Assembly (NCBI GenBank): GCA_020847635.1
Contig: JADLBQ010000031.1
Location: 1-52,709, forward strand
Origin: Bacteroidia bacterium
GTDB taxonomy: Bacteria > Bacteroidota > Bacteroidia > AKYH767-A > OLB10
Length of the DNA: 52,709 bases
Direction: 5' to 3'
Shown here piece by piece: positions 1 to 52,709 of this stretch. A program made the translations under genes and the position numbers. Positions within the stretch are counted from its first letter, which is position 1. Each line of letters begins with the position of its first letter. The notes beneath the pieces were generated by a model. That model was not told the DNA's origin. It ran no database searches and saw only the letters and a program-made list of their open reading frames with translations.

Positions 1-1
1 C

Positions 2-961
2 CGGCAAACAGTTATTTCTCAGTTAAAAAGAATACAACCCGATGTAATCTGGCTGGATGATCTAGCAATTGCTGATGAATCATGGATTCAACAATTAAAG
101 AGTGAAGTCCCCTCAGTCCGGTTATTCATTACTCATATCTGTGCTCCTTATAATCATAACTTAGTCAGAAAATTCAGGCTTTTTGATTTGGTCATGACCT
201 GTGTTCCATGCTTTAAGTCTGAGCTTGAAAATCTGGGTTTAAAATCTCATCTTATCTATCATGCTTTTGATGCAGATATTCTCAGCCGCCTAAATTGTAA
301 TGTGAATCAGAAGTACGATCTGGTCTTTTCGGGCTCACTTTATACCGGGCCATTGTTTCATCAGTCACGAATCGAATATCTGGAAGCTCTGATTGATGCA
401 GGTATTTCGGTTGATCTGTTTTGCAACCTTGAGCCATCATCTACAACAGTTCTTAAAAAGACAGCTTATGTTCTGAACCGGATACTGGGAGAAACTGTGA
501 TTAAAAAATATTCTGATAGATTTACTCTGTTATCAAAAATCAAAGGCTATAACAAACCGGTAAAGGGTTATTCAAAAGAAATGAAACGAAGAAGCAGAGA
601 GCCGGTATTCGGATTGAATATGCTTAACGTGCTTCATCATTCAGACTTATGTTTTAATATGCATGGTGAGATTGCAGGAAATTGCTCCGGTAACATCAGG
701 ATGTTTGAAGCAACCGGAGCCGGAACATGCCTGCTCACGGATGCTAAGGCAAACCTTTCTGACCTCTTCGAACCGGATTCGGAAGTTGTAACTTATTCGG
801 GTAAGGAAGAATGTATTGAAAAGGCCACCTGGCTGATGAATCATTCTGAAAAAAGAGAAGCTATTGCAAAATCTGGTCAGCAACGGGTACTGAATCAACA
901 TACCATTGCACATCGTACCGGGCAACTGAATGAAATTATCAGAGCTGAATTGGCAAAATAA
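2..961 (+). CDS. Glycosyltransferase, CgeB/GT4-like C-terminal half (5' truncated)
   Basis: The frame is open from base 2, so the gene starts before the window; 319 codons are visible up to the TAA at 959-961. The last ~120 residues look like a GT-B C-terminal domain of the CgeB/Glyco_trans_1_2 type: a short DLCFNMHGE stretch, then GNIRMFEATGAGTCLLTD followed by LFEPDSEVVTY, the usual nucleotide-sugar-binding layout in which a conserved Glu follows 'RxF'. A C-terminal helix with HSEKREAIAKSGQ is also typical. The expected role is transfer of a sugar in surface polysaccharide assembly, in the cytoplasm; donor and acceptor cannot be read from sequence. It leads a run of polysaccharide genes on the same strand. 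An internal ATG at 188 is not a credible start because the conserved fold extends upstream of it. Confidence 0.75.
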   Translation, partial: RQTVISQLKRIQPDVIWLDDLAIADESWIQQLKSEVPSVRLFITHICAPYNHNLVRKFRLFDLVMTCVPCFKSELENLGLKSHLIYHAFDADILSRLNCNVNQKYDLVFSGSLYTGPLFHQSRIEYLEALIDAGISVDLFCNLEPSSTTVLKKTAYVLNRILGETVIKKYSDRFTLLSKIKGYNKPVKGYSKEMKRRSREPVFGLNMLNVLHHSDLCFNMHGEIAGNCSGNIRMFEATGAGTCLLTDAKANLSDLFEPDSEVVTYSGKEECIEKATWLMNHSEKREAIAKSGQQRVLNQHTIAHRTGQLNEIIRAELAK

Positions 962-1018
962 AATCAACATGCCAGTTTATTGAAAATGCAGAAGTATCTT
1001 AGCACCAGTTAGAATCAC

Positions 1019-1384
1019 TTGGCATACCTGATCAACCTGAAAACCTTTACTGATCAACGCGGAAATCTGACCGTGATTGAAAAGACCATTCCTTTTGACA
1101 TTAAACGCATTTTCTATATTTATGGAGTTGATCAGTCAGTCAGAGGCGGTCACCGGCATCATAAAACCATTCAAGCTACAATCTGTCTGAAAGGGAGTTG
1201 TACTATTTTTAATGATGACGGCATAGACCAGCATACCTACTTGCTTAATTCACCTGACAAATGCCTGATTCTGGAACCAAAAGACTGGCATAAAATGTTC
1301 GATTTTTCAGAAGATGCAATATTGATGGTGTTAGCATCTGAGTTTTTTGATGAACAGGATTATATCTTTAAGCCTTACAGATGA
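1019..1384 (+). CDS. FdtA/QdtA-family dTDP-4-keto-6-deoxyglucose 3,4-ketoisomerase (cupin)
   Basis: A 121-residue single-domain cupin. It starts at TTG (1019); an in-frame TAG at 1010-1012 leaves no upstream choice. The N-terminus ([18 protein letters not shown]) and the metal-free active-site histidines in RGGHRHHKT (His45, His47) match the FdtA/QdtA family, which moves the keto group of dTDP-4-keto-6-deoxyglucose from C4 to C3. Whether the product has the galacto (FdtA) or gluco (QdtA) configuration cannot be told by eye. Its stop overlaps the ATG of the aminotransferase by 4 bases, so the two are translationally coupled and probably work in sequence to make a dTDP-3-amino-3,6-dideoxyhexose for a surface glycan. 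No dTDP-glucose synthase or dehydratase is in the window. Confidence 0.85.
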
Positions 1385-2463
1385 TTGAATATGAGAACCT
1401 GGCAAAACTAAACGCTCCCTTTAACCTGGAATTTGAGCAACAATTCAGTAATGTGCTTCAGTCCGGATGGTTTATTCTGGGGAGCAAGGTGCGTGAATTT
1501 GAAAGGCAATTTGCTGATTATCTGAAGAGCAAATACTGCATTGGAGTTGCTTCAGGCCTTGATGCAATTACCCTTTCTCTTCATGCTTGCCGGTTTGAAA
1601 GAGGCAGTGAAGTGATTGTTCCTTCAAATACTTATATTGCTACAATTCTGAGTATTTTACATAATGATCTTAAACCCGTACTGGCTGAGCCGGATATCAA
1701 CTCTTACAATATTAATCCGGCTGAAATTGAAAGATGCATTACCTCAAAAACAAAAGCAATCCTGGCGGTTCATCTTTACGGGAAATGCTGTGAGATGGAT
1801 CCGATTCTGGACATTTGTAAAAAATACAACCTGGTTCTGATTGAAGATTGTGCACAATCACATGGAGCAAAATATAAAGGAATACAAAGTGGACAGTTTG
1901 GAAGATTTGCTGCTTTTAGTTTTTATCCGACAAAAAATCTGGGAGCCCTGGGTGACGGTGGAGCCATTATTTGCAAATCTTATGACGATGAACTGGCAAT
2001 TAAAAGACTAAGAAATTATGGTTCTGATAAAAAATATTACAATGAAGTTATTGGATTCAACTCAAGACTTGATGAGGTTCAGGCTGCTTTTCTGACTGTG
2101 AAATTGAAATACCTTGAAAAGATTAATCAGCACAAACGCAAACTGGCAGGGCTTTATCAGCAATATTTAAAGGAGGATTTTATTAAGCCTGAAATGCATC
2201 CTGACTTTTATGATGTCTTTCACATTTACACTGTCAGGCACCCTCAGCGTGATCAGTTAAAACAATTCCTTCTCAAAAGAGAAATTCAAACTGAGATTCA
2301 TTATCCGTTGTCACCACACCGGCAGAAGGCCATGCAGGGAATCATCCAGGGAGAGTATCCGTTAAGTGATGAAATTCATCAGACAACTTTAAGTCTTCCG
2401 GTTTCATTTTCCCATTCTGAAGATGATATTCTCAAAGTGATTGAAACAATGAACCGCTTTTAA
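1381..2463 (+). CDS. DegT/DnrJ/EryC1/StrS sugar aminotransferase (FdtB/QdtB-like)
   Basis: A 360-residue PLP-dependent aminotransferase of the sugar-nucleotide family, of normal length. The PLP lysine is Lys185 in [14 protein letters not shown]. The EDCAQSHGA motif (Asp and His/Gln PLP contacts) lies at about 155-163, and the N-terminal [14 protein letters not shown] is characteristic. ATGA coupling to the upstream ketoisomerase indicates that it aminates C3 of the dTDP-3-keto-6-deoxyhexose made there, giving a Fuc3N- or Qui3N-type donor in the cytoplasm. The coupling and family are seen in the sequence; the exact product is inferred. The next gene starts 5 bases after the stop, so the unit continues into a glycosyltransferase. 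Confidence 0.88.
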
Positions 2464-2468
2464 CTTCA

Positions 2469-3488
2469 ATGCATTATTACTGTACTTTATTCGATTCGTT
2501 TTATCTTCCCAGGGGAGTCCTCATGTATCATTCATTGGTTAACAGCGGGGCTCCTTTTCATCTCTACATATTTGCTTTTGATGACCAGTCATTCAGGATT
2601 CTCGGTAAAATGAATCTTAGCCATGCAACGGTAATAGCGCTGGATGAGTTCGAAGATGAGAAACTTAGAGCTGTTAAGCCATCAAGGACCAAAGCAGAAT
2701 ATTGCTGGACGTGTACTCCTTCGACAATTGCTTATACCCTTGAAAAATTTAATGTTCCGGAGTGTACCTACCTGGATGCGGATTTGTATTTTTATTCTGA
2801 TCCGGAAGTTCTGTTCAAAGAAATGGGCGAGCAATCGGTCTTACTGACTGAGCATCGTTATCCGCCAGGGTTTAACCGAACTTCCAAATCAGGCAGGTTT
2901 TGTGTCCAGTTTATTACGTTTAAGAATAATGAACAGGGCCTGACTGCACTCTACTGGTGGCGTGACCGGTGCTTAGAATGGTGTTATAACCGCTATGAAG
3001 ACGGGAAATTCGGAGATCAAAAATATCTTGATGACTGGCAGCACCGGTTTAAAGGGATTCATGTTTTGGAACATCCCGGAGGTGGATTAGCACCCTGGAA
3101 TGTGGAACAATACAAGTTTGAGTCCCGTGATAGAAAGGAGGTGATTTTCTCTCACCGGAAAACAGGTGTGAAATTTAAAGCTGTCTTTTATCACTTTCAT
3201 CATGTTCGGTTTTTTAACGGAGGTATTGTTGACCTGGGTTGGAGACATCCAACCATGCCGGTAGTTATTAATTTATATGCTCCTTACATTCAGAATCTTC
3301 TGCAAACTGAGGAAGAAATAAAAATGATCAGCAAGAATTTCGAAATTAAGTTGCAGGATTTTAAATTAATTAAAAATGATGGATGGAAAGATAAACTGAA
3401 GTTCTGTTATAAGAAATATTGCCGGTTTAATATTTTTAAGGTTAAGCATATTATCAGTCAATATAATCAGTTGATCGGTCCGGATTAA
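2469..3488 (+). CDS. GT-A-type glycosyltransferase (nucleotide-diphospho-sugar transferase fold)
   Basis: 339 residues. The start is MHYYCTLFDSFYLPRG, usual for a GT-A fold in which the first strand leads into the nucleotide site. A DxD metal/nucleotide motif occurs as YLDADLYFYSDP (Asp103, Asp105), preceded by a TPSTIAYTLEKF helix, as in GT8-like and related surface-glycan transferases. There is no signal peptide or membrane span, so it should act in the cytoplasm or at the membrane face. It begins 5 bases after the aminotransferase stop and is probably in the same transcript, so it may use the amino-sugar made upstream; that is inference. Its last 35 bases overlap the 3' end of the convergent membrane-protein gene. 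Confidence 0.72.
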   Translation: MHYYCTLFDSFYLPRGVLMYHSLVNSGAPFHLYIFAFDDQSFRILGKMNLSHATVIALDEFEDEKLRAVKPSRTKAEYCWTCTPSTIAYTLEKFNVPECTYLDADLYFYSDPEVLFKEMGEQSVLLTEHRYPPGFNRTSKSGRFCVQFITFKNNEQGLTALYWWRDRCLEWCYNRYEDGKFGDQKYLDDWQHRFKGIHVLEHPGGGLAPWNVEQYKFESRDRKEVIFSHRKTGVKFKAVFYHFHHVRFFNGGIVDLGWRHPTMPVVINLYAPYIQNLLQTEEEIKMISKNFEIKLQDFKLIKNDGWKDKLKFCYKKYCRFNIFKVKHIISQYNQLIGPD

Positions 3489-5292
3489 CTTGCCTGTTTA
3501 CAGGAAAACAAATAAGCATCCATTCATTCCGGTGTGGTAGTTTTAATGAATCATTCATGGTGTAACCGGCAGGGTAAGAAATTCCTTTTTGATTCAGACA
3601 TTCAATAAAATGAGGTGAAACAGGTTCATTTGTTCGCTTCAGAATGATCGTATTTTTAAAAACCGGATACTGTGATCTACTGAGTAAATTGCAATTCACT
3701 TCGTCATGGTTGGGATAACCCGAATCGAAAAACCAGGGAGCGGCCGGTGAGATACCTCCCATCAGGTAAACCAGCCCGGGTAACGAATTGAGTGAAAGAA
3801 TAGATTGGCCTTGCTGAAACCGGTTATTATGTTTAAGTAGTTGACCAAGTGAATCAAGAAAGCATGAAGTTTCATAATCAAATTTTAATGAAGCCGATCG
3901 CTGAATGTGGGTTGCCTGATATTGTTGCCGGGTGAGCGGAAGGTCAATCCTGAAAGGTGAGTGGATATATCCGTGCCAGAGCTGAAAAGTCAGATTGACA
4001 CAGATCATCAGCATAAACAGCAGGGGAATTAATGACTTCAAATTTAATTTTGAGAAGAGCATCCGTGCAGAAATGAAAATCAGAACTGACCATGAGAAAA
4101 GAAATTGTGTTATATGGATGGAAAGCGGATTATTTGTTCCTGCTGAACACATAAACGGAATTACCAGCAGCAGAACGCAACCTGCAGAATATCTTTCCAG
4201 ATCAGCAGTGCAGGAGAAGATATTAATTCGTGATTTCCGATCTGCAAGAACAAAAACAACTAGCAATAGAATTAAAGTTACTGCCTGAATGTAAATGGAA
4301 GAGGCTGTATATAAATGGCTTGCTCCGGCTTTAAAATAATCATTTTTGACTGTACTAACAGCAAGCCATAATATTTCAGCCAGAAAGACGATTTTGAAAA
4401 GAAATAATTTCTGAAACCTGAAAAATATCCACAGCAAAATAGTTCCTGCTAAAAGAATCTTCTGTGATATTACTGGCTTAATGAAATTCTTATTCAGATC
4501 ATCCAGGTAAATAGTTGCCAGTCTGGCCAGGTCATGATCGGGGAGCAGTGCGGCTGATGAAATATAATTCCGGACGAGAGTAACCGGAGAGATAGTACAT
4601 ACCCCGATGAGGCCAGCTGCAAGAGTAACTCCTGTGATAAACAGAAGCATGTAGAGTAGAAGACTTTTCAATTGTAATTTTTTAGTAGTAAAGCAATAAC
4701 CGGCAATGAGCAGCAAGAAAAATGTCCAGAGTAGGGCTGTTGGAAACTTGATCAGTAAAAGGATATAACTTAAAAAACCGGATGCAATCAGTAGAAAAGA
4801 GGTTTGCTTTCTGTTACCATCTGATCCGGAAATGAGTTTAAAAAATAGTCCGCTTAAGCAAAGAATAATAAACAGGGTTAATGAATTATAAGAGAGTGAG
4901 GAGTAAAATACTGAATAACTTCCCAGTATAAGAATGGCATTAATTGGAAAAAGCATGGGAAGTGTGATGGCAGGAAATCCTGAAAGATTACGGTTGAGCC
5001 ATGCTGAAAACCCTAAGGTAAAGACCAGTGTCCCGGATATCAGCAAAATGAATCTGAGTATTCTGTAAAAAATGATATCCGGGGACAATGAAGAAAATAG
5101 CCGGGAAATAACTGAATAAACCGGAAGGAGATTCAGGCCTTGTTCTTGATCTGGAAGAAAAGAAAGCAGGGTAAACCCCTCATCGGTAAAATCCATTCCC
5201 TTATTTACTCCATACATGATGAGTGCAGCATTAAATAAGCAAAAAGACCAAAAAAGAATAATGAAAATTCTGTTGAAGGTTTGGTGCATCAT
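3454..5292 (-). CDS. Polytopic membrane protein, probable GT-C (PMT-like) glycosyltransferase
   Basis: 612 residues with about 11-12 hydrophobic spans over the first ~440 residues and a ~150-residue C-terminal domain that would be periplasmic. Just after the first span comes GMDFTDEGF: acidic residues in the first external loop are the hallmark of GT-C lipid-phosphate-sugar transferases (PMT/ArnT type). That points to sugar transfer from a polyprenyl-phosphate donor on the periplasmic side, but the similarity is only in pattern and I do not recognise a named family. The start follows a double ATG (5292 and 5289). It lies antisense within an otherwise plus-strand polysaccharide cluster and overlaps the tail of the preceding gene by 35 bases. 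Confidence 0.65.
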   Translation of the reverse strand: MMHQTFNRIFIILFWSFCLFNAALIMYGVNKGMDFTDEGFTLLSFLPDQEQGLNLLPVYSVISRLFSSLSPDIIFYRILRFILLISGTLVFTLGFSAWLNRNLSGFPAITLPMLFPINAILILGSYSVFYSSLSYNSLTLFIILCLSGLFFKLISGSDGNRKQTSFLLIASGFLSYILLLIKFPTALLWTFFLLLIAGYCFTTKKLQLKSLLLYMLLFITGVTLAAGLIGVCTISPVTLVRNYISSAALLPDHDLARLATIYLDDLNKNFIKPVISQKILLAGTILLWIFFRFQKLFLFKIVFLAEILWLAVSTVKNDYFKAGASHLYTASSIYIQAVTLILLLVVFVLADRKSRINIFSCTADLERYSAGCVLLLVIPFMCSAGTNNPLSIHITQFLFSWSVLIFISARMLFSKLNLKSLIPLLFMLMICVNLTFQLWHGYIHSPFRIDLPLTRQQYQATHIQRSASLKFDYETSCFLDSLGQLLKHNNRFQQGQSILSLNSLPGLVYLMGGISPAAPWFFDSGYPNHDEVNCNLLSRSQYPVFKNTIILKRTNEPVSPHFIECLNQKGISYPAGYTMNDSLKLPHRNEWMLICFPVNRQVNPDRSTDYID

Positions 5293-5350
5293 CGCGATTA
5301 AGTAATGAGTTGTTAGTTACTTTTATCGCCAACAAAAATAAAGGGTTCGG

Positions 5351-6511
5351 TTGGTGGCATCCAAGAAGATTATTTACGTTGTTCAGGTGACAAGGCAACT
5401 GTCTATTGATATTCTCAACTGCTTTGCTGAGAACGGATATGAGACTGTTTTGTTAACCGGAGTAATTGAAAGCCAGTATCAGCCATTAAATGATTCAGTA
5501 AAAATTAAAAAGTTCAAAACCTACAATCAGAAAAGTATAGCAGGCAGAGTCATTTCAGGATTGATTTTTCATATTCAATCTTTTTTTTATATTTTATTCA
5601 ATGGATCAAGAAGTAAATTAATCCTTGTTAGTACTCCTCCCTTTATTTTGCACCTGGGATATTTCTTCTACCAGATCCGTAAGCAGAAATACTACCTGTT
5701 GGTATGGGATCTGTATCCGGACGTATTAATTCATTCTTCAATAATTAAACGACATTCAGTCATTGACCGGGTATGGTCCTGGCACAACCGAAAATGTTTC
5801 CGGCAAGCTGAACATATTTTTACTCTTGGCAACCTGATGCAAAGTGCAGTTTTAAGGTATACAAAGAATGAAGTGACAGTTATTCCGCCATGGAGTAATA
5901 CCTCTTTTATAAACCCTGTTCAAGACAGCAAAAACCCTTTTACTCAGGAGCATAAACTGGAAATGAAGTTTATTGTCATGTATTCGGGTAATCTTGGACT
6001 TACTCATAAAATTGAGACCATGGTTGAAACTGCAGCTCTCCTTAGGGATCGGAGTAATATTGTATTTATTATTATCGGAGAGGGAGGGAAAAAAGAGCGA
6101 ATTAAACAATTGGCAGAGAAGCATAAGCTAGGTAACATACTACTTTTGCCCTATCAGAATAAAGAAATGATGCCATATTCTATTGGCTCTGCACATTTAG
6201 CCTGGATCACATTGGCAGAAGGTGCTGAACATGTCTCAGTTCCAAGTAAAACATTTAATGCATTGTCTGCCGGTTCTGTTTTAATAGCAGTCTCCAATGA
6301 GAATTCAGCTCTTGCAGAAATTGTAAATGAATATCAATGCGGTCAATTATTTAGCAATCAGGATATCGGGAAAATTTCAGATTTCATTCTTAAACTAGAA
6401 TCAGACCGGAAGTTGTGGAGTCTTTACAGTGAACGTTCACGTCAGGCATCATTTTATTTCTCACCTGAAAATAGGTTAAACTATTATAACCGGATTAACC
6501 AGTCTGAATAA
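5351..6511 (+). CDS. GT4 family glycosyltransferase (WbuB-like)
   Basis: 386 residues, GT-B fold. The N-terminal domain contains STPPFILHLG and WDLYPDVLIHS, typical of WbuB/GT4 enzymes that act on undecaprenyl-linked or nucleotide sugars. The C-terminal domain has MYSGNLGLTHKIETMVE (donor-domain entry), IIIGEGGKKERI, and VPSKTFNALSAGSVLIAV, which replaces the canonical E-x7-E region. TTG at 5351 (or GTG at 5354) is the only start compatible with the fold. It is followed after one base by the acyltransferase gene, so the two form one unit in surface polysaccharide assembly. Substrate not determinable. Confidence 0.8.
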   Translation: MVASKKIIYVVQVTRQLSIDILNCFAENGYETVLLTGVIESQYQPLNDSVKIKKFKTYNQKSIAGRVISGLIFHIQSFFYILFNGSRSKLILVSTPPFILHLGYFFYQIRKQKYYLLVWDLYPDVLIHSSIIKRHSVIDRVWSWHNRKCFRQAEHIFTLGNLMQSAVLRYTKNEVTVIPPWSNTSFINPVQDSKNPFTQEHKLEMKFIVMYSGNLGLTHKIETMVETAALLRDRSNIVFIIIGEGGKKERIKQLAEKHKLGNILLLPYQNKEMMPYSIGSAHLAWITLAEGAEHVSVPSKTFNALSAGSVLIAVSNENSALAEIVNEYQCGQLFSNQDIGKISDFILKLESDRKLWSLYSERSRQASFYFSPENRLNYYNRINQSE

Positions 6512-6512
6512 T

Positions 6513-7115
6513 ATGCTTCGAAAACTATATCTTTCTCCTGCCGGTTTGATTATTTCGCTGTTTCAACATGCTTTTTGCTGGTGGCCCCGGCCGTTTATGA
6601 TTTATGGCTATTTTAATGGCTGCTTCGGTAAGTTCAAAAAACACACACGAGTCAGTTCTTCAGTCATCTTAACTAATAAGAACAGAATTAAGATTGCCGA
6701 TCATGTGTGGATTGGCCATTATTGCCTGATTGATGGAATCGGGGGAATTGAAATTGCAGAGGGAGTTCATATTGCTTCACACAGTTGCATTTATACACAC
6801 AGCAGTCATGATTCAATCCGGCTTTTAGGGAGAAAATTTATTGAGATTCAGGCAGAGAAGAGAAAGGGTTATGTCATTAAGAAGGTAAGTATAGGGGAGT
6901 ATAGTTTTATCGGAACTTCTGTAGTTATTCTTCCGGGAGTAAGCATTGGCAAAGGATGTGTGATTGGAGCCGGGAGCGTTATTCATCAGAATATTGATGA
7001 CTACTGTATTGCTGTCGGTAATCCGGCAAAGATTATCGGAAATACTCAGGAAAGAGATCGTAAACTCTTAGACAAGTTTTCTGCTTCAGAGACATATTAT
7101 CTCACCAAAAACTAA
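6513..7115 (+). CDS. Left-handed beta-helix (hexapeptide) acyltransferase, WcaF/MaT-like
   Basis: 200 residues. Hexapeptide repeats run from about residue 55 to 175: IADHVWIGHYC, EGVHIASHSCIYTHSSHD, IGEYSFIGTSVVILPGVSIGKGCVIGAGSV, ending with AVGNPAKIIG, which is the usual end of sugar O/N-acetyltransferases. The histidine in ASHSCIYTHSSHD is a candidate catalytic base. It most likely adds an acetyl group to a sugar of the surface glycan, and could act on the 3-amino-sugar made by the ketoisomerase/aminotransferase pair, where such an N-acetyltransferase is otherwise missing; that link is inference. It sits 1 base after the GT4 gene and 15 bases before the ligase gene. Confidence 0.8.
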   Translation: MLRKLYLSPAGLIISLFQHAFCWWPRPFMIYGYFNGCFGKFKKHTRVSSSVILTNKNRIKIADHVWIGHYCLIDGIGGIEIAEGVHIASHSCIYTHSSHDSIRLLGRKFIEIQAEKRKGYVIKKVSIGEYSFIGTSVVILPGVSIGKGCVIGAGSVIHQNIDDYCIAVGNPAKIIGNTQERDRKLLDKFSASETYYLTKN

Positions 7116-7130
7116 TTTTCTCAGAAAGGA

Positions 7131-8318
7131 TTGAATGATCTGAAAACAAGATTGCTGAATGGGGCCTGGCTGGTTTATTTTATTTCTGTTCCTGTCGGAC
7201 GGCCCTTTACAAGCTGGACGTTAATTCTGCTTGCTGTTGTTCTATTATTCAGTGTTGATTTTAAAAAGGCATTAGCTCTGCCTGGTCTGCTGAGAGAACT
7301 GCTGCCATTTATCGGGTTCTATGTTGTTCTTTTAGCAGGAGTATTTTATTCCGCTAATCAGGTATTCGCCTGGCAGGATCTGTCTGTTAAACTTCCGTTG
7401 TTGCTGTTGCCTTTTTTCTTTCGGGTTTCAGCAATTCCGGTAACAAGCAGGAAAGTGTATTCAACAGGATATATAATTGCTTCAGCCGCAATTGCCGTGT
7501 TTCTGCTGGGTAATGCAACCATTCGGTTCATCAATGGAGTTCAAAACGCTTTTTACTACGACATTTTTTCTTTCTATATACATCCGGCATACCTCTCGTT
7601 GTATTTTGTAACAGCTTTGATATTACTTTTTGAAAATCAGTTTATAGGTTTCAGGCATTATGAGAAAGTGCGTTTGCTGATGATGATTCTGCTTTTAGTA
7701 TGTGTTATTCTTCTTGCCTCTAAGGCAGGAGTCTTGTCAGTGATTCTTGGAGGTCTGGTAATGTTATTTTCAGACAAAATAGTGAGGCCGAAAGTAAGAT
7801 GGCTGACCGTTGTTACTGGTCTAACACTTTTAATCGGTTCATTTATCTTCCTGCCGGTTCATAAGAGAATGATTGAAGCTTATAATTCATTGAAGTATCC
7901 TGAGACATTAAGCCAGCACCAGGAAGGAACTGCCATGCGAGTGCTGGCCTGGAAGACAGCTTTACAGATTTCAAAGGATTACTTCCCATTGGGAACCGGT
8001 ACCGGAGATATTAAGGATGTAACTGTGAAATACTATGAGCAATCCGGATATAATTGGCCGCTATATTATCGTTTGAATGCCCATAACCAATACCTTCAGT
8101 CACTGGCTGCTCTTGGCATAATAGGTCTTGTTTGCCTGCTTTGGATAGTTCTCAGGCCTTTGTTCCGATGGGAAAAGCTCTCTTCAGGAAGTAAAGCATT
8201 TCTGTTGATCTTAATCTTAAACTTGTTTTTTGAGTCAATGTTAGAAGTTCAGAATGGAGCTGTTTTTATTGGGACTATGATCCCTTTCTTTTTTCTTAAA
8301 AATCCAGACAGGCAGTAA
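7131..8318 (+). CDS. O-antigen ligase / Wzy-type polymerase family membrane protein
   Basis: 395 residues with about 10-11 membrane spans and a large periplasmic loop around residues 245-320. The loop and the following helix show the Wzy_C (PF04932) pattern: MRVLAWKTALQI, then PLGTGTGD, then LNAHNQYLQSLAALGIIGL, with the conserved Arg and the His-Asn pair. The protein joins or polymerises glycan repeats on lipid carriers at the periplasmic face; ligase and polymerase cannot be told apart by sequence. The start is TTG at 7131, preceded by AGAAAGGA, one of the few convincing Shine-Dalgarno-like sequences here; the upstream in-frame codons run into the previous gene's TAA. It closes the polysaccharide cluster, just before lipid A synthesis. 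Confidence 0.82.
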   Translation: MNDLKTRLLNGAWLVYFISVPVGRPFTSWTLILLAVVLLFSVDFKKALALPGLLRELLPFIGFYVVLLAGVFYSANQVFAWQDLSVKLPLLLLPFFFRVSAIPVTSRKVYSTGYIIASAAIAVFLLGNATIRFINGVQNAFYYDIFSFYIHPAYLSLYFVTALILLFENQFIGFRHYEKVRLLMMILLLVCVILLASKAGVLSVILGGLVMLFSDKIVRPKVRWLTVVTGLTLLIGSFIFLPVHKRMIEAYNSLKYPETLSQHQEGTAMRVLAWKTALQISKDYFPLGTGTGDIKDVTVKYYEQSGYNWPLYYRLNAHNQYLQSLAALGIIGLVCLLWIVLRPLFRWEKLSSGSKAFLLILILNLFFESMLEVQNGAVFIGTMIPFFFLKNPDRQ

Positions 8319-8331
8319 GTCACTAACTTTT

Positions 8332-8339
8332 TATCTTTG
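8332..8339 (+). promoter_or_regulatory. Candidate -7 element (TAnnTTTG) upstream of lpxD
   Basis: TATCTTTG matches the Bacteroidota -7 consensus exactly and lies 53 nt before the lpxD ATG in the 74-bp gap after the ligase gene. I see no matching TTG about 19-20 nt upstream, so only half of the promoter is supported. If used, it would drive the lpxD-lpxC/fabZ-lpxA-ABC unit. Confidence 0.35.
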
Positions 8340-8392
8340 ATTGATCTCCTTATTTTTTTATTGCTTCTGCTGACTTAACTTCGCAGGCCAAT

Positions 8393-9430
8393 ATGAAATT
8401 TACTGCTGAACAGATCGCAGTTGCCATAAATGGATCAGTTGTCGGAGACAAGACTGTTCAGGTAACACAATTTGCCAAAATTGAGGAAGGGCGGGAAGGT
8501 TCACTCTGCTTTATTGCCAGGGAGAACCTGTTGCATCATCTTGAAGGCAATAAGGCCTCTGTCATTATTCTGAATGAGAGTTTTGAAATACCCAATGGAT
8601 TAAAGGCAACCCTTATCCGTGTGAAAGATGCACATACGGCATTTGTGAGACTGTTGCAATTGTATCACCATTCAAATGAATTACCAACTGGAATAGACGG
8701 GCTTGCCTGTATTCATCCCTCAGCCAAACTCGGCAAAAATGTCTGGGTTGGAGCATTCTCATTTATTGGTAAGGGTGTTGAATTGAAAGACGGGGTAAAA
8801 GTTTATCCAAATGTATTTATTGATGAAAATGTTGTGATCGGGGAAAAAACAATTCTTCATGCCGGAGTTAAAGTTTATCAAGAAACTGTAATCGGGAATG
8901 AGTGTGTAATTCATAGCGGAACTGTAATCGGGGCTGATGGTTTTGGGTTTGCTCCTTCAGGCAGCAGTTTTGAAAAAGTGCCTCAAACCGGGAATGTGGT
9001 AATAAAAGACAGAGTTGAAATAGGTGCAAATACAACGATTGACAGAGCTACCTTAGGAAGTACATTAATTCATGAGGGGGTAAAGCTTGATAACCTGATT
9101 CAGATTGCCCATAATGTTGAAATCGGAGAGAATACGGTAATTGCTGCTCAGACAGGCATTGCCGGTTCCGCCAAAATCGGGAAAAACTGTATGATCGGAG
9201 GCCAGGTCGGTATTGTTGGTCATATTTCAATTGCTGATGGTGTTAAAATTGCTGCGCAATCCGGAATCGGTTCTTCAATTGATACACCGGGTACAATCGT
9301 TCAGGGATCGCCCGCATTTGGAATCGGAGATTATAAAAGGGCTTTTGTAATTTTCAAAAAATTACCTTTGCTCGAACAAAAAATTAATGAATTTGAAAAA
9401 GCCTTGGCTGCTTTCAGGAATTCAGGATAA
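8393..9430 (+). CDS. lpxD: UDP-3-O-(3-hydroxyacyl)glucosamine N-acyltransferase LpxD
   Basis: 345 residues, normal length for LpxD. The N-terminal uridine-binding domain (about 1-100) is followed by a hexapeptide beta-helix (about 105-320) and a short C-terminal helix. The catalytic histidine is His240 in IQIAHNVEIG, and GADGFGFAPSG (residues 180-190) is a family signature. It N-acylates UDP-3-O-acyl-glucosamine in the third step of lipid A synthesis, in the cytoplasm. It is separated from lpxC-fabZ by 6 bases, and the D-C/Z-A order is the standard Bacteroidota arrangement. Confidence 0.97.
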   Translation: MKFTAEQIAVAINGSVVGDKTVQVTQFAKIEEGREGSLCFIARENLLHHLEGNKASVIILNESFEIPNGLKATLIRVKDAHTAFVRLLQLYHHSNELPTGIDGLACIHPSAKLGKNVWVGAFSFIGKGVELKDGVKVYPNVFIDENVVIGEKTILHAGVKVYQETVIGNECVIHSGTVIGADGFGFAPSGSSFEKVPQTGNVVIKDRVEIGANTTIDRATLGSTLIHEGVKLDNLIQIAHNVEIGENTVIAAQTGIAGSAKIGKNCMIGGQVGIVGHISIADGVKIAAQSGIGSSIDTPGTIVQGSPAFGIGDYKRAFVIFKKLPLLEQKINEFEKALAAFRNSG

Positions 9431-9436
9431 TTTATC

Positions 9437-10831
9437 ATGATAAAACAGACAACAATCAGGGAGACAGTTGCAATTGAGGGAATTGGCTTACATACAGGCA
9501 AGCAAACCAAAATCACTTTTAAGCCTGCTCCTCCTAATTTTGGATATAAATTCATAAGAACTGATTTGGAAGGGCACCCAGTTGTGGAGGCTGATGTGGA
9601 TTTGGTTGTAGATACTGCCAGAGGTACTACCCTCGAAAAAAACAATGTTAAAGTAAGTACAACTGAGCATGCGTTAGCTGCATTAGCCGGACTTGAAATA
9701 GATAATGTCATTATTGAACTTGAAGGGCAGGAAATTCCGATTTTAGACGGCAGTTCGGGTCAGTTTATTGAAGCTTTACAAAAGGCAGGAATTGAAGAAC
9801 AGCATGTAGAACGGGAATATTTTGAACTTAAAGAAAATCTGACTTTTGAAGACCCTGACCGAAAGGTTGAAATGCTGGCTGTTCCAAGTGAAGATTTCCG
9901 GGTTACAGTCATGGTTGATTATAATTCGGAAGTACTCGGCACTCAACATGCTCAGATTCATAAAATTGAAGAGTTTTCTGGAGACATTGCTAAATGCAGA
10001 ACCTTTGTTTTTCTTCACGAACTTGAGTCTTTAGCAAAGCATGATCTTATAAAAGGTGGTGATTTAGATAATGCCATTGTGGTTGTCGACAAACCGGTTG
10101 AGAAGACGAAATTGGATGAAATAGCCACAATTCTCAATAAACCTAAGGTGGAAATTGTAGAAAAGGGCTTTCTCAATAATGTTAAACTCCACTTTCAGAA
10201 TGAACCGGCACGCCATAAATTGCTCGATATTATTGGTGATTTTGCATTAATTGGGACACCTATCAAGGCACACATCCTGGCAGCCAGGCCTGGTCACAAA
10301 GCGAATATTGAGTTTGCAAAAAAAATTAAGGAACTGATTAAACGCGAGAAAAAGAAGGTTGTCAGAAATTTTGATTTGACCAAACCACCATTAATGGATG
10401 TCAGTCAGATCATGGAAAAACTGCCTCATCGTCCTCCTTTTTTGTTCATTGATAAAATTCTTGAACTTGAATCGGAAAGAGTCATTGGCGTGAAGAATAT
10501 GAGCATGAATGAGTGGTTTTTTACAGGCCATTTCCCCGGCAACCCTGTCACACCAGGAGTCATTCTGGTCGAAGCAATGGCTCAAACAGGCGGAATACTT
10601 GTTTTAAGTACCATTCCTGATCCGGAGAACTACTGGACTTACTTTATGAAAATTCAAGAAGTCAGATTTAAACAGAAAGTGTTGCCCGGAGATACGGTAG
10701 TTTTCGAACTGAAATTAGCTTCCCCGATTAGAAGAGGTATTTGCCATATGAAGGGTGAGGCATTAGTCAACGGTAAAATTGTTATGGAAGCAGAGATGAT
10801 GGCTCAAATCGCCAGGAAGGATAACAAATGA
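9437..10831 (+). CDS. lpxC-fabZ: Bifunctional LpxC / FabZ (UDP-3-O-acyl-GlcNAc deacetylase and 3-hydroxyacyl-ACP dehydratase)
   Basis: 464 residues fusing two enzymes. LpxC (about 1-305) carries the zinc ligands His78 (STTEHALAAL), His260 and Asp264 (RHKLLDIIGD), and catalytic His287 (ARPGHKANI). After a lysine-rich linker (~300-312), FabZ (about 316-464) carries its active-site His365 in FFTGHFPGNP and Glu379 in VILVEAMAQ. LpxC makes the committed step of lipid A synthesis; FabZ dehydrates 3-hydroxyacyl-ACP. The fusion couples the enzymes that compete for hydroxyacyl-ACP and is a known feature of Bacteroidota. The stop overlaps the lpxA start by 4 bases (ATGA). All key residues are present. 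Confidence 0.97.
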   Translation: MIKQTTIRETVAIEGIGLHTGKQTKITFKPAPPNFGYKFIRTDLEGHPVVEADVDLVVDTARGTTLEKNNVKVSTTEHALAALAGLEIDNVIIELEGQEIPILDGSSGQFIEALQKAGIEEQHVEREYFELKENLTFEDPDRKVEMLAVPSEDFRVTVMVDYNSEVLGTQHAQIHKIEEFSGDIAKCRTFVFLHELESLAKHDLIKGGDLDNAIVVVDKPVEKTKLDEIATILNKPKVEIVEKGFLNNVKLHFQNEPARHKLLDIIGDFALIGTPIKAHILAARPGHKANIEFAKKIKELIKREKKKVVRNFDLTKPPLMDVSQIMEKLPHRPPFLFIDKILELESERVIGVKNMSMNEWFFTGHFPGNPVTPGVILVEAMAQTGGILVLSTIPDPENYWTYFMKIQEVRFKQKVLPGDTVVFELKLASPIRRGICHMKGEALVNGKIVMEAEMMAQIARKDNK

Positions 10832-11616
10832 TTTCTGATTTAGCCTCTGTTCATCCACAAGCCAAAATAGGCTCAAATGTTCAGATTGATCCTTTTGTAA
10901 CTATTCATCAGGATGTTGAAATTGGCGACAATTGCTGGATCGGATCCTCAGCTGTGATTATGGATGGTGCCCGGATTGGAAACGGATGTAAGATTTTTCC
11001 CGGGGCAGTCATATCAGCAATTCCACAGGATTTGAAATACGAAGGGGAGAAAACAACTGTTGAAATCGGTGAGAACACAACCATCAGAGAATTTGTAACA
11101 ATAAATAAAGGAACGAATGCTCTTGGCAAAACAGTTATAGGCAACAATTGCCTAATTATGGCTTATGTTCATGTTGCCCATGACTGTATGATCGGAAATA
11201 ACTGTATTCTGGCTAATGGTGTAACCCTTGCCGGTCATATTGTAATTCATGATTATGCAATTCTGGGAGGCTTAACCGCTGTCCATCAGTTTGTTCAAAT
11301 CGGATCTCATGTTATGATTTCGGGTGGTTCGCTGGTACGTAAGGACGTGCCCCCGTTTGTAAAAGCTGCCCGTGAGCCACTCGCTTATGTAGGAGTAAAT
11401 TCCATCGGTTTGAAAAGACGTGGTTTTAGTACAGAGACAATTAATTCCATACAAGAGATTTACAGAGTGCTGTTCATGGATCAACATTTATACAATAAAG
11501 CATTGGACATCATTGAAGCCGAAATGCCAGCTTCAGATGAAAGGGATGAAATCATCAGATTTGTCAGATCTTCAACAAGAGGTATCATGAAACGATTTAG
11601 TGGAGCAGAAGAATGA
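10828..11616 (+). CDS. lpxA: Acyl-[ACP]-UDP-N-acetylglucosamine O-acyltransferase LpxA
   Basis: 262 residues, typical length. A hexapeptide beta-helix fills about 1-190 and an alpha-helical C-terminus the remainder. His118 in YVHVAHDCMIG corresponds to the catalytic base, and GGLTAVHQFVQIG and NSIGLKRRGFS are family signatures. It O-acylates UDP-GlcNAc in the first step of lipid A synthesis, in the cytoplasm. It is translationally coupled to lpxC-fabZ by a 4-base overlap and followed after 20 bases by an ABC ATPase. Confidence 0.97.
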   Translation: MISDLASVHPQAKIGSNVQIDPFVTIHQDVEIGDNCWIGSSAVIMDGARIGNGCKIFPGAVISAIPQDLKYEGEKTTVEIGENTTIREFVTINKGTNALGKTVIGNNCLIMAYVHVAHDCMIGNNCILANGVTLAGHIVIHDYAILGGLTAVHQFVQIGSHVMISGGSLVRKDVPPFVKAAREPLAYVGVNSIGLKRRGFSTETINSIQEIYRVLFMDQHLYNKALDIIEAEMPASDERDEIIRFVRSSTRGIMKRFSGAEE

Positions 11617-11636
11617 GTGATGCTGAATAAGCAATT

Positions 11637-12233
11637 ATGGATACGTTAATGGTTGACAATATCGGTAAGAAATATTCCGGAAGATGGATTTTCAGGAATT
11701 TAAGCTGCCGGGTAGAGAAAGGGGTACATACAGCTATATTGGGGAAGAACGGAGCCGGTAAATCCACTCTGTTAAAAATTATTTCAGGATATATCACCCC
11801 AAATGAAGGCAGTATAATGGTTGCAGGCAAGCTGATTGATCCTGCTATTGTTGCTTTTAATGCTCCCTATATTGACTTCCCGGAGGAGATGACTCTGAGG
11901 GAGCTAACTGATTTTTATTTCAGTTTTAAAAAGCTGATTCCGGCAACAAGGCCTGAAACTGTTTTTGATGAATGTGGTTTGCTGTTTTCAATGAGTCACA
12001 GGCTAAACAGTTTTTCTTCAGGGATGAAACAAAAAGTAAAATTGTCGCTGTCGTTTTTAACGAGTGCAGAGATTTATCTTTTTGATGAGCCTTCATCACA
12101 TCTGGATGACCAGTCAGTGAAATGGTTTAGGTCTAGAATCTCAACAATTTCAAAAGAGGCATTTGTTTTTATTGGGTCAAACTCTGAAATTACAGAGACT
12201 ACTTCCTGCAGTTTCAGTATTAAGCTAAGCTGA
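11637..12233 (+). CDS. Orphan ABC transporter ATP-binding protein downstream of lpxA
   Basis: 198 residues, a compact single nucleotide-binding domain. Walker A is GKNGAGKST (36-44), the signature is the divergent SSGMKQKVKL, and Walker B is EIYLFDEPSSHLD with the catalytic Glu. The D-loop is present; the H-loop histidine is not obvious in FVFIGSNSEITE, where a Ser/Asn stands at the expected place. No permease gene is nearby. Its position directly behind lpxA suggests a role in handling lipid A or another envelope lipid, but this is context only. It begins 20 bases after the lpxA stop. Confidence 0.85.
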   Translation: MDTLMVDNIGKKYSGRWIFRNLSCRVEKGVHTAILGKNGAGKSTLLKIISGYITPNEGSIMVAGKLIDPAIVAFNAPYIDFPEEMTLRELTDFYFSFKKLIPATRPETVFDECGLLFSMSHRLNSFSSGMKQKVKLSLSFLTSAEIYLFDEPSSHLDDQSVKWFRSRISTISKEAFVFIGSNSEITETTSCSFSIKLS

Positions 12234-12330
12234 AAACTGTAAGAATTCAGTAAGTAAACACCTTTGTTTGATCAAGTCGTAACTTTTTGGTTCAAATGTT
12301 GTAAATGAAATTACAGCCAAAACAATTAAA

Positions 12331-12495
12331 ATGGAAGCAACAGTAAAGAGCGACTCGTCAATCACATACAACCACATTCAGGAAGACGAAGTCATGAATA
12401 ACAGAAGTAACAGTAGGAGAAAAGTAATTCTTCGTTTTGTTGCAGAAGAATTAATCATTGCCGCTCTGCTAGCACTTATTTTTTATATGATCTGA
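12331..12495 (+). CDS. Small predicted tail-anchored membrane protein (54 aa)
   Basis: An ATG-initiated frame of 54 codons. It has a polar N-terminal half rich in Asn, Ser and Glu, a basic RRK at about 30-32, and a C-terminal hydrophobic segment (ELIIAALLALIFYMI) that ends almost at the stop, so the protein could be tail-anchored. I do not recognise a family. The ORF ends 5 bases before the convergent coiled-coil gene. A weak promoter-like TAACTTTT lies about 45 bases upstream. ATG at 12394 is an alternative start. Confidence 0.4.
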   Translation: MEATVKSDSSITYNHIQEDEVMNNRSNSRRKVILRFVAEELIIAALLALIFYMI

Positions 12496-12500
12496 CAGGA

Positions 12501-12887
12501 TTAATCTTGACCGGCAAAATTTTTCTGAAGAAAGTCATCAAAGTTTGACTTTAACTCCCCAAAAAGTCTCTTATATTCATTTAATCTTTCAACACCCTTT
12601 TTATGATTTTTATCCAGTAGCATAGCTTGGCTGGATTCACCTCTTTGATGGGCTTCAATATCATTTTCATGTTGTTTGAAATCATGCCTCATAATATCCA
12701 GTTCATTGCGTTGAACGGTAAATTGGTTTTGAAAGTGTTCAATCAGAACAAGAAGTTCAGGAGCAGGCTTTGACATGATCAGTTCATCCAGTTGATCATT
12801 ACATTTTGAGAGTTCAGCTTTCAGGTTCTTTATCTCCGTTTGCCAAGAGGCATGCTCCGCATGTAGTTTATCAAACGATTCTTTCAT
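12501..12887 (-). CDS. Coiled-coil protein of unknown function
   Basis: 128 residues from ATG at 12887 (MKESFDKLHAEH). Most of the protein is predicted helix with heptad-like spacing of Leu/Ile and charged residues (EIKNLKAELSKCNDQLDELI, then RLNEYKRLFGELKSNF). There is no signal peptide, so it is probably cytosolic. A TTG start at 12920 would add 11 residues but would overlap the upstream small gene more deeply. I do not recognise a family. It overlaps the end of the small membrane-protein frame by 17 bases, suggesting that the two are expressed together and may act as a pair. Confidence 0.55.
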   Translation of the reverse strand: MKESFDKLHAEHASWQTEIKNLKAELSKCNDQLDELIMSKPAPELLVLIEHFQNQFTVQRNELDIMRHDFKQHENDIEAHQRGESSQAMLLDKNHKKGVERLNEYKRLFGELKSNFDDFLQKNFAGQD

Positions 12888-13077
12888 ATGATTTAGTTTT
12901 AAATGATTGCCAAGTAACAAAGACCACGAATACTAATAATGCTACAAAGATTGAAAGAATAAAAATAATTAACAACTCAAAGCAAAACTTATCAGTATTG
13001 GTTACTGAAATCTCAAATCTTACATCTGTAATGTAAAGGGGAATATCTCGAAATAAAAAAACTAGCTGGCTGGACAT
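12871..13077 (-). CDS. Small predicted membrane protein, one span (68 aa)
   Basis: From ATG at 13077 (MSSQLVFLF) the frame encodes 68 residues with one strong membrane span (FELLIIFILSIFVALLVFVVFVTW) and a short basic tail (SFKTKSYERIV). Its 3' end overlaps the coiled-coil gene by 17 bases in another frame, a common layout for small paired genes. No family is recognised. It is divergent from the sorting-domain gene starting at 13109, with only 31 bp between, which leaves little room for two promoters and lowers confidence in this start. Confidence 0.4.
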   Translation of the reverse strand: MSSQLVFLFRDIPLYITDVRFEISVTNTDKFCFELLIIFILSIFVALLVFVVFVTWQSFKTKSYERIV

Positions 13078-13108
13078 TTGAAGTCTGTGAGAAACAAAAC
13101 CAAGAATT

Positions 13109-13549
13109 ATGAGAGTTTCAGCTACAATCACCATCGCATTAGTTTTAACAGTTCTGTTTTCAACTTCAATTTTTGCCCAACAGGTTCAGCAAACACGAAA
13201 ATACCGGGTGATTGCTGTGAAAAACGGGGATAGCCGGGTAACCAGTATGTCAAATGAAACTGAAGTCACTCCAACATTAAATATTTATGTACCAAATACC
13301 TTTACTCCCAATGGAGATGGTATTAATGATTACTTCTTTGTTCAGGGTGAGGCGATTCATTCTTTTAAAATCCAGATTTTTAACCGCTGGGGAGATTTAA
13401 TATTTGAATCAAATGATGTTGCAAATGGTTGGGATGGAAAGTTCAATGGAAATTATGTGCCTCAGGGGGCATACGTTTTTAAGCTTACAGCATCTAGTGT
13501 TACCGGACGAAAAGCATTTAAAGAAGGTGCTCTTAATGTCCTTTACTAA
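13109..13549 (+). CDS. Minimal secreted protein: signal peptide plus CHU_C/gliding-motility-type T9SS sorting domain
   Basis: 146 residues. Residues 1-24 form a signal peptide (TITIALVLTVLFSTSIFAQ). Residues ~28-55 (KYRVIAVKNG...SNETEV) resemble the last two strands of an FN3 domain. Residues ~58-146 form a complete gliding-motility-associated C-terminal (type B T9SS) domain: IYVPNTFTPNGDGINDYF, FNRWGDLIFES, WDGKFNGNYVPQGAYVFKL. That domain is normally the export and anchoring tail of proteins many times longer; here almost nothing else is present. It is expected to cross the outer membrane through T9SS. A good terminator follows at 13652. Confidence 0.82.
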   Translation: MRVSATITIALVLTVLFSTSIFAQQVQQTRKYRVIAVKNGDSRVTSMSNETEVTPTLNIYVPNTFTPNGDGINDYFFVQGEAIHSFKIQIFNRWGDLIFESNDVANGWDGKFNGNYVPQGAYVFKLTASSVTGRKAFKEGALNVLY

Positions 13550-13874
13550 AGGTTGTGAAATGATGAGTATCCTTTTAATAGCCTATATCCTTTCAAAACT
13601 TAAAATGAACAGGCGATAAAACTTATTTTATATTTTGAATCTGTGAAATTTAAGATGCCTGAAAAGGCATCTTTTTATTTTGGTAAATCTTTGATATTTT
13701 TTGGTGAATAGATGTTTTGATTTGGCTAATACACTTATTAACACTATGTTGATAACTTAATTGCCTGATAATCAGAATCTTATAAATTGCTCTGCAGAAA
13801 TCAACAATTTGATGGAATTTTTTAGTATAGCTTCGGCCGCGCAAATGCTTTTCAACCAACTAAATTCAACCAAC
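13550..13874. other. Intergenic region: terminator, then AT-rich leader of the first giant gene
   Basis: 325 bases without a convincing gene. The only clear element is the hairpin at 13652. The frame of the giant gene is open back to 13761 (38 more codons), but that stretch has no signal-peptide character and the ATG at 13875 precedes a proper signal sequence. No full TTG-N19/20-TAnnTTTG promoter is visible. Confidence 0.6.
13652..13676 (+). terminator. Rho-independent terminator
   Basis: Perfect 8-bp stem AAGATGCC / GGCATCTT with a 6-nt TGAAAA loop, followed by a T run. It ends transcription of the minimal sorting-domain gene about 100 nt after its stop. Confidence 0.75.
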
Positions 13875-16800
13875 ATGATTAAACTGTCTCACTACCTGAA
13901 ACTACTGGGGAAATCAATTTTTTTTCTGGCAGCAAGCTTAAGTTTATCAATTGATTCAAATGCTCAGAACTACTATCCGCGTAGTTATTGGACGTTTGAT
14001 AATCCTGCTAATGTATTCTCTGATTCAATGGGAGTATTTAACATGGACCCGAATTATTATCAATCCGGTTATGTGATTGGGAATAATTCAAACGGAAACG
14101 GAGTAGGCAAATTTTTAACTCTCAACACAACTTCTGGATATATTCGATTGGGTCAACTTCCTACCGATTCTGCATTTACCATTGAATTTCTGTTTCGACC
14201 GGGCTACACATTTAAAGAAACCCGTTTTTTTTATCGGTTGGATGGAGCGATAACGGCAACAATTAATTACCCATACATTAACTTTAATACGACCCACCGG
14301 AGCAATAGTGGTTCCTACATCAGCGATGAACTGAGAATTGATCTTACAGGAATTGGCAGAAAATCATATGGTTATTATGTTGATGGGAACTGGCATCACA
14401 TGGTTTTTAAATTTAATTCTAATAATGGAATAAAGGAACTTTGGGTTGATGGACAATGTCCAGCTGGATTTTCAAAAACGGTTTCCCCTACAGGTTACTT
14501 CCCAAATACCAGTTCAGTAAATAGGGATGTATTATTAAATGCTACAATCCCGTACATCAAGTATTTTGGAGATTATGACGAAATGGCTTTTTATTCGTAT
14601 GGACTTCCTGCTCATATGATTTATAAGCATTATCTTGATTTTATTGCCCACAAGCATTATACCTTTGGAAATACAACGTTAACAGTTCCAACACCGGCTT
14701 CCGTTTCTGGCTCCATCGACCCAAGTGAGTTTCCGCCAGGTCATCCCAATGTAACAGTTAGCGTGCTAGATCAATTAAAAAGTTTCCCGGTACCTCGCTA
14801 TAAACAGGGCCATAATCTTCTACCGAATTTTAACTGGATTGACCCGCTTTACACAAGCAGCTATATGCAGCCCGGAGTCTCAACCAACCAGTCGGTTAAT
14901 AACAGCATTACCTTACAGACAGAACTGGTAAGAAAATTTAATTACATGATTTATTTAGGTTATTCAGGAAGTGCCTGGGGTGATGCCTGGATTGACCTGG
15001 CTAATCAGAATCCATCCTGGAAAGCCAGTACTACTGTGCTTCGTGCCCAAATCGTGAATCCATTGGTTTTTAGTCAGTCACTACCTAATGACCATTATCT
15101 GCAAAACAGTAATGGTCAGTTTATAAATGAGAACGGTGTAGTTACTTCACAAAAGATATGGAGACCAACGGCACCTACTTCCTCCTATGTGAATGATGGA
15201 AAAACAGTACGAAATAATTTAACTGCTGCTTTTGTTGGCAGGTTAACCCGGCCAATTGATTTTGTAAATGAGAACGGTGAAGTATTTCCTCAGATTTTAA
15301 ATACAGCTCTAGCCATGGATCCGGCAGTAACTGCAGCAAAAAATGCTTCAGGTCTGGGCTGGGAAGAGTTTCTTGGTAAGAAATATATGGAACACAGTAC
15401 GATTCCATATCGTGACCAGTTTATGAATTTATCCATCTTCAATTCAAACACGAAATTCTCTGAGTATCGAATTGATGGTCACAGAACTTATCAATTCCGA
15501 TACGAGCAAAGCAGATTAATAAATACTCCTATAAACGGGAAGCGGTATTCAACACTTGATTTCTATGTAAAGAATCCTTATAACTGGAGGTATTGGTCCG
15601 GTCCGTGGCATGGTTGGCAATGGGTTGTCGAATCACGTAAATATGAATTAGCACTTGGTGACAGTTTGTTCTCTCCTTTTGTAAGTGCAGGGTGGGATGC
15701 AGACAATGAAACACACGTAAGGCCGGCACAATACCTTGGGTTAATGAAATGTCTGGGGATGATGGGAGCAGAATTCTATTATCCCGCTTATTTTAATACT
15801 GCCAGTTCGTATCAACCGCCAAACCCTCCACCCAATGACCCGAAAGAGTATATATGGCAGAATATCATTCCTTCTTATGCCCAAGGGATAACAAGTCGTT
15901 ATGAGAATCTGCTTAGAAACGGAATATTACTTGAAGGGGATGTCCCAAATGATCCGTATAACCCGCAATGGAATGCGTATAATTTTTGGACCGGTGATTT
16001 GCGAAAAATAGTTGTAATCCGAAAAGACAGAACAAAGAAGCTTTTTGCCATAACAGGAACAATTCAGCCTAATAGTAATATGGCAGGCAATGCAGAAATT
16101 GAAAGTACAGCTACAATTACATTGGAAGGGCAGACTTTAAAGTTCAAGGTCAGACGTCAGGGTAGTACTTATATTTATGATAACTCCAGCCCTTCAGCAC
16201 CTGTCTTTTACCAACTTGATGAATGGCACCAGTTTCAACATCCTTATTATTGGACAAAGGATCTGAATGTGGAAGCAGAAAATTTCGATCTTGCCGGTAA
16301 TGGAGCTGTCATAAAAACTTCTGTCCCATCGGGTACACCATCCGGTGATTATACCAATTTTACCAGCTATGTTAGTTTTAATTCTGTTGCCGAACTGACT
16401 TATAATGTGGAACCCAGAGGTACGTCAACTTCTAATTATTATTTATGGGTTAGAGCCAGAAGCAAGGACGGTACACCAACCGGGTTTACAGTTACAATGG
16501 ATGGCGGTAATGTTAAAACCTTTGATTGTATAAATGATACAACCTGGGTTTGGTACCGTTTTACTAATACAAATGCTGCTGTTGTTTATACTTCATTATC
16601 ACTGCAAAATCATGTGTTAAGAATTACACCGTCAAATCTGAAAATTGAAATTGATAAGATTTCGCTGATTACTAATTCCAGTAGTTTTTATAACGGAAAT
16701 CCGGCTCCCTGCTCAGGAGCTACAGCCACTATTTCCGCATCCGGCCCGCTGAGTTTTTGTCAGGGAGGTAGTGTAACCTTAACTGCAAGTCAGGGTACTT

Positions 16801-18638
16801 CTTACCTTTGGTCAAATGGTGCAACCAGTAAAAGCATAACTGTCAACACTTCCGGAACATATACAGTTACCGTAAGCAATGGAACAGCTACAGCTGTTTC
16901 AACTCCGGTTTCAGTTACTGTTTCTCCGCTTCCTGTTGTTACCATTACAGCTAATGGATCAACCAGTTTTTGTCCGGGAGGCAGTGTGCTGCTCTCAGCA
17001 AATTCGGCTCAGAGCTATTTATGGTTGCCTGGCGGGCAAACTACCCAATCACTAACTGTCATATCAGCAGGTTCCTATTCTGTGAGAATAACTGATAATA
17101 ATGGATGTTCAAATACTTCATCGCCAACGGTTGTCTCACTTGCCTCTACACCTGCAGCAACGATAACAGCATCCGGCCCAACTTCCTTTTGTCAGGGAGG
17201 AAGTGTCAGTTTAACAGCATCTTCGGGTTCTTCATATCTCTGGAGTAACGGAGCAACAACCAAGATAATTTCAGTAAATTCTCCAGGTAGCTATACGGTA
17301 AGGGTTACCGGAAGCAATGGCTGCTCAGCTACATCAAATGCAACTCAGATTACAGTTCAAACTTTACCTGCTGCATCCATATCAGCTAATGGACCTCTTA
17401 ACTTTTCTCAAGGTGGCAGTGTAATATTAACGGCTAGTAATGGCTCGTCTTATCTGTGGAGTCCGGGCAATCAGACCACCCAATCAATTACAGTCACTGC
17501 TTCTGGCTCATATACTGTAAGGGTAACAGGAAGCAATGGCTGTTCGGCAACATCTTCACCAGCTGTAGTGACGGTTACCAGTGGAACAACATTAGCTATA
17601 ATGCCAAGTGGACCAACAACTTTCTGTAGTGGGGGAAATGTAACTTTATCTGTCCAGGCCGGTACTTCCTATTTATGGTCAACAGGAGCAACATCACAAT
17701 CCATAGTAGTATCTGCTTCCGGAACCTATTCTGCAACCGTTTACTCAGGTTCTGGATCGCTACCTGCAGGGCCTATCACAATAACTGTTAATCCTATACC
17801 AACGGCAACAATAGCAGCAAGCGGGCCAACGACATTCTGTAATGGATCTTCTGTTTTGCTGACAGCCAGCCCAGGAGCTACCTATTTATGGACACCAGGA
17901 GGGCAAACTTCACAATCCATTTCAGTTTCATCTTCAGGTAGCTATTCTGTAAGAGTAACTAATAGTTATGGTTGCTCTGCTACCTCTGCAGTAACTAAGG
18001 TAACTGTTAATAACTGTACTGCCTGTAATGCCCCAACCGGACTTTATACAACTGATGTTAAATCCAACTCTGCTGTTCTAAACTGGACTCCGGTTGTGGG
18101 GGTTAATAACTATCAGGTTAAAATCATAACTGTTAGCACCGGATATACATACACAACTGGTTTGTTTAGCGGATCATTGTCCAGCCTGACCATTGGAGCT
18201 GCACCAAATACAAGATACCGATGGAGAATCCGGTCTTACTGCAATGGACAGTATAGTCGTTGGTCACAATTTAATGTGTTTACTACTCCATCTTTAAAAA
18301 GTATAGCCCAACCGCTTGTTGAAGAATCCGAGAGTTTGAATCTGATTATTGACAGAGATCCTGCTATCAGTGAAGAAACAGAACAGCAGGTATTAGTTCT
18401 TTATCCAAATCCGGTTTCAAATCATCAGTTTAGAATAGAATGGACATCCGATTCAGAAACAAATGGAAGCATCATAATCCGAGATTATACAGGAAGAGTC
18501 ATTTATAGAAAGGAAATTCCTGTTGTTAAAGAGTGGAATTCTTACGATATTAAGCTGCCGGACTGTAAACCGGGTGCTTATTTTCTTCAGTTAATCACTG
18601 ATCGTAAAAATCATTTTGCTAGATTTATAGCTCAATAA
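13875..18638 (+). CDS. Giant multidomain T9SS cargo A: LamG-like, barrel-like catalytic core, CBM-like, six Ig repeats, FN3, sorting domain
   Basis: 1,587 residues from ATG 13875, chosen because a signal peptide follows (cleavage near SNA-Q, ~31). In order: LamG-like jelly roll (~37-256, ending WHHMVFKF...ELWVDGQ); a ~500-residue core (~282-790) that I cannot assign but which has NENGE (Glu466), VVESRKYE (Glu586) and GAEFYY (Glu633), compatible with a glycoside-hydrolase TIM barrel; a CBM6/35-like domain (~798-934, EAENFD start, EIDKISL end); six Ig-like repeats (~952-1380); one FN3 (~1383-1473); a type A T9SS domain (~1507-1587, VLYPNP). Probably an exported, surface-attached polysaccharide-acting enzyme; the enzymatic role is inference. 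The next gene is a paralogue. A strong terminator follows. Confidence 0.85.
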   Translation: MIKLSHYLKLLGKSIFFLAASLSLSIDSNAQNYYPRSYWTFDNPANVFSDSMGVFNMDPNYYQSGYVIGNNSNGNGVGKFLTLNTTSGYIRLGQLPTDSAFTIEFLFRPGYTFKETRFFYRLDGAITATINYPYINFNTTHRSNSGSYISDELRIDLTGIGRKSYGYYVDGNWHHMVFKFNSNNGIKELWVDGQCPAGFSKTVSPTGYFPNTSSVNRDVLLNATIPYIKYFGDYDEMAFYSYGLPAHMIYKHYLDFIAHKHYTFGNTTLTVPTPASVSGSIDPSEFPPGHPNVTVSVLDQLKSFPVPRYKQGHNLLPNFNWIDPLYTSSYMQPGVSTNQSVNNSITLQTELVRKFNYMIYLGYSGSAWGDAWIDLANQNPSWKASTTVLRAQIVNPLVFSQSLPNDHYLQNSNGQFINENGVVTSQKIWRPTAPTSSYVNDGKTVRNNLTAAFVGRLTRPIDFVNENGEVFPQILNTALAMDPAVTAAKNASGLGWEEFLGKKYMEHSTIPYRDQFMNLSIFNSNTKFSEYRIDGHRTYQFRYEQSRLINTPINGKRYSTLDFYVKNPYNWRYWSGPWHGWQWVVESRKYELALGDSLFSPFVSAGWDADNETHVRPAQYLGLMKCLGMMGAEFYYPAYFNTASSYQPPNPPPNDPKEYIWQNIIPSYAQGITSRYENLLRNGILLEGDVPNDPYNPQWNAYNFWTGDLRKIVVIRKDRTKKLFAITGTIQPNSNMAGNAEIESTATITLEGQTLKFKVRRQGSTYIYDNSSPSAPVFYQLDEWHQFQHPYYWTKDLNVEAENFDLAGNGAVIKTSVPSGTPSGDYTNFTSYVSFNSVAELTYNVEPRGTSTSNYYLWVRARSKDGTPTGFTVTMDGGNVKTFDCINDTTWVWYRFTNTNAAVVYTSLSLQNHVLRITPSNLKIEIDKISLITNSSSFYNGNPAPCSGATATISASGPLSFCQGGSVTLTASQGTSYLWSNGATSKSITVNTSGTYTVTVSNGTATAVSTPVSVTVSPLPVVTITANGSTSFCPGGSVLLSANSAQSYLWLPGGQTTQSLTVISAGSYSVRITDNNGCSNTSSPTVVSLASTPAATITASGPTSFCQGGSVSLTASSGSSYLWSNGATTKIISVNSPGSYTVRVTGSNGCSATSNATQITVQTLPAASISANGPLNFSQGGSVILTASNGSSYLWSPGNQTTQSITVTASGSYTVRVTGSNGCSATSSPAVVTVTSGTTLAIMPSGPTTFCSGGNVTLSVQAGTSYLWSTGATSQSIVVSASGTYSATVYSGSGSLPAGPITITVNPIPTATIAASGPTTFCNGSSVLLTASPGATYLWTPGGQTSQSISVSSSGSYSVRVTNSYGCSATSAVTKVTVNNCTACNAPTGLYTTDVKSNSAVLNWTPVVGVNNYQVKIITVSTGYTYTTGLFSGSLSSLTIGAAPNTRYRWRIRSYCNGQYSRWSQFNVFTTPSLKSIAQPLVEESESLNLIIDRDPAISEETEQQVLVLYPNPVSNHQFRIEWTSDSETNGSIIIRDYTGRVIYRKEIPVVKEWNSYDIKLPDCKPGAYFLQLITDRKNHFARFIAQ
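16728..18012 (+). repeat. Six tandem Ig-like repeats (71-73 codons each) in giant protein A
   Basis: Repeat starts at 16728, 16941, 17160, 17376, 17595 and 17808, a 213-219-nt period. Each unit follows the pattern I-x-A-x-G-x-T-x-FC-x-GG-S-V-x-L-T-A, then SYLWS/TxG, TTQSI, GSY-V-V, NGCSAT. The nucleotide similarity between units makes this region prone to recombination and to assembly collapse. Confidence 0.85.
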
Positions 18639-18656
18639 GCTACAGCAGGTGATTAG

Positions 18657-18690
18657 AACGGGTGTCTGAGTATGACACCCGTTTTTTTTT
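18657..18690 (+). terminator. Strong Rho-independent terminator after giant gene A
   Basis: Perfect 10-bp stem AACGGGTGTC / GACACCCGTT with a 7-nt TGAGTAT loop, running into nine T residues. It sits 19 nt after the stop codon, so the two giant genes should be separate transcripts. Confidence 0.9.
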
Positions 18691-18831
18691 AGCCGATAAT
18701 TATTTCAATTTACTAATCACTCGTTTAATTTCTTGCACTGGGAATCAAGGGCAAAAGAAGGTTATTACTAATTATGATGCTGGTTAGGATTCAAAAGGTC
18801 TCCCTTTAAAGATATTCTTACATATGAAACA

Positions 18832-18862
18832 TTGTGGAAGATAAAGAATAACTATAAGTTTA
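18832..18862 (+). promoter_or_regulatory. Weak promoter candidate for giant gene B
   Basis: TTG, 20 nt, then TAAGTTTA, one mismatch (last base) from the Bacteroidota TTG-N19/20-TAnnTTTG consensus. It would give a leader of about 120 nt. In such AT-rich sequence a chance match is possible. Confidence 0.25.
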
Positions 18863-18992
18863 AAATACCGTTTTATTGTTGGTGTGTGTTTTACTTCATC
18901 ACTAACAATAAATTCTGATTCTCACATCAACTTAAGCAAATCCAAGTCCAAACTTCAATTCTGTTAGAAATCTGTAAGAAAGAAAAATAAAA

Positions 18993-21734
18993 ATGACAAA
19001 ATCTTCAACAAATAAAATCATGATGAATAGCTACAAATCTAAACGAATGAATCTTCAATTACTTTACAGGGCTGGTTTGACAATCAGTTTTCTTCTGGCA
19101 GCTCTGTTTTTTTCAACTGTCAGAATTGTGAATGGACAGATTGTAAGACCAGTCAGGTATTATACCTTTAATGGGAATAATCCTTCTGTTGATTCTGTCA
19201 GTAGTGTTAATTTAAACATAACCGCCTATGGCGGTACTGCTTCCCATTTAACCGGTGGTCTGGTTGGTAAGTATATTAGTCTGAAGACATCTGGTAACCT
19301 GATAGACGGAGGAACCTTATTGCTTGATACCGCTCTGACAATCGAGTTCCTGTTCAGAAGTGGCAATTCACCAGGAAATAATGTTAATTCCACGACCTTC
19401 TTCAGAAGGGGAGATGGTGTATTTGATATTCAGTTTGCTTATCCGAATTTTTATTTTAAAACCTATTATAAGAGTAGTTCAGGATCGTATGTACTGGATG
19501 AAATGACAGTGACGTTAGACGGAGTTGGCCGTAAATCGTACGGTTATTACACCGATGGTAACTGGCATCACCTGGTCTTTCGATTTAGCGGAAACTCCGG
19601 GAAAAAAGAAATTTGGGTTGATGGACAGCTTCCAAATGGTTTCAGCAAGACTGTTGCAACAGGGTATTTTGAAAATCCTTCTAATGGGAACAGAACATTT
19701 TATGTAAATCACATGGTTCCTTATCAGAAAATTCTGGGCGATTTGGATGAATTGGCAGTTTATAATTATGGAATTCCTGCTGCATTGATTTATAAACATT
19801 ATACTCAGGCTCAGCAGGGACTACCGTATAGTTTTACAAACGATTATTTAGGGACTTTGCCTGCACCATCTCCGGTAACAGCTGGAATTGATATCAATGA
19901 ATTCCCGATTGGGCATCCAAACCCGACTGAATCTGCAACTGATCAGCTTAGGCATTATCCATCTCCCCGGTTTAAACCGGGTCATACCATGTATCCTAAT
20001 TTTCAATGGATTGATCCGCACTATTTTGCAAGCCGCTTACAACCGGGTATCAGTGATGCTGTTGCTATCCAGAACAGTATCAACATTCAGACCGAGCTTG
20101 CTCAAACTTATAATTACATGCTGTATATCGGTGGAGATGCAAATTTTAATTCTGCATGGAAGAACCTGGCTAATCAAAACCCCCAATGGAAGGTAGGTAT
20201 GATTACACTGCGTGCTCAGATTCCTACTAAGTTGTGGAGTCAAAGCCTTCCAAACGATCATTACCTGCAAAATTCAAATGGACAATATCTAAATGCTAAC
20301 GGGACCGTTCAGAATGGTAAGTTCTGGCGACCAACCGCTCCATTATCCTCCTTTTCATCAGATGGTTCAACAATGAAGAGCAGAGTACAAAGCGCTATTT
20401 CAGGATTAAACCGGCCTCTTGATTTGATCAATGAAAATGGAGAAGTGTTTTATTTGTATCAGAATAGCGCAATGGCATTAGACCCGGTTGTTACAGCTGC
20501 TAAAAATGCATCAGGACTGGGATGGCAGGAATTTTTAGGATCTAAAGTTGCCGAAAATGAAATTGCTTACCGCGATGCCATATTGAGTTTACCTCAATTA
20601 GCGAATACCGCATTCTCTGAATATCGGATTGACGGCCAGCGTGACTGGAGTTTCCGGTATGAGTATATGCGTAATGTTATGACCCCGATTAATGGAAGAC
20701 GTTATGCCACCTCTGATTTATATCCAAGATGGCCGTCTAACTGGAAAACATGGAGTGGTCCTTGGCACGGAATCAAATGGATGGTTGAATCTCGCCACTA
20801 CGAGATTCAGGCTGGCGACAAGTTGTTTTCTCCGTTTGTAGCAGCAGGTTGGGATGCTAATCCAGAAAATGATATTCGTCCGGCACAATGGATGGGTCTG
20901 TTAAAGTTGATGGGAATCCTGGGAGCTGAATTCTATTATGCAGGTTATTTTAATGAAGCCAGCAGCTATATGCCTCCTAATCCTCCTCCCAATGATCCAA
21001 AAGGCTATGCATGGCAGGCTGCTATTCCTGCATATGCTCAGGCAATAACAAGCAGATATGAAGACATTTTAAAGAATGGCAATGTACTGCCCGGAGATAT
21101 GATGAATGATTATGTGAGTCCTACCTGTCCGGGCTATCAGTTTTCTGCAGGTGACGTCAGAAAAGTAGTCATGGTACGTAAACTGGATAATGTTGAGCGC
21201 TATGCAATTAGCGGAACGATTCAGCCGAATACCAATATGATTGGGAATGTTGAACCGGAAGGTGATGCAATGATCAGTTTGAATAATCAGACTTTGAATT
21301 TTAAAATTCGTAAACAGGGGAGTACCTACATTTATGATAATTCTTCACCTTCAAATCCGATTTTTTATCAGTTAGATGCTTGGCATGAGGCTTCTCATCC
21401 CTCACGCTGGTCAGATGATTTTAATATTGAAGCAGAACTCTATGACAATTCTAATGTAACTTATAATCTGAAAACAACTGTTCCGGCTGGTACACAGGCT
21501 GGTGATTACCGAAATTTTACTACATGTATAACTTTCCCGAATAACCAGACTTCGTTTACACCTATTGAGTATCAGATTAATATTCGCAAAACTGCGCAGT
21601 CAACCATGTATTTCTGGGTCCATGCTCGTTCTCGCAGTGGTCAGACAGGAATGTCTGTTTCAATGGATAACGGTTCATCTAAGAATATTGGCTGTATAAA
21701 CGATACCAATTTGGTTTGGTACAGACTCGATTGA
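18993..21734 (+). CDS. Giant multidomain protein B, N-terminal part (ends at an in-frame TGA)
   Basis: 913 residues, then TGA at 21732-21734; the same frame continues to 24089. The signal peptide lies near residues 19-48 (LTISFLLAALFF..VNGQ), and ATGs at 19020, 19023 and 19047 are alternative starts. The LamG-like domain and the barrel-like core are collinear with paralogue A and share NENGE (Glu481), VESRHYE (Glu599), GAEFYY (Glu646), ASSYMPPNPPPNDPK and QGSTYIYD. The stop falls inside the CBM-like domain, just before its final strands. The product as read would lack the Ig repeats and the sorting signal, so it could not be attached by T9SS. Whether this is a real nonsense mutation, readthrough or a sequence error cannot be decided here. 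Confidence 0.8.
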   Translation: MTKSSTNKIMMNSYKSKRMNLQLLYRAGLTISFLLAALFFSTVRIVNGQIVRPVRYYTFNGNNPSVDSVSSVNLNITAYGGTASHLTGGLVGKYISLKTSGNLIDGGTLLLDTALTIEFLFRSGNSPGNNVNSTTFFRRGDGVFDIQFAYPNFYFKTYYKSSSGSYVLDEMTVTLDGVGRKSYGYYTDGNWHHLVFRFSGNSGKKEIWVDGQLPNGFSKTVATGYFENPSNGNRTFYVNHMVPYQKILGDLDELAVYNYGIPAALIYKHYTQAQQGLPYSFTNDYLGTLPAPSPVTAGIDINEFPIGHPNPTESATDQLRHYPSPRFKPGHTMYPNFQWIDPHYFASRLQPGISDAVAIQNSINIQTELAQTYNYMLYIGGDANFNSAWKNLANQNPQWKVGMITLRAQIPTKLWSQSLPNDHYLQNSNGQYLNANGTVQNGKFWRPTAPLSSFSSDGSTMKSRVQSAISGLNRPLDLINENGEVFYLYQNSAMALDPVVTAAKNASGLGWQEFLGSKVAENEIAYRDAILSLPQLANTAFSEYRIDGQRDWSFRYEYMRNVMTPINGRRYATSDLYPRWPSNWKTWSGPWHGIKWMVESRHYEIQAGDKLFSPFVAAGWDANPENDIRPAQWMGLLKLMGILGAEFYYAGYFNEASSYMPPNPPPNDPKGYAWQAAIPAYAQAITSRYEDILKNGNVLPGDMMNDYVSPTCPGYQFSAGDVRKVVMVRKLDNVERYAISGTIQPNTNMIGNVEPEGDAMISLNNQTLNFKIRKQGSTYIYDNSSPSNPIFYQLDAWHEASHPSRWSDDFNIEAELYDNSNVTYNLKTTVPAGTQAGDYRNFTTCITFPNNQTSFTPIEYQINIRKTAQSTMYFWVHARSRSGQTGMSVSMDNGSSKNIGCINDTNLVWYRLD

Positions 21735-21764
21735 TGTACACAGCAACCCATATTATTTAATTCA

Positions 21765-24089
21765 TTGAGTGTTGGTAGTCATACTTTGAGAATTACACCG
21801 TCAAACAGTATGCTAGAAATTGATAAGATTGTTTTAGCAGTAAGTCTGTCTACCGGATTCTCACCACAAGGTGCCAATTGTAATGCTGGTGGCTCAGCAA
21901 TTATTTCTGCAAACGGTCCAACCTCATTCTGTCAGGGAGGAAGTGTGATGCTTACTGCTTCAGCAGGCACTTCCTATCTGTGGTCAACCGGAGCAACCAC
22001 CCAGTCAATCAATGTAAATTCAACTGGTAATTATGTTGTGACTGTTCAGAATGGTTCCTCATGTGCAGGAGTATCAGCACCTCTTACTGTTACTGTATCA
22101 TCCTCACCGGCAGCCTCAATTACAGCAAATGGCCCGACCAGTTTCTGTCAGGGTGGCAGTGTAACACTTACGGCATCTTCAGGGAGTTCCTATTTATGGT
22201 CAAATGGTGCTACCAGCCAGTCAATTTCAGTATCGACTACCGGCAATTATTCAGTACGGGTATCTGTATCTTCAGGTTGTTCGGCAGTTTCAATTCCTGA
22301 AACTGTAGTGGTGCATGTACCCTCAACACCTGTCATTTCAACCTCTGGCTCAACAACTTTAAATCCGGGTCAAACGGTAATGCTTACTTCATCACCTGCA
22401 GTTTCATATTTATGGACTCCCGGAAGTGCAATAACACAGTCAATAACAGTAGGTGCAGCTGGAAGTTATTCGGTGAAAACAACAGATGTGAATGGATGTG
22501 AAGCTACGTCTGCTTCAGTAAATGTTCAGGTAAACCAGGCTATCCCGGTTTTAATTACAGTTTCAGGAAATACAAGTTTTTGCCAGGGCGATTCCGTACA
22601 GCTTACTGCTTCTCCGGGGTTCACTTATTTGTGGCTACCCGGCCTGCAAATGACTCAGTCTATCTATGTAAAAGAATCAGGAACATATACTGTTCAGGCT
22701 TCCAATGGTACATCGGCACAGGTAACAGTCAGTGTGTTTGACAGACCTATGAAGCCTGAAATTACGTATTCATACATTCCAAATTCAGCCTACCAGCTAA
22801 CCGCTTATGAACCTTCTGCAGTTTCTTATTATTGGTCAACAGGTTCAACTCAGCCAACGATTACAGTTTCATCAGCGCAGACAGTTTCTGTAACTGCATT
22901 TGCATCCTCAGGTTGTATAAGTGCTGCTGCTTCCATATCTGTGCCGGCTCCGGTTTCAAAATATTGCGGAACACCCACTATGCTGACAGCATTCAACATC
23001 ATTGATAATGCAGCCACTCTTGCCTGGAATCCTGCAATAACTGCAGATTCGTTCTATATTTATTACTCAGTTGCAGGACAAAGCATGAACAATGTAGCTA
23101 TTGTAAGCGGAAATTTATCCTCTGTAAGAATTGACGGACTGAATCCCGGAACAACCTATAATTGGTTTGTAAAAGCAGTATGCTCAGGTTCAAATCCAGG
23201 AAGCAATGTCAGTTCATTTACAACTTTATCAGGTCCTCTTTCATGCTCATCAACTCCCGTTAATCCAATAACAGCAGAAGTTTTCGAGCGTAATGTAAAG
23301 CTTAGCTGGTATCAGACATCTGCCCAGAAATACAGAATCAGATTTAAGGCTGTTAATTCCCAAAGCTATTCATACAAGTATATCAGTGCTGTATATAATC
23401 CGGATTATGCTTTTTTGGTAAACCTGTTGCCGGCAACTACTTACGAATGGGCTATTCAGGGAATTTGTAATGGAACTAAAACAGCATTCTCAAAGAAGAT
23501 GTACTTTACAACATTTGCGTTATGTCCGTTTCCAGCCCCGGTTCTGATTCAGGATATCACACATAAACATGCTATGGTATTGTGGGATGGTAATAGTGCA
23601 GCCGATACATTGATTATCCATTATGGTATTGTAAGCCCCTCCAGTATCAAACGTTATAAGAAGGTAGTTCAGGCTGGCAGTTTTGGTAAAACCAGCTTGA
23701 ATAATTTGGATCCTGAAACTGATTACTGGCTGATTCTTCGTTCGAAATGTTCTTATGGCGGCCGTTCTGATTGGTCAGATACGCTTTATTTTAAAACTTT
23801 GGCAGCACCTGTACCTCGCAGCATTGAACCAGATAATGCGATGCAGTTGAATCTATATCCGAATCCGGCACGTAATACCGTAACTTATGCATTTGTCGCA
23901 GAGAAGGAGGCTCCGGTTCGAATCCGTATCAGTGATATGGCTGGTCGTGAATTGTTTGTCAAAGAAGCGAGTGCCTATCAGGGTGAAAACTCAGGACAAT
24001 TGGATGTTTCAACATTTGCTTCAGGTATTTATATCGTGATTGTTGAGCAGGGTTCTATATCCGGACGTTTTAGGTTAAATGTCCGTTAA
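21765..24089 (+). CDS. Giant multidomain protein B, C-terminal part (Ig repeats, three FN3, T9SS sorting domain)
   Basis: Read from the first possible start codon (TTG 21765) after the in-frame TGA; 774 residues, the same frame as the preceding ORF, with the 10 codons between also open. It begins inside the CBM-like domain (SHTLRITPS..LEIDKI) and has no signal peptide, so alone it would be a cytoplasmic fragment. Then come five Ig-like repeats (the fifth degenerate), three FN3 domains (starting SKYCGTPT, PLSCSSTP, CPFPAPV) and a type A T9SS domain (LNLYPNPARN to the end). It is best treated as the second half of one gene covering 18993-24089. Paralogue A has six Ig and one FN3, so the two differ in linker modules. 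A terminator follows at 24109. Confidence 0.75.
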   Translation: MSVGSHTLRITPSNSMLEIDKIVLAVSLSTGFSPQGANCNAGGSAIISANGPTSFCQGGSVMLTASAGTSYLWSTGATTQSINVNSTGNYVVTVQNGSSCAGVSAPLTVTVSSSPAASITANGPTSFCQGGSVTLTASSGSSYLWSNGATSQSISVSTTGNYSVRVSVSSGCSAVSIPETVVVHVPSTPVISTSGSTTLNPGQTVMLTSSPAVSYLWTPGSAITQSITVGAAGSYSVKTTDVNGCEATSASVNVQVNQAIPVLITVSGNTSFCQGDSVQLTASPGFTYLWLPGLQMTQSIYVKESGTYTVQASNGTSAQVTVSVFDRPMKPEITYSYIPNSAYQLTAYEPSAVSYYWSTGSTQPTITVSSAQTVSVTAFASSGCISAAASISVPAPVSKYCGTPTMLTAFNIIDNAATLAWNPAITADSFYIYYSVAGQSMNNVAIVSGNLSSVRIDGLNPGTTYNWFVKAVCSGSNPGSNVSSFTTLSGPLSCSSTPVNPITAEVFERNVKLSWYQTSAQKYRIRFKAVNSQSYSYKYISAVYNPDYAFLVNLLPATTYEWAIQGICNGTKTAFSKKMYFTTFALCPFPAPVLIQDITHKHAMVLWDGNSAADTLIIHYGIVSPSSIKRYKKVVQAGSFGKTSLNNLDPETDYWLILRSKCSYGGRSDWSDTLYFKTLAAPVPRSIEPDNAMQLNLYPNPARNTVTYAFVAEKEAPVRIRISDMAGRELFVKEASAYQGENSGQLDVSTFASGIYIVIVEQGSISGRFRLNVR
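21900..22965 (+). repeat. Five tandem Ig-like repeats in giant protein B
   Basis: Repeat starts near 21900, 22119, 22335, 22554 and 22761 (207-219 nt apart). The first two units are very close to those of paralogue A (FCQGGSV, SYLWSNGAT). The third lacks the FC cysteine, and the fifth is degenerate and keeps only the YYWSTGST core. Confidence 0.8.
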
Positions 24090-24108
24090 GATAAGTTTTG
24101 GTTTGAAT

Positions 24109-24146
24109 AAAACCGTTCTGTTAATTACAGAGCGGTTTTGTTTTTT
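24109..24146 (+). terminator. Rho-independent terminator after giant gene B
   Basis: 13-bp stem AAAACCGTTCTGT / ACAGAGCGGTTTT with a single G-T wobble, 5-nt TAATT loop and a GTTTTTT tail. It begins 20 nt after the stop. Confidence 0.85.
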
Positions 24147-24293
24147 AAGCAAATTTTTGTTCTGAAGATACGAGTGAATTCAAGGTTGAGATGTAATGAG
24201 TTCTTTCTGCCTTTAATTTGAATATGTATAACAGATCCGGGTCGAATCTCAGTAAAAGAAAGCAAGAGAAGAAACTTCATTATTTACTATAAG

Positions 24294-24324
24294 TTGGGCA
24301 CCAACTCAAAATACTTTACATTCG
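24294..24324 (+). promoter_or_regulatory. Probable promoter of the POT transporter gene
   Basis: TTG (24294-24296), 20 nt, then TACATTCG (24317-24324), one mismatch from TAnnTTTG. The spacing is right for the Bacteroidota primary sigma factor and gives a leader of about 25 nt before the ATG at 24356. Confidence 0.4.
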
Positions 24325-24355
24325 CCCGCATAACAAATAATAATCAATCGTATAT

Positions 24356-26074
24356 ATGGCACAGGCAAAAACCGAGACTGGGCACCCCCGTGGTTTATAT
24401 GTTTTGTTTTTCACAGAAATGTGGGAGCGATTCTCATATTATGGGATGCGTGCTATTTTTATTTTATTTCTGACTAAAGCATTAGTCCTATCTGAGAAGG
24501 ACGCCTCCAACATTTATGGAAGCTACACTGGTCTTGTTTATCTGACTCCATTGTTGGGAGGGTATATCAGCGATAAATTCTGGGGAAACCGCAGAAGTAT
24601 TCTTGTGGGTGGTATCCTGATGGCTATCGGGCAGTTTCTGATGTTTATGAGTGGCAGTTTGATAATTGGTCCGGCAGGCAGCATCCCTTCTCCTATGTCA
24701 CTCAATTATATGTGGGCAGGACTTACTTTTTTAATAATAGGAAATGGATTTTTTAAGCCAAATATTTCAACCATGGTGGGCCAGCTCTATCCAGAAGGTG
24801 ACAGCCGGATTGACAGTGCTTTTACAATTTTTTATATGGGAATCAATCTGGGTGCATTCTTTTCTCCGCTCATCTGTGGCAGCTTGGGAGATACAGGCAA
24901 TGTTGAAGACTTCAAATATGGTTTTTTAGCTGCTTCAATAGGGATGGTCATTAGCGTAATTTCTTTTGAAATAATGAAAAATAAGCATTTGAGAGATTCT
25001 CACGGGAATCCTATTGGAATGCCTAAGCAAAAAATGGATTTAAAAACCTATGCGATTATCATAGGAACTATGATTGCCATTTTTGGATTAATGAATTTTA
25101 AAAATTTTACCGGACTTGATAATGATATTATTGGATATCTTATTTATGCCTCATTTATCATTATGCCAGCAATAATATTGAGCGATAAGAAACTTACAAA
25201 AATTGAACGTGAACGGATAATTGTAGTTTTTATCCTTGCATTCTTCGTAATATTCTTTTGGGCATGCTTTGAACAGGCAGGTGCTTCACTTACCATTTTT
25301 GCAGATAAGAATGTTGACAGAAATATTGTTATCAATATTAATAAGTATCTTATTCTTGGAGTTAGTGCAGTAGTAACCTATTTTCTTTCAGGTTTCTTGG
25401 CTTGGTTTTTTAATTGGACAAAAACAGTAAAGTGGATTGTAACAATTGTTGTTATTGGACTTCTGACCATATTAACAGTAACCGATCAAATCCATAATTT
25501 GCATTTCGATGAATTCCCGGCTTCCTGGTTCCAATCGGTTAATCCACTAGCAATTATTTTACTGGCTCCGCTGTTTACCATGCTTTGGGGACAGCTCTCA
25601 AAAAAGAACCTAGAGCCACCTTCACCCCTGAAAATGGTGATGGGTCTTGCTTTAATAGCTGTTGGCTATGTAATTATTGCTTATGCAGTTCATGGAGTCA
25701 ATTCATCAACTAAAATTGCAATGTTTTGGCTAATTGCCTTGTATGTTGTTCATACGATGGGCGAACTGTGTCTGTCTCCGATTGGTCTGAGCCTGGTGAG
25801 TAAGCTGGCACCTTTACGTCTATCATCCTTATTGATGGGTACCTGGTTTCTGGCTAATGCAGCTGCAAATAAGTTTGCCGGCACTTTGAGTGCATTAATA
25901 CCACCCGACACCAGCGAAGTTGCAGTTGAGGCAAAAATGCCTTCAATTTTCGGAATTGAAATTTCAGATCTGTTTGTGTTCTTCTGTGTTTTTATTGTCT
26001 TAAGCGGTGCAGGTGCGCTAGTCTTGTTGGCTATTTACCGTAAATTGCTAAAAATGATGCATGGAGTTCGCTAA
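24356..26074 (+). CDS. Proton-dependent oligopeptide transporter (POT/PTR family MFS)
   Basis: 572 residues with about 14 membrane spans, the usual size for bacterial POT proteins with the extra helix pair. The first helix carries the family motif EMWERFSYYGMRA (ExxERFxYYG), essential for proton coupling and peptide binding. GNGFFKPNISTMVGQLY and FYMGINLGAFFSPL are the PTR2 signatures. FWACFEQAG lies in the helix-7 region. It imports di- and tripeptides across the inner membrane with protons. It is monocistronic, with its own promoter candidate. Confidence 0.93.
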   Translation: MAQAKTETGHPRGLYVLFFTEMWERFSYYGMRAIFILFLTKALVLSEKDASNIYGSYTGLVYLTPLLGGYISDKFWGNRRSILVGGILMAIGQFLMFMSGSLIIGPAGSIPSPMSLNYMWAGLTFLIIGNGFFKPNISTMVGQLYPEGDSRIDSAFTIFYMGINLGAFFSPLICGSLGDTGNVEDFKYGFLAASIGMVISVISFEIMKNKHLRDSHGNPIGMPKQKMDLKTYAIIIGTMIAIFGLMNFKNFTGLDNDIIGYLIYASFIIMPAIILSDKKLTKIERERIIVVFILAFFVIFFWACFEQAGASLTIFADKNVDRNIVININKYLILGVSAVVTYFLSGFLAWFFNWTKTVKWIVTIVVIGLLTILTVTDQIHNLHFDEFPASWFQSVNPLAIILLAPLFTMLWGQLSKKNLEPPSPLKMVMGLALIAVGYVIIAYAVHGVNSSTKIAMFWLIALYVVHTMGELCLSPIGLSLVSKLAPLRLSSLLMGTWFLANAAANKFAGTLSALIPPDTSEVAVEAKMPSIFGIEISDLFVFFCVFIVLSGAGALVLLAIYRKLLKMMHGVR

Positions 26075-26210
26075 AGCAGAACAGTTAAGTGAGCCTCTTT
26101 CGGGAGTTCATATTACAAGAAAGTAAAGGATATTTAATTTTTAGAATTATACCGGAAAATCCATAGGAACGGATGTACAGATTATTTTCAAAGTACTCAT
26201 TATTTCAGGA

Positions 26211-27842
26211 ATGAAAAGAATTGTTTTGTTTTTCCTGAGTGTACTACCAATATATGGGTTACTTGCCTGGTCAAACGGGCAGGAAAGAATTTTTTTTACT
26301 CAAGGGAGTACTCTGGTTAAAGGAATTATCCGCACCTATGATGGGGGTTATGCACTTGCAGGATCAGTTGATTCCACTGGGTTTGGTGACTCTGACTTCT
26401 TTCTGATAAAACTGGATTCTGCTTTTCAGCCGATATGGGCCTTTAATTATGGCAGTAAGCAGGATGAGACGTGTTTTACTTTAAAGCAAGCCGTTGACAG
26501 TGGATTTATACTTGCCGGTTATTCAACTAGTTTTGGCAATGGGAGCAAAGATGCGTTCATCATTAAAACGAATTATAACGGAGTTCCCGAGTGGAGCAGG
26601 GTAATTAATGGAAATCTGGAAGACCGGTTTACTGGATGTGAACCTCAACCGGACGGAACGATCCTTTGCATAGGGAATACCAAAAGTGCTGGAGCCGGTG
26701 ATGATGATATACTGATTGTAAAGTTCGATTCATTTGGAGATACCCTTTGGACACGAATGTTTGGAGGTCCGGTTTATGATGCTGGTATTTCTGTTACCAG
26801 TCTTTCTGGTGGAGGTTATGTGATGAGTGGCCGCGTTTATTCATTCGGAAATGGTTTGCGAGATGCCTGTTTGTTAAAGACAGATGATAATGGGAATCTT
26901 CAATGGTTTCGTACCTATGGAGGGCCGAATACTGATGAAGGTATGATTGTAAAGCAGACTAGTGACTGTGGATTCTTAATGTCAGGCGCTTCAGAATCAT
27001 TTTCAGCTTCCGGTAAATATGATGTATATGTTGTACGGACTGACTCACTTGGTGGATTACTCTGGAGCCGGGCTTATGGTGGAGATGAAATTGAAGGTAC
27101 TTATGATTTTATTGAGAATGCAGATGGCGGATTTACAATTTTAGGTTTTTCTGAAAGCTTTGGTTCAAACAGAAGTCTGGTAAATCAAAATACAGTTCTT
27201 GGAGATGACGATGCAGATGTTTTCCTGATTCGAATTAACTCACAAGGGGATACACTCTGGACAAGAACTCTCGGAGGAGCATTATTTGATGAAGCATATT
27301 CTTTAATTCCTGCAGACTCTGCAAGCTTAATAATCGGAGCTTATTCCCGAAGTTTTAGTACTGGTGGCCATTACGATGCATATGTTCTGATCGTGGATAG
27401 TACAGGGGTAAGTCATTGTAATACGGGCTATCAGCAAACTCAGGTTATTTATCCTGTAACAATTCCAATGATACATACTCCATCAGTGGCTTCAGGAATT
27501 TCAGTTCTTAATCCGGTTGTTCAATCTGCAGGTTTAGTTTATCATGCAACAGATCCTTGTCTTTATTCCTCTGTTCACATAGTCGTTTCAGGTCAGCATC
27601 CGGTTCTTTTAATTCAGAATCCATTTGGGGATGCTATCAACTTAAAATTCAACTCTTCGGATGATTTTAAGAATCTTCTGGTTAGAATTTGTGATATGAA
27701 TGGAAGCAAGGTAGCTGAAATTAAAAGAGTACATGAACCGTTGCTGAGGATTAATACACAGTCATTCAAGGCAGGTGTTTATATTATTGAAATAACCGGG
27801 GACAGGATTAATGAAAAAATAAAGGCAGTTAAGACTTACTGA
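26211..27842 (+). CDS. T9SS-exported protein with seven propeller-like repeats
   Basis: 543 residues. A signal peptide of about 24 residues is followed by seven repeats of ~50 residues (about 40-400) with the pattern DGGY-x-LAG-x-S-x-SFG-x-G-x-D-x-x-L-I-K-x-D-x-G-x-x-x-W-x-x-x-YGG. Seven such units are consistent with one seven-bladed beta-propeller. The C-terminal ~80 residues look like a type A T9SS sorting domain (VRICDMNGSKVAEI, FKAGVYIIEI), although the usual YPNP start is replaced by QNPF. No enzyme motif is seen, so a binding or scaffold role is most likely. It ends 11 bases before the 3' end of a convergent gene. Confidence 0.75.
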   Translation: MKRIVLFFLSVLPIYGLLAWSNGQERIFFTQGSTLVKGIIRTYDGGYALAGSVDSTGFGDSDFFLIKLDSAFQPIWAFNYGSKQDETCFTLKQAVDSGFILAGYSTSFGNGSKDAFIIKTNYNGVPEWSRVINGNLEDRFTGCEPQPDGTILCIGNTKSAGAGDDDILIVKFDSFGDTLWTRMFGGPVYDAGISVTSLSGGGYVMSGRVYSFGNGLRDACLLKTDDNGNLQWFRTYGGPNTDEGMIVKQTSDCGFLMSGASESFSASGKYDVYVVRTDSLGGLLWSRAYGGDEIEGTYDFIENADGGFTILGFSESFGSNRSLVNQNTVLGDDDADVFLIRINSQGDTLWTRTLGGALFDEAYSLIPADSASLIIGAYSRSFSTGGHYDAYVLIVDSTGVSHCNTGYQQTQVIYPVTIPMIHTPSVASGISVLNPVVQSAGLVYHATDPCLYSSVHIVVSGQHPVLLIQNPFGDAINLKFNSSDDFKNLLVRICDMNGSKVAEIKRVHEPLLRINTQSFKAGVYIIEITGDRINEKIKAVKTY

Positions 27843-27853
27843 ATAAACCTCTT

Positions 27854-29011
27854 TTAATCCTTATCTCTTAAGTGAAAAGATGCAAAATTCGGGTAATGAT
27901 CAGAAAGTTTTTTATAAATAGTTTTCTGGCTTATGCAACTTAATTCATGAGAATAGAAAATGTAATCAATTCGAAATGCAGGGAAGGGGCCGGCATAACT
28001 AATACCAACACCATGACCTTTTGCAAGAAAACTGTCATGGAGTCGGTTGCTTATCATTCTGTAAGCCCATGATGAGGGTGTGTCATTAAAATCGCAGCAC
28101 AAGATCACCGGAATCATTTTGTGGTGGAGTTCAGTAGCTATTTTTTGAATTTGTAAAGTCCGGATCAGATAGGCCAGTTTCATCCTGCTGATCAACGCCT
28201 TTATACTTTTTAGCTCCTGCTCATTCATAGCGATTCGATTATCTACAACCATTGCATACTCCCCGGATCTGAACATGAAAGACTGAAAATGAATATTGTA
28301 AATCCGAATGGTTTCACCTTTGAAGTTTATGTCAGCTTGTAAACAAAGATTAATGTTATGTCTTTCTTTCATATTGCCAGGCTTGTGAATGGGTATTTCG
28401 GTTGAATTTACAATCGGGTAACGGCTGAATATGGCCATTCCAAAATGATAAATCTTTTTCAATTGAACGGGAGTTCTCACAAAATGAAACTTATAGCCTA
28501 ATGAGTCTGTCATCATTTGAATAGTCCGGTATTTACCGGTGTCACAATGAAAAAACTCCTGAAAGCAAACAACATCAGGATTAAGCTCACTGATTAGCCT
28601 GAAAATGTCCTGCCGTGCAGTTGAGGTTCCATAATAATTCCCTTTCCAGTTATAAAAATCAAAATTTCTGACATTAAAGGACATAACGGATAGTGTGTTT
28701 TCATCCTTTTTAAAGTTTTCTTTTTTGTTCCATGCCCATTGATTTCCGGCTGTGTTAAATCCAATTAGTAGAACCAACAGATGGAGTAGTACAGGCCATT
28801 TCTTTTTGAAGAACCAGATAACCAAAAATAGCAGATTGATCAGGTATATAAATGGGAAAGCAATTCCGATTAATGCTATCATCCATGACTTTGCCGGTGA
28901 TATATATGCTGCAAGTGAAGAGATAAATCCAAGTGTAAATATGATTACGGACACAAGTAACAGTATCCATTCAAAAGGAGAAAGTCTTCTGTTCTTATTC
29001 AAAATCATCAT
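27854..29011 (-). CDS. Membrane-anchored endonuclease/exonuclease/phosphatase (EEP) family protein
   Basis: 385 residues. Three hydrophobic segments in the first ~90 residues anchor the protein. The EEP domain follows with its motifs in order: SVMSFNVRNF, DVVCFQEFF (metal Glu), YNIHFQS, CCDFNDTPSSWAYR (Asp/Asn pair), RIDYIFYS and the C-terminal SDHYPNFASF (catalytic Asp-His). It is an active-looking metal-dependent phosphoesterase; substrate (nucleic acid, inositol phosphate or lipid head group) unknown. The catalytic domain's side of the membrane depends on topology. The start overlaps the end of the NamZ-like gene by 17 bases, so they are co-transcribed. Confidence 0.85.
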   Translation of the reverse strand: MMILNKNRRLSPFEWILLLVSVIIFTLGFISSLAAYISPAKSWMIALIGIAFPFIYLINLLFLVIWFFKKKWPVLLHLLVLLIGFNTAGNQWAWNKKENFKKDENTLSVMSFNVRNFDFYNWKGNYYGTSTARQDIFRLISELNPDVVCFQEFFHCDTGKYRTIQMMTDSLGYKFHFVRTPVQLKKIYHFGMAIFSRYPIVNSTEIPIHKPGNMKERHNINLCLQADINFKGETIRIYNIHFQSFMFRSGEYAMVVDNRIAMNEQELKSIKALISRMKLAYLIRTLQIQKIATELHHKMIPVILCCDFNDTPSSWAYRMISNRLHDSFLAKGHGVGISYAGPFPAFRIDYIFYSHELSCISQKTIYKKLSDHYPNFASFHLRDKD

Positions 29012-30218
29012 AAAGCAGATACTTCCCCCTGATTCTCTTAAATTGCTGAATATCGTTTTGCCAGGATTTCTTTATCCCGGATTCCGGAACTCCTGATTTA
29101 ATCTGGTTCATCAGAAGGTCATTTCCCGCCAGTTTGTTGAAGAAGGAATTAAAAAAGGTATTCTTATCCGGCCAGTCATGATACATATTGATAAGCCAGA
29201 ATAAATAGATACCACGATAATTTCTTATGAATTCTGTTCCAAAATATCTCAGATCAATTCCACTGCACTTCTGATTTTCAAACGGTGGATGATTAACTAC
29301 ACCCGGAGTACTTACAGGAGTAAATTCAATATCCCCTTCCTTAAATTCCGGAAAGCCGATGACCTGAAAGGGAAATGCTGTTCCCCTGCCAATGCTAATA
29401 GCTGTTCCTTCAAAAAAGCACAGGCTCGGGTAGAGGTAAATGCTGGCCATATTCGGAAGATTTGGAGAAGGTTTAACCGGTAGAGAATAGCTGGTATTGT
29501 GGTCATAATTTCCGCACGGAATGACTTTGAGCTCACAATGGATACCGTTTTTTAACCATCCTTCCCCATTGACCATCTGAGCATATTCGCCAATTGTCAT
29601 ACCATATACAACCGGAATCGGATGCATTCCTACAAAGGATTCAAATCCCGGTTTCAATACAGGGCCGTCAATATAATAGCCATTCGGATTTGGCCTGTCT
29701 AATACTAACACCTGAATTTTGGCTTCGGCACATGCTTCCATAACTAATGATAAAGTACTGATGTAGGTATAGAAGCGAGTTCCGACATCCTGAATATCGA
29801 ACACAACAATATCAATTCCGGTAAGATCACCTGGCACTGGTTTCTTTTTCTGCCCGTAGAGAGAAATTACCGGAAGTTTCGTCTTTTGGTCTTTGCCATC
29901 TATAATGGCTTCACCGGCATCGGCTTCACCCCGGAATCCATGTTCAGGTGCAAAAATCCGTTGTATTTTAATTCCCATAGCAAGCAGAGAATCAATGAGA
30001 TGTGTTTTGGCAATCAAGGAGGTTTGATTTACAACTAATGCTATGGTTTTACCTCTGATAAGGGGTAAATACAATTCTGTTCTGTCTGCTCCGGTTTTTA
30101 CTACCTGTTCTTTTAAAGATTCGTGCAACTGAACGGTATCGGTTATGATAGATTGACTTTTACTGCGATCCCATATACAAATCAAAGCCAATATTAAAAG
30201 TAGTCTTTGAATGTTCAT
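28995..30218 (-). CDS. DUF1343 / NamZ-type exo-beta-N-acetylmuramidase (GH171)
   Basis: 407 residues with a short signal peptide (LLLILALICIW). The family's conserved Glu-His pair is at 92-93 in FAPEHGFRGEADAG. Other signatures are VVFDIQDVGTRFYTY, LDRPNPNG and PSPNLPNM. The family releases N-acetylmuramic acid from the non-reducing end of peptidoglycan fragments, in the periplasm, so the likely role is cell-wall recycling. Its ATG lies only 4 nt after a perfect TAnnTTTG element. The following EEP gene overlaps it by 17 bases. Confidence 0.9.
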   Translation of the reverse strand: MNIQRLLLILALICIWDRSKSQSIITDTVQLHESLKEQVVKTGADRTELYLPLIRGKTIALVVNQTSLIAKTHLIDSLLAMGIKIQRIFAPEHGFRGEADAGEAIIDGKDQKTKLPVISLYGQKKKPVPGDLTGIDIVVFDIQDVGTRFYTYISTLSLVMEACAEAKIQVLVLDRPNPNGYYIDGPVLKPGFESFVGMHPIPVVYGMTIGEYAQMVNGEGWLKNGIHCELKVIPCGNYDHNTSYSLPVKPSPNLPNMASIYLYPSLCFFEGTAISIGRGTAFPFQVIGFPEFKEGDIEFTPVSTPGVVNHPPFENQKCSGIDLRYFGTEFIRNYRGIYLFWLINMYHDWPDKNTFFNSFFNKLAGNDLLMNQIKSGVPESGIKKSWQNDIQQFKRIRGKYLLYDDFE

Positions 30219-30222
30219 TTTG

Positions 30223-30230
30223 CAAAACTA
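30223..30230 (-). promoter_or_regulatory. -7 element 4 nt before the NamZ-type gene
   Basis: Read on the minus strand: TAGTTTTG, then CAAA, then ATG. It matches TAnnTTTG exactly, but no TTG is found at the expected upstream distance. If the Bacteroidota spacing holds, transcription would start at or next to the A of the ATG. Confidence 0.4.
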
Positions 30231-30319
30231 TTCAGAATTAGAGCATGAAAAACCGGATAGTTAGTTTTGAACTAACAATTATAAATTTGTTGTCTTAAGT
30301 ATGTATAGTGTGGAAAAAC

Positions 30320-31102
30320 TTATTTTAAGGAAATGGTAAATCCTTTTTCATCAGCTTCAAAAATCTTATCAAAAAATAAAAATCCTGATTTTGCGGTGGT
30401 AAACTTAACCTCTTCTTCAACCGGGTTAAATGCGTCTGCATCAAAGGAAATAATCATTCCATTTTTTACATAGCTTATCCTGTTATCGGCTACCGTAAAG
30501 TTTCCTGATTCATTACATGGAACGGTCTTCAGGTAATTACTGAATCTGTCAAATACATGTATTCCTTCGGGCGGATTGCTGATGTAGATATTGCTTTCGG
30601 TCTCCATCATCATTACTGGTTCAAACCGTGAAATACCGGGAAGATTCAACTCAATATCAGCATCCTTCACAAGATTAAAATTAAATCGGATTAGTTTACG
30701 CTGAGCCTGGTCGTATAACCTGAAACCGTCATTTCTTGAGTTACACACCACGGCTGGCAGTAATACACCTACCTGCTTTAAATCAATACTCGTTTGAAGA
30801 TGTAGCTTATCGTCAAAAATAAAAATGGTATTTTGCCCTTTTGAGAAAGCAAGTAGTTTTAATGGATTACTGGCATCTAATGACTGGATTCCACCAGCTA
30901 CCTTACCTGTGAATGAATTGGTTTGCCTGCAGGAATCATTAAAGCTAAATATCCCATCATTGTTAAGAATTAAAATGTTGCCGATTCGGTTGGTATAGAT
31001 CTGAGTAACTGGAATTTGAGCCGAACAGAGAATCTTTTGTGAAAAACCGGTTGCCGGATTAGTGATTAAAAGAATCAGAAAAGCAATACCAGTTTGCCTC
31101 AT
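30320..31102 (-). CDS. Exported protein of unknown function, beta-propeller-like
   Basis: 260 residues. The N-terminal hydrophobic segment (GIAFLILLITNPATGFSQ) is a signal peptide. The rest is all-beta in character, with short repeated strand patterns such as LLAFSKGQNTIFIFDD, FRLYDQAQRKLIRFNF and GIHVFDRFSNYLKTV, resembling a small propeller of NHL/WD-like blades. No catalytic motif is seen and no named family is recognised. Its ATG overlaps the GH3 gene's stop by 4 bases (ATGA), so it is translated together with the GH3 enzyme. Confidence 0.6.
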   Translation of the reverse strand: MRQTGIAFLILLITNPATGFSQKILCSAQIPVTQIYTNRIGNILILNNDGIFSFNDSCRQTNSFTGKVAGGIQSLDASNPLKLLAFSKGQNTIFIFDDKLHLQTSIDLKQVGVLLPAVVCNSRNDGFRLYDQAQRKLIRFNFNLVKDADIELNLPGISRFEPVMMMETESNIYISNPPEGIHVFDRFSNYLKTVPCNESGNFTVADNRISYVKNGMIISFDADAFNPVEEEVKFTTAKSGFLFFDKIFEADEKGFTISLK

Positions 31103-32628
31103 ATCCCTGAAACTTGACTTAAAATCTCATCTGCATACTTGCGGTGATTTGCCAGGCGTGGCACTTTATGTTGACCGCCTAATTTATTTCTTGATTTCAT
31201 CCATTGGTAAAACGTTCCTTTTCGCAATACACGGATAACCGGTTTATGGAGAGCCATATTATTATACCGTTTGGCTTCGTAATCGCTGTTATGCTTCTTT
31301 AGAGCATCATCAAGATAAGTTGTAAAATCATTGATGTTCATCGGTGACTGCTCAAATTCAATCAGCCATTCATGGGAACCACCAGATGAATTTTCAAAAA
31401 AGAGCGGTGAGACTGTATATTCAGAAACCACAGCTCCGCTTAGCAGACAAGCTTCTGCAATTGCCCTTTCAGCATTAGAAATCATTAACTCTTCGCCAAA
31501 GGCATTAATGTACTGAGCTGTTCGGCCGGTTATTTTTATTCTGAATGGATTAAGAGAAGTGAATTGAATGGTGTCACCTATTTTATATCTCCATAAACCG
31601 GCATTGGTTGTGATCAGAATGGCATAATTAATTCCGGTTTTAACTTCTGAAAGGGGAATTGCCTTACCGAGTAATTCACCGCTGCTGTTAACAGGTATAA
31701 ATTCATAGAATATTCCATAATCCAGCATGAGCAGCATTTCATCCGAGTTATTTTGATCCTGGATTCCAAAAAATCCTTCTGAAGCATTATACGTCTCATA
31801 ATATTTCATAGAGGATGCTGGGAATAAATTTCTGAACTGATTTTTATAAGGTTCAAAATTGACAGCTCCATGAACAAACAATTCAAGATTTGGCCATACT
31901 TCATGGATGTTGTTAGTGCCGGTAATTTCAAGAATTTTGTTCATCAGCACCAGAGTCCAGGAAGGTACCCCTGAAATATTTGTAACATCCTCATGAATAG
32001 TTGACAAGGCCATCTTTTCAATTTTGTTTTCCCATTGATCCATCAATGCAATGGTCATATCCGGAGTTCTGAAAAGCTGTATCCAATAAGGCAGATTCTG
32101 AATAAGGATAGCACTCAGATCTCCGTAAAAGGAGTCGTTGTAAGTGTCGGTATTCAGTGAATTAATTTTGTGACTGCCTCCCAATGAGAGTAATTTGCCG
32201 TTGAAGAGTTTTGAATCGGGATTATTGTTGATATAGATGGCAAGTAAATCCTTACCACCTTTAAAGTGACATTCTTCCAATGCTTCATTGGATACAGGGA
32301 TAAACTTGCTTTTGTCATTTGTTGTACCCGAAGATTTGGCAAACCATTTAATTTCACCAGGCCAGAGTAAATCTTTTTCACCTTGCCTGAGCCTTAAAAT
32401 AAAAGGTTTTAAACTGTCATAATCTTGAACAGGCACCCGCTCACGAAAATGTTCATAGTTCTTTATTGAAGCAAATCCAAAGGATTTACCCCATTCAGTG
32501 TATGCAGCTGAATAGACGAGCCGGCTCAGCCATTCACGCTGAACTTCATGCGGATATCTGATAAATAATTCCATCTGATGGATTCTCTTTTTCATAATCC
32601 ACGACATGAAGGAATTCAATATCGGCAT
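31099..32628 (-). CDS. GH3 auxin-responsive-promoter family acyl-adenylate/amide synthetase
   Basis: 509 residues, full length for the bacterial GH3 family within the ANL superfamily. The ATP-binding P-loop motif is KSSGTTNDKSKFIPVS (98-113). ETYNASEGFFGIQ is the second adenylation motif, and LWRYKIGDTIQF with the C-terminal ITGRTAQYINAFGEEL closes the site. The family couples an adenylated carboxylic acid to an amino acid or another amine; the substrate of bacterial members is mostly unknown. It is cytosolic. It is coupled by a 4-base overlap to an exported propeller-like protein. Confidence 0.88.
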   Translation of the reverse strand: MPILNSFMSWIMKKRIHQMELFIRYPHEVQREWLSRLVYSAAYTEWGKSFGFASIKNYEHFRERVPVQDYDSLKPFILRLRQGEKDLLWPGEIKWFAKSSGTTNDKSKFIPVSNEALEECHFKGGKDLLAIYINNNPDSKLFNGKLLSLGGSHKINSLNTDTYNDSFYGDLSAILIQNLPYWIQLFRTPDMTIALMDQWENKIEKMALSTIHEDVTNISGVPSWTLVLMNKILEITGTNNIHEVWPNLELFVHGAVNFEPYKNQFRNLFPASSMKYYETYNASEGFFGIQDQNNSDEMLLMLDYGIFYEFIPVNSSGELLGKAIPLSEVKTGINYAILITTNAGLWRYKIGDTIQFTSLNPFRIKITGRTAQYINAFGEELMISNAERAIAEACLLSGAVVSEYTVSPLFFENSSGGSHEWLIEFEQSPMNINDFTTYLDDALKKHNSDYEAKRYNNMALHKPVIRVLRKGTFYQWMKSRNKLGGQHKVPRLANHRKYADEILSQVSGI

Positions 32629-32696
32629 ACTAAATTAATTTAGATGGCATAAAATTAATGAAAAAATAAAGTAGAATGATAATAATTTAGTTCTGA

Positions 32697-33170
32697 TTAA
32701 TATTCCGTCTTATCAATTTTATTAATCCATTCTCTAAAAATATCACGTGCATGTTCAAGCTTTAATTGTACAAACGGAATGACTCTTTTTTCAGTAGCTA
32801 CTGGAATTTCCCGATAAATAAATTCATCATCAAAACCGGCATAAGCAGCATCTTTACGGGAACTGGCATAATAGATCCTGTCTGGACGTGCCCAATAAAT
32901 CGCTCCCAGACACATTGGACACGGTTCACAAGACGTATAAAGCGTACAGCCGGTTAATTGAAATGATTGTAACTTCTGGCAGGCCTGCCGGATGGCTGTT
33001 ATTTCTGCATGAGCAGTCGGATCCAGCGATGACAATACCGAGTTATATCCCGAAGCTATTATTTGATGGTCTTTAACAATGACACATCCAAAAGGTCCCC
33101 CTTGATTTTCATTCATACCCTGACGTGCAAGCCGAATGGCCTCCAGCATAAATTCTTCATGTTGGCTCAT
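32697..33170 (-). CDS. Nucleoside/guanine deaminase, CDA fold
   Basis: 157 residues. The zinc site is His54-Ala-Glu56 (HAEITAIR) and PCPMC (Cys84, Cys87), with Glu56 the proton shuttle. The C-terminal part, SSRKDAAYAGFDDEFIYREI, fits the guanine deaminase subgroup better than the tRNA adenosine deaminase TadA, because of the FDD-FIY segment. It would convert guanine to xanthine in purine salvage, in the cytosol. It lies 2 bases after the osmC gene stop and is probably co-transcribed with it. Confidence 0.85.
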   Translation of the reverse strand: MSQHEEFMLEAIRLARQGMNENQGGPFGCVIVKDHQIIASGYNSVLSSLDPTAHAEITAIRQACQKLQSFQLTGCTLYTSCEPCPMCLGAIYWARPDRIYYASSRKDAAYAGFDDEFIYREIPVATEKRVIPFVQLKLEHARDIFREWINKIDKTEY

Positions 33171-33172
33171 AA

Positions 33173-33580
33173 CTAATGATAGTTAAAAATCATTGTTTGT
33201 TTCACTGCCTCGTTCAGGCTTAATGCAACCGGGCAGGTATGTGCAGTCTCTTCAAGTAACTCTTTTTGTTCTGCTGTAAAGTTTGAAAACGGGAAGTCAA
33301 TTTCAATTACAACTTCTGCTACTCTGCGTGGACTGGAAGTCATTATCTTTTTAACATCTGCAATGGTTCCTTCAATATCAAAACCTTTCAGGCGGGCTTT
33401 AATACTCATGGTTGTAATCATACAGGTTGCCAGGGCAACTGCCAATAAATCAGTAGGAGAGAAGGATTCGCCTTTTCCCATATTATCGGTTGGGGCATCG
33501 GTATATATTTTCGTTAGTGAAGGCACATGAATGACTTCAGTTCTAAGTTCACCCGGGTAATGAATTTTAAAGTGTGGCAT
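33173..33580 (-). CDS. OsmC/Ohr family peroxiredoxin-like protein
   Basis: 135 residues. The two family cysteines are Cys53 (ALATCMIT) and Cys116 (AHTCPVALSL), as in OsmC-type thiol peroxidases, and SPTDLLAVALATC is the signature helix. It reduces organic hydroperoxides in the cytosol. The ATG is 4 nt downstream of a perfect TAnnTTTG element on the minus strand, and the gene is divergent from an exported-protein gene 63 bp away. Confidence 0.88.
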   Translation of the reverse strand: MPHFKIHYPGELRTEVIHVPSLTKIYTDAPTDNMGKGESFSPTDLLAVALATCMITTMSIKARLKGFDIEGTIADVKKIMTSSPRRVAEVVIEIDFPFSNFTAEQKELLEETAHTCPVALSLNEAVKQTMIFNYH

Positions 33581-33584
33581 GTGC

Positions 33585-33592
33585 CAAAGTTA
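33585..33592 (-). promoter_or_regulatory. -7 element 4 nt before the OsmC gene
   Basis: Minus-strand TAACTTTG, then GCAC, then ATG. Exact match to TAnnTTTG; no upstream TTG at 19-20 nt. The predicted start of transcription falls on or beside the start codon. Confidence 0.4.
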
Positions 33593-33603
33593 CAATTTTC
33601 ATG

Positions 33604-33633
33604 TTTGGTGCTTTGAAGTCTTTCATACCTTTG
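33604..33633 (+). promoter_or_regulatory. Promoter of the 33.6-kb exported-protein gene, very short leader
   Basis: TTTG (33604-33607), 18 nt, then TACCTTTG (33626-33633), a full match to both Bacteroidota elements. Only 10 nt separate the -7 element from the ATG at 33644, so the leader would be about 5 nt. Confidence 0.5.
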
Positions 33634-33643
33634 GGCTGGGTTT

Positions 33644-34405
33644 ATGAGAAAGATTACTTTCTGCTTCTGTATGTTCTTGTGGCTGATTTCTTCAGAAGTA
33701 TTTGCTCAACTTCAGCCAAATCCTTTTGAATATATTGAGACTCCTCCCGAATTACTGAGAAAGGAATTCAGTGGTGGACTTACTATTCATAGCCATGGGT
33801 GGGGGTTGGAGTTCAGACGAGGCCGTAACCTGACCATAAAAAAGAAACGAATGCTGGATTTTGAGTTTGTGACCATGCATCACCCGAAAGAAATCAAATC
33901 CTTTAATCCATATTACGAAAACAGTAAGTCCTTTGTATTTGGAAAAATTAATGCGATGGCAACTTTTCGATCAGGTTACGGTATTCAGCGCGTTATTGCA
34001 TCTAAAGCCGAATGGGGCGGGGTTGAAATCCGAATCAATACAACCGGAGGGTTTTCTCTTGGAATGGCAAAACCCATTTACCTAAATATTATCAGACAGG
34101 ATTTATTTGACCCCGGGTTTGTTGTTTCAGTTGAAAAGTTTGACCCCACTATTCATACGATTGATCTGATTTATGGTCGGGCATCTTTCATGAAAGGCGT
34201 TGATGAAATGAAATTTTATCCCGGACTCTTTGCTAAAGCTGGGTTTAGTTTTGAGCACGGCAAGTTTAATGATGATGTTAAAATTATTGAAGTAGGGGCA
34301 ACCCTGGATGTTTATGGAGCAAGAATTCCAATCATGGCTTTAACTCGTAACTACCAGGTATTTCTGAATTTTTACATCAGCTTCCTCTACGGAAGAAAAT
34401 GGTAA
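33644..34405 (+). CDS. Exported protein of unknown function, probable outer-membrane beta-barrel
   Basis: 253 residues with a clear signal peptide (ITFCFCMFLWLISSEVFAQ). The mature protein alternates polar and hydrophobic residues in strand-length segments (GLTIHSHGWGLEFRRG, GFSLGMAKPIYLNII, GLFAKAGFSFEHG) and ends in an aromatic strand (VFLNFYISFLYGRKW), the usual C-terminal signature of an outer-membrane barrel recognised by BamA. I do not recognise a named family. It is a monocistronic gene between divergent osmC and the convergent gamma-lyase gene. Confidence 0.65.
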   Translation: MRKITFCFCMFLWLISSEVFAQLQPNPFEYIETPPELLRKEFSGGLTIHSHGWGLEFRRGRNLTIKKKRMLDFEFVTMHHPKEIKSFNPYYENSKSFVFGKINAMATFRSGYGIQRVIASKAEWGGVEIRINTTGGFSLGMAKPIYLNIIRQDLFDPGFVVSVEKFDPTIHTIDLIYGRASFMKGVDEMKFYPGLFAKAGFSFEHGKFNDDVKIIEVGATLDVYGARIPIMALTRNYQVFLNFYISFLYGRKW

Positions 34406-34445
34406 GCCATCTTTTATCTGAAACAGTTCAACTCCGTTACTATAC

Positions 34446-35705
34446 TTATTTATTTACCGATTTATCAAGTGCCTGACTAATATCGGCAATGATATCTTCA
34501 TGGTTCTCAATTCCTACAGACACACGAATCATCTGTGAAGTGATAGATAATTTCTTTCTTAATTCAGCATCAACATCCACATGAGTCATAGTAGCCGGAT
34601 GTTCAGCCAGGCTCTCAGTACTTCCTAGGCTAACAGCCAGTTTAATTAACTTAAGCGAATTCAGAAACTTAAACGCTTCTTTCTCGCCACCTTTAATATC
34701 AAATGAAATCATACCTCCGTTGCTAAGACACTGTTTTATTTTAATGTTATACTGCACACCGTCCTTTGCTGTCAGATTACCCGGGAAATAAACTTTTTCG
34801 ATTAACGGATGCTGATTTAGAAACTGAACCACTTTATCCGCATTAGCTGACTGAATATCCATTCGGGCTTTTAAAGTCTCAAGACTGCGAAGCAGTAACC
34901 AGCCAGTATTGGGACTTGGCATATTCCCAAGAAAAGTGCGCAATGCCTTTACTCTTTTAAGCAGAGCTTTTGAACCCAGGCAGGCACCTGCAATTACATC
35001 ACTGTGACCTCCGATATATTTTGTTGCAGAATATAAAACCAGATCAGCACCGTGTTTTAACGGATGCTGCCACAACGGACCCATATAGGTATTGTCAACT
35101 GCCAGGTAAACCGGCCTGTTACTGGTTGAAAAATGATCCGCAATTTCCTTACTACAGGCAATATCTATCAGATCATTTGTTGGATTGGCTGGTGTTTCAA
35201 TATAAACCAGTGCAAGCTTCCCAGCCAGCCCGGAAGACTCAACAATTTTAACAATATCATTCTTGCTTTGACCTACCCTGAACTCAACGACATGAATTCC
35301 GAATTTAGTTAGGATCTTTTTTATAAAGTGATCACTTCCTCCATACAGCGGACTGCTGATTAACAGCATGTCGTCTGGCTTGAGAAACTCAAATAAGACA
35401 GTTGTTATGGCTGACATTCCACTCTCAAAAACGGCACAATCCTCAGCTTCATCCCAAAGTGTAAGCCTGGCTTCCAGAATCTCCAGGTCAGGATTATTGA
35501 TTCTGCTGTAAATAAGTCCGGTTTCTTCTCCTTTTCGCTTGTCACGGAGGCCGTAGGCAACTTCAAAAAATGCCTTACCTGCTTCCGCTGTTTTAAATAC
35601 GAATGTAGAAGTTTGAAAAATTGGACATTTAACAGATCCTTCGGACAGTTCCGGTTTATAACCATAAGACATCATCAGGCTTTCCGGTTTCATTTTTTTT
35701 GCCAT
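34446..35705 (-). CDS. Cys/Met metabolism PLP enzyme (cystathionine gamma-synthase/gamma-lyase family)
   Basis: 419 residues. The PLP lysine is Lys229 in LYSATKYIGGHSDVIAG. ESGMSAITT and DNTYMGPLWQHPLKHGADL are family signatures, and SLGSTESLAEHPATMTH near the C-terminus binds the substrate carboxylate. Members either make cystathionine or split Met/Cys derivatives; the reaction cannot be fixed from motifs alone, though the inserted segment around YGLRDKRKGEETG is a feature of one unassigned subgroup. It is cytosolic. It starts 20 bases after the waaA stop and is probably in the same transcript. Confidence 0.88.
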   Translation of the reverse strand: MAKKMKPESLMMSYGYKPELSEGSVKCPIFQTSTFVFKTAEAGKAFFEVAYGLRDKRKGEETGLIYSRINNPDLEILEARLTLWDEAEDCAVFESGMSAITTVLFEFLKPDDMLLISSPLYGGSDHFIKKILTKFGIHVVEFRVGQSKNDIVKIVESSGLAGKLALVYIETPANPTNDLIDIACSKEIADHFSTSNRPVYLAVDNTYMGPLWQHPLKHGADLVLYSATKYIGGHSDVIAGACLGSKALLKRVKALRTFLGNMPSPNTGWLLLRSLETLKARMDIQSANADKVVQFLNQHPLIEKVYFPGNLTAKDGVQYNIKIKQCLSNGGMISFDIKGGEKEAFKFLNSLKLIKLAVSLGSTESLAEHPATMTHVDVDAELRKKLSITSQMIRVSVGIENHEDIIADISQALDKSVNK

Positions 35706-35725
35706 ATCTGATTAATCGGTTAATT

Positions 35726-36958
35726 TTAGTTGTTCTCTAAATTAATATTTTTTATAATCTGTTCAACAGCACCCGATTGCTTTTCAATAAATTTCTCCTG
35801 CGAAACCCGGATTGCTTTATACCTGTCATTATCAGCTAAGAGTTTACTTATACAGTCACAAAGTTCATTGTGGTTTGTTACCGAAAAACCGGTTCCGTTT
35901 TCAACCATGAGCTGAGCCTCAGCAAAATGGCTGATCCGGTTCCCGAAAATTACTGGTATATGATAGGCTGCCGGCTCAAGAATATTATGAAGTCCGGATC
36001 TAAAGGCCCCACCCACGTAGGCAATCATTGCGAACTGGTAAACAGAGGACAACAATCCGATGCTGTCAATAATCAAAATATCAGCAGGTACACCTTTGTA
36101 TTTCGAAAGACGGATAGGATGTCCCGGTAGTTTATCTTCAAGCTGCTGCAGATGGTTTTCGCTGATTTCATGCGGAGCAATAATCCAGCAAACCTGGTCC
36201 TCAGATTTTGAAATACATTTTGCAATCAGGGATTCATCTTCCGGCCAGGTACTTCCGCCAACAATTACTCTACGTTGATTACAAAACCGGTGAATCAGAG
36301 GTAAGTCTTTTGGATGAGCAGCAATTGATTTTACCCGGTCGTAACGCGTATCACCGCTTACCGATGCATTGTTGATTCCTGACTTTTTCAAAAGCCGGAG
36401 CGAAGATTCATTCTGAACAAAAATATGAGTACAAGACAACAGTATTTTTCTAAAGAAAGATCCATACCATTTAAAATAAATATGATCATTACGGAATCGT
36501 GCTGAGATAATGTACAATGGAATGTTTTTCCTTTTTAACTCTGAGATATAAAAATACCAGAACTCATATTTTACATATATTGCTAGACGTGGATTCACAA
36601 ATTTGATAAACTTCCGGGCATTACCCGGAGTATCAAGCGGGAGATAAAAGACCGCATCAGCAAGACCGGTGTTTTTTTTCTGCTCATAACCGGAAGCTGA
36701 GAAGAAAGTCAGAATAATTTTATAAGATGAATATTTTTTTTTCAGCTCTACAATAACCGGGACAGCCTGCTCAAACTCGCCTAAGGATGAACAGTGAATC
36801 CAGATCCGGTCGGCTGAAATACCTTTTAAATGCTGTTCAATTTGGTCAAACAAGCCTTTTCTTCCTTCGACCCATTGTTTTGCTTTTCTGTTAAAAGGTG
36901 AGTAAAGCCGGGCAGCAAAGGAATATAACAGCATACTCGTTAAATAGATCCACTGCAT
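35726..36958 (-). CDS. waaA: 3-deoxy-D-manno-octulosonic acid (Kdo) transferase WaaA/KdtA
   Basis: 410 residues, GT30 with two Rossmann-like domains. The catalytic base is Glu61 in HCSSLGEFEQ; YVKYEFWYFY, VSGDTRYDR, GGSTWPEDE and GGAFRSGLHNILEPA are family signatures. A hydrophobic N-terminus holds it at the inner membrane. It adds Kdo from CMP-Kdo to lipid IVA, the step after the products of the lpx operon located 24 kb away. It starts 3 bases after the stop of a probable outer-membrane protein gene. Confidence 0.95.
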   Translation of the reverse strand: MQWIYLTSMLLYSFAARLYSPFNRKAKQWVEGRKGLFDQIEQHLKGISADRIWIHCSSLGEFEQAVPVIVELKKKYSSYKIILTFFSASGYEQKKNTGLADAVFYLPLDTPGNARKFIKFVNPRLAIYVKYEFWYFYISELKRKNIPLYIISARFRNDHIYFKWYGSFFRKILLSCTHIFVQNESSLRLLKKSGINNASVSGDTRYDRVKSIAAHPKDLPLIHRFCNQRRVIVGGSTWPEDESLIAKCISKSEDQVCWIIAPHEISENHLQQLEDKLPGHPIRLSKYKGVPADILIIDSIGLLSSVYQFAMIAYVGGAFRSGLHNILEPAAYHIPVIFGNRISHFAEAQLMVENGTGFSVTNHNELCDCISKLLADNDRYKAIRVSQEKFIEKQSGAVEQIIKNINLENN

Positions 36959-36961
36959 GAA

Positions 36962-37714
36962 TCAATAAAAATAGAATTTCTGAGGTGCTCTTTTATAAAT
37001 TGGCAACATCCAGCCGGTACGAAGCCCAAACAACAAATCCACCCGTTTCGAGTCATCTCTTTTCATTTCATCATAATTATAATCACGTCTGTTCTCAGTG
37101 AAAGCCTGAATGAATTCAAATCCCAGATAAAAATTAACTAAATGTTTATTCCCAAAATAATAATACCCGATTGTTTCATGTAGCGAAATCCCATTGGTTA
37201 GCCGGTCATATCCTTTTTTATACTCTTTATTCAATTGGGGGATATTGTTTCCAATGGTTTCTATCCTGATTTTGTGCTGGAGTAAGCCCGGCCCTGCAGT
37301 TATCATCAGTCCGCTGTTTGCATTTGGCTTGCCCCAGGTAAATAATTTTCCGGCCGCTATTGCAATATGGAATCCTCTTTCAAAAAACCGGATGTCCGTA
37401 AATTTACCATCGTTGTCAAGAATACCGCCACCTTCTCCTTGCAAGGCTTTAAGCATCTGGTTTTCCTTAACCTGGTTTCCAAATAAGAATGCACCGTTCA
37501 GACCCACTAAATATCCGGTCTTCAGTTTGTGATAATAGATCCCTTCCAGCATTGAATTCCAGCCAAAACGATCTGCCAGGTCACCTGCCGGAAGCTGAAC
37601 CGAATACCCGATTCCAACAATATGCATCGTGATACTGGAATCACGGATACTTACCTGTGCATCGGACAAACCGGTAAACGCTAAAAACAATAAAGTGATA
37701 TACGTCCGTTTCAT
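36962..37714 (-). CDS. Exported protein of unknown function, probable outer-membrane barrel
   Basis: 250 residues with a signal peptide (ITLLFLAFTGLSDAQ). The mature part contains strand-length amphipathic segments (GIGYSVQLPAGDL, GYLVGLNGAFLFG, FHIAIAAGKLFTWG, LVNFYLGFEFIQAF) and ends in LLFGLRTGWMLPIYKRAPQKFYFY, so an eight- to ten-strand barrel is plausible. No named family is recognised. It is directly followed (3 bases) by waaA, which suggests a link to LPS biogenesis. The ATG is preceded by a -7 element at 4 nt. Confidence 0.65.
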   Translation of the reverse strand: MKRTYITLLFLAFTGLSDAQVSIRDSSITMHIVGIGYSVQLPAGDLADRFGWNSMLEGIYYHKLKTGYLVGLNGAFLFGNQVKENQMLKALQGEGGGILDNDGKFTDIRFFERGFHIAIAAGKLFTWGKPNANSGLMITAGPGLLQHKIRIETIGNNIPQLNKEYKKGYDRLTNGISLHETIGYYYFGNKHLVNFYLGFEFIQAFTENRRDYNYDEMKRDDSKRVDLLFGLRTGWMLPIYKRAPQKFYFY

Positions 37715-37718
37715 CGCT

Positions 37719-37726
37719 CAAACGTA
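37719..37726 (-). promoter_or_regulatory. -7 element 4 nt before the exported-protein/waaA unit
   Basis: Minus-strand TACGTTTG, then AGCG, then ATG. Exact match to TAnnTTTG, with no TTG at the usual distance. It is the third gene in the window with exactly four bases between the element and the start codon. Confidence 0.4.
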
Positions 37727-37777
37727 GGTGATTTTGTTCAATACTGGTTAAAAGGACTTCAGATAAATAAAGCATTC

Positions 37778-37785
37778 TATTTTTG
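37778..37785 (+). promoter_or_regulatory. -7 element 7 nt before the PLP desulfhydrase gene
   Basis: TATTTTTG, then GCTTGAA, then ATG. Exact match to TAnnTTTG; no clear TTG upstream. The leader would be only about 2-3 nt. Confidence 0.4.
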
Positions 37786-37792
37786 GCTTGAA

Positions 37793-38677
37793 ATGGAAGT
37801 AGAAATTACAACAGTTTCGGATGAAATTACCAGGTCAGCCGGAATCAGTCTGTGCATTTTACGACTAGACTTGTTACATCCGATTACTGGCGGAAATAAG
37901 ATTTTCAAGCTTCGTTACCTGATTGATAAGTATGGTGATATGCCTGAATCCACTAAGCCATTACTGCTCGGTTTTGGTGGTTATTACAGCAATGCGATTG
38001 CAGCCCTCGCCCGGTTTGGCAAGGAAAACCATTTCAGAACAGCTGCGATTATCAGAGGACAAAAGCCTGCTAAGAAGAATCTTACACTTTCAAGAGCAGA
38101 AAAGGATGGCATGAAACTCCATTTTGTATCAAGGCAATTGTATTCAGATAAAGCCATGGCTGCTGAAGAAATTATTTCTCACTATGAGGATAAGAATATT
38201 GAATTGATTCCGCAGGGTGTTGCCAGCTTTAACGGTTATCTCGGCTGTAAGCAAATTCTTGCAGGAATAAACCCTGAATACGATTATGTTATTTGTGATT
38301 CAGCAACCGGAACAACACTGGCAGGTCTGAGAGCATCAAGCCCTGACCGTATTCAATGCATTGGAATTGCAGTTCTAAAAAATAAAAGAGAACAATTGGA
38401 TAATTTGAAAGATTTCTTGATGGCTGACGGAATTCATGCTGCCGAAGTGGAGTTGATGGAAGATTATCATGGAGGTGGTTTTGCGAAGCAATCACCGGCA
38501 CTGATTGAATTTATTTCATGGTTTAACGATCGTCATCCCGATGTGCCTGTTGAAAAGGTTTATAGTGGCAAAATGATGTATGGTATTTATGACCTAGCGA
38601 ATAAGGGCTATTTTAAATCCGGATCTTCCTTACTGGCAGTACATTCGGGTGGACTTCAATATCTATTGCAGGAATGA
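37793..38677 (+). CDS. 1-aminocyclopropane-1-carboxylate deaminase / D-cysteine desulfhydrase family enzyme
   Basis: 294 residues, fold-type II PLP enzyme. The PLP lysine is probably Lys36 in TGGNKIFKLRYL. GFGGYYSNAIAALA binds the phosphate/substrate, and DSATGTTLAGL is the glycine-rich cofactor loop. Bacteroidota members of this family are usually annotated as ACC deaminase but may be D-cysteine desulfhydrases; no residue visible here settles it. It is cytosolic. Slightly shorter than plant or Pseudomonas enzymes (~330). It is the first of a plus-strand run with short gaps or overlaps. Confidence 0.83.
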   Translation: MEVEITTVSDEITRSAGISLCILRLDLLHPITGGNKIFKLRYLIDKYGDMPESTKPLLLGFGGYYSNAIAALARFGKENHFRTAAIIRGQKPAKKNLTLSRAEKDGMKLHFVSRQLYSDKAMAAEEIISHYEDKNIELIPQGVASFNGYLGCKQILAGINPEYDYVICDSATGTTLAGLRASSPDRIQCIGIAVLKNKREQLDNLKDFLMADGIHAAEVELMEDYHGGGFAKQSPALIEFISWFNDRHPDVPVEKVYSGKMMYGIYDLANKGYFKSGSSLLAVHSGGLQYLLQE

Positions 38678-38701
38678 TTAACATTGCTTCGGTTTTTTTT
38701 A

Positions 38702-39277
38702 ATGGAATGGATTAAGTCAGTTGACTATACAATTGTTTTAGGATTAAACAGCCTTTACTCAGACTGGCTTGATCAGATTATGCTGTTGATTTCCGGAAAA
38801 CTAATTTGGATTTTTTTGTACTTGTGGATGGCATACTTACTCATTAAAAAGGATAAGGCTGGTTTCTTACTAATCTTATTGAGTGTGGCGGTCTTAATAA
38901 CCTTTTCAGACCAATTGTCTGTATTGATTAAAAATCATGTTGAGCGTTACCGTCCTTCACACAACCTGATTTTGAAAGATCAGCTTCATTTACCGGATGG
39001 TCAAGGGGGCTTGTATGGATTTGTTTCTTCACATGCTTCAAATAATGCAGCGGTTACGGTCTTTTTAATATTATTATTCAATGGAAGAAACCGGATATTA
39101 AACCTTGTACTATTAATATGGTGTTTGTTAGTAGCAGTCAGCAGAATTTACCTGGGCCGTCATTTTCCAACTGATATAATTGGAGGTTGGATTACGGGTT
39201 CAAGTTGTGCGCTACTGCTTTATATGATATATGTACCAATCAGAAGGAGATTATTCAACAGCCTTAGAAAAACATGA
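38702..39277 (+). CDS. PAP2-family lipid phosphatase (undecaprenyl-diphosphatase-like)
   Basis: 191 residues from ATG 38702 (MEWIKSVDYTIV); a TTG at 38684 would add six residues. There are about five membrane spans. The three phosphatase motifs are present: K-x6-RP in IKNHVERYRP, the SSHASNN form of PSGH, and SRIYLGRHFPTDIIGG (SR-x5-H-x3-D). It removes phosphate from a lipid pyrophosphate such as undecaprenyl diphosphate or a phosphatidyl lipid, at the periplasmic face. The C-terminal ATGA overlap couples it to the PafA-like phosphatase gene. Confidence 0.87.
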   Translation: MEWIKSVDYTIVLGLNSLYSDWLDQIMLLISGKLIWIFLYLWMAYLLIKKDKAGFLLILLSVAVLITFSDQLSVLIKNHVERYRPSHNLILKDQLHLPDGQGGLYGFVSSHASNNAAVTVFLILLFNGRNRILNLVLLIWCLLVAVSRIYLGRHFPTDIIGGWITGSSCALLLYMIYVPIRRRLFNSLRKT

Positions 39278-40926
39278 AGAAACACAGCCTGTTTATTTTA
39301 ATTCTTGTAATGTGGAGTTTCAAAGGTGTAAATGGCCAGAATCAACTGGCAGAAGCTAATGCACCGGATAAGCCAACCTATCCCCGGTTAATTGTTGGAA
39401 TTGTTGTTGATCAGATGAAATACGATTACCTGTATCGGTTTTGGGATCAGTATGATTCAGGCGGCTTCAGGCGGTTAATCAATGAAGGTTTTGTTGTACA
39501 TAATGCCAGCTATAATTATATACCTACTTACACGGCTCCTGGCCATACAAGCATTTATACCGGATCAACACCTTCCTTACACGGAATTATCAGTAATGAT
39601 TGGTATGACCGTTCAAAGAACAGAAGTATTTATTGCGCTGAAGATTCGGCCGTAAGCCCTTTAGGCGGAAAGGCCGGATATATGTCACCTAAAAATATAC
39701 TTACAACGACCATTACAGATGAACTCAGAATTGCAACAAATTTTAAATCGAAGGTGATCGGAGTGGCTCTGAAAGACCGGGGTGCAATAATGCCGGCCGG
39801 ACACAGTGCCAATGCTGCGTACTGGTTTGATCCTTCATCTGGAAACTGGATTTCCAGCACCTGGTATATGAAAAAATTGCCGGATTGGGTAACTGATTTT
39901 AACAATCAAAAACTTCCTGAAAGGTATCTTAAACAACCCTGGAATACCCTTTTACCAATTGAAGAATATAAACGAAGTACAACAGATGATAACCGGTATG
40001 AACAACCCTTTAACGGAGAAGCTAGGCCGGTTTTCCCTCATGATGTACCTGCTTTATCAAAAGGTGATTTAGGATTCATCAGATCAGTTCCAGCCGGGAA
40101 TTCGTTAACTAAAGATTTTGCAATAGCAGCCATCCGGTCCGAAAGTATCGGGAGAAATTCAGTTACTGATTTTCTGTGTGTCAGCTTCTCACCAACAGAT
40201 TATATCGGGCACCGCTTTGGGACGCACAGTATTGAATTACAGGATTGCTATCTTAGGCTTGATCGGGATCTACAGAGCTTTTTTAACTTTCTTGATGAAA
40301 CAATTGGAAGCGATAACTATCTTGTGTTTTTAACTGCTGATCATGCTGCTGTGCCAAATCCACTTTTTCTAAACGATCATAATTTACCGGGTGGGTTTTT
40401 CAGATCCTCGAAATTAGCCGATTCGTTAAACCATTACTTGTCGGGTTTTTCAGAAAAGGGTAACTGGGTCTTAAGAATTGATAATGACCAGGTTTATTTA
40501 AATCATGATTTGATACAGAGAAATAAAATCAGCCTTGAAAAGGTTCAGAAAAATGCAGCTGATTTTCTGAGAGGCTTTGATGAAATTGCAGAAGTTATAA
40601 CAGCAACCGCATTGAATGAACAGGATTTTGTAAAACCACCGCTGAGCTTGCTTGAAAACGGATTTAATTCAAAACGATCGGGAGATGTAGCTTTTATTCT
40701 TAAGCCAGGTTACTTTGACTGGTCTAGAACAACCGGTACCTCGCATGGTTCTCCTTATGCTTACGATACACATGTTCCGTTAATCTTTATGGGCTGGAAA
40801 ATAAAAAAAGGCAGTACCGTTCGCAAAGTAGACATTACCGATATTGCTCCTACAATTTCGATGATGCTGAATTGTGATTTTCCGAGTGGTTGTACCGGTA
40901 AACCAATTGAAGAACTGTTTAAATAA
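39274..40926 (+). CDS. PafA-like alkaline phosphatase superfamily protein
   Basis: 550 residues with a signal peptide (LFILILVMWSFKGVNGQ), so periplasmic or surface. Residues include the metal-binding Asp46 (GIVVDQMKYDY), the Thr nucleophile region TYTAPGHTSIYTG (Thr87 most likely), SPTDYIGHRFG and LTADHAAV (Asp-His zinc ligands), and TGTSHGSPYAYD near the end, matching the Bacteroidota PafA family. It hydrolyses phosphate monoesters for phosphate supply. It overlaps the PAP2 gene by 4 bases. No phosphate-regulation site is visible. Confidence 0.9.
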   Translation: MKKHSLFILILVMWSFKGVNGQNQLAEANAPDKPTYPRLIVGIVVDQMKYDYLYRFWDQYDSGGFRRLINEGFVVHNASYNYIPTYTAPGHTSIYTGSTPSLHGIISNDWYDRSKNRSIYCAEDSAVSPLGGKAGYMSPKNILTTTITDELRIATNFKSKVIGVALKDRGAIMPAGHSANAAYWFDPSSGNWISSTWYMKKLPDWVTDFNNQKLPERYLKQPWNTLLPIEEYKRSTTDDNRYEQPFNGEARPVFPHDVPALSKGDLGFIRSVPAGNSLTKDFAIAAIRSESIGRNSVTDFLCVSFSPTDYIGHRFGTHSIELQDCYLRLDRDLQSFFNFLDETIGSDNYLVFLTADHAAVPNPLFLNDHNLPGGFFRSSKLADSLNHYLSGFSEKGNWVLRIDNDQVYLNHDLIQRNKISLEKVQKNAADFLRGFDEIAEVITATALNEQDFVKPPLSLLENGFNSKRSGDVAFILKPGYFDWSRTTGTSHGSPYAYDTHVPLIFMGWKIKKGSTVRKVDITDIAPTISMMLNCDFPSGCTGKPIEELFK

Positions 40927-40937
40927 CAGAAATTGAA

Positions 40938-41636
40938 ATGAACCGGCCTCAAATTATTTTTGAAGACAATCATTTGATAATTGTAAATAAAAAGGCAGGT
41001 GAAATTGTACAGGGCGACAAAACCGGAGATCAGCCTTTATGTGAGAAACTCAAAGCCTGGCTGAAAGACAAATACAACAAACCGGGTAAAGTTTTTGTAG
41101 GTGTTATTCACCGGCTTGACAGGCCGGTAAGCGGTATTGTTGTGTTTGCCAAAACAAGTAAAGCATTAGCAAGAATGAACATCTTATTTAAGGATACCAG
41201 GGTTGAGAAAACCTACTGGGCTGTAACAGGTAACAAACCCGCTGAAACGGCAGGAAGACTTGAAGGCTGGCTTCGCAAAAATGAGTCACTGAATAAAAGT
41301 TTTGTTGATCCTGATGGTTCCAGGGGAGGCAAATATGCATTACTTGATTATAAACTGATTGCTTCTTCAGATCATTACTGTTTAGTTGAAGTAAAGCCCG
41401 TTACTGGCCGCCATCATCAGATCAGGGTTTTACTCGCTCATGCAGGAATGCCAATTAAAGGTGACTTAAAATACGGAGCTGCCAGAAGTAATAAGGACGG
41501 CAGTATTCATCTTCATTCTCGTGAAATAACATTTAATCATCCGGTTAAAAATCAGCCATTACATATCGTATGTCCGCCCCCAAACGAACCCTTATGGAAT
41601 TATTTTATTGAACAAATAACCATTAATGAAAAATAA
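40938..41636 (+). CDS. RluA/RluD-family pseudouridine synthase
   Basis: 232 residues, a catalytic domain without the N-terminal S4 domain. The catalytic aspartate is Asp61 in HRLDRPVSGIVVFAKTSKA; GRHHQIRVLLAHAG and GDLKYGA are the other family signatures. It isomerises uridine in rRNA or tRNA; lack of S4 suggests an RluA-, RluC- or TruC-like target, which cannot be named. It is cytosolic. It overlaps the next gene by 11 bases. Confidence 0.92.
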   Translation: MNRPQIIFEDNHLIIVNKKAGEIVQGDKTGDQPLCEKLKAWLKDKYNKPGKVFVGVIHRLDRPVSGIVVFAKTSKALARMNILFKDTRVEKTYWAVTGNKPAETAGRLEGWLRKNESLNKSFVDPDGSRGGKYALLDYKLIASSDHYCLVEVKPVTGRHHQIRVLLAHAGMPIKGDLKYGAARSNKDGSIHLHSREITFNHPVKNQPLHIVCPPPNEPLWNYFIEQITINEK

Positions 41637-42921
41637 AAAGCTATTATTCGGTTTGATAATCGTTGCTGTACTGCTATGGGTAGGCGAGCTCTTAGTTGAT
41701 CAGCGGTTTGGAGATGGAGATGGAATTATTTCCCGATATAAAATTCATACACTTATTTTAATAGCCCAGCTTATTCTGCTATCTATTGCCGGGATTGTGG
41801 TAATTAATTATATTTATATAATTCTTCTACGAGGAAAAGCAGGATCAAGAAGTATTTTATGGGTTGCCGGCAAAGTATTTTTTGTTCTTTTAATTGCTCT
41901 GATTGTTCTGCTCCTTACAGAATTAACATTGCGGATTCTGGTTCCTTCTGAAGGTACTTTTGACATGATGTATCCAGTAGAAAATGCACGATCCCCTTAT
42001 CCTTATTCGATGTTTAAAGGTAAACCCGGAACTCCAACCGGTTATGGTTATGAACTGTACAACCTACATGGCTACCGTGGAAAATTCCCAGATTTTGGAG
42101 CTAATAAAAATGAATTCCGGATTGTACTATTAGGTGGTTCGGCAGTTTGGGAAGGAGATACAACCCTTGCCGAGTTTCTTGAATCTTATCTGAAATTACA
42201 CGGCCAGAGTCATGCTTCCGTGTATAATATGGGAGTTGTTGCCGCTAATTCATCTATGGAGGTTGTTACTCTGCTGAATGAAGTGTTGGGTCTTCAGCCC
42301 AATGTGGTTATTTTTTATGATGGTGCAAATGATATTATTCATCCATTACATTATGACCCCAGACCCGGGTTCCCGTTTAACTTCCTGGTGTATGAGCATA
42401 ATCCGTTTCTCGATAAATCATTCCCGGTATGGCTGCTGATGGCATATAAAAGCCAGATTTTCAGAGTGATTGCAAAACACTATTTAGCTGAACGAATCAC
42501 CCTGCAAAAATCATTAAGAACTTCCTCAGGTTATCTGACTGAAGCATGGCGAAAAAAAATTATCAGGATTTACCATTCAAATCACCAGATGGCACTTAAT
42601 CTTTGTCATAATCACGGAATTAAATTCTTTTCAGTTCTCCAACCGGTCGTTTATTCAAAGCAGATCTTTTCAAGAGAAGAAACGGAATTTGTTAAAGTAA
42701 GAGATCAGGAAAGGGAACATGTAACTGAATTGTTAAAGCTAATCCGGAATAAGTTTGAAGCAGACTCATTGCTGAATCAGCATTATTTAGATCTTACTTC
42801 GGTATTTGGAGTTGATTCAGTTCTTGTTTTTCGAGACAATGTTCACATGAATAATTCCGGGCGCAAAAGAGTTGCAGAAGAAATCGGTAAAAAACTTTTA
42901 AATACGGGCATGTTGAATTGA
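41626..42921 (+). CDS. Membrane-anchored SGNH/GDSL hydrolase-like protein
   Basis: 431 residues. Three membrane spans (about 6-23, 42-68 and 82-105) are followed by an SGNH fold: block I VLLGGSAVWEG (Ser172 candidate nucleophile), block III FYDGANDI, and block V DNVHMNNSGRKRVAEEI (Asp/His). The hydrolase domain should be outside the inner membrane. Such proteins often act as O-acetyl or lipid esterases on envelope polymers; substrate unknown. The start lies inside the pseudouridine synthase gene (11-base overlap), so the two are coupled. Confidence 0.82.
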   Translation: MKNKKLLFGLIIVAVLLWVGELLVDQRFGDGDGIISRYKIHTLILIAQLILLSIAGIVVINYIYIILLRGKAGSRSILWVAGKVFFVLLIALIVLLLTELTLRILVPSEGTFDMMYPVENARSPYPYSMFKGKPGTPTGYGYELYNLHGYRGKFPDFGANKNEFRIVLLGGSAVWEGDTTLAEFLESYLKLHGQSHASVYNMGVVAANSSMEVVTLLNEVLGLQPNVVIFYDGANDIIHPLHYDPRPGFPFNFLVYEHNPFLDKSFPVWLLMAYKSQIFRVIAKHYLAERITLQKSLRTSSGYLTEAWRKKIIRIYHSNHQMALNLCHNHGIKFFSVLQPVVYSKQIFSREETEFVKVRDQEREHVTELLKLIRNKFEADSLLNQHYLDLTSVFGVDSVLVFRDNVHMNNSGRKRVAEEIGKKLLNTGMLN

Positions 42922-42948
42922 ACTGGTACAAGACGAGCCTTGCCTAAA

Positions 42949-42973
42949 CTAGCATTAAATGATAGCTTTTTTT
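42949..42973 (+). terminator. Weak terminator-like hairpin after the SGNH gene
   Basis: CTAGCAT / ATGATAG stem with one G-A mismatch and a 3-nt TAA loop, followed by C and seven T. The rest of the 248-bp gap to the next gene shows no other element apart from the -7 box at 43143. Confidence 0.35.
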
Positions 42974-43142
42974 ACTTACTGAAAGACCCGAAAGCCTTAT
43001 TGGGGTTTAAAACCTTTTTTGCTGATTCACCCCTTTTAACTGACTGCTCACAGGTGTAACACAGTGGATTGGCAAAAGTAATGCTGAGAAGAAAAAAAAT
43101 AGCTGATATTTTTATATGATAAGATTTTGAATTTGATTTCTT

Positions 43143-43150
43143 TAAATTTG
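43143..43150 (+). promoter_or_regulatory. -7 element upstream of the S74-chaperone gene
   Basis: TAAATTTG, exact match to TAnnTTTG, 19 nt before the ATG at 43170. A TTTG lies only 13 nt upstream of it, shorter than the usual 19-20, so support is partial. Confidence 0.35.
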
Positions 43151-43169
43151 CAAGAGCAACTGTTATCAT

Positions 43170-44282
43170 ATGAAACGAAAACTATTTCTGTTAGCATTGA
43201 TTGTAGCCGGATGGAGTTACAATTGTTGTGCTCAAAATGTAGGAATTGGAATTGCAACCCCCCAACAGAAACTGCATGTAGCCGGTAGTGGGCAAACAAT
43301 CAGGGTGGATGGGCTAAGCGGTGCCGGAACCAGGAATGTTTATGCCAATGCATTTGGAGACTTAACAACTACGCCTGGAAGCCCTTCAGATGTTTGGCTA
43401 ACCAGTGGTAATGCCGGATTGAATAATGGCATAAACTTTTTGGGAACAACTGATAATGTTGATCTTCGGTTCAGAACAAATAATCTGGAAAGAGTAACAA
43501 TAAAGGCTAATGGCAGAATAGGAATTTGGACCAATAATCCATCTACCTGGCTACACGTGATTCCAAGTACACCAATCTTAAACTGGCAACTCCAATGGGA
43601 CAATACACTTACTGATGATGCTCCTGCCAGATTTCAGAATACCAGTGCAGCTAATCCTAACCGGGTTCTGATGGGTACAACAAATTATAATTCATTCGGC
43701 TTTCAAGCATCTGCTGTAATCGGGATTGCTTTAAATGCTACGAATACTTATCCTAATCTTGCCGGTGGAGAAGGAGTCAGAGGGTATTCAAACAGCTATT
43801 CCGGAATTGGTGTTTATGGTGGATTTACAGGAGGTACATTGCCAACTGCAATTGGCTGGGCGGTTTATGCTTCCGGATGGGCTGGAGGATTAACAAGTTG
43901 GCTCAATGTTTCGGATGAACGATTGAAAACTAATATTACTACAATTCCAAATGCGCTAGGAAAAGTTTTACAGATGCGGGGTGTTGAATATAATTTTAGA
44001 CAAGGCGAATTCACCGGATTAAATCTCAGTAGTGAAAAACAGGTTGGATTTATTGCCCAGGAACTTGAAAAAGTACTTCCATCAGCTGTTCAAAATAAAG
44101 CAATCCCTTATGACATTGACCCGATAACAGATGGACCGACTGCTCGTAAAGGAAGCTATAATCTTAAAGCTGTTGCCTATTCTGATGTGATTCCAGTTTT
44201 AGTTGAAGCAATCAAAGAGCAACAGAAACAAATTGATGACCTGAAGCTGAAAATAGAACAACTGGAAAAATTGAAAAAATAA
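43170..44282 (+). CDS. Exported protein with intramolecular chaperone (peptidase S74) domain
   Basis: 370 residues. Signal peptide 1-21 (LLALIVAGWSYNCCAQ), then VGIGIATPQQKLHVAG, a common start of bacterial 'tail fiber domain-containing' proteins. Residues ~45-245 are Gly/Asn-rich and beta-like. The S74 chaperone domain starts at Ser248 in SDERLKTNI (Ser248/Lys253), with QVGFIAQELEKVLPSAV; in phage fibres such domains cut themselves off after trimer folding. A C-terminal coiled coil (KEQQKQIDDLKLKIEQLEKLKK region) suits trimerisation. It is probably a trimeric surface fibre. It ends 8 bases before the giant PKD gene, suggesting co-expression. Confidence 0.83.
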   Translation: MKRKLFLLALIVAGWSYNCCAQNVGIGIATPQQKLHVAGSGQTIRVDGLSGAGTRNVYANAFGDLTTTPGSPSDVWLTSGNAGLNNGINFLGTTDNVDLRFRTNNLERVTIKANGRIGIWTNNPSTWLHVIPSTPILNWQLQWDNTLTDDAPARFQNTSAANPNRVLMGTTNYNSFGFQASAVIGIALNATNTYPNLAGGEGVRGYSNSYSGIGVYGGFTGGTLPTAIGWAVYASGWAGGLTSWLNVSDERLKTNITTIPNALGKVLQMRGVEYNFRQGEFTGLNLSSEKQVGFIAQELEKVLPSAVQNKAIPYDIDPITDGPTARKGSYNLKAVAYSDVIPVLVEAIKEQQKQIDDLKLKIEQLEKLKK

Positions 44283-44290
44283 ATCCAGCT

Positions 44291-47200
44291 ATGCTGAAAC
44301 GCATTGTATTATTTATTTTAATTGTCTGTAGCCAAACAGATCTTTATTCGCAATGTATGACCTATCCGGTATCATTTGCGGAAAGGGTAACCATGGCTCC
44401 GGTAATTGTTGAAGGAAGAATTACAACCCGACAATCTTATTGGAATTCAACAAACGATTTTATTTATACAAGTTCGGTAATTGATATTTACAAAGTTTTA
44501 AAAGGTTCAGTTGGTTCAACTCAGCTGGAAATAATTACAGAAGGCGGAATCGTTGGGCAGGTAAAGATTGATGCAGAGCCTAACCTGAATCTTCAACCGG
44601 GTGATATGGGTACTTTCTTTCTTACTTCACCAGTTGCTATTCATGCTTCTTCACCCTTTTATCCGGCACTTCAGTTTTCAGCCTATTCATTGAATCAGGG
44701 ATTTATTCAATATGATGAAAAATCACAATCGGGATTTGACTTTTACAATATTTACCCGGATATCCAAGATGATATTTACAGACAAATTGAAAATATAACA
44801 GGAAATCCGTACTCAGAAATCGTACATTTTGATATTTCCACTCCTCAAAATGGAGCTCAATCAAAAGTAATGGTTCCTCCGCTGGTTACAGCTATTACAC
44901 CAGGAACAACTACAGCCGGCACGTTTTCTCTGGTGACCATTACAGGAAGTAATTTTGGAAACGGGCCATTTGGCGGAGCCCGGAAACTGGAATGGCGGGA
45001 TGCCAATAACGGAGGTGCAGGGTTTATTCCAACGCCAGCTAATCATATTGTTTCTTGGACTAATACCAGTATTCAGGCATGGGTACCATCTCAGGCCGGA
45101 AGCGGAACCATTAGGGTAACAAATGATTTAAACGAATCAACCGTTTCTGCAATTTCAGTAACGATTAATTTCAATGAAACAAATGTGGTTTCCGGTGGTG
45201 TTTATTATCAGCCAGATCTTGTCAACCGCAACGGAACCGGTGGATATATATACTTGTACAATACAATGTTTAATTCAAATGCTCCGGCAGTAGCTGCATT
45301 TGAACGGGCATTGCAAACCTGGCGCTGTGCTACCTATGTAAACTTCAATAAAAGCGGAACAACTGCAGTTTCCTGTCAGGCACTGGATGGTTCAAATATT
45401 GTCACCTTCGATGGTTCGTGTGCCTTACCTGCCGGTGTACTTGGAGTCTCTTACAGTTATTACAGTGCCTGCGGAGCTAATACCTGGTATTTAAATGAAA
45501 ATGATCTTAAATTCAGAACTAACGGAACAGGTGGAATTAACTGGAACTGGGGTCCGGCTGCGACATCTGGTGGTTTGTTTGATTTTGAATCTGTGTGCTT
45601 ACATGAACTTGGACACAGTCACCAGTTAGGTCATACGATTCTCCCTGTAACGGTTATGAATTTTGCTATCGGCCCTAATACGGATAGAAGAACCTTAACC
45701 CCGGTCAGTGAAGTTGCAGGTGGGAATGATCTTATGTCAAGAAGTGTGATTAATAATGTATGTGGCCCTGTTGCCATGGTTGCTCTTAATGCTTCCAACT
45801 GTGCAATTGCCGCTCCGGTTGCAGACTTCTCAGGTTCTCCACTAACAGGATGTAATACACTAACCGTTACTTTTACTGACTTAAGTATCAATACTCCGAC
45901 TTCTTGGAACTGGTCTTTCCCGGGCGGTGTTCCTGCAACTTTCAATGGCCAGAATCCGCCTCCGGTTGTATATTCAGCACCTGGGAATTATTCAGTAACA
46001 TTGATTGTAACAAATGGCTTTGGAAGTGATACCAGAATCCGGACAAATTATATTACAGTCAATTCCTGTCCTCCACCAGTTACTGACTTTTATGGAATTC
46101 CGGATACGATTTGTGCAGGTCAAAAAGTTTATTTCTATGATTTATCATCCAATACGCCTACTTCATGGGCATGGACTTTTATGGGTGGAACTCCAGCAAC
46201 TTCAACTGTAAAAAATCCGGTAATTACGTATAACACTGTTGGAAACTATGATGTCACACTTACGGCAACGAATCCATACGGAAATAATACCTTAACAAAA
46301 ACAAGCTACATTACAGTTAAAAGCTGCCCGCCACCACCAACTGCAAATTTCAGCGGGGCACCAACAATCATTTGTGCAGGAGCCTCCGTTAATTTTACTG
46401 ATTTATCAACCGGAAGTCCAACCAGTTGGAACTGGACTTTCTCAGGAGGTTCACCATTAACATCCATTCTCAAAAATCCGGTTGTAACCTATAATACTCC
46501 CGGTGTTTATTCAGTTACACTAATCGCTACAAACGCCAGTGGAAGCAGCACCTTTACACTTACAAATTATATTACAGTAAATGTCTGTACTTCACCAACT
46601 GCCAATTTTACAGGCAATCCATCTTATATCTGTGCAGGTCAGACAGTTAGCTTTGTTGATTTGTCAACCCAATCACCTACAGCCTGGAATTGGACATTTC
46701 CGGGAGGCTCACCGGCAAGTTCCACAGTTCAAAACCCAGTTGTAACTTATGCTACCCCCGGAGTTTATAATGTAATACTGACTGCAACGAATGGATTTGG
46801 GAACAATACTATTACAATGAATAATTATGTGACTGTAGTTGCCTGTCCGGCTCCCGGTACCGGACTGATTGTAAATGATGGTGGATTCATTTTTGCCCAG
46901 TCCGGTGCATTGATCACTGTTGAGGGTGGGGTAATCAATAAAGATAATGGGCCCAATATTGGTGAATGGGATAACAGAGGGCTTATAACCCTGACAGGTG
47001 ACTGGACCAATAATTCAGCAGGAAATGCATTTATCAATACCGCAGCTGGTAATTTTGAAATGTTGGGTGCAAATCAGCGGATTACTGGAACAACACCAAC
47101 CTATTTTTATAATTTATCCTTAACTGGAACAGGTATTAAACGGCAAACCGTTGATGCACGGGTTTTTGGTACGCTGGCATTAACAGACCGTGAGTTGGCT

Positions 47201-48340
47201 ACTGATAATAACGTTATGTATGTAATCAATCCGGCAGTTGGTGCAATTACCCGATCAGGAGTGCTAAACTCAACACCGGTTCAGGGCTTTGTAAGTAGTA
47301 CCGGTACTGGAAGATTATGGAGAGCAACAAACAGTACGAACTTTTACTTATTTCCGGTTGGTTCAAGCCAAACAACACCCCGGTTCCGGCCGGTTGAATT
47401 AAAACCCGTTTCCGGTTCATCAGCTGTATTTGCTGTCCGTTTTGCAAATTATGATTCTAACCTTGAAGGCTTAAACCGTGCGGTAAAAGATCCAACGCTG
47501 GGTGTGATAAATCCTTATTGGTTTCAGAAGATTGAAAATATCAGCGGTTTAGTAGCTACTGATGTCAGGCTTTATGTTGATGAAACCCAGGATAATGTGA
47601 CCAACTTCTCAACCCTACAAATGACTGAATGGGGATATGCCATTCCTCCGGTTCAATGGAGGCATATTACCGGAAATTCTGCAATTGCAGCATCATCACC
47701 AGTACTGGGCAGCGTGACGAAAGCAGCCTGGAATAATTTTACAACCGAAAATTTCAACATTGCTCCAGAATCAATGCCTTTACCGGTCGAACTGCTCACC
47801 TTTAATACAAATTGTAAATCAGGAAAAGTAGAAATCTCCTGGCTGACTGCTTCCGAATTCAACAATGATTATTTTGTCGTTGAAAAAAGTATTGATGGCA
47901 AGCAGTTTAAAGAATTAGCAAGACTTCCGGGAGCAGGAACAAGTTTATTGATGAAATCCTACTTAGTTACAGATGATGCAGTCTATAACCAAAAAGTTTT
48001 TTACAGGTTAGTGCAATTTGATTTTGATGGCCAATCAACAACTTTTCTGCCGTCTGTTGCTTATTGCAGAGAAGGTTCAGAGTTGCTTTATGTACTGAAT
48101 ATTTTCCCCAGTCCGTTCTATGATGATATTCAAATAGAGATTTCAGCATCAGCCAATGAAACCATTCAGTTAATTTTATTTGATGCATTGGGCAGATTAG
48201 TTGCTGAAAAACAGCAACCGGTCACCTCTGGATTTAATCAGCTTAGCTGGAATCCGGGTATTTTGGCAGCTGGGTATTATCAGTTAGAAGTAAGTTCAAT
48301 GTACCAGAAAAAACAATTTAAGATTGTTAAATCGAACTAA
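44291..48340 (+). CDS. Giant T9SS cargo with IPT/TIG, metalloprotease-like and four PKD domains
   Basis: 1,349 residues. Signal peptide ~1-20. The N-terminal domain (~20-195) is all-beta. An IPT/TIG-type Ig fold (~197-295) starts at PPLVTAITPGTT. A metalloprotease-like domain (~300-500) has a zinc site HELGHSHQLGH (438-448) and a nearby TVMNFAIG that looks like a Met-turn. Four PKD domains start near 509, 596, 682 and 767. A beta-rich region (~856-1165) follows, then a FN3-like segment and a type A T9SS tail (NIFPSPFYDD to KIVKSN). It is expected on the cell surface or secreted. The protease role is inferred: the zinc histidines and Glu are present but the metzincin Gly is replaced by Gln. 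Confidence 0.82.
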   Translation: MLKRIVLFILIVCSQTDLYSQCMTYPVSFAERVTMAPVIVEGRITTRQSYWNSTNDFIYTSSVIDIYKVLKGSVGSTQLEIITEGGIVGQVKIDAEPNLNLQPGDMGTFFLTSPVAIHASSPFYPALQFSAYSLNQGFIQYDEKSQSGFDFYNIYPDIQDDIYRQIENITGNPYSEIVHFDISTPQNGAQSKVMVPPLVTAITPGTTTAGTFSLVTITGSNFGNGPFGGARKLEWRDANNGGAGFIPTPANHIVSWTNTSIQAWVPSQAGSGTIRVTNDLNESTVSAISVTINFNETNVVSGGVYYQPDLVNRNGTGGYIYLYNTMFNSNAPAVAAFERALQTWRCATYVNFNKSGTTAVSCQALDGSNIVTFDGSCALPAGVLGVSYSYYSACGANTWYLNENDLKFRTNGTGGINWNWGPAATSGGLFDFESVCLHELGHSHQLGHTILPVTVMNFAIGPNTDRRTLTPVSEVAGGNDLMSRSVINNVCGPVAMVALNASNCAIAAPVADFSGSPLTGCNTLTVTFTDLSINTPTSWNWSFPGGVPATFNGQNPPPVVYSAPGNYSVTLIVTNGFGSDTRIRTNYITVNSCPPPVTDFYGIPDTICAGQKVYFYDLSSNTPTSWAWTFMGGTPATSTVKNPVITYNTVGNYDVTLTATNPYGNNTLTKTSYITVKSCPPPPTANFSGAPTIICAGASVNFTDLSTGSPTSWNWTFSGGSPLTSILKNPVVTYNTPGVYSVTLIATNASGSSTFTLTNYITVNVCTSPTANFTGNPSYICAGQTVSFVDLSTQSPTAWNWTFPGGSPASSTVQNPVVTYATPGVYNVILTATNGFGNNTITMNNYVTVVACPAPGTGLIVNDGGFIFAQSGALITVEGGVINKDNGPNIGEWDNRGLITLTGDWTNNSAGNAFINTAAGNFEMLGANQRITGTTPTYFYNLSLTGTGIKRQTVDARVFGTLALTDRELATDNNVMYVINPAVGAITRSGVLNSTPVQGFVSSTGTGRLWRATNSTNFYLFPVGSSQTTPRFRPVELKPVSGSSAVFAVRFANYDSNLEGLNRAVKDPTLGVINPYWFQKIENISGLVATDVRLYVDETQDNVTNFSTLQMTEWGYAIPPVQWRHITGNSAIAASSPVLGSVTKAAWNNFTTENFNIAPESMPLPVELLTFNTNCKSGKVEISWLTASEFNNDYFVVEKSIDGKQFKELARLPGAGTSLLMKSYLVTDDAVYNQKVFYRLVQFDFDGQSTTFLPSVAYCREGSELLYVLNIFPSPFYDDIQIEISASANETIQLILFDALGRLVAEKQQPVTSGFNQLSWNPGILAAGYYQLEVSSMYQKKQFKIVKSN
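45815..46850 (+). repeat. Four tandem PKD-domain repeats (about 258 nt each)
   Basis: Units start near 45815, 46076, 46334 and 46589. Each has the pattern F-x-G-x-P-x-x-x-CAG-x-x-V-x-F-x-DLS-x-x-x-P-T-S-W-x-WTF-x-GG, then NPVVTYNTPGVY-x-V-T-L-x-A-T-N. Repeats two to four are closest; the first lacks the CAG cysteine context. Confidence 0.8.
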
Positions 48341-48425
48341 GAATTGTTTTTAAACAAAACTAATCGGGTTGCTGACTGAGCACAATAACATTTAAAAGTT
48401 CACATTTGCACCCTGTTTTTCAACT

Positions 48426-49292
48426 ATGCGTTACTTACTTGGTGCATTGGCAATATTGTTGAGTAGTTTCATTACAGTTAAAGCTCAGTTTTCACTTGAA
48501 AAAAGGGATCTCTTTAAGTTGCCGATTAATAGAATTATTGGTGAAGGCCATTTCAATTTTAAAATAGCTGTTGATTCCCGCGAAGTTGTTGCGATCGGCT
48601 CCTGTAACAAACAAACTATTTATTACATTGAACGAACCGGAGAGGTAACTGACTCATTAGTTCTTCCTTTTGAATCCTGTGTCCGGAATATGGAGTTTGA
48701 TGAATATGATAATTTGTTGATAATGGATAACGAAGAACGGTTTCTTTACAAACATTACCGTTCAAAAAATAAGGTAGAGAAGCTGTCTTATAATGAGCCT
48801 GAAGACTGGTACCGGCAACTGAATCATTACTACAAACATTTTGAGATCAGTTCAATTCCTACCTTCTACATTAATAAGGAATATTTACAGGATGCCTATT
48901 ACACCCGTTTTTCTTACTCTTACAATCTATGGCTGAATTATAATGATGGCTTTATTTATCAGAGTGCGTACAATTTTATCCGGAAAATAGGGAATCATAA
49001 AACCTATGTAGCTTTAAGTAAATCCGATCTTTGGTTCTCGGAAAGACTGAGCAATAAATGTAAGTTGATTTTTATTGATCGTGACAAGGAGATTGCTATT
49101 TACTTCAACCGTGCCTTAAGTCTGTTTTATGAAGACTTTAGAAACAATAGTATCAGAGAGTATCCTTGTCCTTCACGCGGAAACGAAGGGATTCAGTTTG
49201 ATTTTTCAACCAATCTGCAGCAAAAAAAGATCTGGGGAGTTTCTGCTCTCACAGATTCCACTTTTACAATAGCTGTTTGGCAAATTCGATAA
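48426..49292 (+). CDS. Exported protein of unknown function
   Basis: 288 residues with a signal peptide (LGALAILLSSFITVKAQ). The mature protein has strand-rich stretches typical of a propeller-like fold (YYIERTGEVTDSLVLPFE, MEFDEYDNLLIMDNEERFLYKHY) and many aromatic residues in the centre (HYYKHFEISSIPTFYINKEY). I do not recognise a family or catalytic motif. It begins 85 bases after the giant PKD gene; CACATTTG 17 nt before the ATG is one mismatch from the -7 consensus. Confidence 0.6.
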   Translation: MRYLLGALAILLSSFITVKAQFSLEKRDLFKLPINRIIGEGHFNFKIAVDSREVVAIGSCNKQTIYYIERTGEVTDSLVLPFESCVRNMEFDEYDNLLIMDNEERFLYKHYRSKNKVEKLSYNEPEDWYRQLNHYYKHFEISSIPTFYINKEYLQDAYYTRFSYSYNLWLNYNDGFIYQSAYNFIRKIGNHKTYVALSKSDLWFSERLSNKCKLIFIDRDKEIAIYFNRALSLFYEDFRNNSIREYPCPSRGNEGIQFDFSTNLQQKKIWGVSALTDSTFTIAVWQIR

Positions 49293-49318
49293 TCAATCAA
49301 TAAACACAGTGTATCCCA

Positions 49319-49350
49319 TTTGATAACCACCGCTCTGATCATTATATTTG
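49319..49350 (+). promoter_or_regulatory. Promoter of the cysC-cysD-cysN-cysQ operon
   Basis: TTTG (49319-49322), 20 nt, TATATTTG (49343-49350): both Bacteroidota promoter elements match exactly with canonical spacing. The leader would be about 58 nt before the TTG start of cysC. No CysB- or riboswitch-like element was recognised in it. Confidence 0.55.
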
Positions 49351-49414
49351 CATCCAGTTAAGACCCGATTAATAGGCTTGAACAAACTCAGTTAACACAC
49401 TAAATATCAGCAAG

Positions 49415-50011
49415 TTGAATAATCCTGGTAATGTTATTTTCCAGCATTTTAAGGTTGGTAGGCCGGAACATGAGAAGTTGAATGGCCATCGGAGTTGTGT
49501 TCTTTGGTTCACCGGATTCTCGGGTTCAGGTAAAAGTACTTTGGCAGGACAGGTTCAGGAACGGCTGATGGCTAAACGGATTCATACCTATCTTCTTGAT
49601 GGTGATAATATCCGGCATGGCTTAAACAGCAATCTGGATTTTTCTCCGGAAGGAAGAACAGAAAATATCCGTAGAATTGGTGAAGTAGCTAAACTTTTTT
49701 CAGATGCCGGGATAGTTACTTTGACTGCTTTTATATCACCTTTCAGGAAAGACAGGGATAATGTCAGAAACCTTCTGCCCAAAAATGATTTTATTGAAGT
49801 TTATGTAAACTGTCCGATTGAAGTGTGCGAACAAAGAGATGTGAAAGGTCTTTACAAAAAAGCCCGAACCGGTGAAATTGCCGAATTCACCGGAATCAGT
49901 TCTCCGTTCGAACCGCCTCCAAATCCCGAAATTGAAGTCAGGACAAACGAGCAGTCGGTTGAACAATGTGTGAATATTATTGTTGATTTTGTCTTAACAC
50001 GAATTTTATAG
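49415..50011 (+). CDS. cysC: Adenylylsulfate (APS) kinase CysC
   Basis: 198 residues, standard length. Walker A is GFSGSGKST (34-42); LDGDNIRHGLNSNLDFS (APS-binding DGDNxRxGL), FISPFRKDRD and the lid GLYKKARTGEIAEFTGI are all present. It phosphorylates APS to PAPS in the cytosol. The start is TTG at 49415; no in-frame ATG precedes the family's N-terminal region. The next gene begins 1 base after the stop. Confidence 0.95.
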   Translation: MNNPGNVIFQHFKVGRPEHEKLNGHRSCVLWFTGFSGSGKSTLAGQVQERLMAKRIHTYLLDGDNIRHGLNSNLDFSPEGRTENIRRIGEVAKLFSDAGIVTLTAFISPFRKDRDNVRNLLPKNDFIEVYVNCPIEVCEQRDVKGLYKKARTGEIAEFTGISSPFEPPPNPEIEVRTNEQSVEQCVNIIVDFVLTRIL

Positions 50012-50012
50012 A

Positions 50013-50918
50013 ATGCAGTACTATCATATAAGCCATTTACATCAGCTGGAATCGGAAGCAATTTACATTATTCGGGAAGTAGCAGCACGGTTTGAAAGGC
50101 CGGTCATGCTTTTTTCGGGAGGTAAAGACAGCATAGTAATGACTCACCTTGCTTTTAAAGCATTTTATCCTGCACGAATTCCGTTTCCATTACTTCATAT
50201 TGATACTGGTCACAATTTTCCAGAAACACTGGAATTTCGTGATAATCTGGCTAAAGAACTTGGGGTGAATCTGGAAGTCCGGTATGTTCAGGATTCAATT
50301 AATAAAGGTAAGGCAGTCGAAGAAAAGGGCACCAATGCCAGCCGAAATTTGCTTCAGATTACAACCTTGCTGGACGCTTTAGAAGAGTTAAAAGTGGATG
50401 CAGCAATGGGTGGTGCCAGAAGAGATGAAGAGAAAGCAAGAGCTAAAGAACGATTCTTTTCACATCGGGATGAATTTGGCCAGTGGGATCCCAAGAACCA
50501 GCGGCCTGAGCTTTGGAATTTGTTTAACAGCAGAAGACATTCGGGTGAACATTTCAGGGTCTTCCCGCTCAGTAACTGGACTGAGCTTGATATCTGGCAA
50601 TACATAGCAATTGAAAAAATAAAAATGCCTTCACTGTATTTTTCTCATAACCGAGACTGTGTAAAACGGGATAATATGATTCTTGCTTATTCTGAGCATC
50701 TGAATCTGCGCGAATCTGAAAAACACGAGATGATGCGTGTCCGGTTCCGGACAATTGGTGATATGACCTGTACAGGGGCAGTACTCTCACCGGCAAAAAC
50801 TATTGATGACATCATTCTCGAAGTAGCAGCCAGCAGAATAACCGAACGGGGCGGACGTGCAGATGACAAACGTTCAGATACAGCAATGGAAGACAGAAAA
50901 AAATCAGGTTATTTTTAA
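50013..50918 (+). CDS. cysD: Sulfate adenylyltransferase subunit 2 CysD
   Basis: 301 residues. The PP-loop SGGKDS is at 35-40 (VMLFSGGKDSIVM). IDTGHNFPETLEFRD, GGARRDEEKARAKERFFS and WTELDIWQYI are family signatures, and the C-terminal RGGRADDKRSDTAMEDRKKSGYF is the conserved tail. With CysN it makes APS from ATP and sulfate. It is separated from cysC by 1 base and from cysN by 20 bases. Confidence 0.97.
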   Translation: MQYYHISHLHQLESEAIYIIREVAARFERPVMLFSGGKDSIVMTHLAFKAFYPARIPFPLLHIDTGHNFPETLEFRDNLAKELGVNLEVRYVQDSINKGKAVEEKGTNASRNLLQITTLLDALEELKVDAAMGGARRDEEKARAKERFFSHRDEFGQWDPKNQRPELWNLFNSRRHSGEHFRVFPLSNWTELDIWQYIAIEKIKMPSLYFSHNRDCVKRDNMILAYSEHLNLRESEKHEMMRVRFRTIGDMTCTGAVLSPAKTIDDIILEVAASRITERGGRADDKRSDTAMEDRKKSGYF

Positions 50919-50938
50919 GTTATTTAATTTTTTTTAAG

Positions 50939-52228
50939 ATGAATACTCAATTTAATAAAGACTCCTACCTGAGTATGGAGTTGCTTCGTTTTACAACAGC
51001 CGGAAGTGTTGATGACGGAAAGAGTACATTGATTGGAAGGCTGCTGCTGGATTGCAAAGCTATTTTTGAAGATCAGCTAGAAGCGGTCGAAGCAACCAGT
51101 AAACGCAGAGGTTTTGATCACCTCGACCTTTCATTAGTTACAGATGGCCTGAAGGCAGAACGGGAGCAAGGAATTACTATTGATGTGGCCTATCGCTATT
51201 TTGCAACTCCAAAAAGAAAATTCATTATTGCTGATACACCCGGCCATATTCAATATACCCGGAACATGATAACCGGGGCTTCCACAGCTAACTTGGCTAT
51301 TATACTGGTTGATGCCCGCAAGGGTGTTGTCGAACAAACGAACCGGCATTCTTTTATTGCTTCACTACTTGGCATTCCACATGTAGTTGTGTGCATTAAT
51401 AAAATGGATCTTGTTGATTACAACCAGGATGTGTTTGAACAAATTGTTTCTGAATACAAGAAGCTATCTTCAAAACTGGATGTTAAAGATGTGCAGTTTA
51501 TTCCAATCAGTGCATTAAAAGGTGATAATGTGGTTGAACGATCAGAGAATATGGAATGGTACCAGGGCTCTTCATTACTGTATCAGTTGGAGCATGTTCA
51601 TATCACCGGAGATGAGAACCACATAGATTGCCGTTTCCCGGTTCAGTATGTCATCCGTCCTCAACAGGATAAGTTCCATGACTACCGGGGCTATGCCGGC
51701 AGGATTGCAAGCGGTATTTTTAAACCTGGTGATAAGGTTAAAATTCTTCCTTCCGGATTTACATCTGAAATTACATCGATTGGATTATTTGAGCAAGGTG
51801 AATTTAGAGAGCTTCAGGAAGCCTTTTCACCTCAGAGTGTATCCATTACCCTCGATACTGATCTTGACATCAGTCGGGGGGATATGATTGTCAGGGAAAA
51901 TAATATTCCAAACATTGGACAGGATATTGAAATGATGATTTGCTGGCTGAATGAAAAAAAACTGGTCCCGGGAGGGAAATATGCTTTAAAGCATACAACC
52001 AAAGAAGCCCGCTGTGTGATCAAAGAAGTCAGGTACAGAGTTGATATCAATACCTTTCACCGGGATGAAATAAATAAGGAAATTGGAATGAATGATATTG
52101 GTCGTGTTTTGATTCGAACGACAGTCCCGTTGTTTTATGACAGTTACCGGAAGAACCGTACTACCGGAAGCCTTATTCTGATTGATGAAGCAACAAATGA
52201 AACAGTCGGAGCAGGAATTATAATATGA
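50939..52228 (+). CDS. cysN: Sulfate adenylyltransferase subunit 1 CysN (GTPase)
   Basis: 429 residues, EF-Tu-like GTPase. G1 is AGSVDDGKST (21-30), G3 DTPGH, G4 NKMD, G5 SALKG, followed by two beta-barrel domains. GTP hydrolysis drives CysD's adenylyl transfer to sulfate. It is CysN alone, not the CysNC fusion seen in many proteobacteria; the APS kinase here is a separate upstream gene. The stop overlaps the ATG of cysQ by 4 bases. Confidence 0.97.
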   Translation: MNTQFNKDSYLSMELLRFTTAGSVDDGKSTLIGRLLLDCKAIFEDQLEAVEATSKRRGFDHLDLSLVTDGLKAEREQGITIDVAYRYFATPKRKFIIADTPGHIQYTRNMITGASTANLAIILVDARKGVVEQTNRHSFIASLLGIPHVVVCINKMDLVDYNQDVFEQIVSEYKKLSSKLDVKDVQFIPISALKGDNVVERSENMEWYQGSSLLYQLEHVHITGDENHIDCRFPVQYVIRPQQDKFHDYRGYAGRIASGIFKPGDKVKILPSGFTSEITSIGLFEQGEFRELQEAFSPQSVSITLDTDLDISRGDMIVRENNIPNIGQDIEMMICWLNEKKLVPGGKYALKHTTKEARCVIKEVRYRVDINTFHRDEINKEIGMNDIGRVLIRTTVPLFYDSYRKNRTTGSLILIDEATNETVGAGIII

Positions 52229-52709
52229 AGGATATTACCAGGTTGCTTCCATTGGTTATTGATACAGCTTTAAAGGCTGGTAAAGAGATTATGGAAGTAT
52301 ATCAAACTACATTTAAAGTTGAATTGAAAGACGACCGGACACCACTGACCCTTGCTGATAAAAAATCACATGAAGTTATTGAGGCTAACTTGTCGGCTTA
52401 TTTTCCGTTGCTGAGTGAGGAAGGCAAATCAGTCCCGTTTGAAGAGCGGCTTAACTGGGAAAGGTTCTGGATGGTTGATCCGCTGGACGGAACAAAAGAA
52501 TTCCTTAAACGAAATAATGAATTTACGGTCAATATTGCATTGATTGAAAATGGTATTCCTGTTATGGGGGTTGTTTATGCACCTGCATTAAACCGGTTTT
52601 ATTATGCTGAAAAACAAACAGGAAGTTTCAGGTTCATCTGGCAGGGAGCAGAAACACCGGATGTAAATGCAATTCTGTCGAAGGCAGTTAAACTTCCGTT
52701 AGAACTCTC
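52225..52709 (+). CDS. cysQ: 3'(2'),5'-bisphosphate nucleotidase CysQ (3' end outside the window)
   Basis: 161 codons visible from ATG 52225 (MKDITRLLPLVIDTALKAG), open to the window edge. The inositol-monophosphatase-fold metal motif WMVDPLDGTKEFLKR is present (around residues 89-103), as is LTLADKKSHEVI. It converts 3'-phosphoadenosine 5'-phosphate (PAP) to AMP, clearing the by-product of PAPS use. ATGA overlap with cysN shows tight coupling within the operon. Confidence 0.93.
   Translation, partial: MKDITRLLPLVIDTALKAGKEIMEVYQTTFKVELKDDRTPLTLADKKSHEVIEANLSAYFPLLSEEGKSVPFEERLNWERFWMVDPLDGTKEFLKRNNEFTVNIALIENGIPVMGVVYAPALNRFYYAEKQTGSFRFIWQGAETPDVNAILSKAVKLPLEL

Follow-up and report, generated by a model that had tools for sequence, protein, structure and literature searches.

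What is the function of the central part of proteins A and B, two secreted proteins encoded by neighbouring genes on the same strand of the 52,709-nucleotide stretch of Bacteroidia DNA analysed here (the window)? The original prediction had singled out a collinear core common to both proteins, which it could assign to no family and which it proposed as a possible new glycoside hydrolase (GH). The two genes and their parts are as follows, in window coordinates:

13875-18638, + strand: gene of protein A (open reading frame, 1587 aa), encoding in order a signal peptide, a LamG-like domain, barrel, beta-sandwich, CBM-like domain, PKD/Ig-like repeats, fn3 and a T9SS type A tail
13968-14639, + strand: LamG / concanavalin-like N-terminal domain of A, by homology to the B domain (50% identity)
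14763-16004, + strand: predicted (beta/alpha)8-type barrel of A, core residues 22-435 (AlphaFold, Foldseek)
16005-16214, + strand: predicted beta-sandwich of A, directly 3' of the barrel, with a strongly conserved RQGSTYIYD (AlphaFold strands 436-505; conservation in 50 homologues)
16272-16649, + strand: CBM-like beta domain of A, beginning with EAENFD and also present in compact homologues
16650-18014, + strand: PKD/Ig-like repeats of A (PF00801)
18399-18620, + strand: T9SS type A C-terminal sorting domain of A (PF18962, TIGR04183)
18993-24089, + strand: gene of protein B, paralogue of A, with one in-frame TGA
19320-19772, + strand: LamG-like domain of B (Laminin_G_3, E 1.2e-4, 22.7 bits against a cut-off of 27.6)
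19875-21539, + strand: core of B, with barrel (19935-21161), beta-sandwich and the start of the CBM-like part (58% identity to the A core)
21732-21734, + strand: in-frame TGA within the CBM-like domain of B (a sense codon in a same-genus relative)

Judged from their sequences, A and B are paralogues along their whole length, from signal peptide through tail. The A core (14700-16400) aligns with that of B over its full length (567 residues, E 6e-220), and every motif listed as common to the two proteins was found in both, in collinear order. The collinear core is confirmed, its proposed start at 14719 being off frame by 1-2 bases, which is immaterial; the homology, however, is not confined to it but runs from LamG to tail, with identities of 50% in the LamG domain, 58% in the barrel, 63% in the beta-sandwich, 46% in the CBM-like domain, 45% in the PKD repeats and 27% in the tail. 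Since identity extends beyond the core, both genes would derive from duplication of one whole ancestor. A same-genus genome and a further genome (G309) each have two copies; in the tree, the first of these groups with A and the second with B, which indicates a duplication older than these genera.

The accessory domains were recognised to different degrees. Protein A gave PKD (2e-11), Por_Secre_tail (3e-9) and weak fn3 matches in Pfam, and TIGR04183 (4e-12) in NCBIfam. Laminin_G_3 did not match A and remained below its cut-off in B, while two homologues exceeded it (L124, 32.5 bits; L136, 32.0 bits). The CBM-like domain of A showed weak matches only, to CBM60 and to the solved CBM 2w3j (E 0.11).

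The core of B lies 5' of the TGA at 21732. Because the same-genus relative has a sense codon at this point and stays in the same frame, the interruption is a single in-frame TGA, and a B gene with two compensating frameshifts was rejected for the same reason. Either a genuine nonsense mutation or an error of assembly could account for the TGA. In the comparison of the window with the same-genus genome, pN was 0.12 for the A core and 0.10 for the B core, with pS of 0.82 and 0.79, respectively; pS being saturated, no dN/dS ratio is given. By this comparison both cores are clearly under purifying selection.

We then asked whether the core belongs to a family already described. Neither single sequences nor profiles placed it in a family among 24,736 Pfam models; the same was true of 18,950 NCBIfam models, where the hits on A and B were confined to the T9SS tail and one repeat. 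Pfam matches on A were limited to PKD, the T9SS tail, a repeat or weak hits, and on B to the weak Laminin_G_3. Nothing significant was found among all PDB chain sequences with single sequences or with 36- and 50-row profiles, and compact homologues had no Pfam or NCBIfam match over the core. Weak matches to SalCis12 (9rce, E 0.16 and 0.056) and small Pfam matches were taken as chance. Profile comparison with hhalign gave probabilities of 0.1% against six GH42 proteins (PF02449) and 0.2% against six GH36 proteins (PF02065), a weak test with such small profiles; neither family gave a Pfam match either. In the literature we found no described family matching the core. The view that the core cannot be assigned therefore holds for Pfam, NCBIfam and PDB sequences, where no confident hit to an existing family emerged. 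These results argue against the core being a member of an already named CAZy family, in which case it would work as that family does. Such a family could nevertheless be a recent GH family lacking a Pfam model or solved structure, as families that have neither escape both the sequence libraries and Foldseek; we regard this as rather unlikely.

AlphaFold modelled the A core, with 28 aligned homologues, at pLDDT 85.9 and pTM 0.89, and the barrel alone, with 50 homologues, at pLDDT 92.8 and pTM 0.91. The order of secondary structures fits an eight-stranded barrel followed by a beta-sandwich at core residues 436-505. The core is confidently predicted to be a (beta/alpha)8-type barrel plus beta-sandwich, in line with the barrel initially expected. 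Barrel strands were numbered from the predicted secondary structure, strand 4 covering core residues 186-191, strand 6 residues 287-289 and strand 7 residues 327-329, with strand 8 near 357-358.

In Foldseek searches against the PDB, GH151 (6tvk) came first with both the core (E 7.6e-6) and the barrel (E 3.8e-5), with prob 1.00. The next matches were GH30, GlgE, GH42, GH36, GH31 and GH14; GH13 and some isomerases were also found, and the majority of leading matches were glycoside hydrolases. TM-scores to known hydrolases were 0.27-0.45 and rmsd at least 7 Å, so that the match is to the barrel class of fold and to no single family. A search of a viral structure library gave nothing useful for the core. 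The presence of L-rhamnose isomerase and beta-1,2-glucosyltransferase structures among the matches could suggest another TIM-barrel sugar enzyme, isomerase-, lyase- or transferase-like, instead of a hydrolase. The top-ranked matches are hydrolases, however, and T9SS secretion together with carbohydrate-binding-like domains fits action on a polymer better than isomerisation of a small sugar; we consider a non-hydrolase of this kind very unlikely. With a predicted barrel, structural neighbours that are mostly glycoside hydrolases and no sequence family in Pfam, NCBIfam or the PDB, the proposal of a possible new GH family stands.

To locate a candidate active site, we used conservation among 50 homologues, down to about 31% identity. 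The positions concerned are:

15270-15281, + strand: ENGE motif of A at the end of strand 4, with Glu466 and Glu469; candidate catalytic acid
15558-15560, + strand: Asp562 of A (core 287), strand 6; Asp in 43/50
15771-15773, + strand: Glu633 of A, in GAEF (core 358), strand 8; Glu in 47 and Asp in 3 of 50
20442-20444, + strand: Glu484 of B, counterpart of the invariant A Glu469
20928-20930, + strand: Glu646 of B, counterpart of A Glu633

In clan GH-A glycosidases, the acid/base belongs to an Asn-Glu pair at the end of strand 4, and the nucleophile is a Glu at the end of strand 7. The original prediction had applied this scheme to Glu466, Glu586 and Glu633 of A, whose numbering is correct. Glu466 (core 191) indeed falls on strand 4 and is acidic in 49/50 homologues (Glu 44, Asp 5, Cys 1), but the Asn before it (core 190) is found in only 29/50, and the invariant acid is Glu469 (core 194), the second Glu of ENGE, which is Glu in 50/50 and is the sole invariant Glu of the barrel. 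Glu586 (core 311, in VES) lies in a predicted helix and is Glu in 21/50, and was rejected as nucleophile. Glu633 fared better, being Glu or Asp in all 50, but it is on strand 8 instead of 7; the strand 7 region reads P-F-V-x-A-G-W, and no Glu is conserved after it in the 50 homologues. Strict membership of clan GH-A was rejected on these grounds, the variable Asn at 190 and the lack of a conserved strand-7 Glu; the part of that assignment that survives is the barrel, with TM-scores below 0.5.

Conservation is not restricted to the acids. Tyr, Trp, Gln and Arg residues are conserved near predicted strand ends, and the RQGS and QLDxWHxxxHPxxW segments 3' of the barrel are as conserved as its best positions. 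A further homologue, from genome G671, carries TENGEVF and GADFF. Asp562, absent in 7/50, and Glu633, replaced by Arg in a phage copy that keeps core residues 191, 194 and 287, are points against the proposed catalytic pair.

We favour, with a probability of roughly 0.55, a core that serves as catalytic module in a secreted hydrolase active on polysaccharides and belonging to a family outside Pfam, NCBIfam and PDB coverage. Catalysis by the core and the choice of residues are our inference from this pattern: Glu469, at the end of strand 4, would be the putative catalytic acid, with Glu633 (strand 8) or Asp562 (strand 6) as partner and Glu466 adjacent. The changes of candidate acids in the phage copy and in a few members could instead indicate a catalytically dead barrel, used for binding or as a structural element within a surface adhesin whose LamG, barrel, CBM and PKD domains together hold cells to polysaccharide; LamG, CBM-like and PKD domains are binding or stalk modules, and the long homologues are surface proteins of giant size. 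Yet one Glu invariant in 50/50, a second site that is Glu or Asp in 50/50 and conserved Tyr, Trp, Gln and Arg exceed what a scaffold needs, and compact forms of about 680 aa have no stalk. We judge a dead barrel unlikely, although it is the strongest of the alternatives considered.

The architecture of homologues helps to define the unit concerned. All members have the barrel, beta-sandwich and CBM-like domain. Compact forms (about 660-710 aa) consist of a leader, the core and the CBM-like domain, and retention of these parts alone suggests that they form the functional unit. A LamG domain is added to this build in family f56, and LamG, PKD-like repeats and a T9SS tail in the host's family (f1), likewise in the f59 protein examined. 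In three genomes (G311, G312, G314), the core of the second copy starts within about 55-90 residues, without LamG. T9SS tails were present in 22/22 long homologues scanned, and the models PF18962 and TIGR04183 score above cut-off in A. For the favoured hydrolase, the catalytic unit would thus comprise the barrel, the C-terminal beta-sandwich and the CBM-like domain, in both A and B preceded by the LamG-like domain and followed by a PKD-repeat stalk and the T9SS signal. With such a build, A and B would probably be attached to the cell surface, where the enzyme would meet extracellular polymers.

The distribution of the core is uneven. In the host's family, a profile search found it in 21/24 genomes (18/19 good ones), mostly in two copies, which lie close together on one contig in ten genomes; none of 18 other genomes of the host's order had it. 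A class-level search matched 37/395 genomes: seven of the host's family, one marginal match (G427, E 0.003) that was discounted, and 29 others. Outside the host's family this amounts to 29/388, in families f56, f59, f69, f73, f78, f86 and f93, the protein often being a compact form of about 680 residues. In f73, 14/36 genomes have the core, and in f56 10/13. A phylum-wide draw yielded G671 as sole match besides the window, suggesting a patchy family. Named matches were uncultured Bacteroidetes/Bacteroidia MAGs including OLB10, and one labelled Chitinophaga pinensis; a further two, both distant, bear the labels Chitinophagales and Flavobacteriales. A single-sequence search of 297 phylum genomes was unproductive, as was a plasmid search for the core. 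One genome (G317, contig C14, L056) carries an additional copy that looks broken, being split into several pieces and containing an internal stop.

The genomic neighbourhood of A and B includes:

8393-12233: lpxD, lpxC/fabZ and lpxA with an ABC ATPase, close upstream; gene order conserved in most of the relatives read
13109-13549, + strand: 146-aa protein made up almost entirely of a signal peptide and an isolated CHU_C T9SS type B domain (PF13585, 3e-21), a syntenic neighbour of A in relatives

In most genomes of the host's family that were read, the order is lpxD, lpxC/fabZ, lpxA, ABC ATPase, small coiled protein, 146-aa CHU_C protein, A and B; one genome (G308, L070) and one L037 copy are exceptions, lying among other genes. 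The small coiled protein (window 12501-12920, opposite strand) is conserved beside the locus in relatives and has no Pfam match. Also encoded in the window (26211-27842) is a protein of 543 aa in which the T9SS tail is the sole Pfam domain. Two f56 genes (L123, L124) lie among glycosyltransferase genes. No SusC/SusD pair was recognised by eye near A and B, in about a dozen loci of the family or in the compact-form loci listed, and in most of the neighbourhoods listed the gene had no further polysaccharide-degrading gene next to it. The lipid A gene neighbourhood, the glycosyltransferase context of some relatives and the lack of SusCD in readable neighbourhoods lead us to speculate that the substrate might be the cell's own or a neighbour's surface polysaccharide sooner than plant polymers.

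The core also occurs in a phage genome. A 42-kb viral contig with terminase and portal genes (IMGVR_UViG_3300031999_000063, L142) encodes at 4254-8255 a homologue of 1333 aa, with a leader-like start, LamG-like part, core and CBM-like part and no T9SS tail recognised by Pfam. It is placed, with weak support, among sequences of the host's family. A first viral scan with a narrower profile had been unproductive.

A fuller proposal, which we hold only tentatively and at less than even odds, is that the core founds a new GH family, perhaps even a new clan whose acids lie on strands 4 and 8. The enzyme would be inherited vertically and displayed on the surface of nearly all members of a single uncultured Bacteroidota family, would remodel surface or matrix polysaccharide and would have been acquired by a phage of these bacteria. 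If active, the core would define a new enzyme family, carried by about one in thirteen of the Bacteroidia genomes sampled outside the host's family. As the gene of the host's family mostly occupies a fixed site beside lipid A genes instead of a feeding locus, it could point to an enzyme shaping the matrix of the cell or its neighbours. Compact homologues of about 680 residues make the function directly testable.

Several known systems bear comparison with A and B. The central domain matches no family in the libraries searched, whereas the secretion tail and modular build are those of T9SS type A cargo with LamG, PKD and CBM modules. GH99 enzymes carry on their barrel an ExxE motif in which both Glu, at positions i and i+3, are catalytic; the spacing recurs in A as E466-x-x-E469, but 6/50 homologues have Asp or Cys at position 466, and GH99 was absent from the top 50 Foldseek matches of core or barrel. 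GH30 xylanases (7N6O, 4UQA) resemble the whole core in having a barrel and a beta domain (Foldseek E about 1e-4 to 9e-4), but with a TM-score of about 0.3, and the core lacks the clan GH-A nucleophile of strand 7. The GH42 beta-galactosidase 4UOQ, of clan GH-A, matches the barrel (E 1.1e-3, prob 1.00, TMq 0.45) and has a Glu ending strand 4; it differs in that the core has no conserved strand-7 Glu, and the weak six-sequence test found no profile relation. GH36 and GH31 (clan GH-D) share a barrel with a C-terminal beta domain, and the core could have its acids on strands 4 and 6, but its strand-4 acid is Glu instead of Asp and the weak test showed no profile relation to GH36. The best Foldseek match, for the core and the barrel alone, is the GH151 alpha-L-fucosidase ALfuk2 (6TVK). 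The TM-score is 0.37-0.44 with 10-11% identity, and GH151 has an extra middle domain; both nevertheless combine a barrel with a C-terminal beta-sandwich, the GH151 barrel being N-terminal (PMC10154630). GH151 uses an Asp nucleophile on strand 4 and a Glu acid/base on strand 6 (PMC10154630), whereas the core has a Glu on strand 4 (50/50) and mostly an Asp on strand 6 (43/50).
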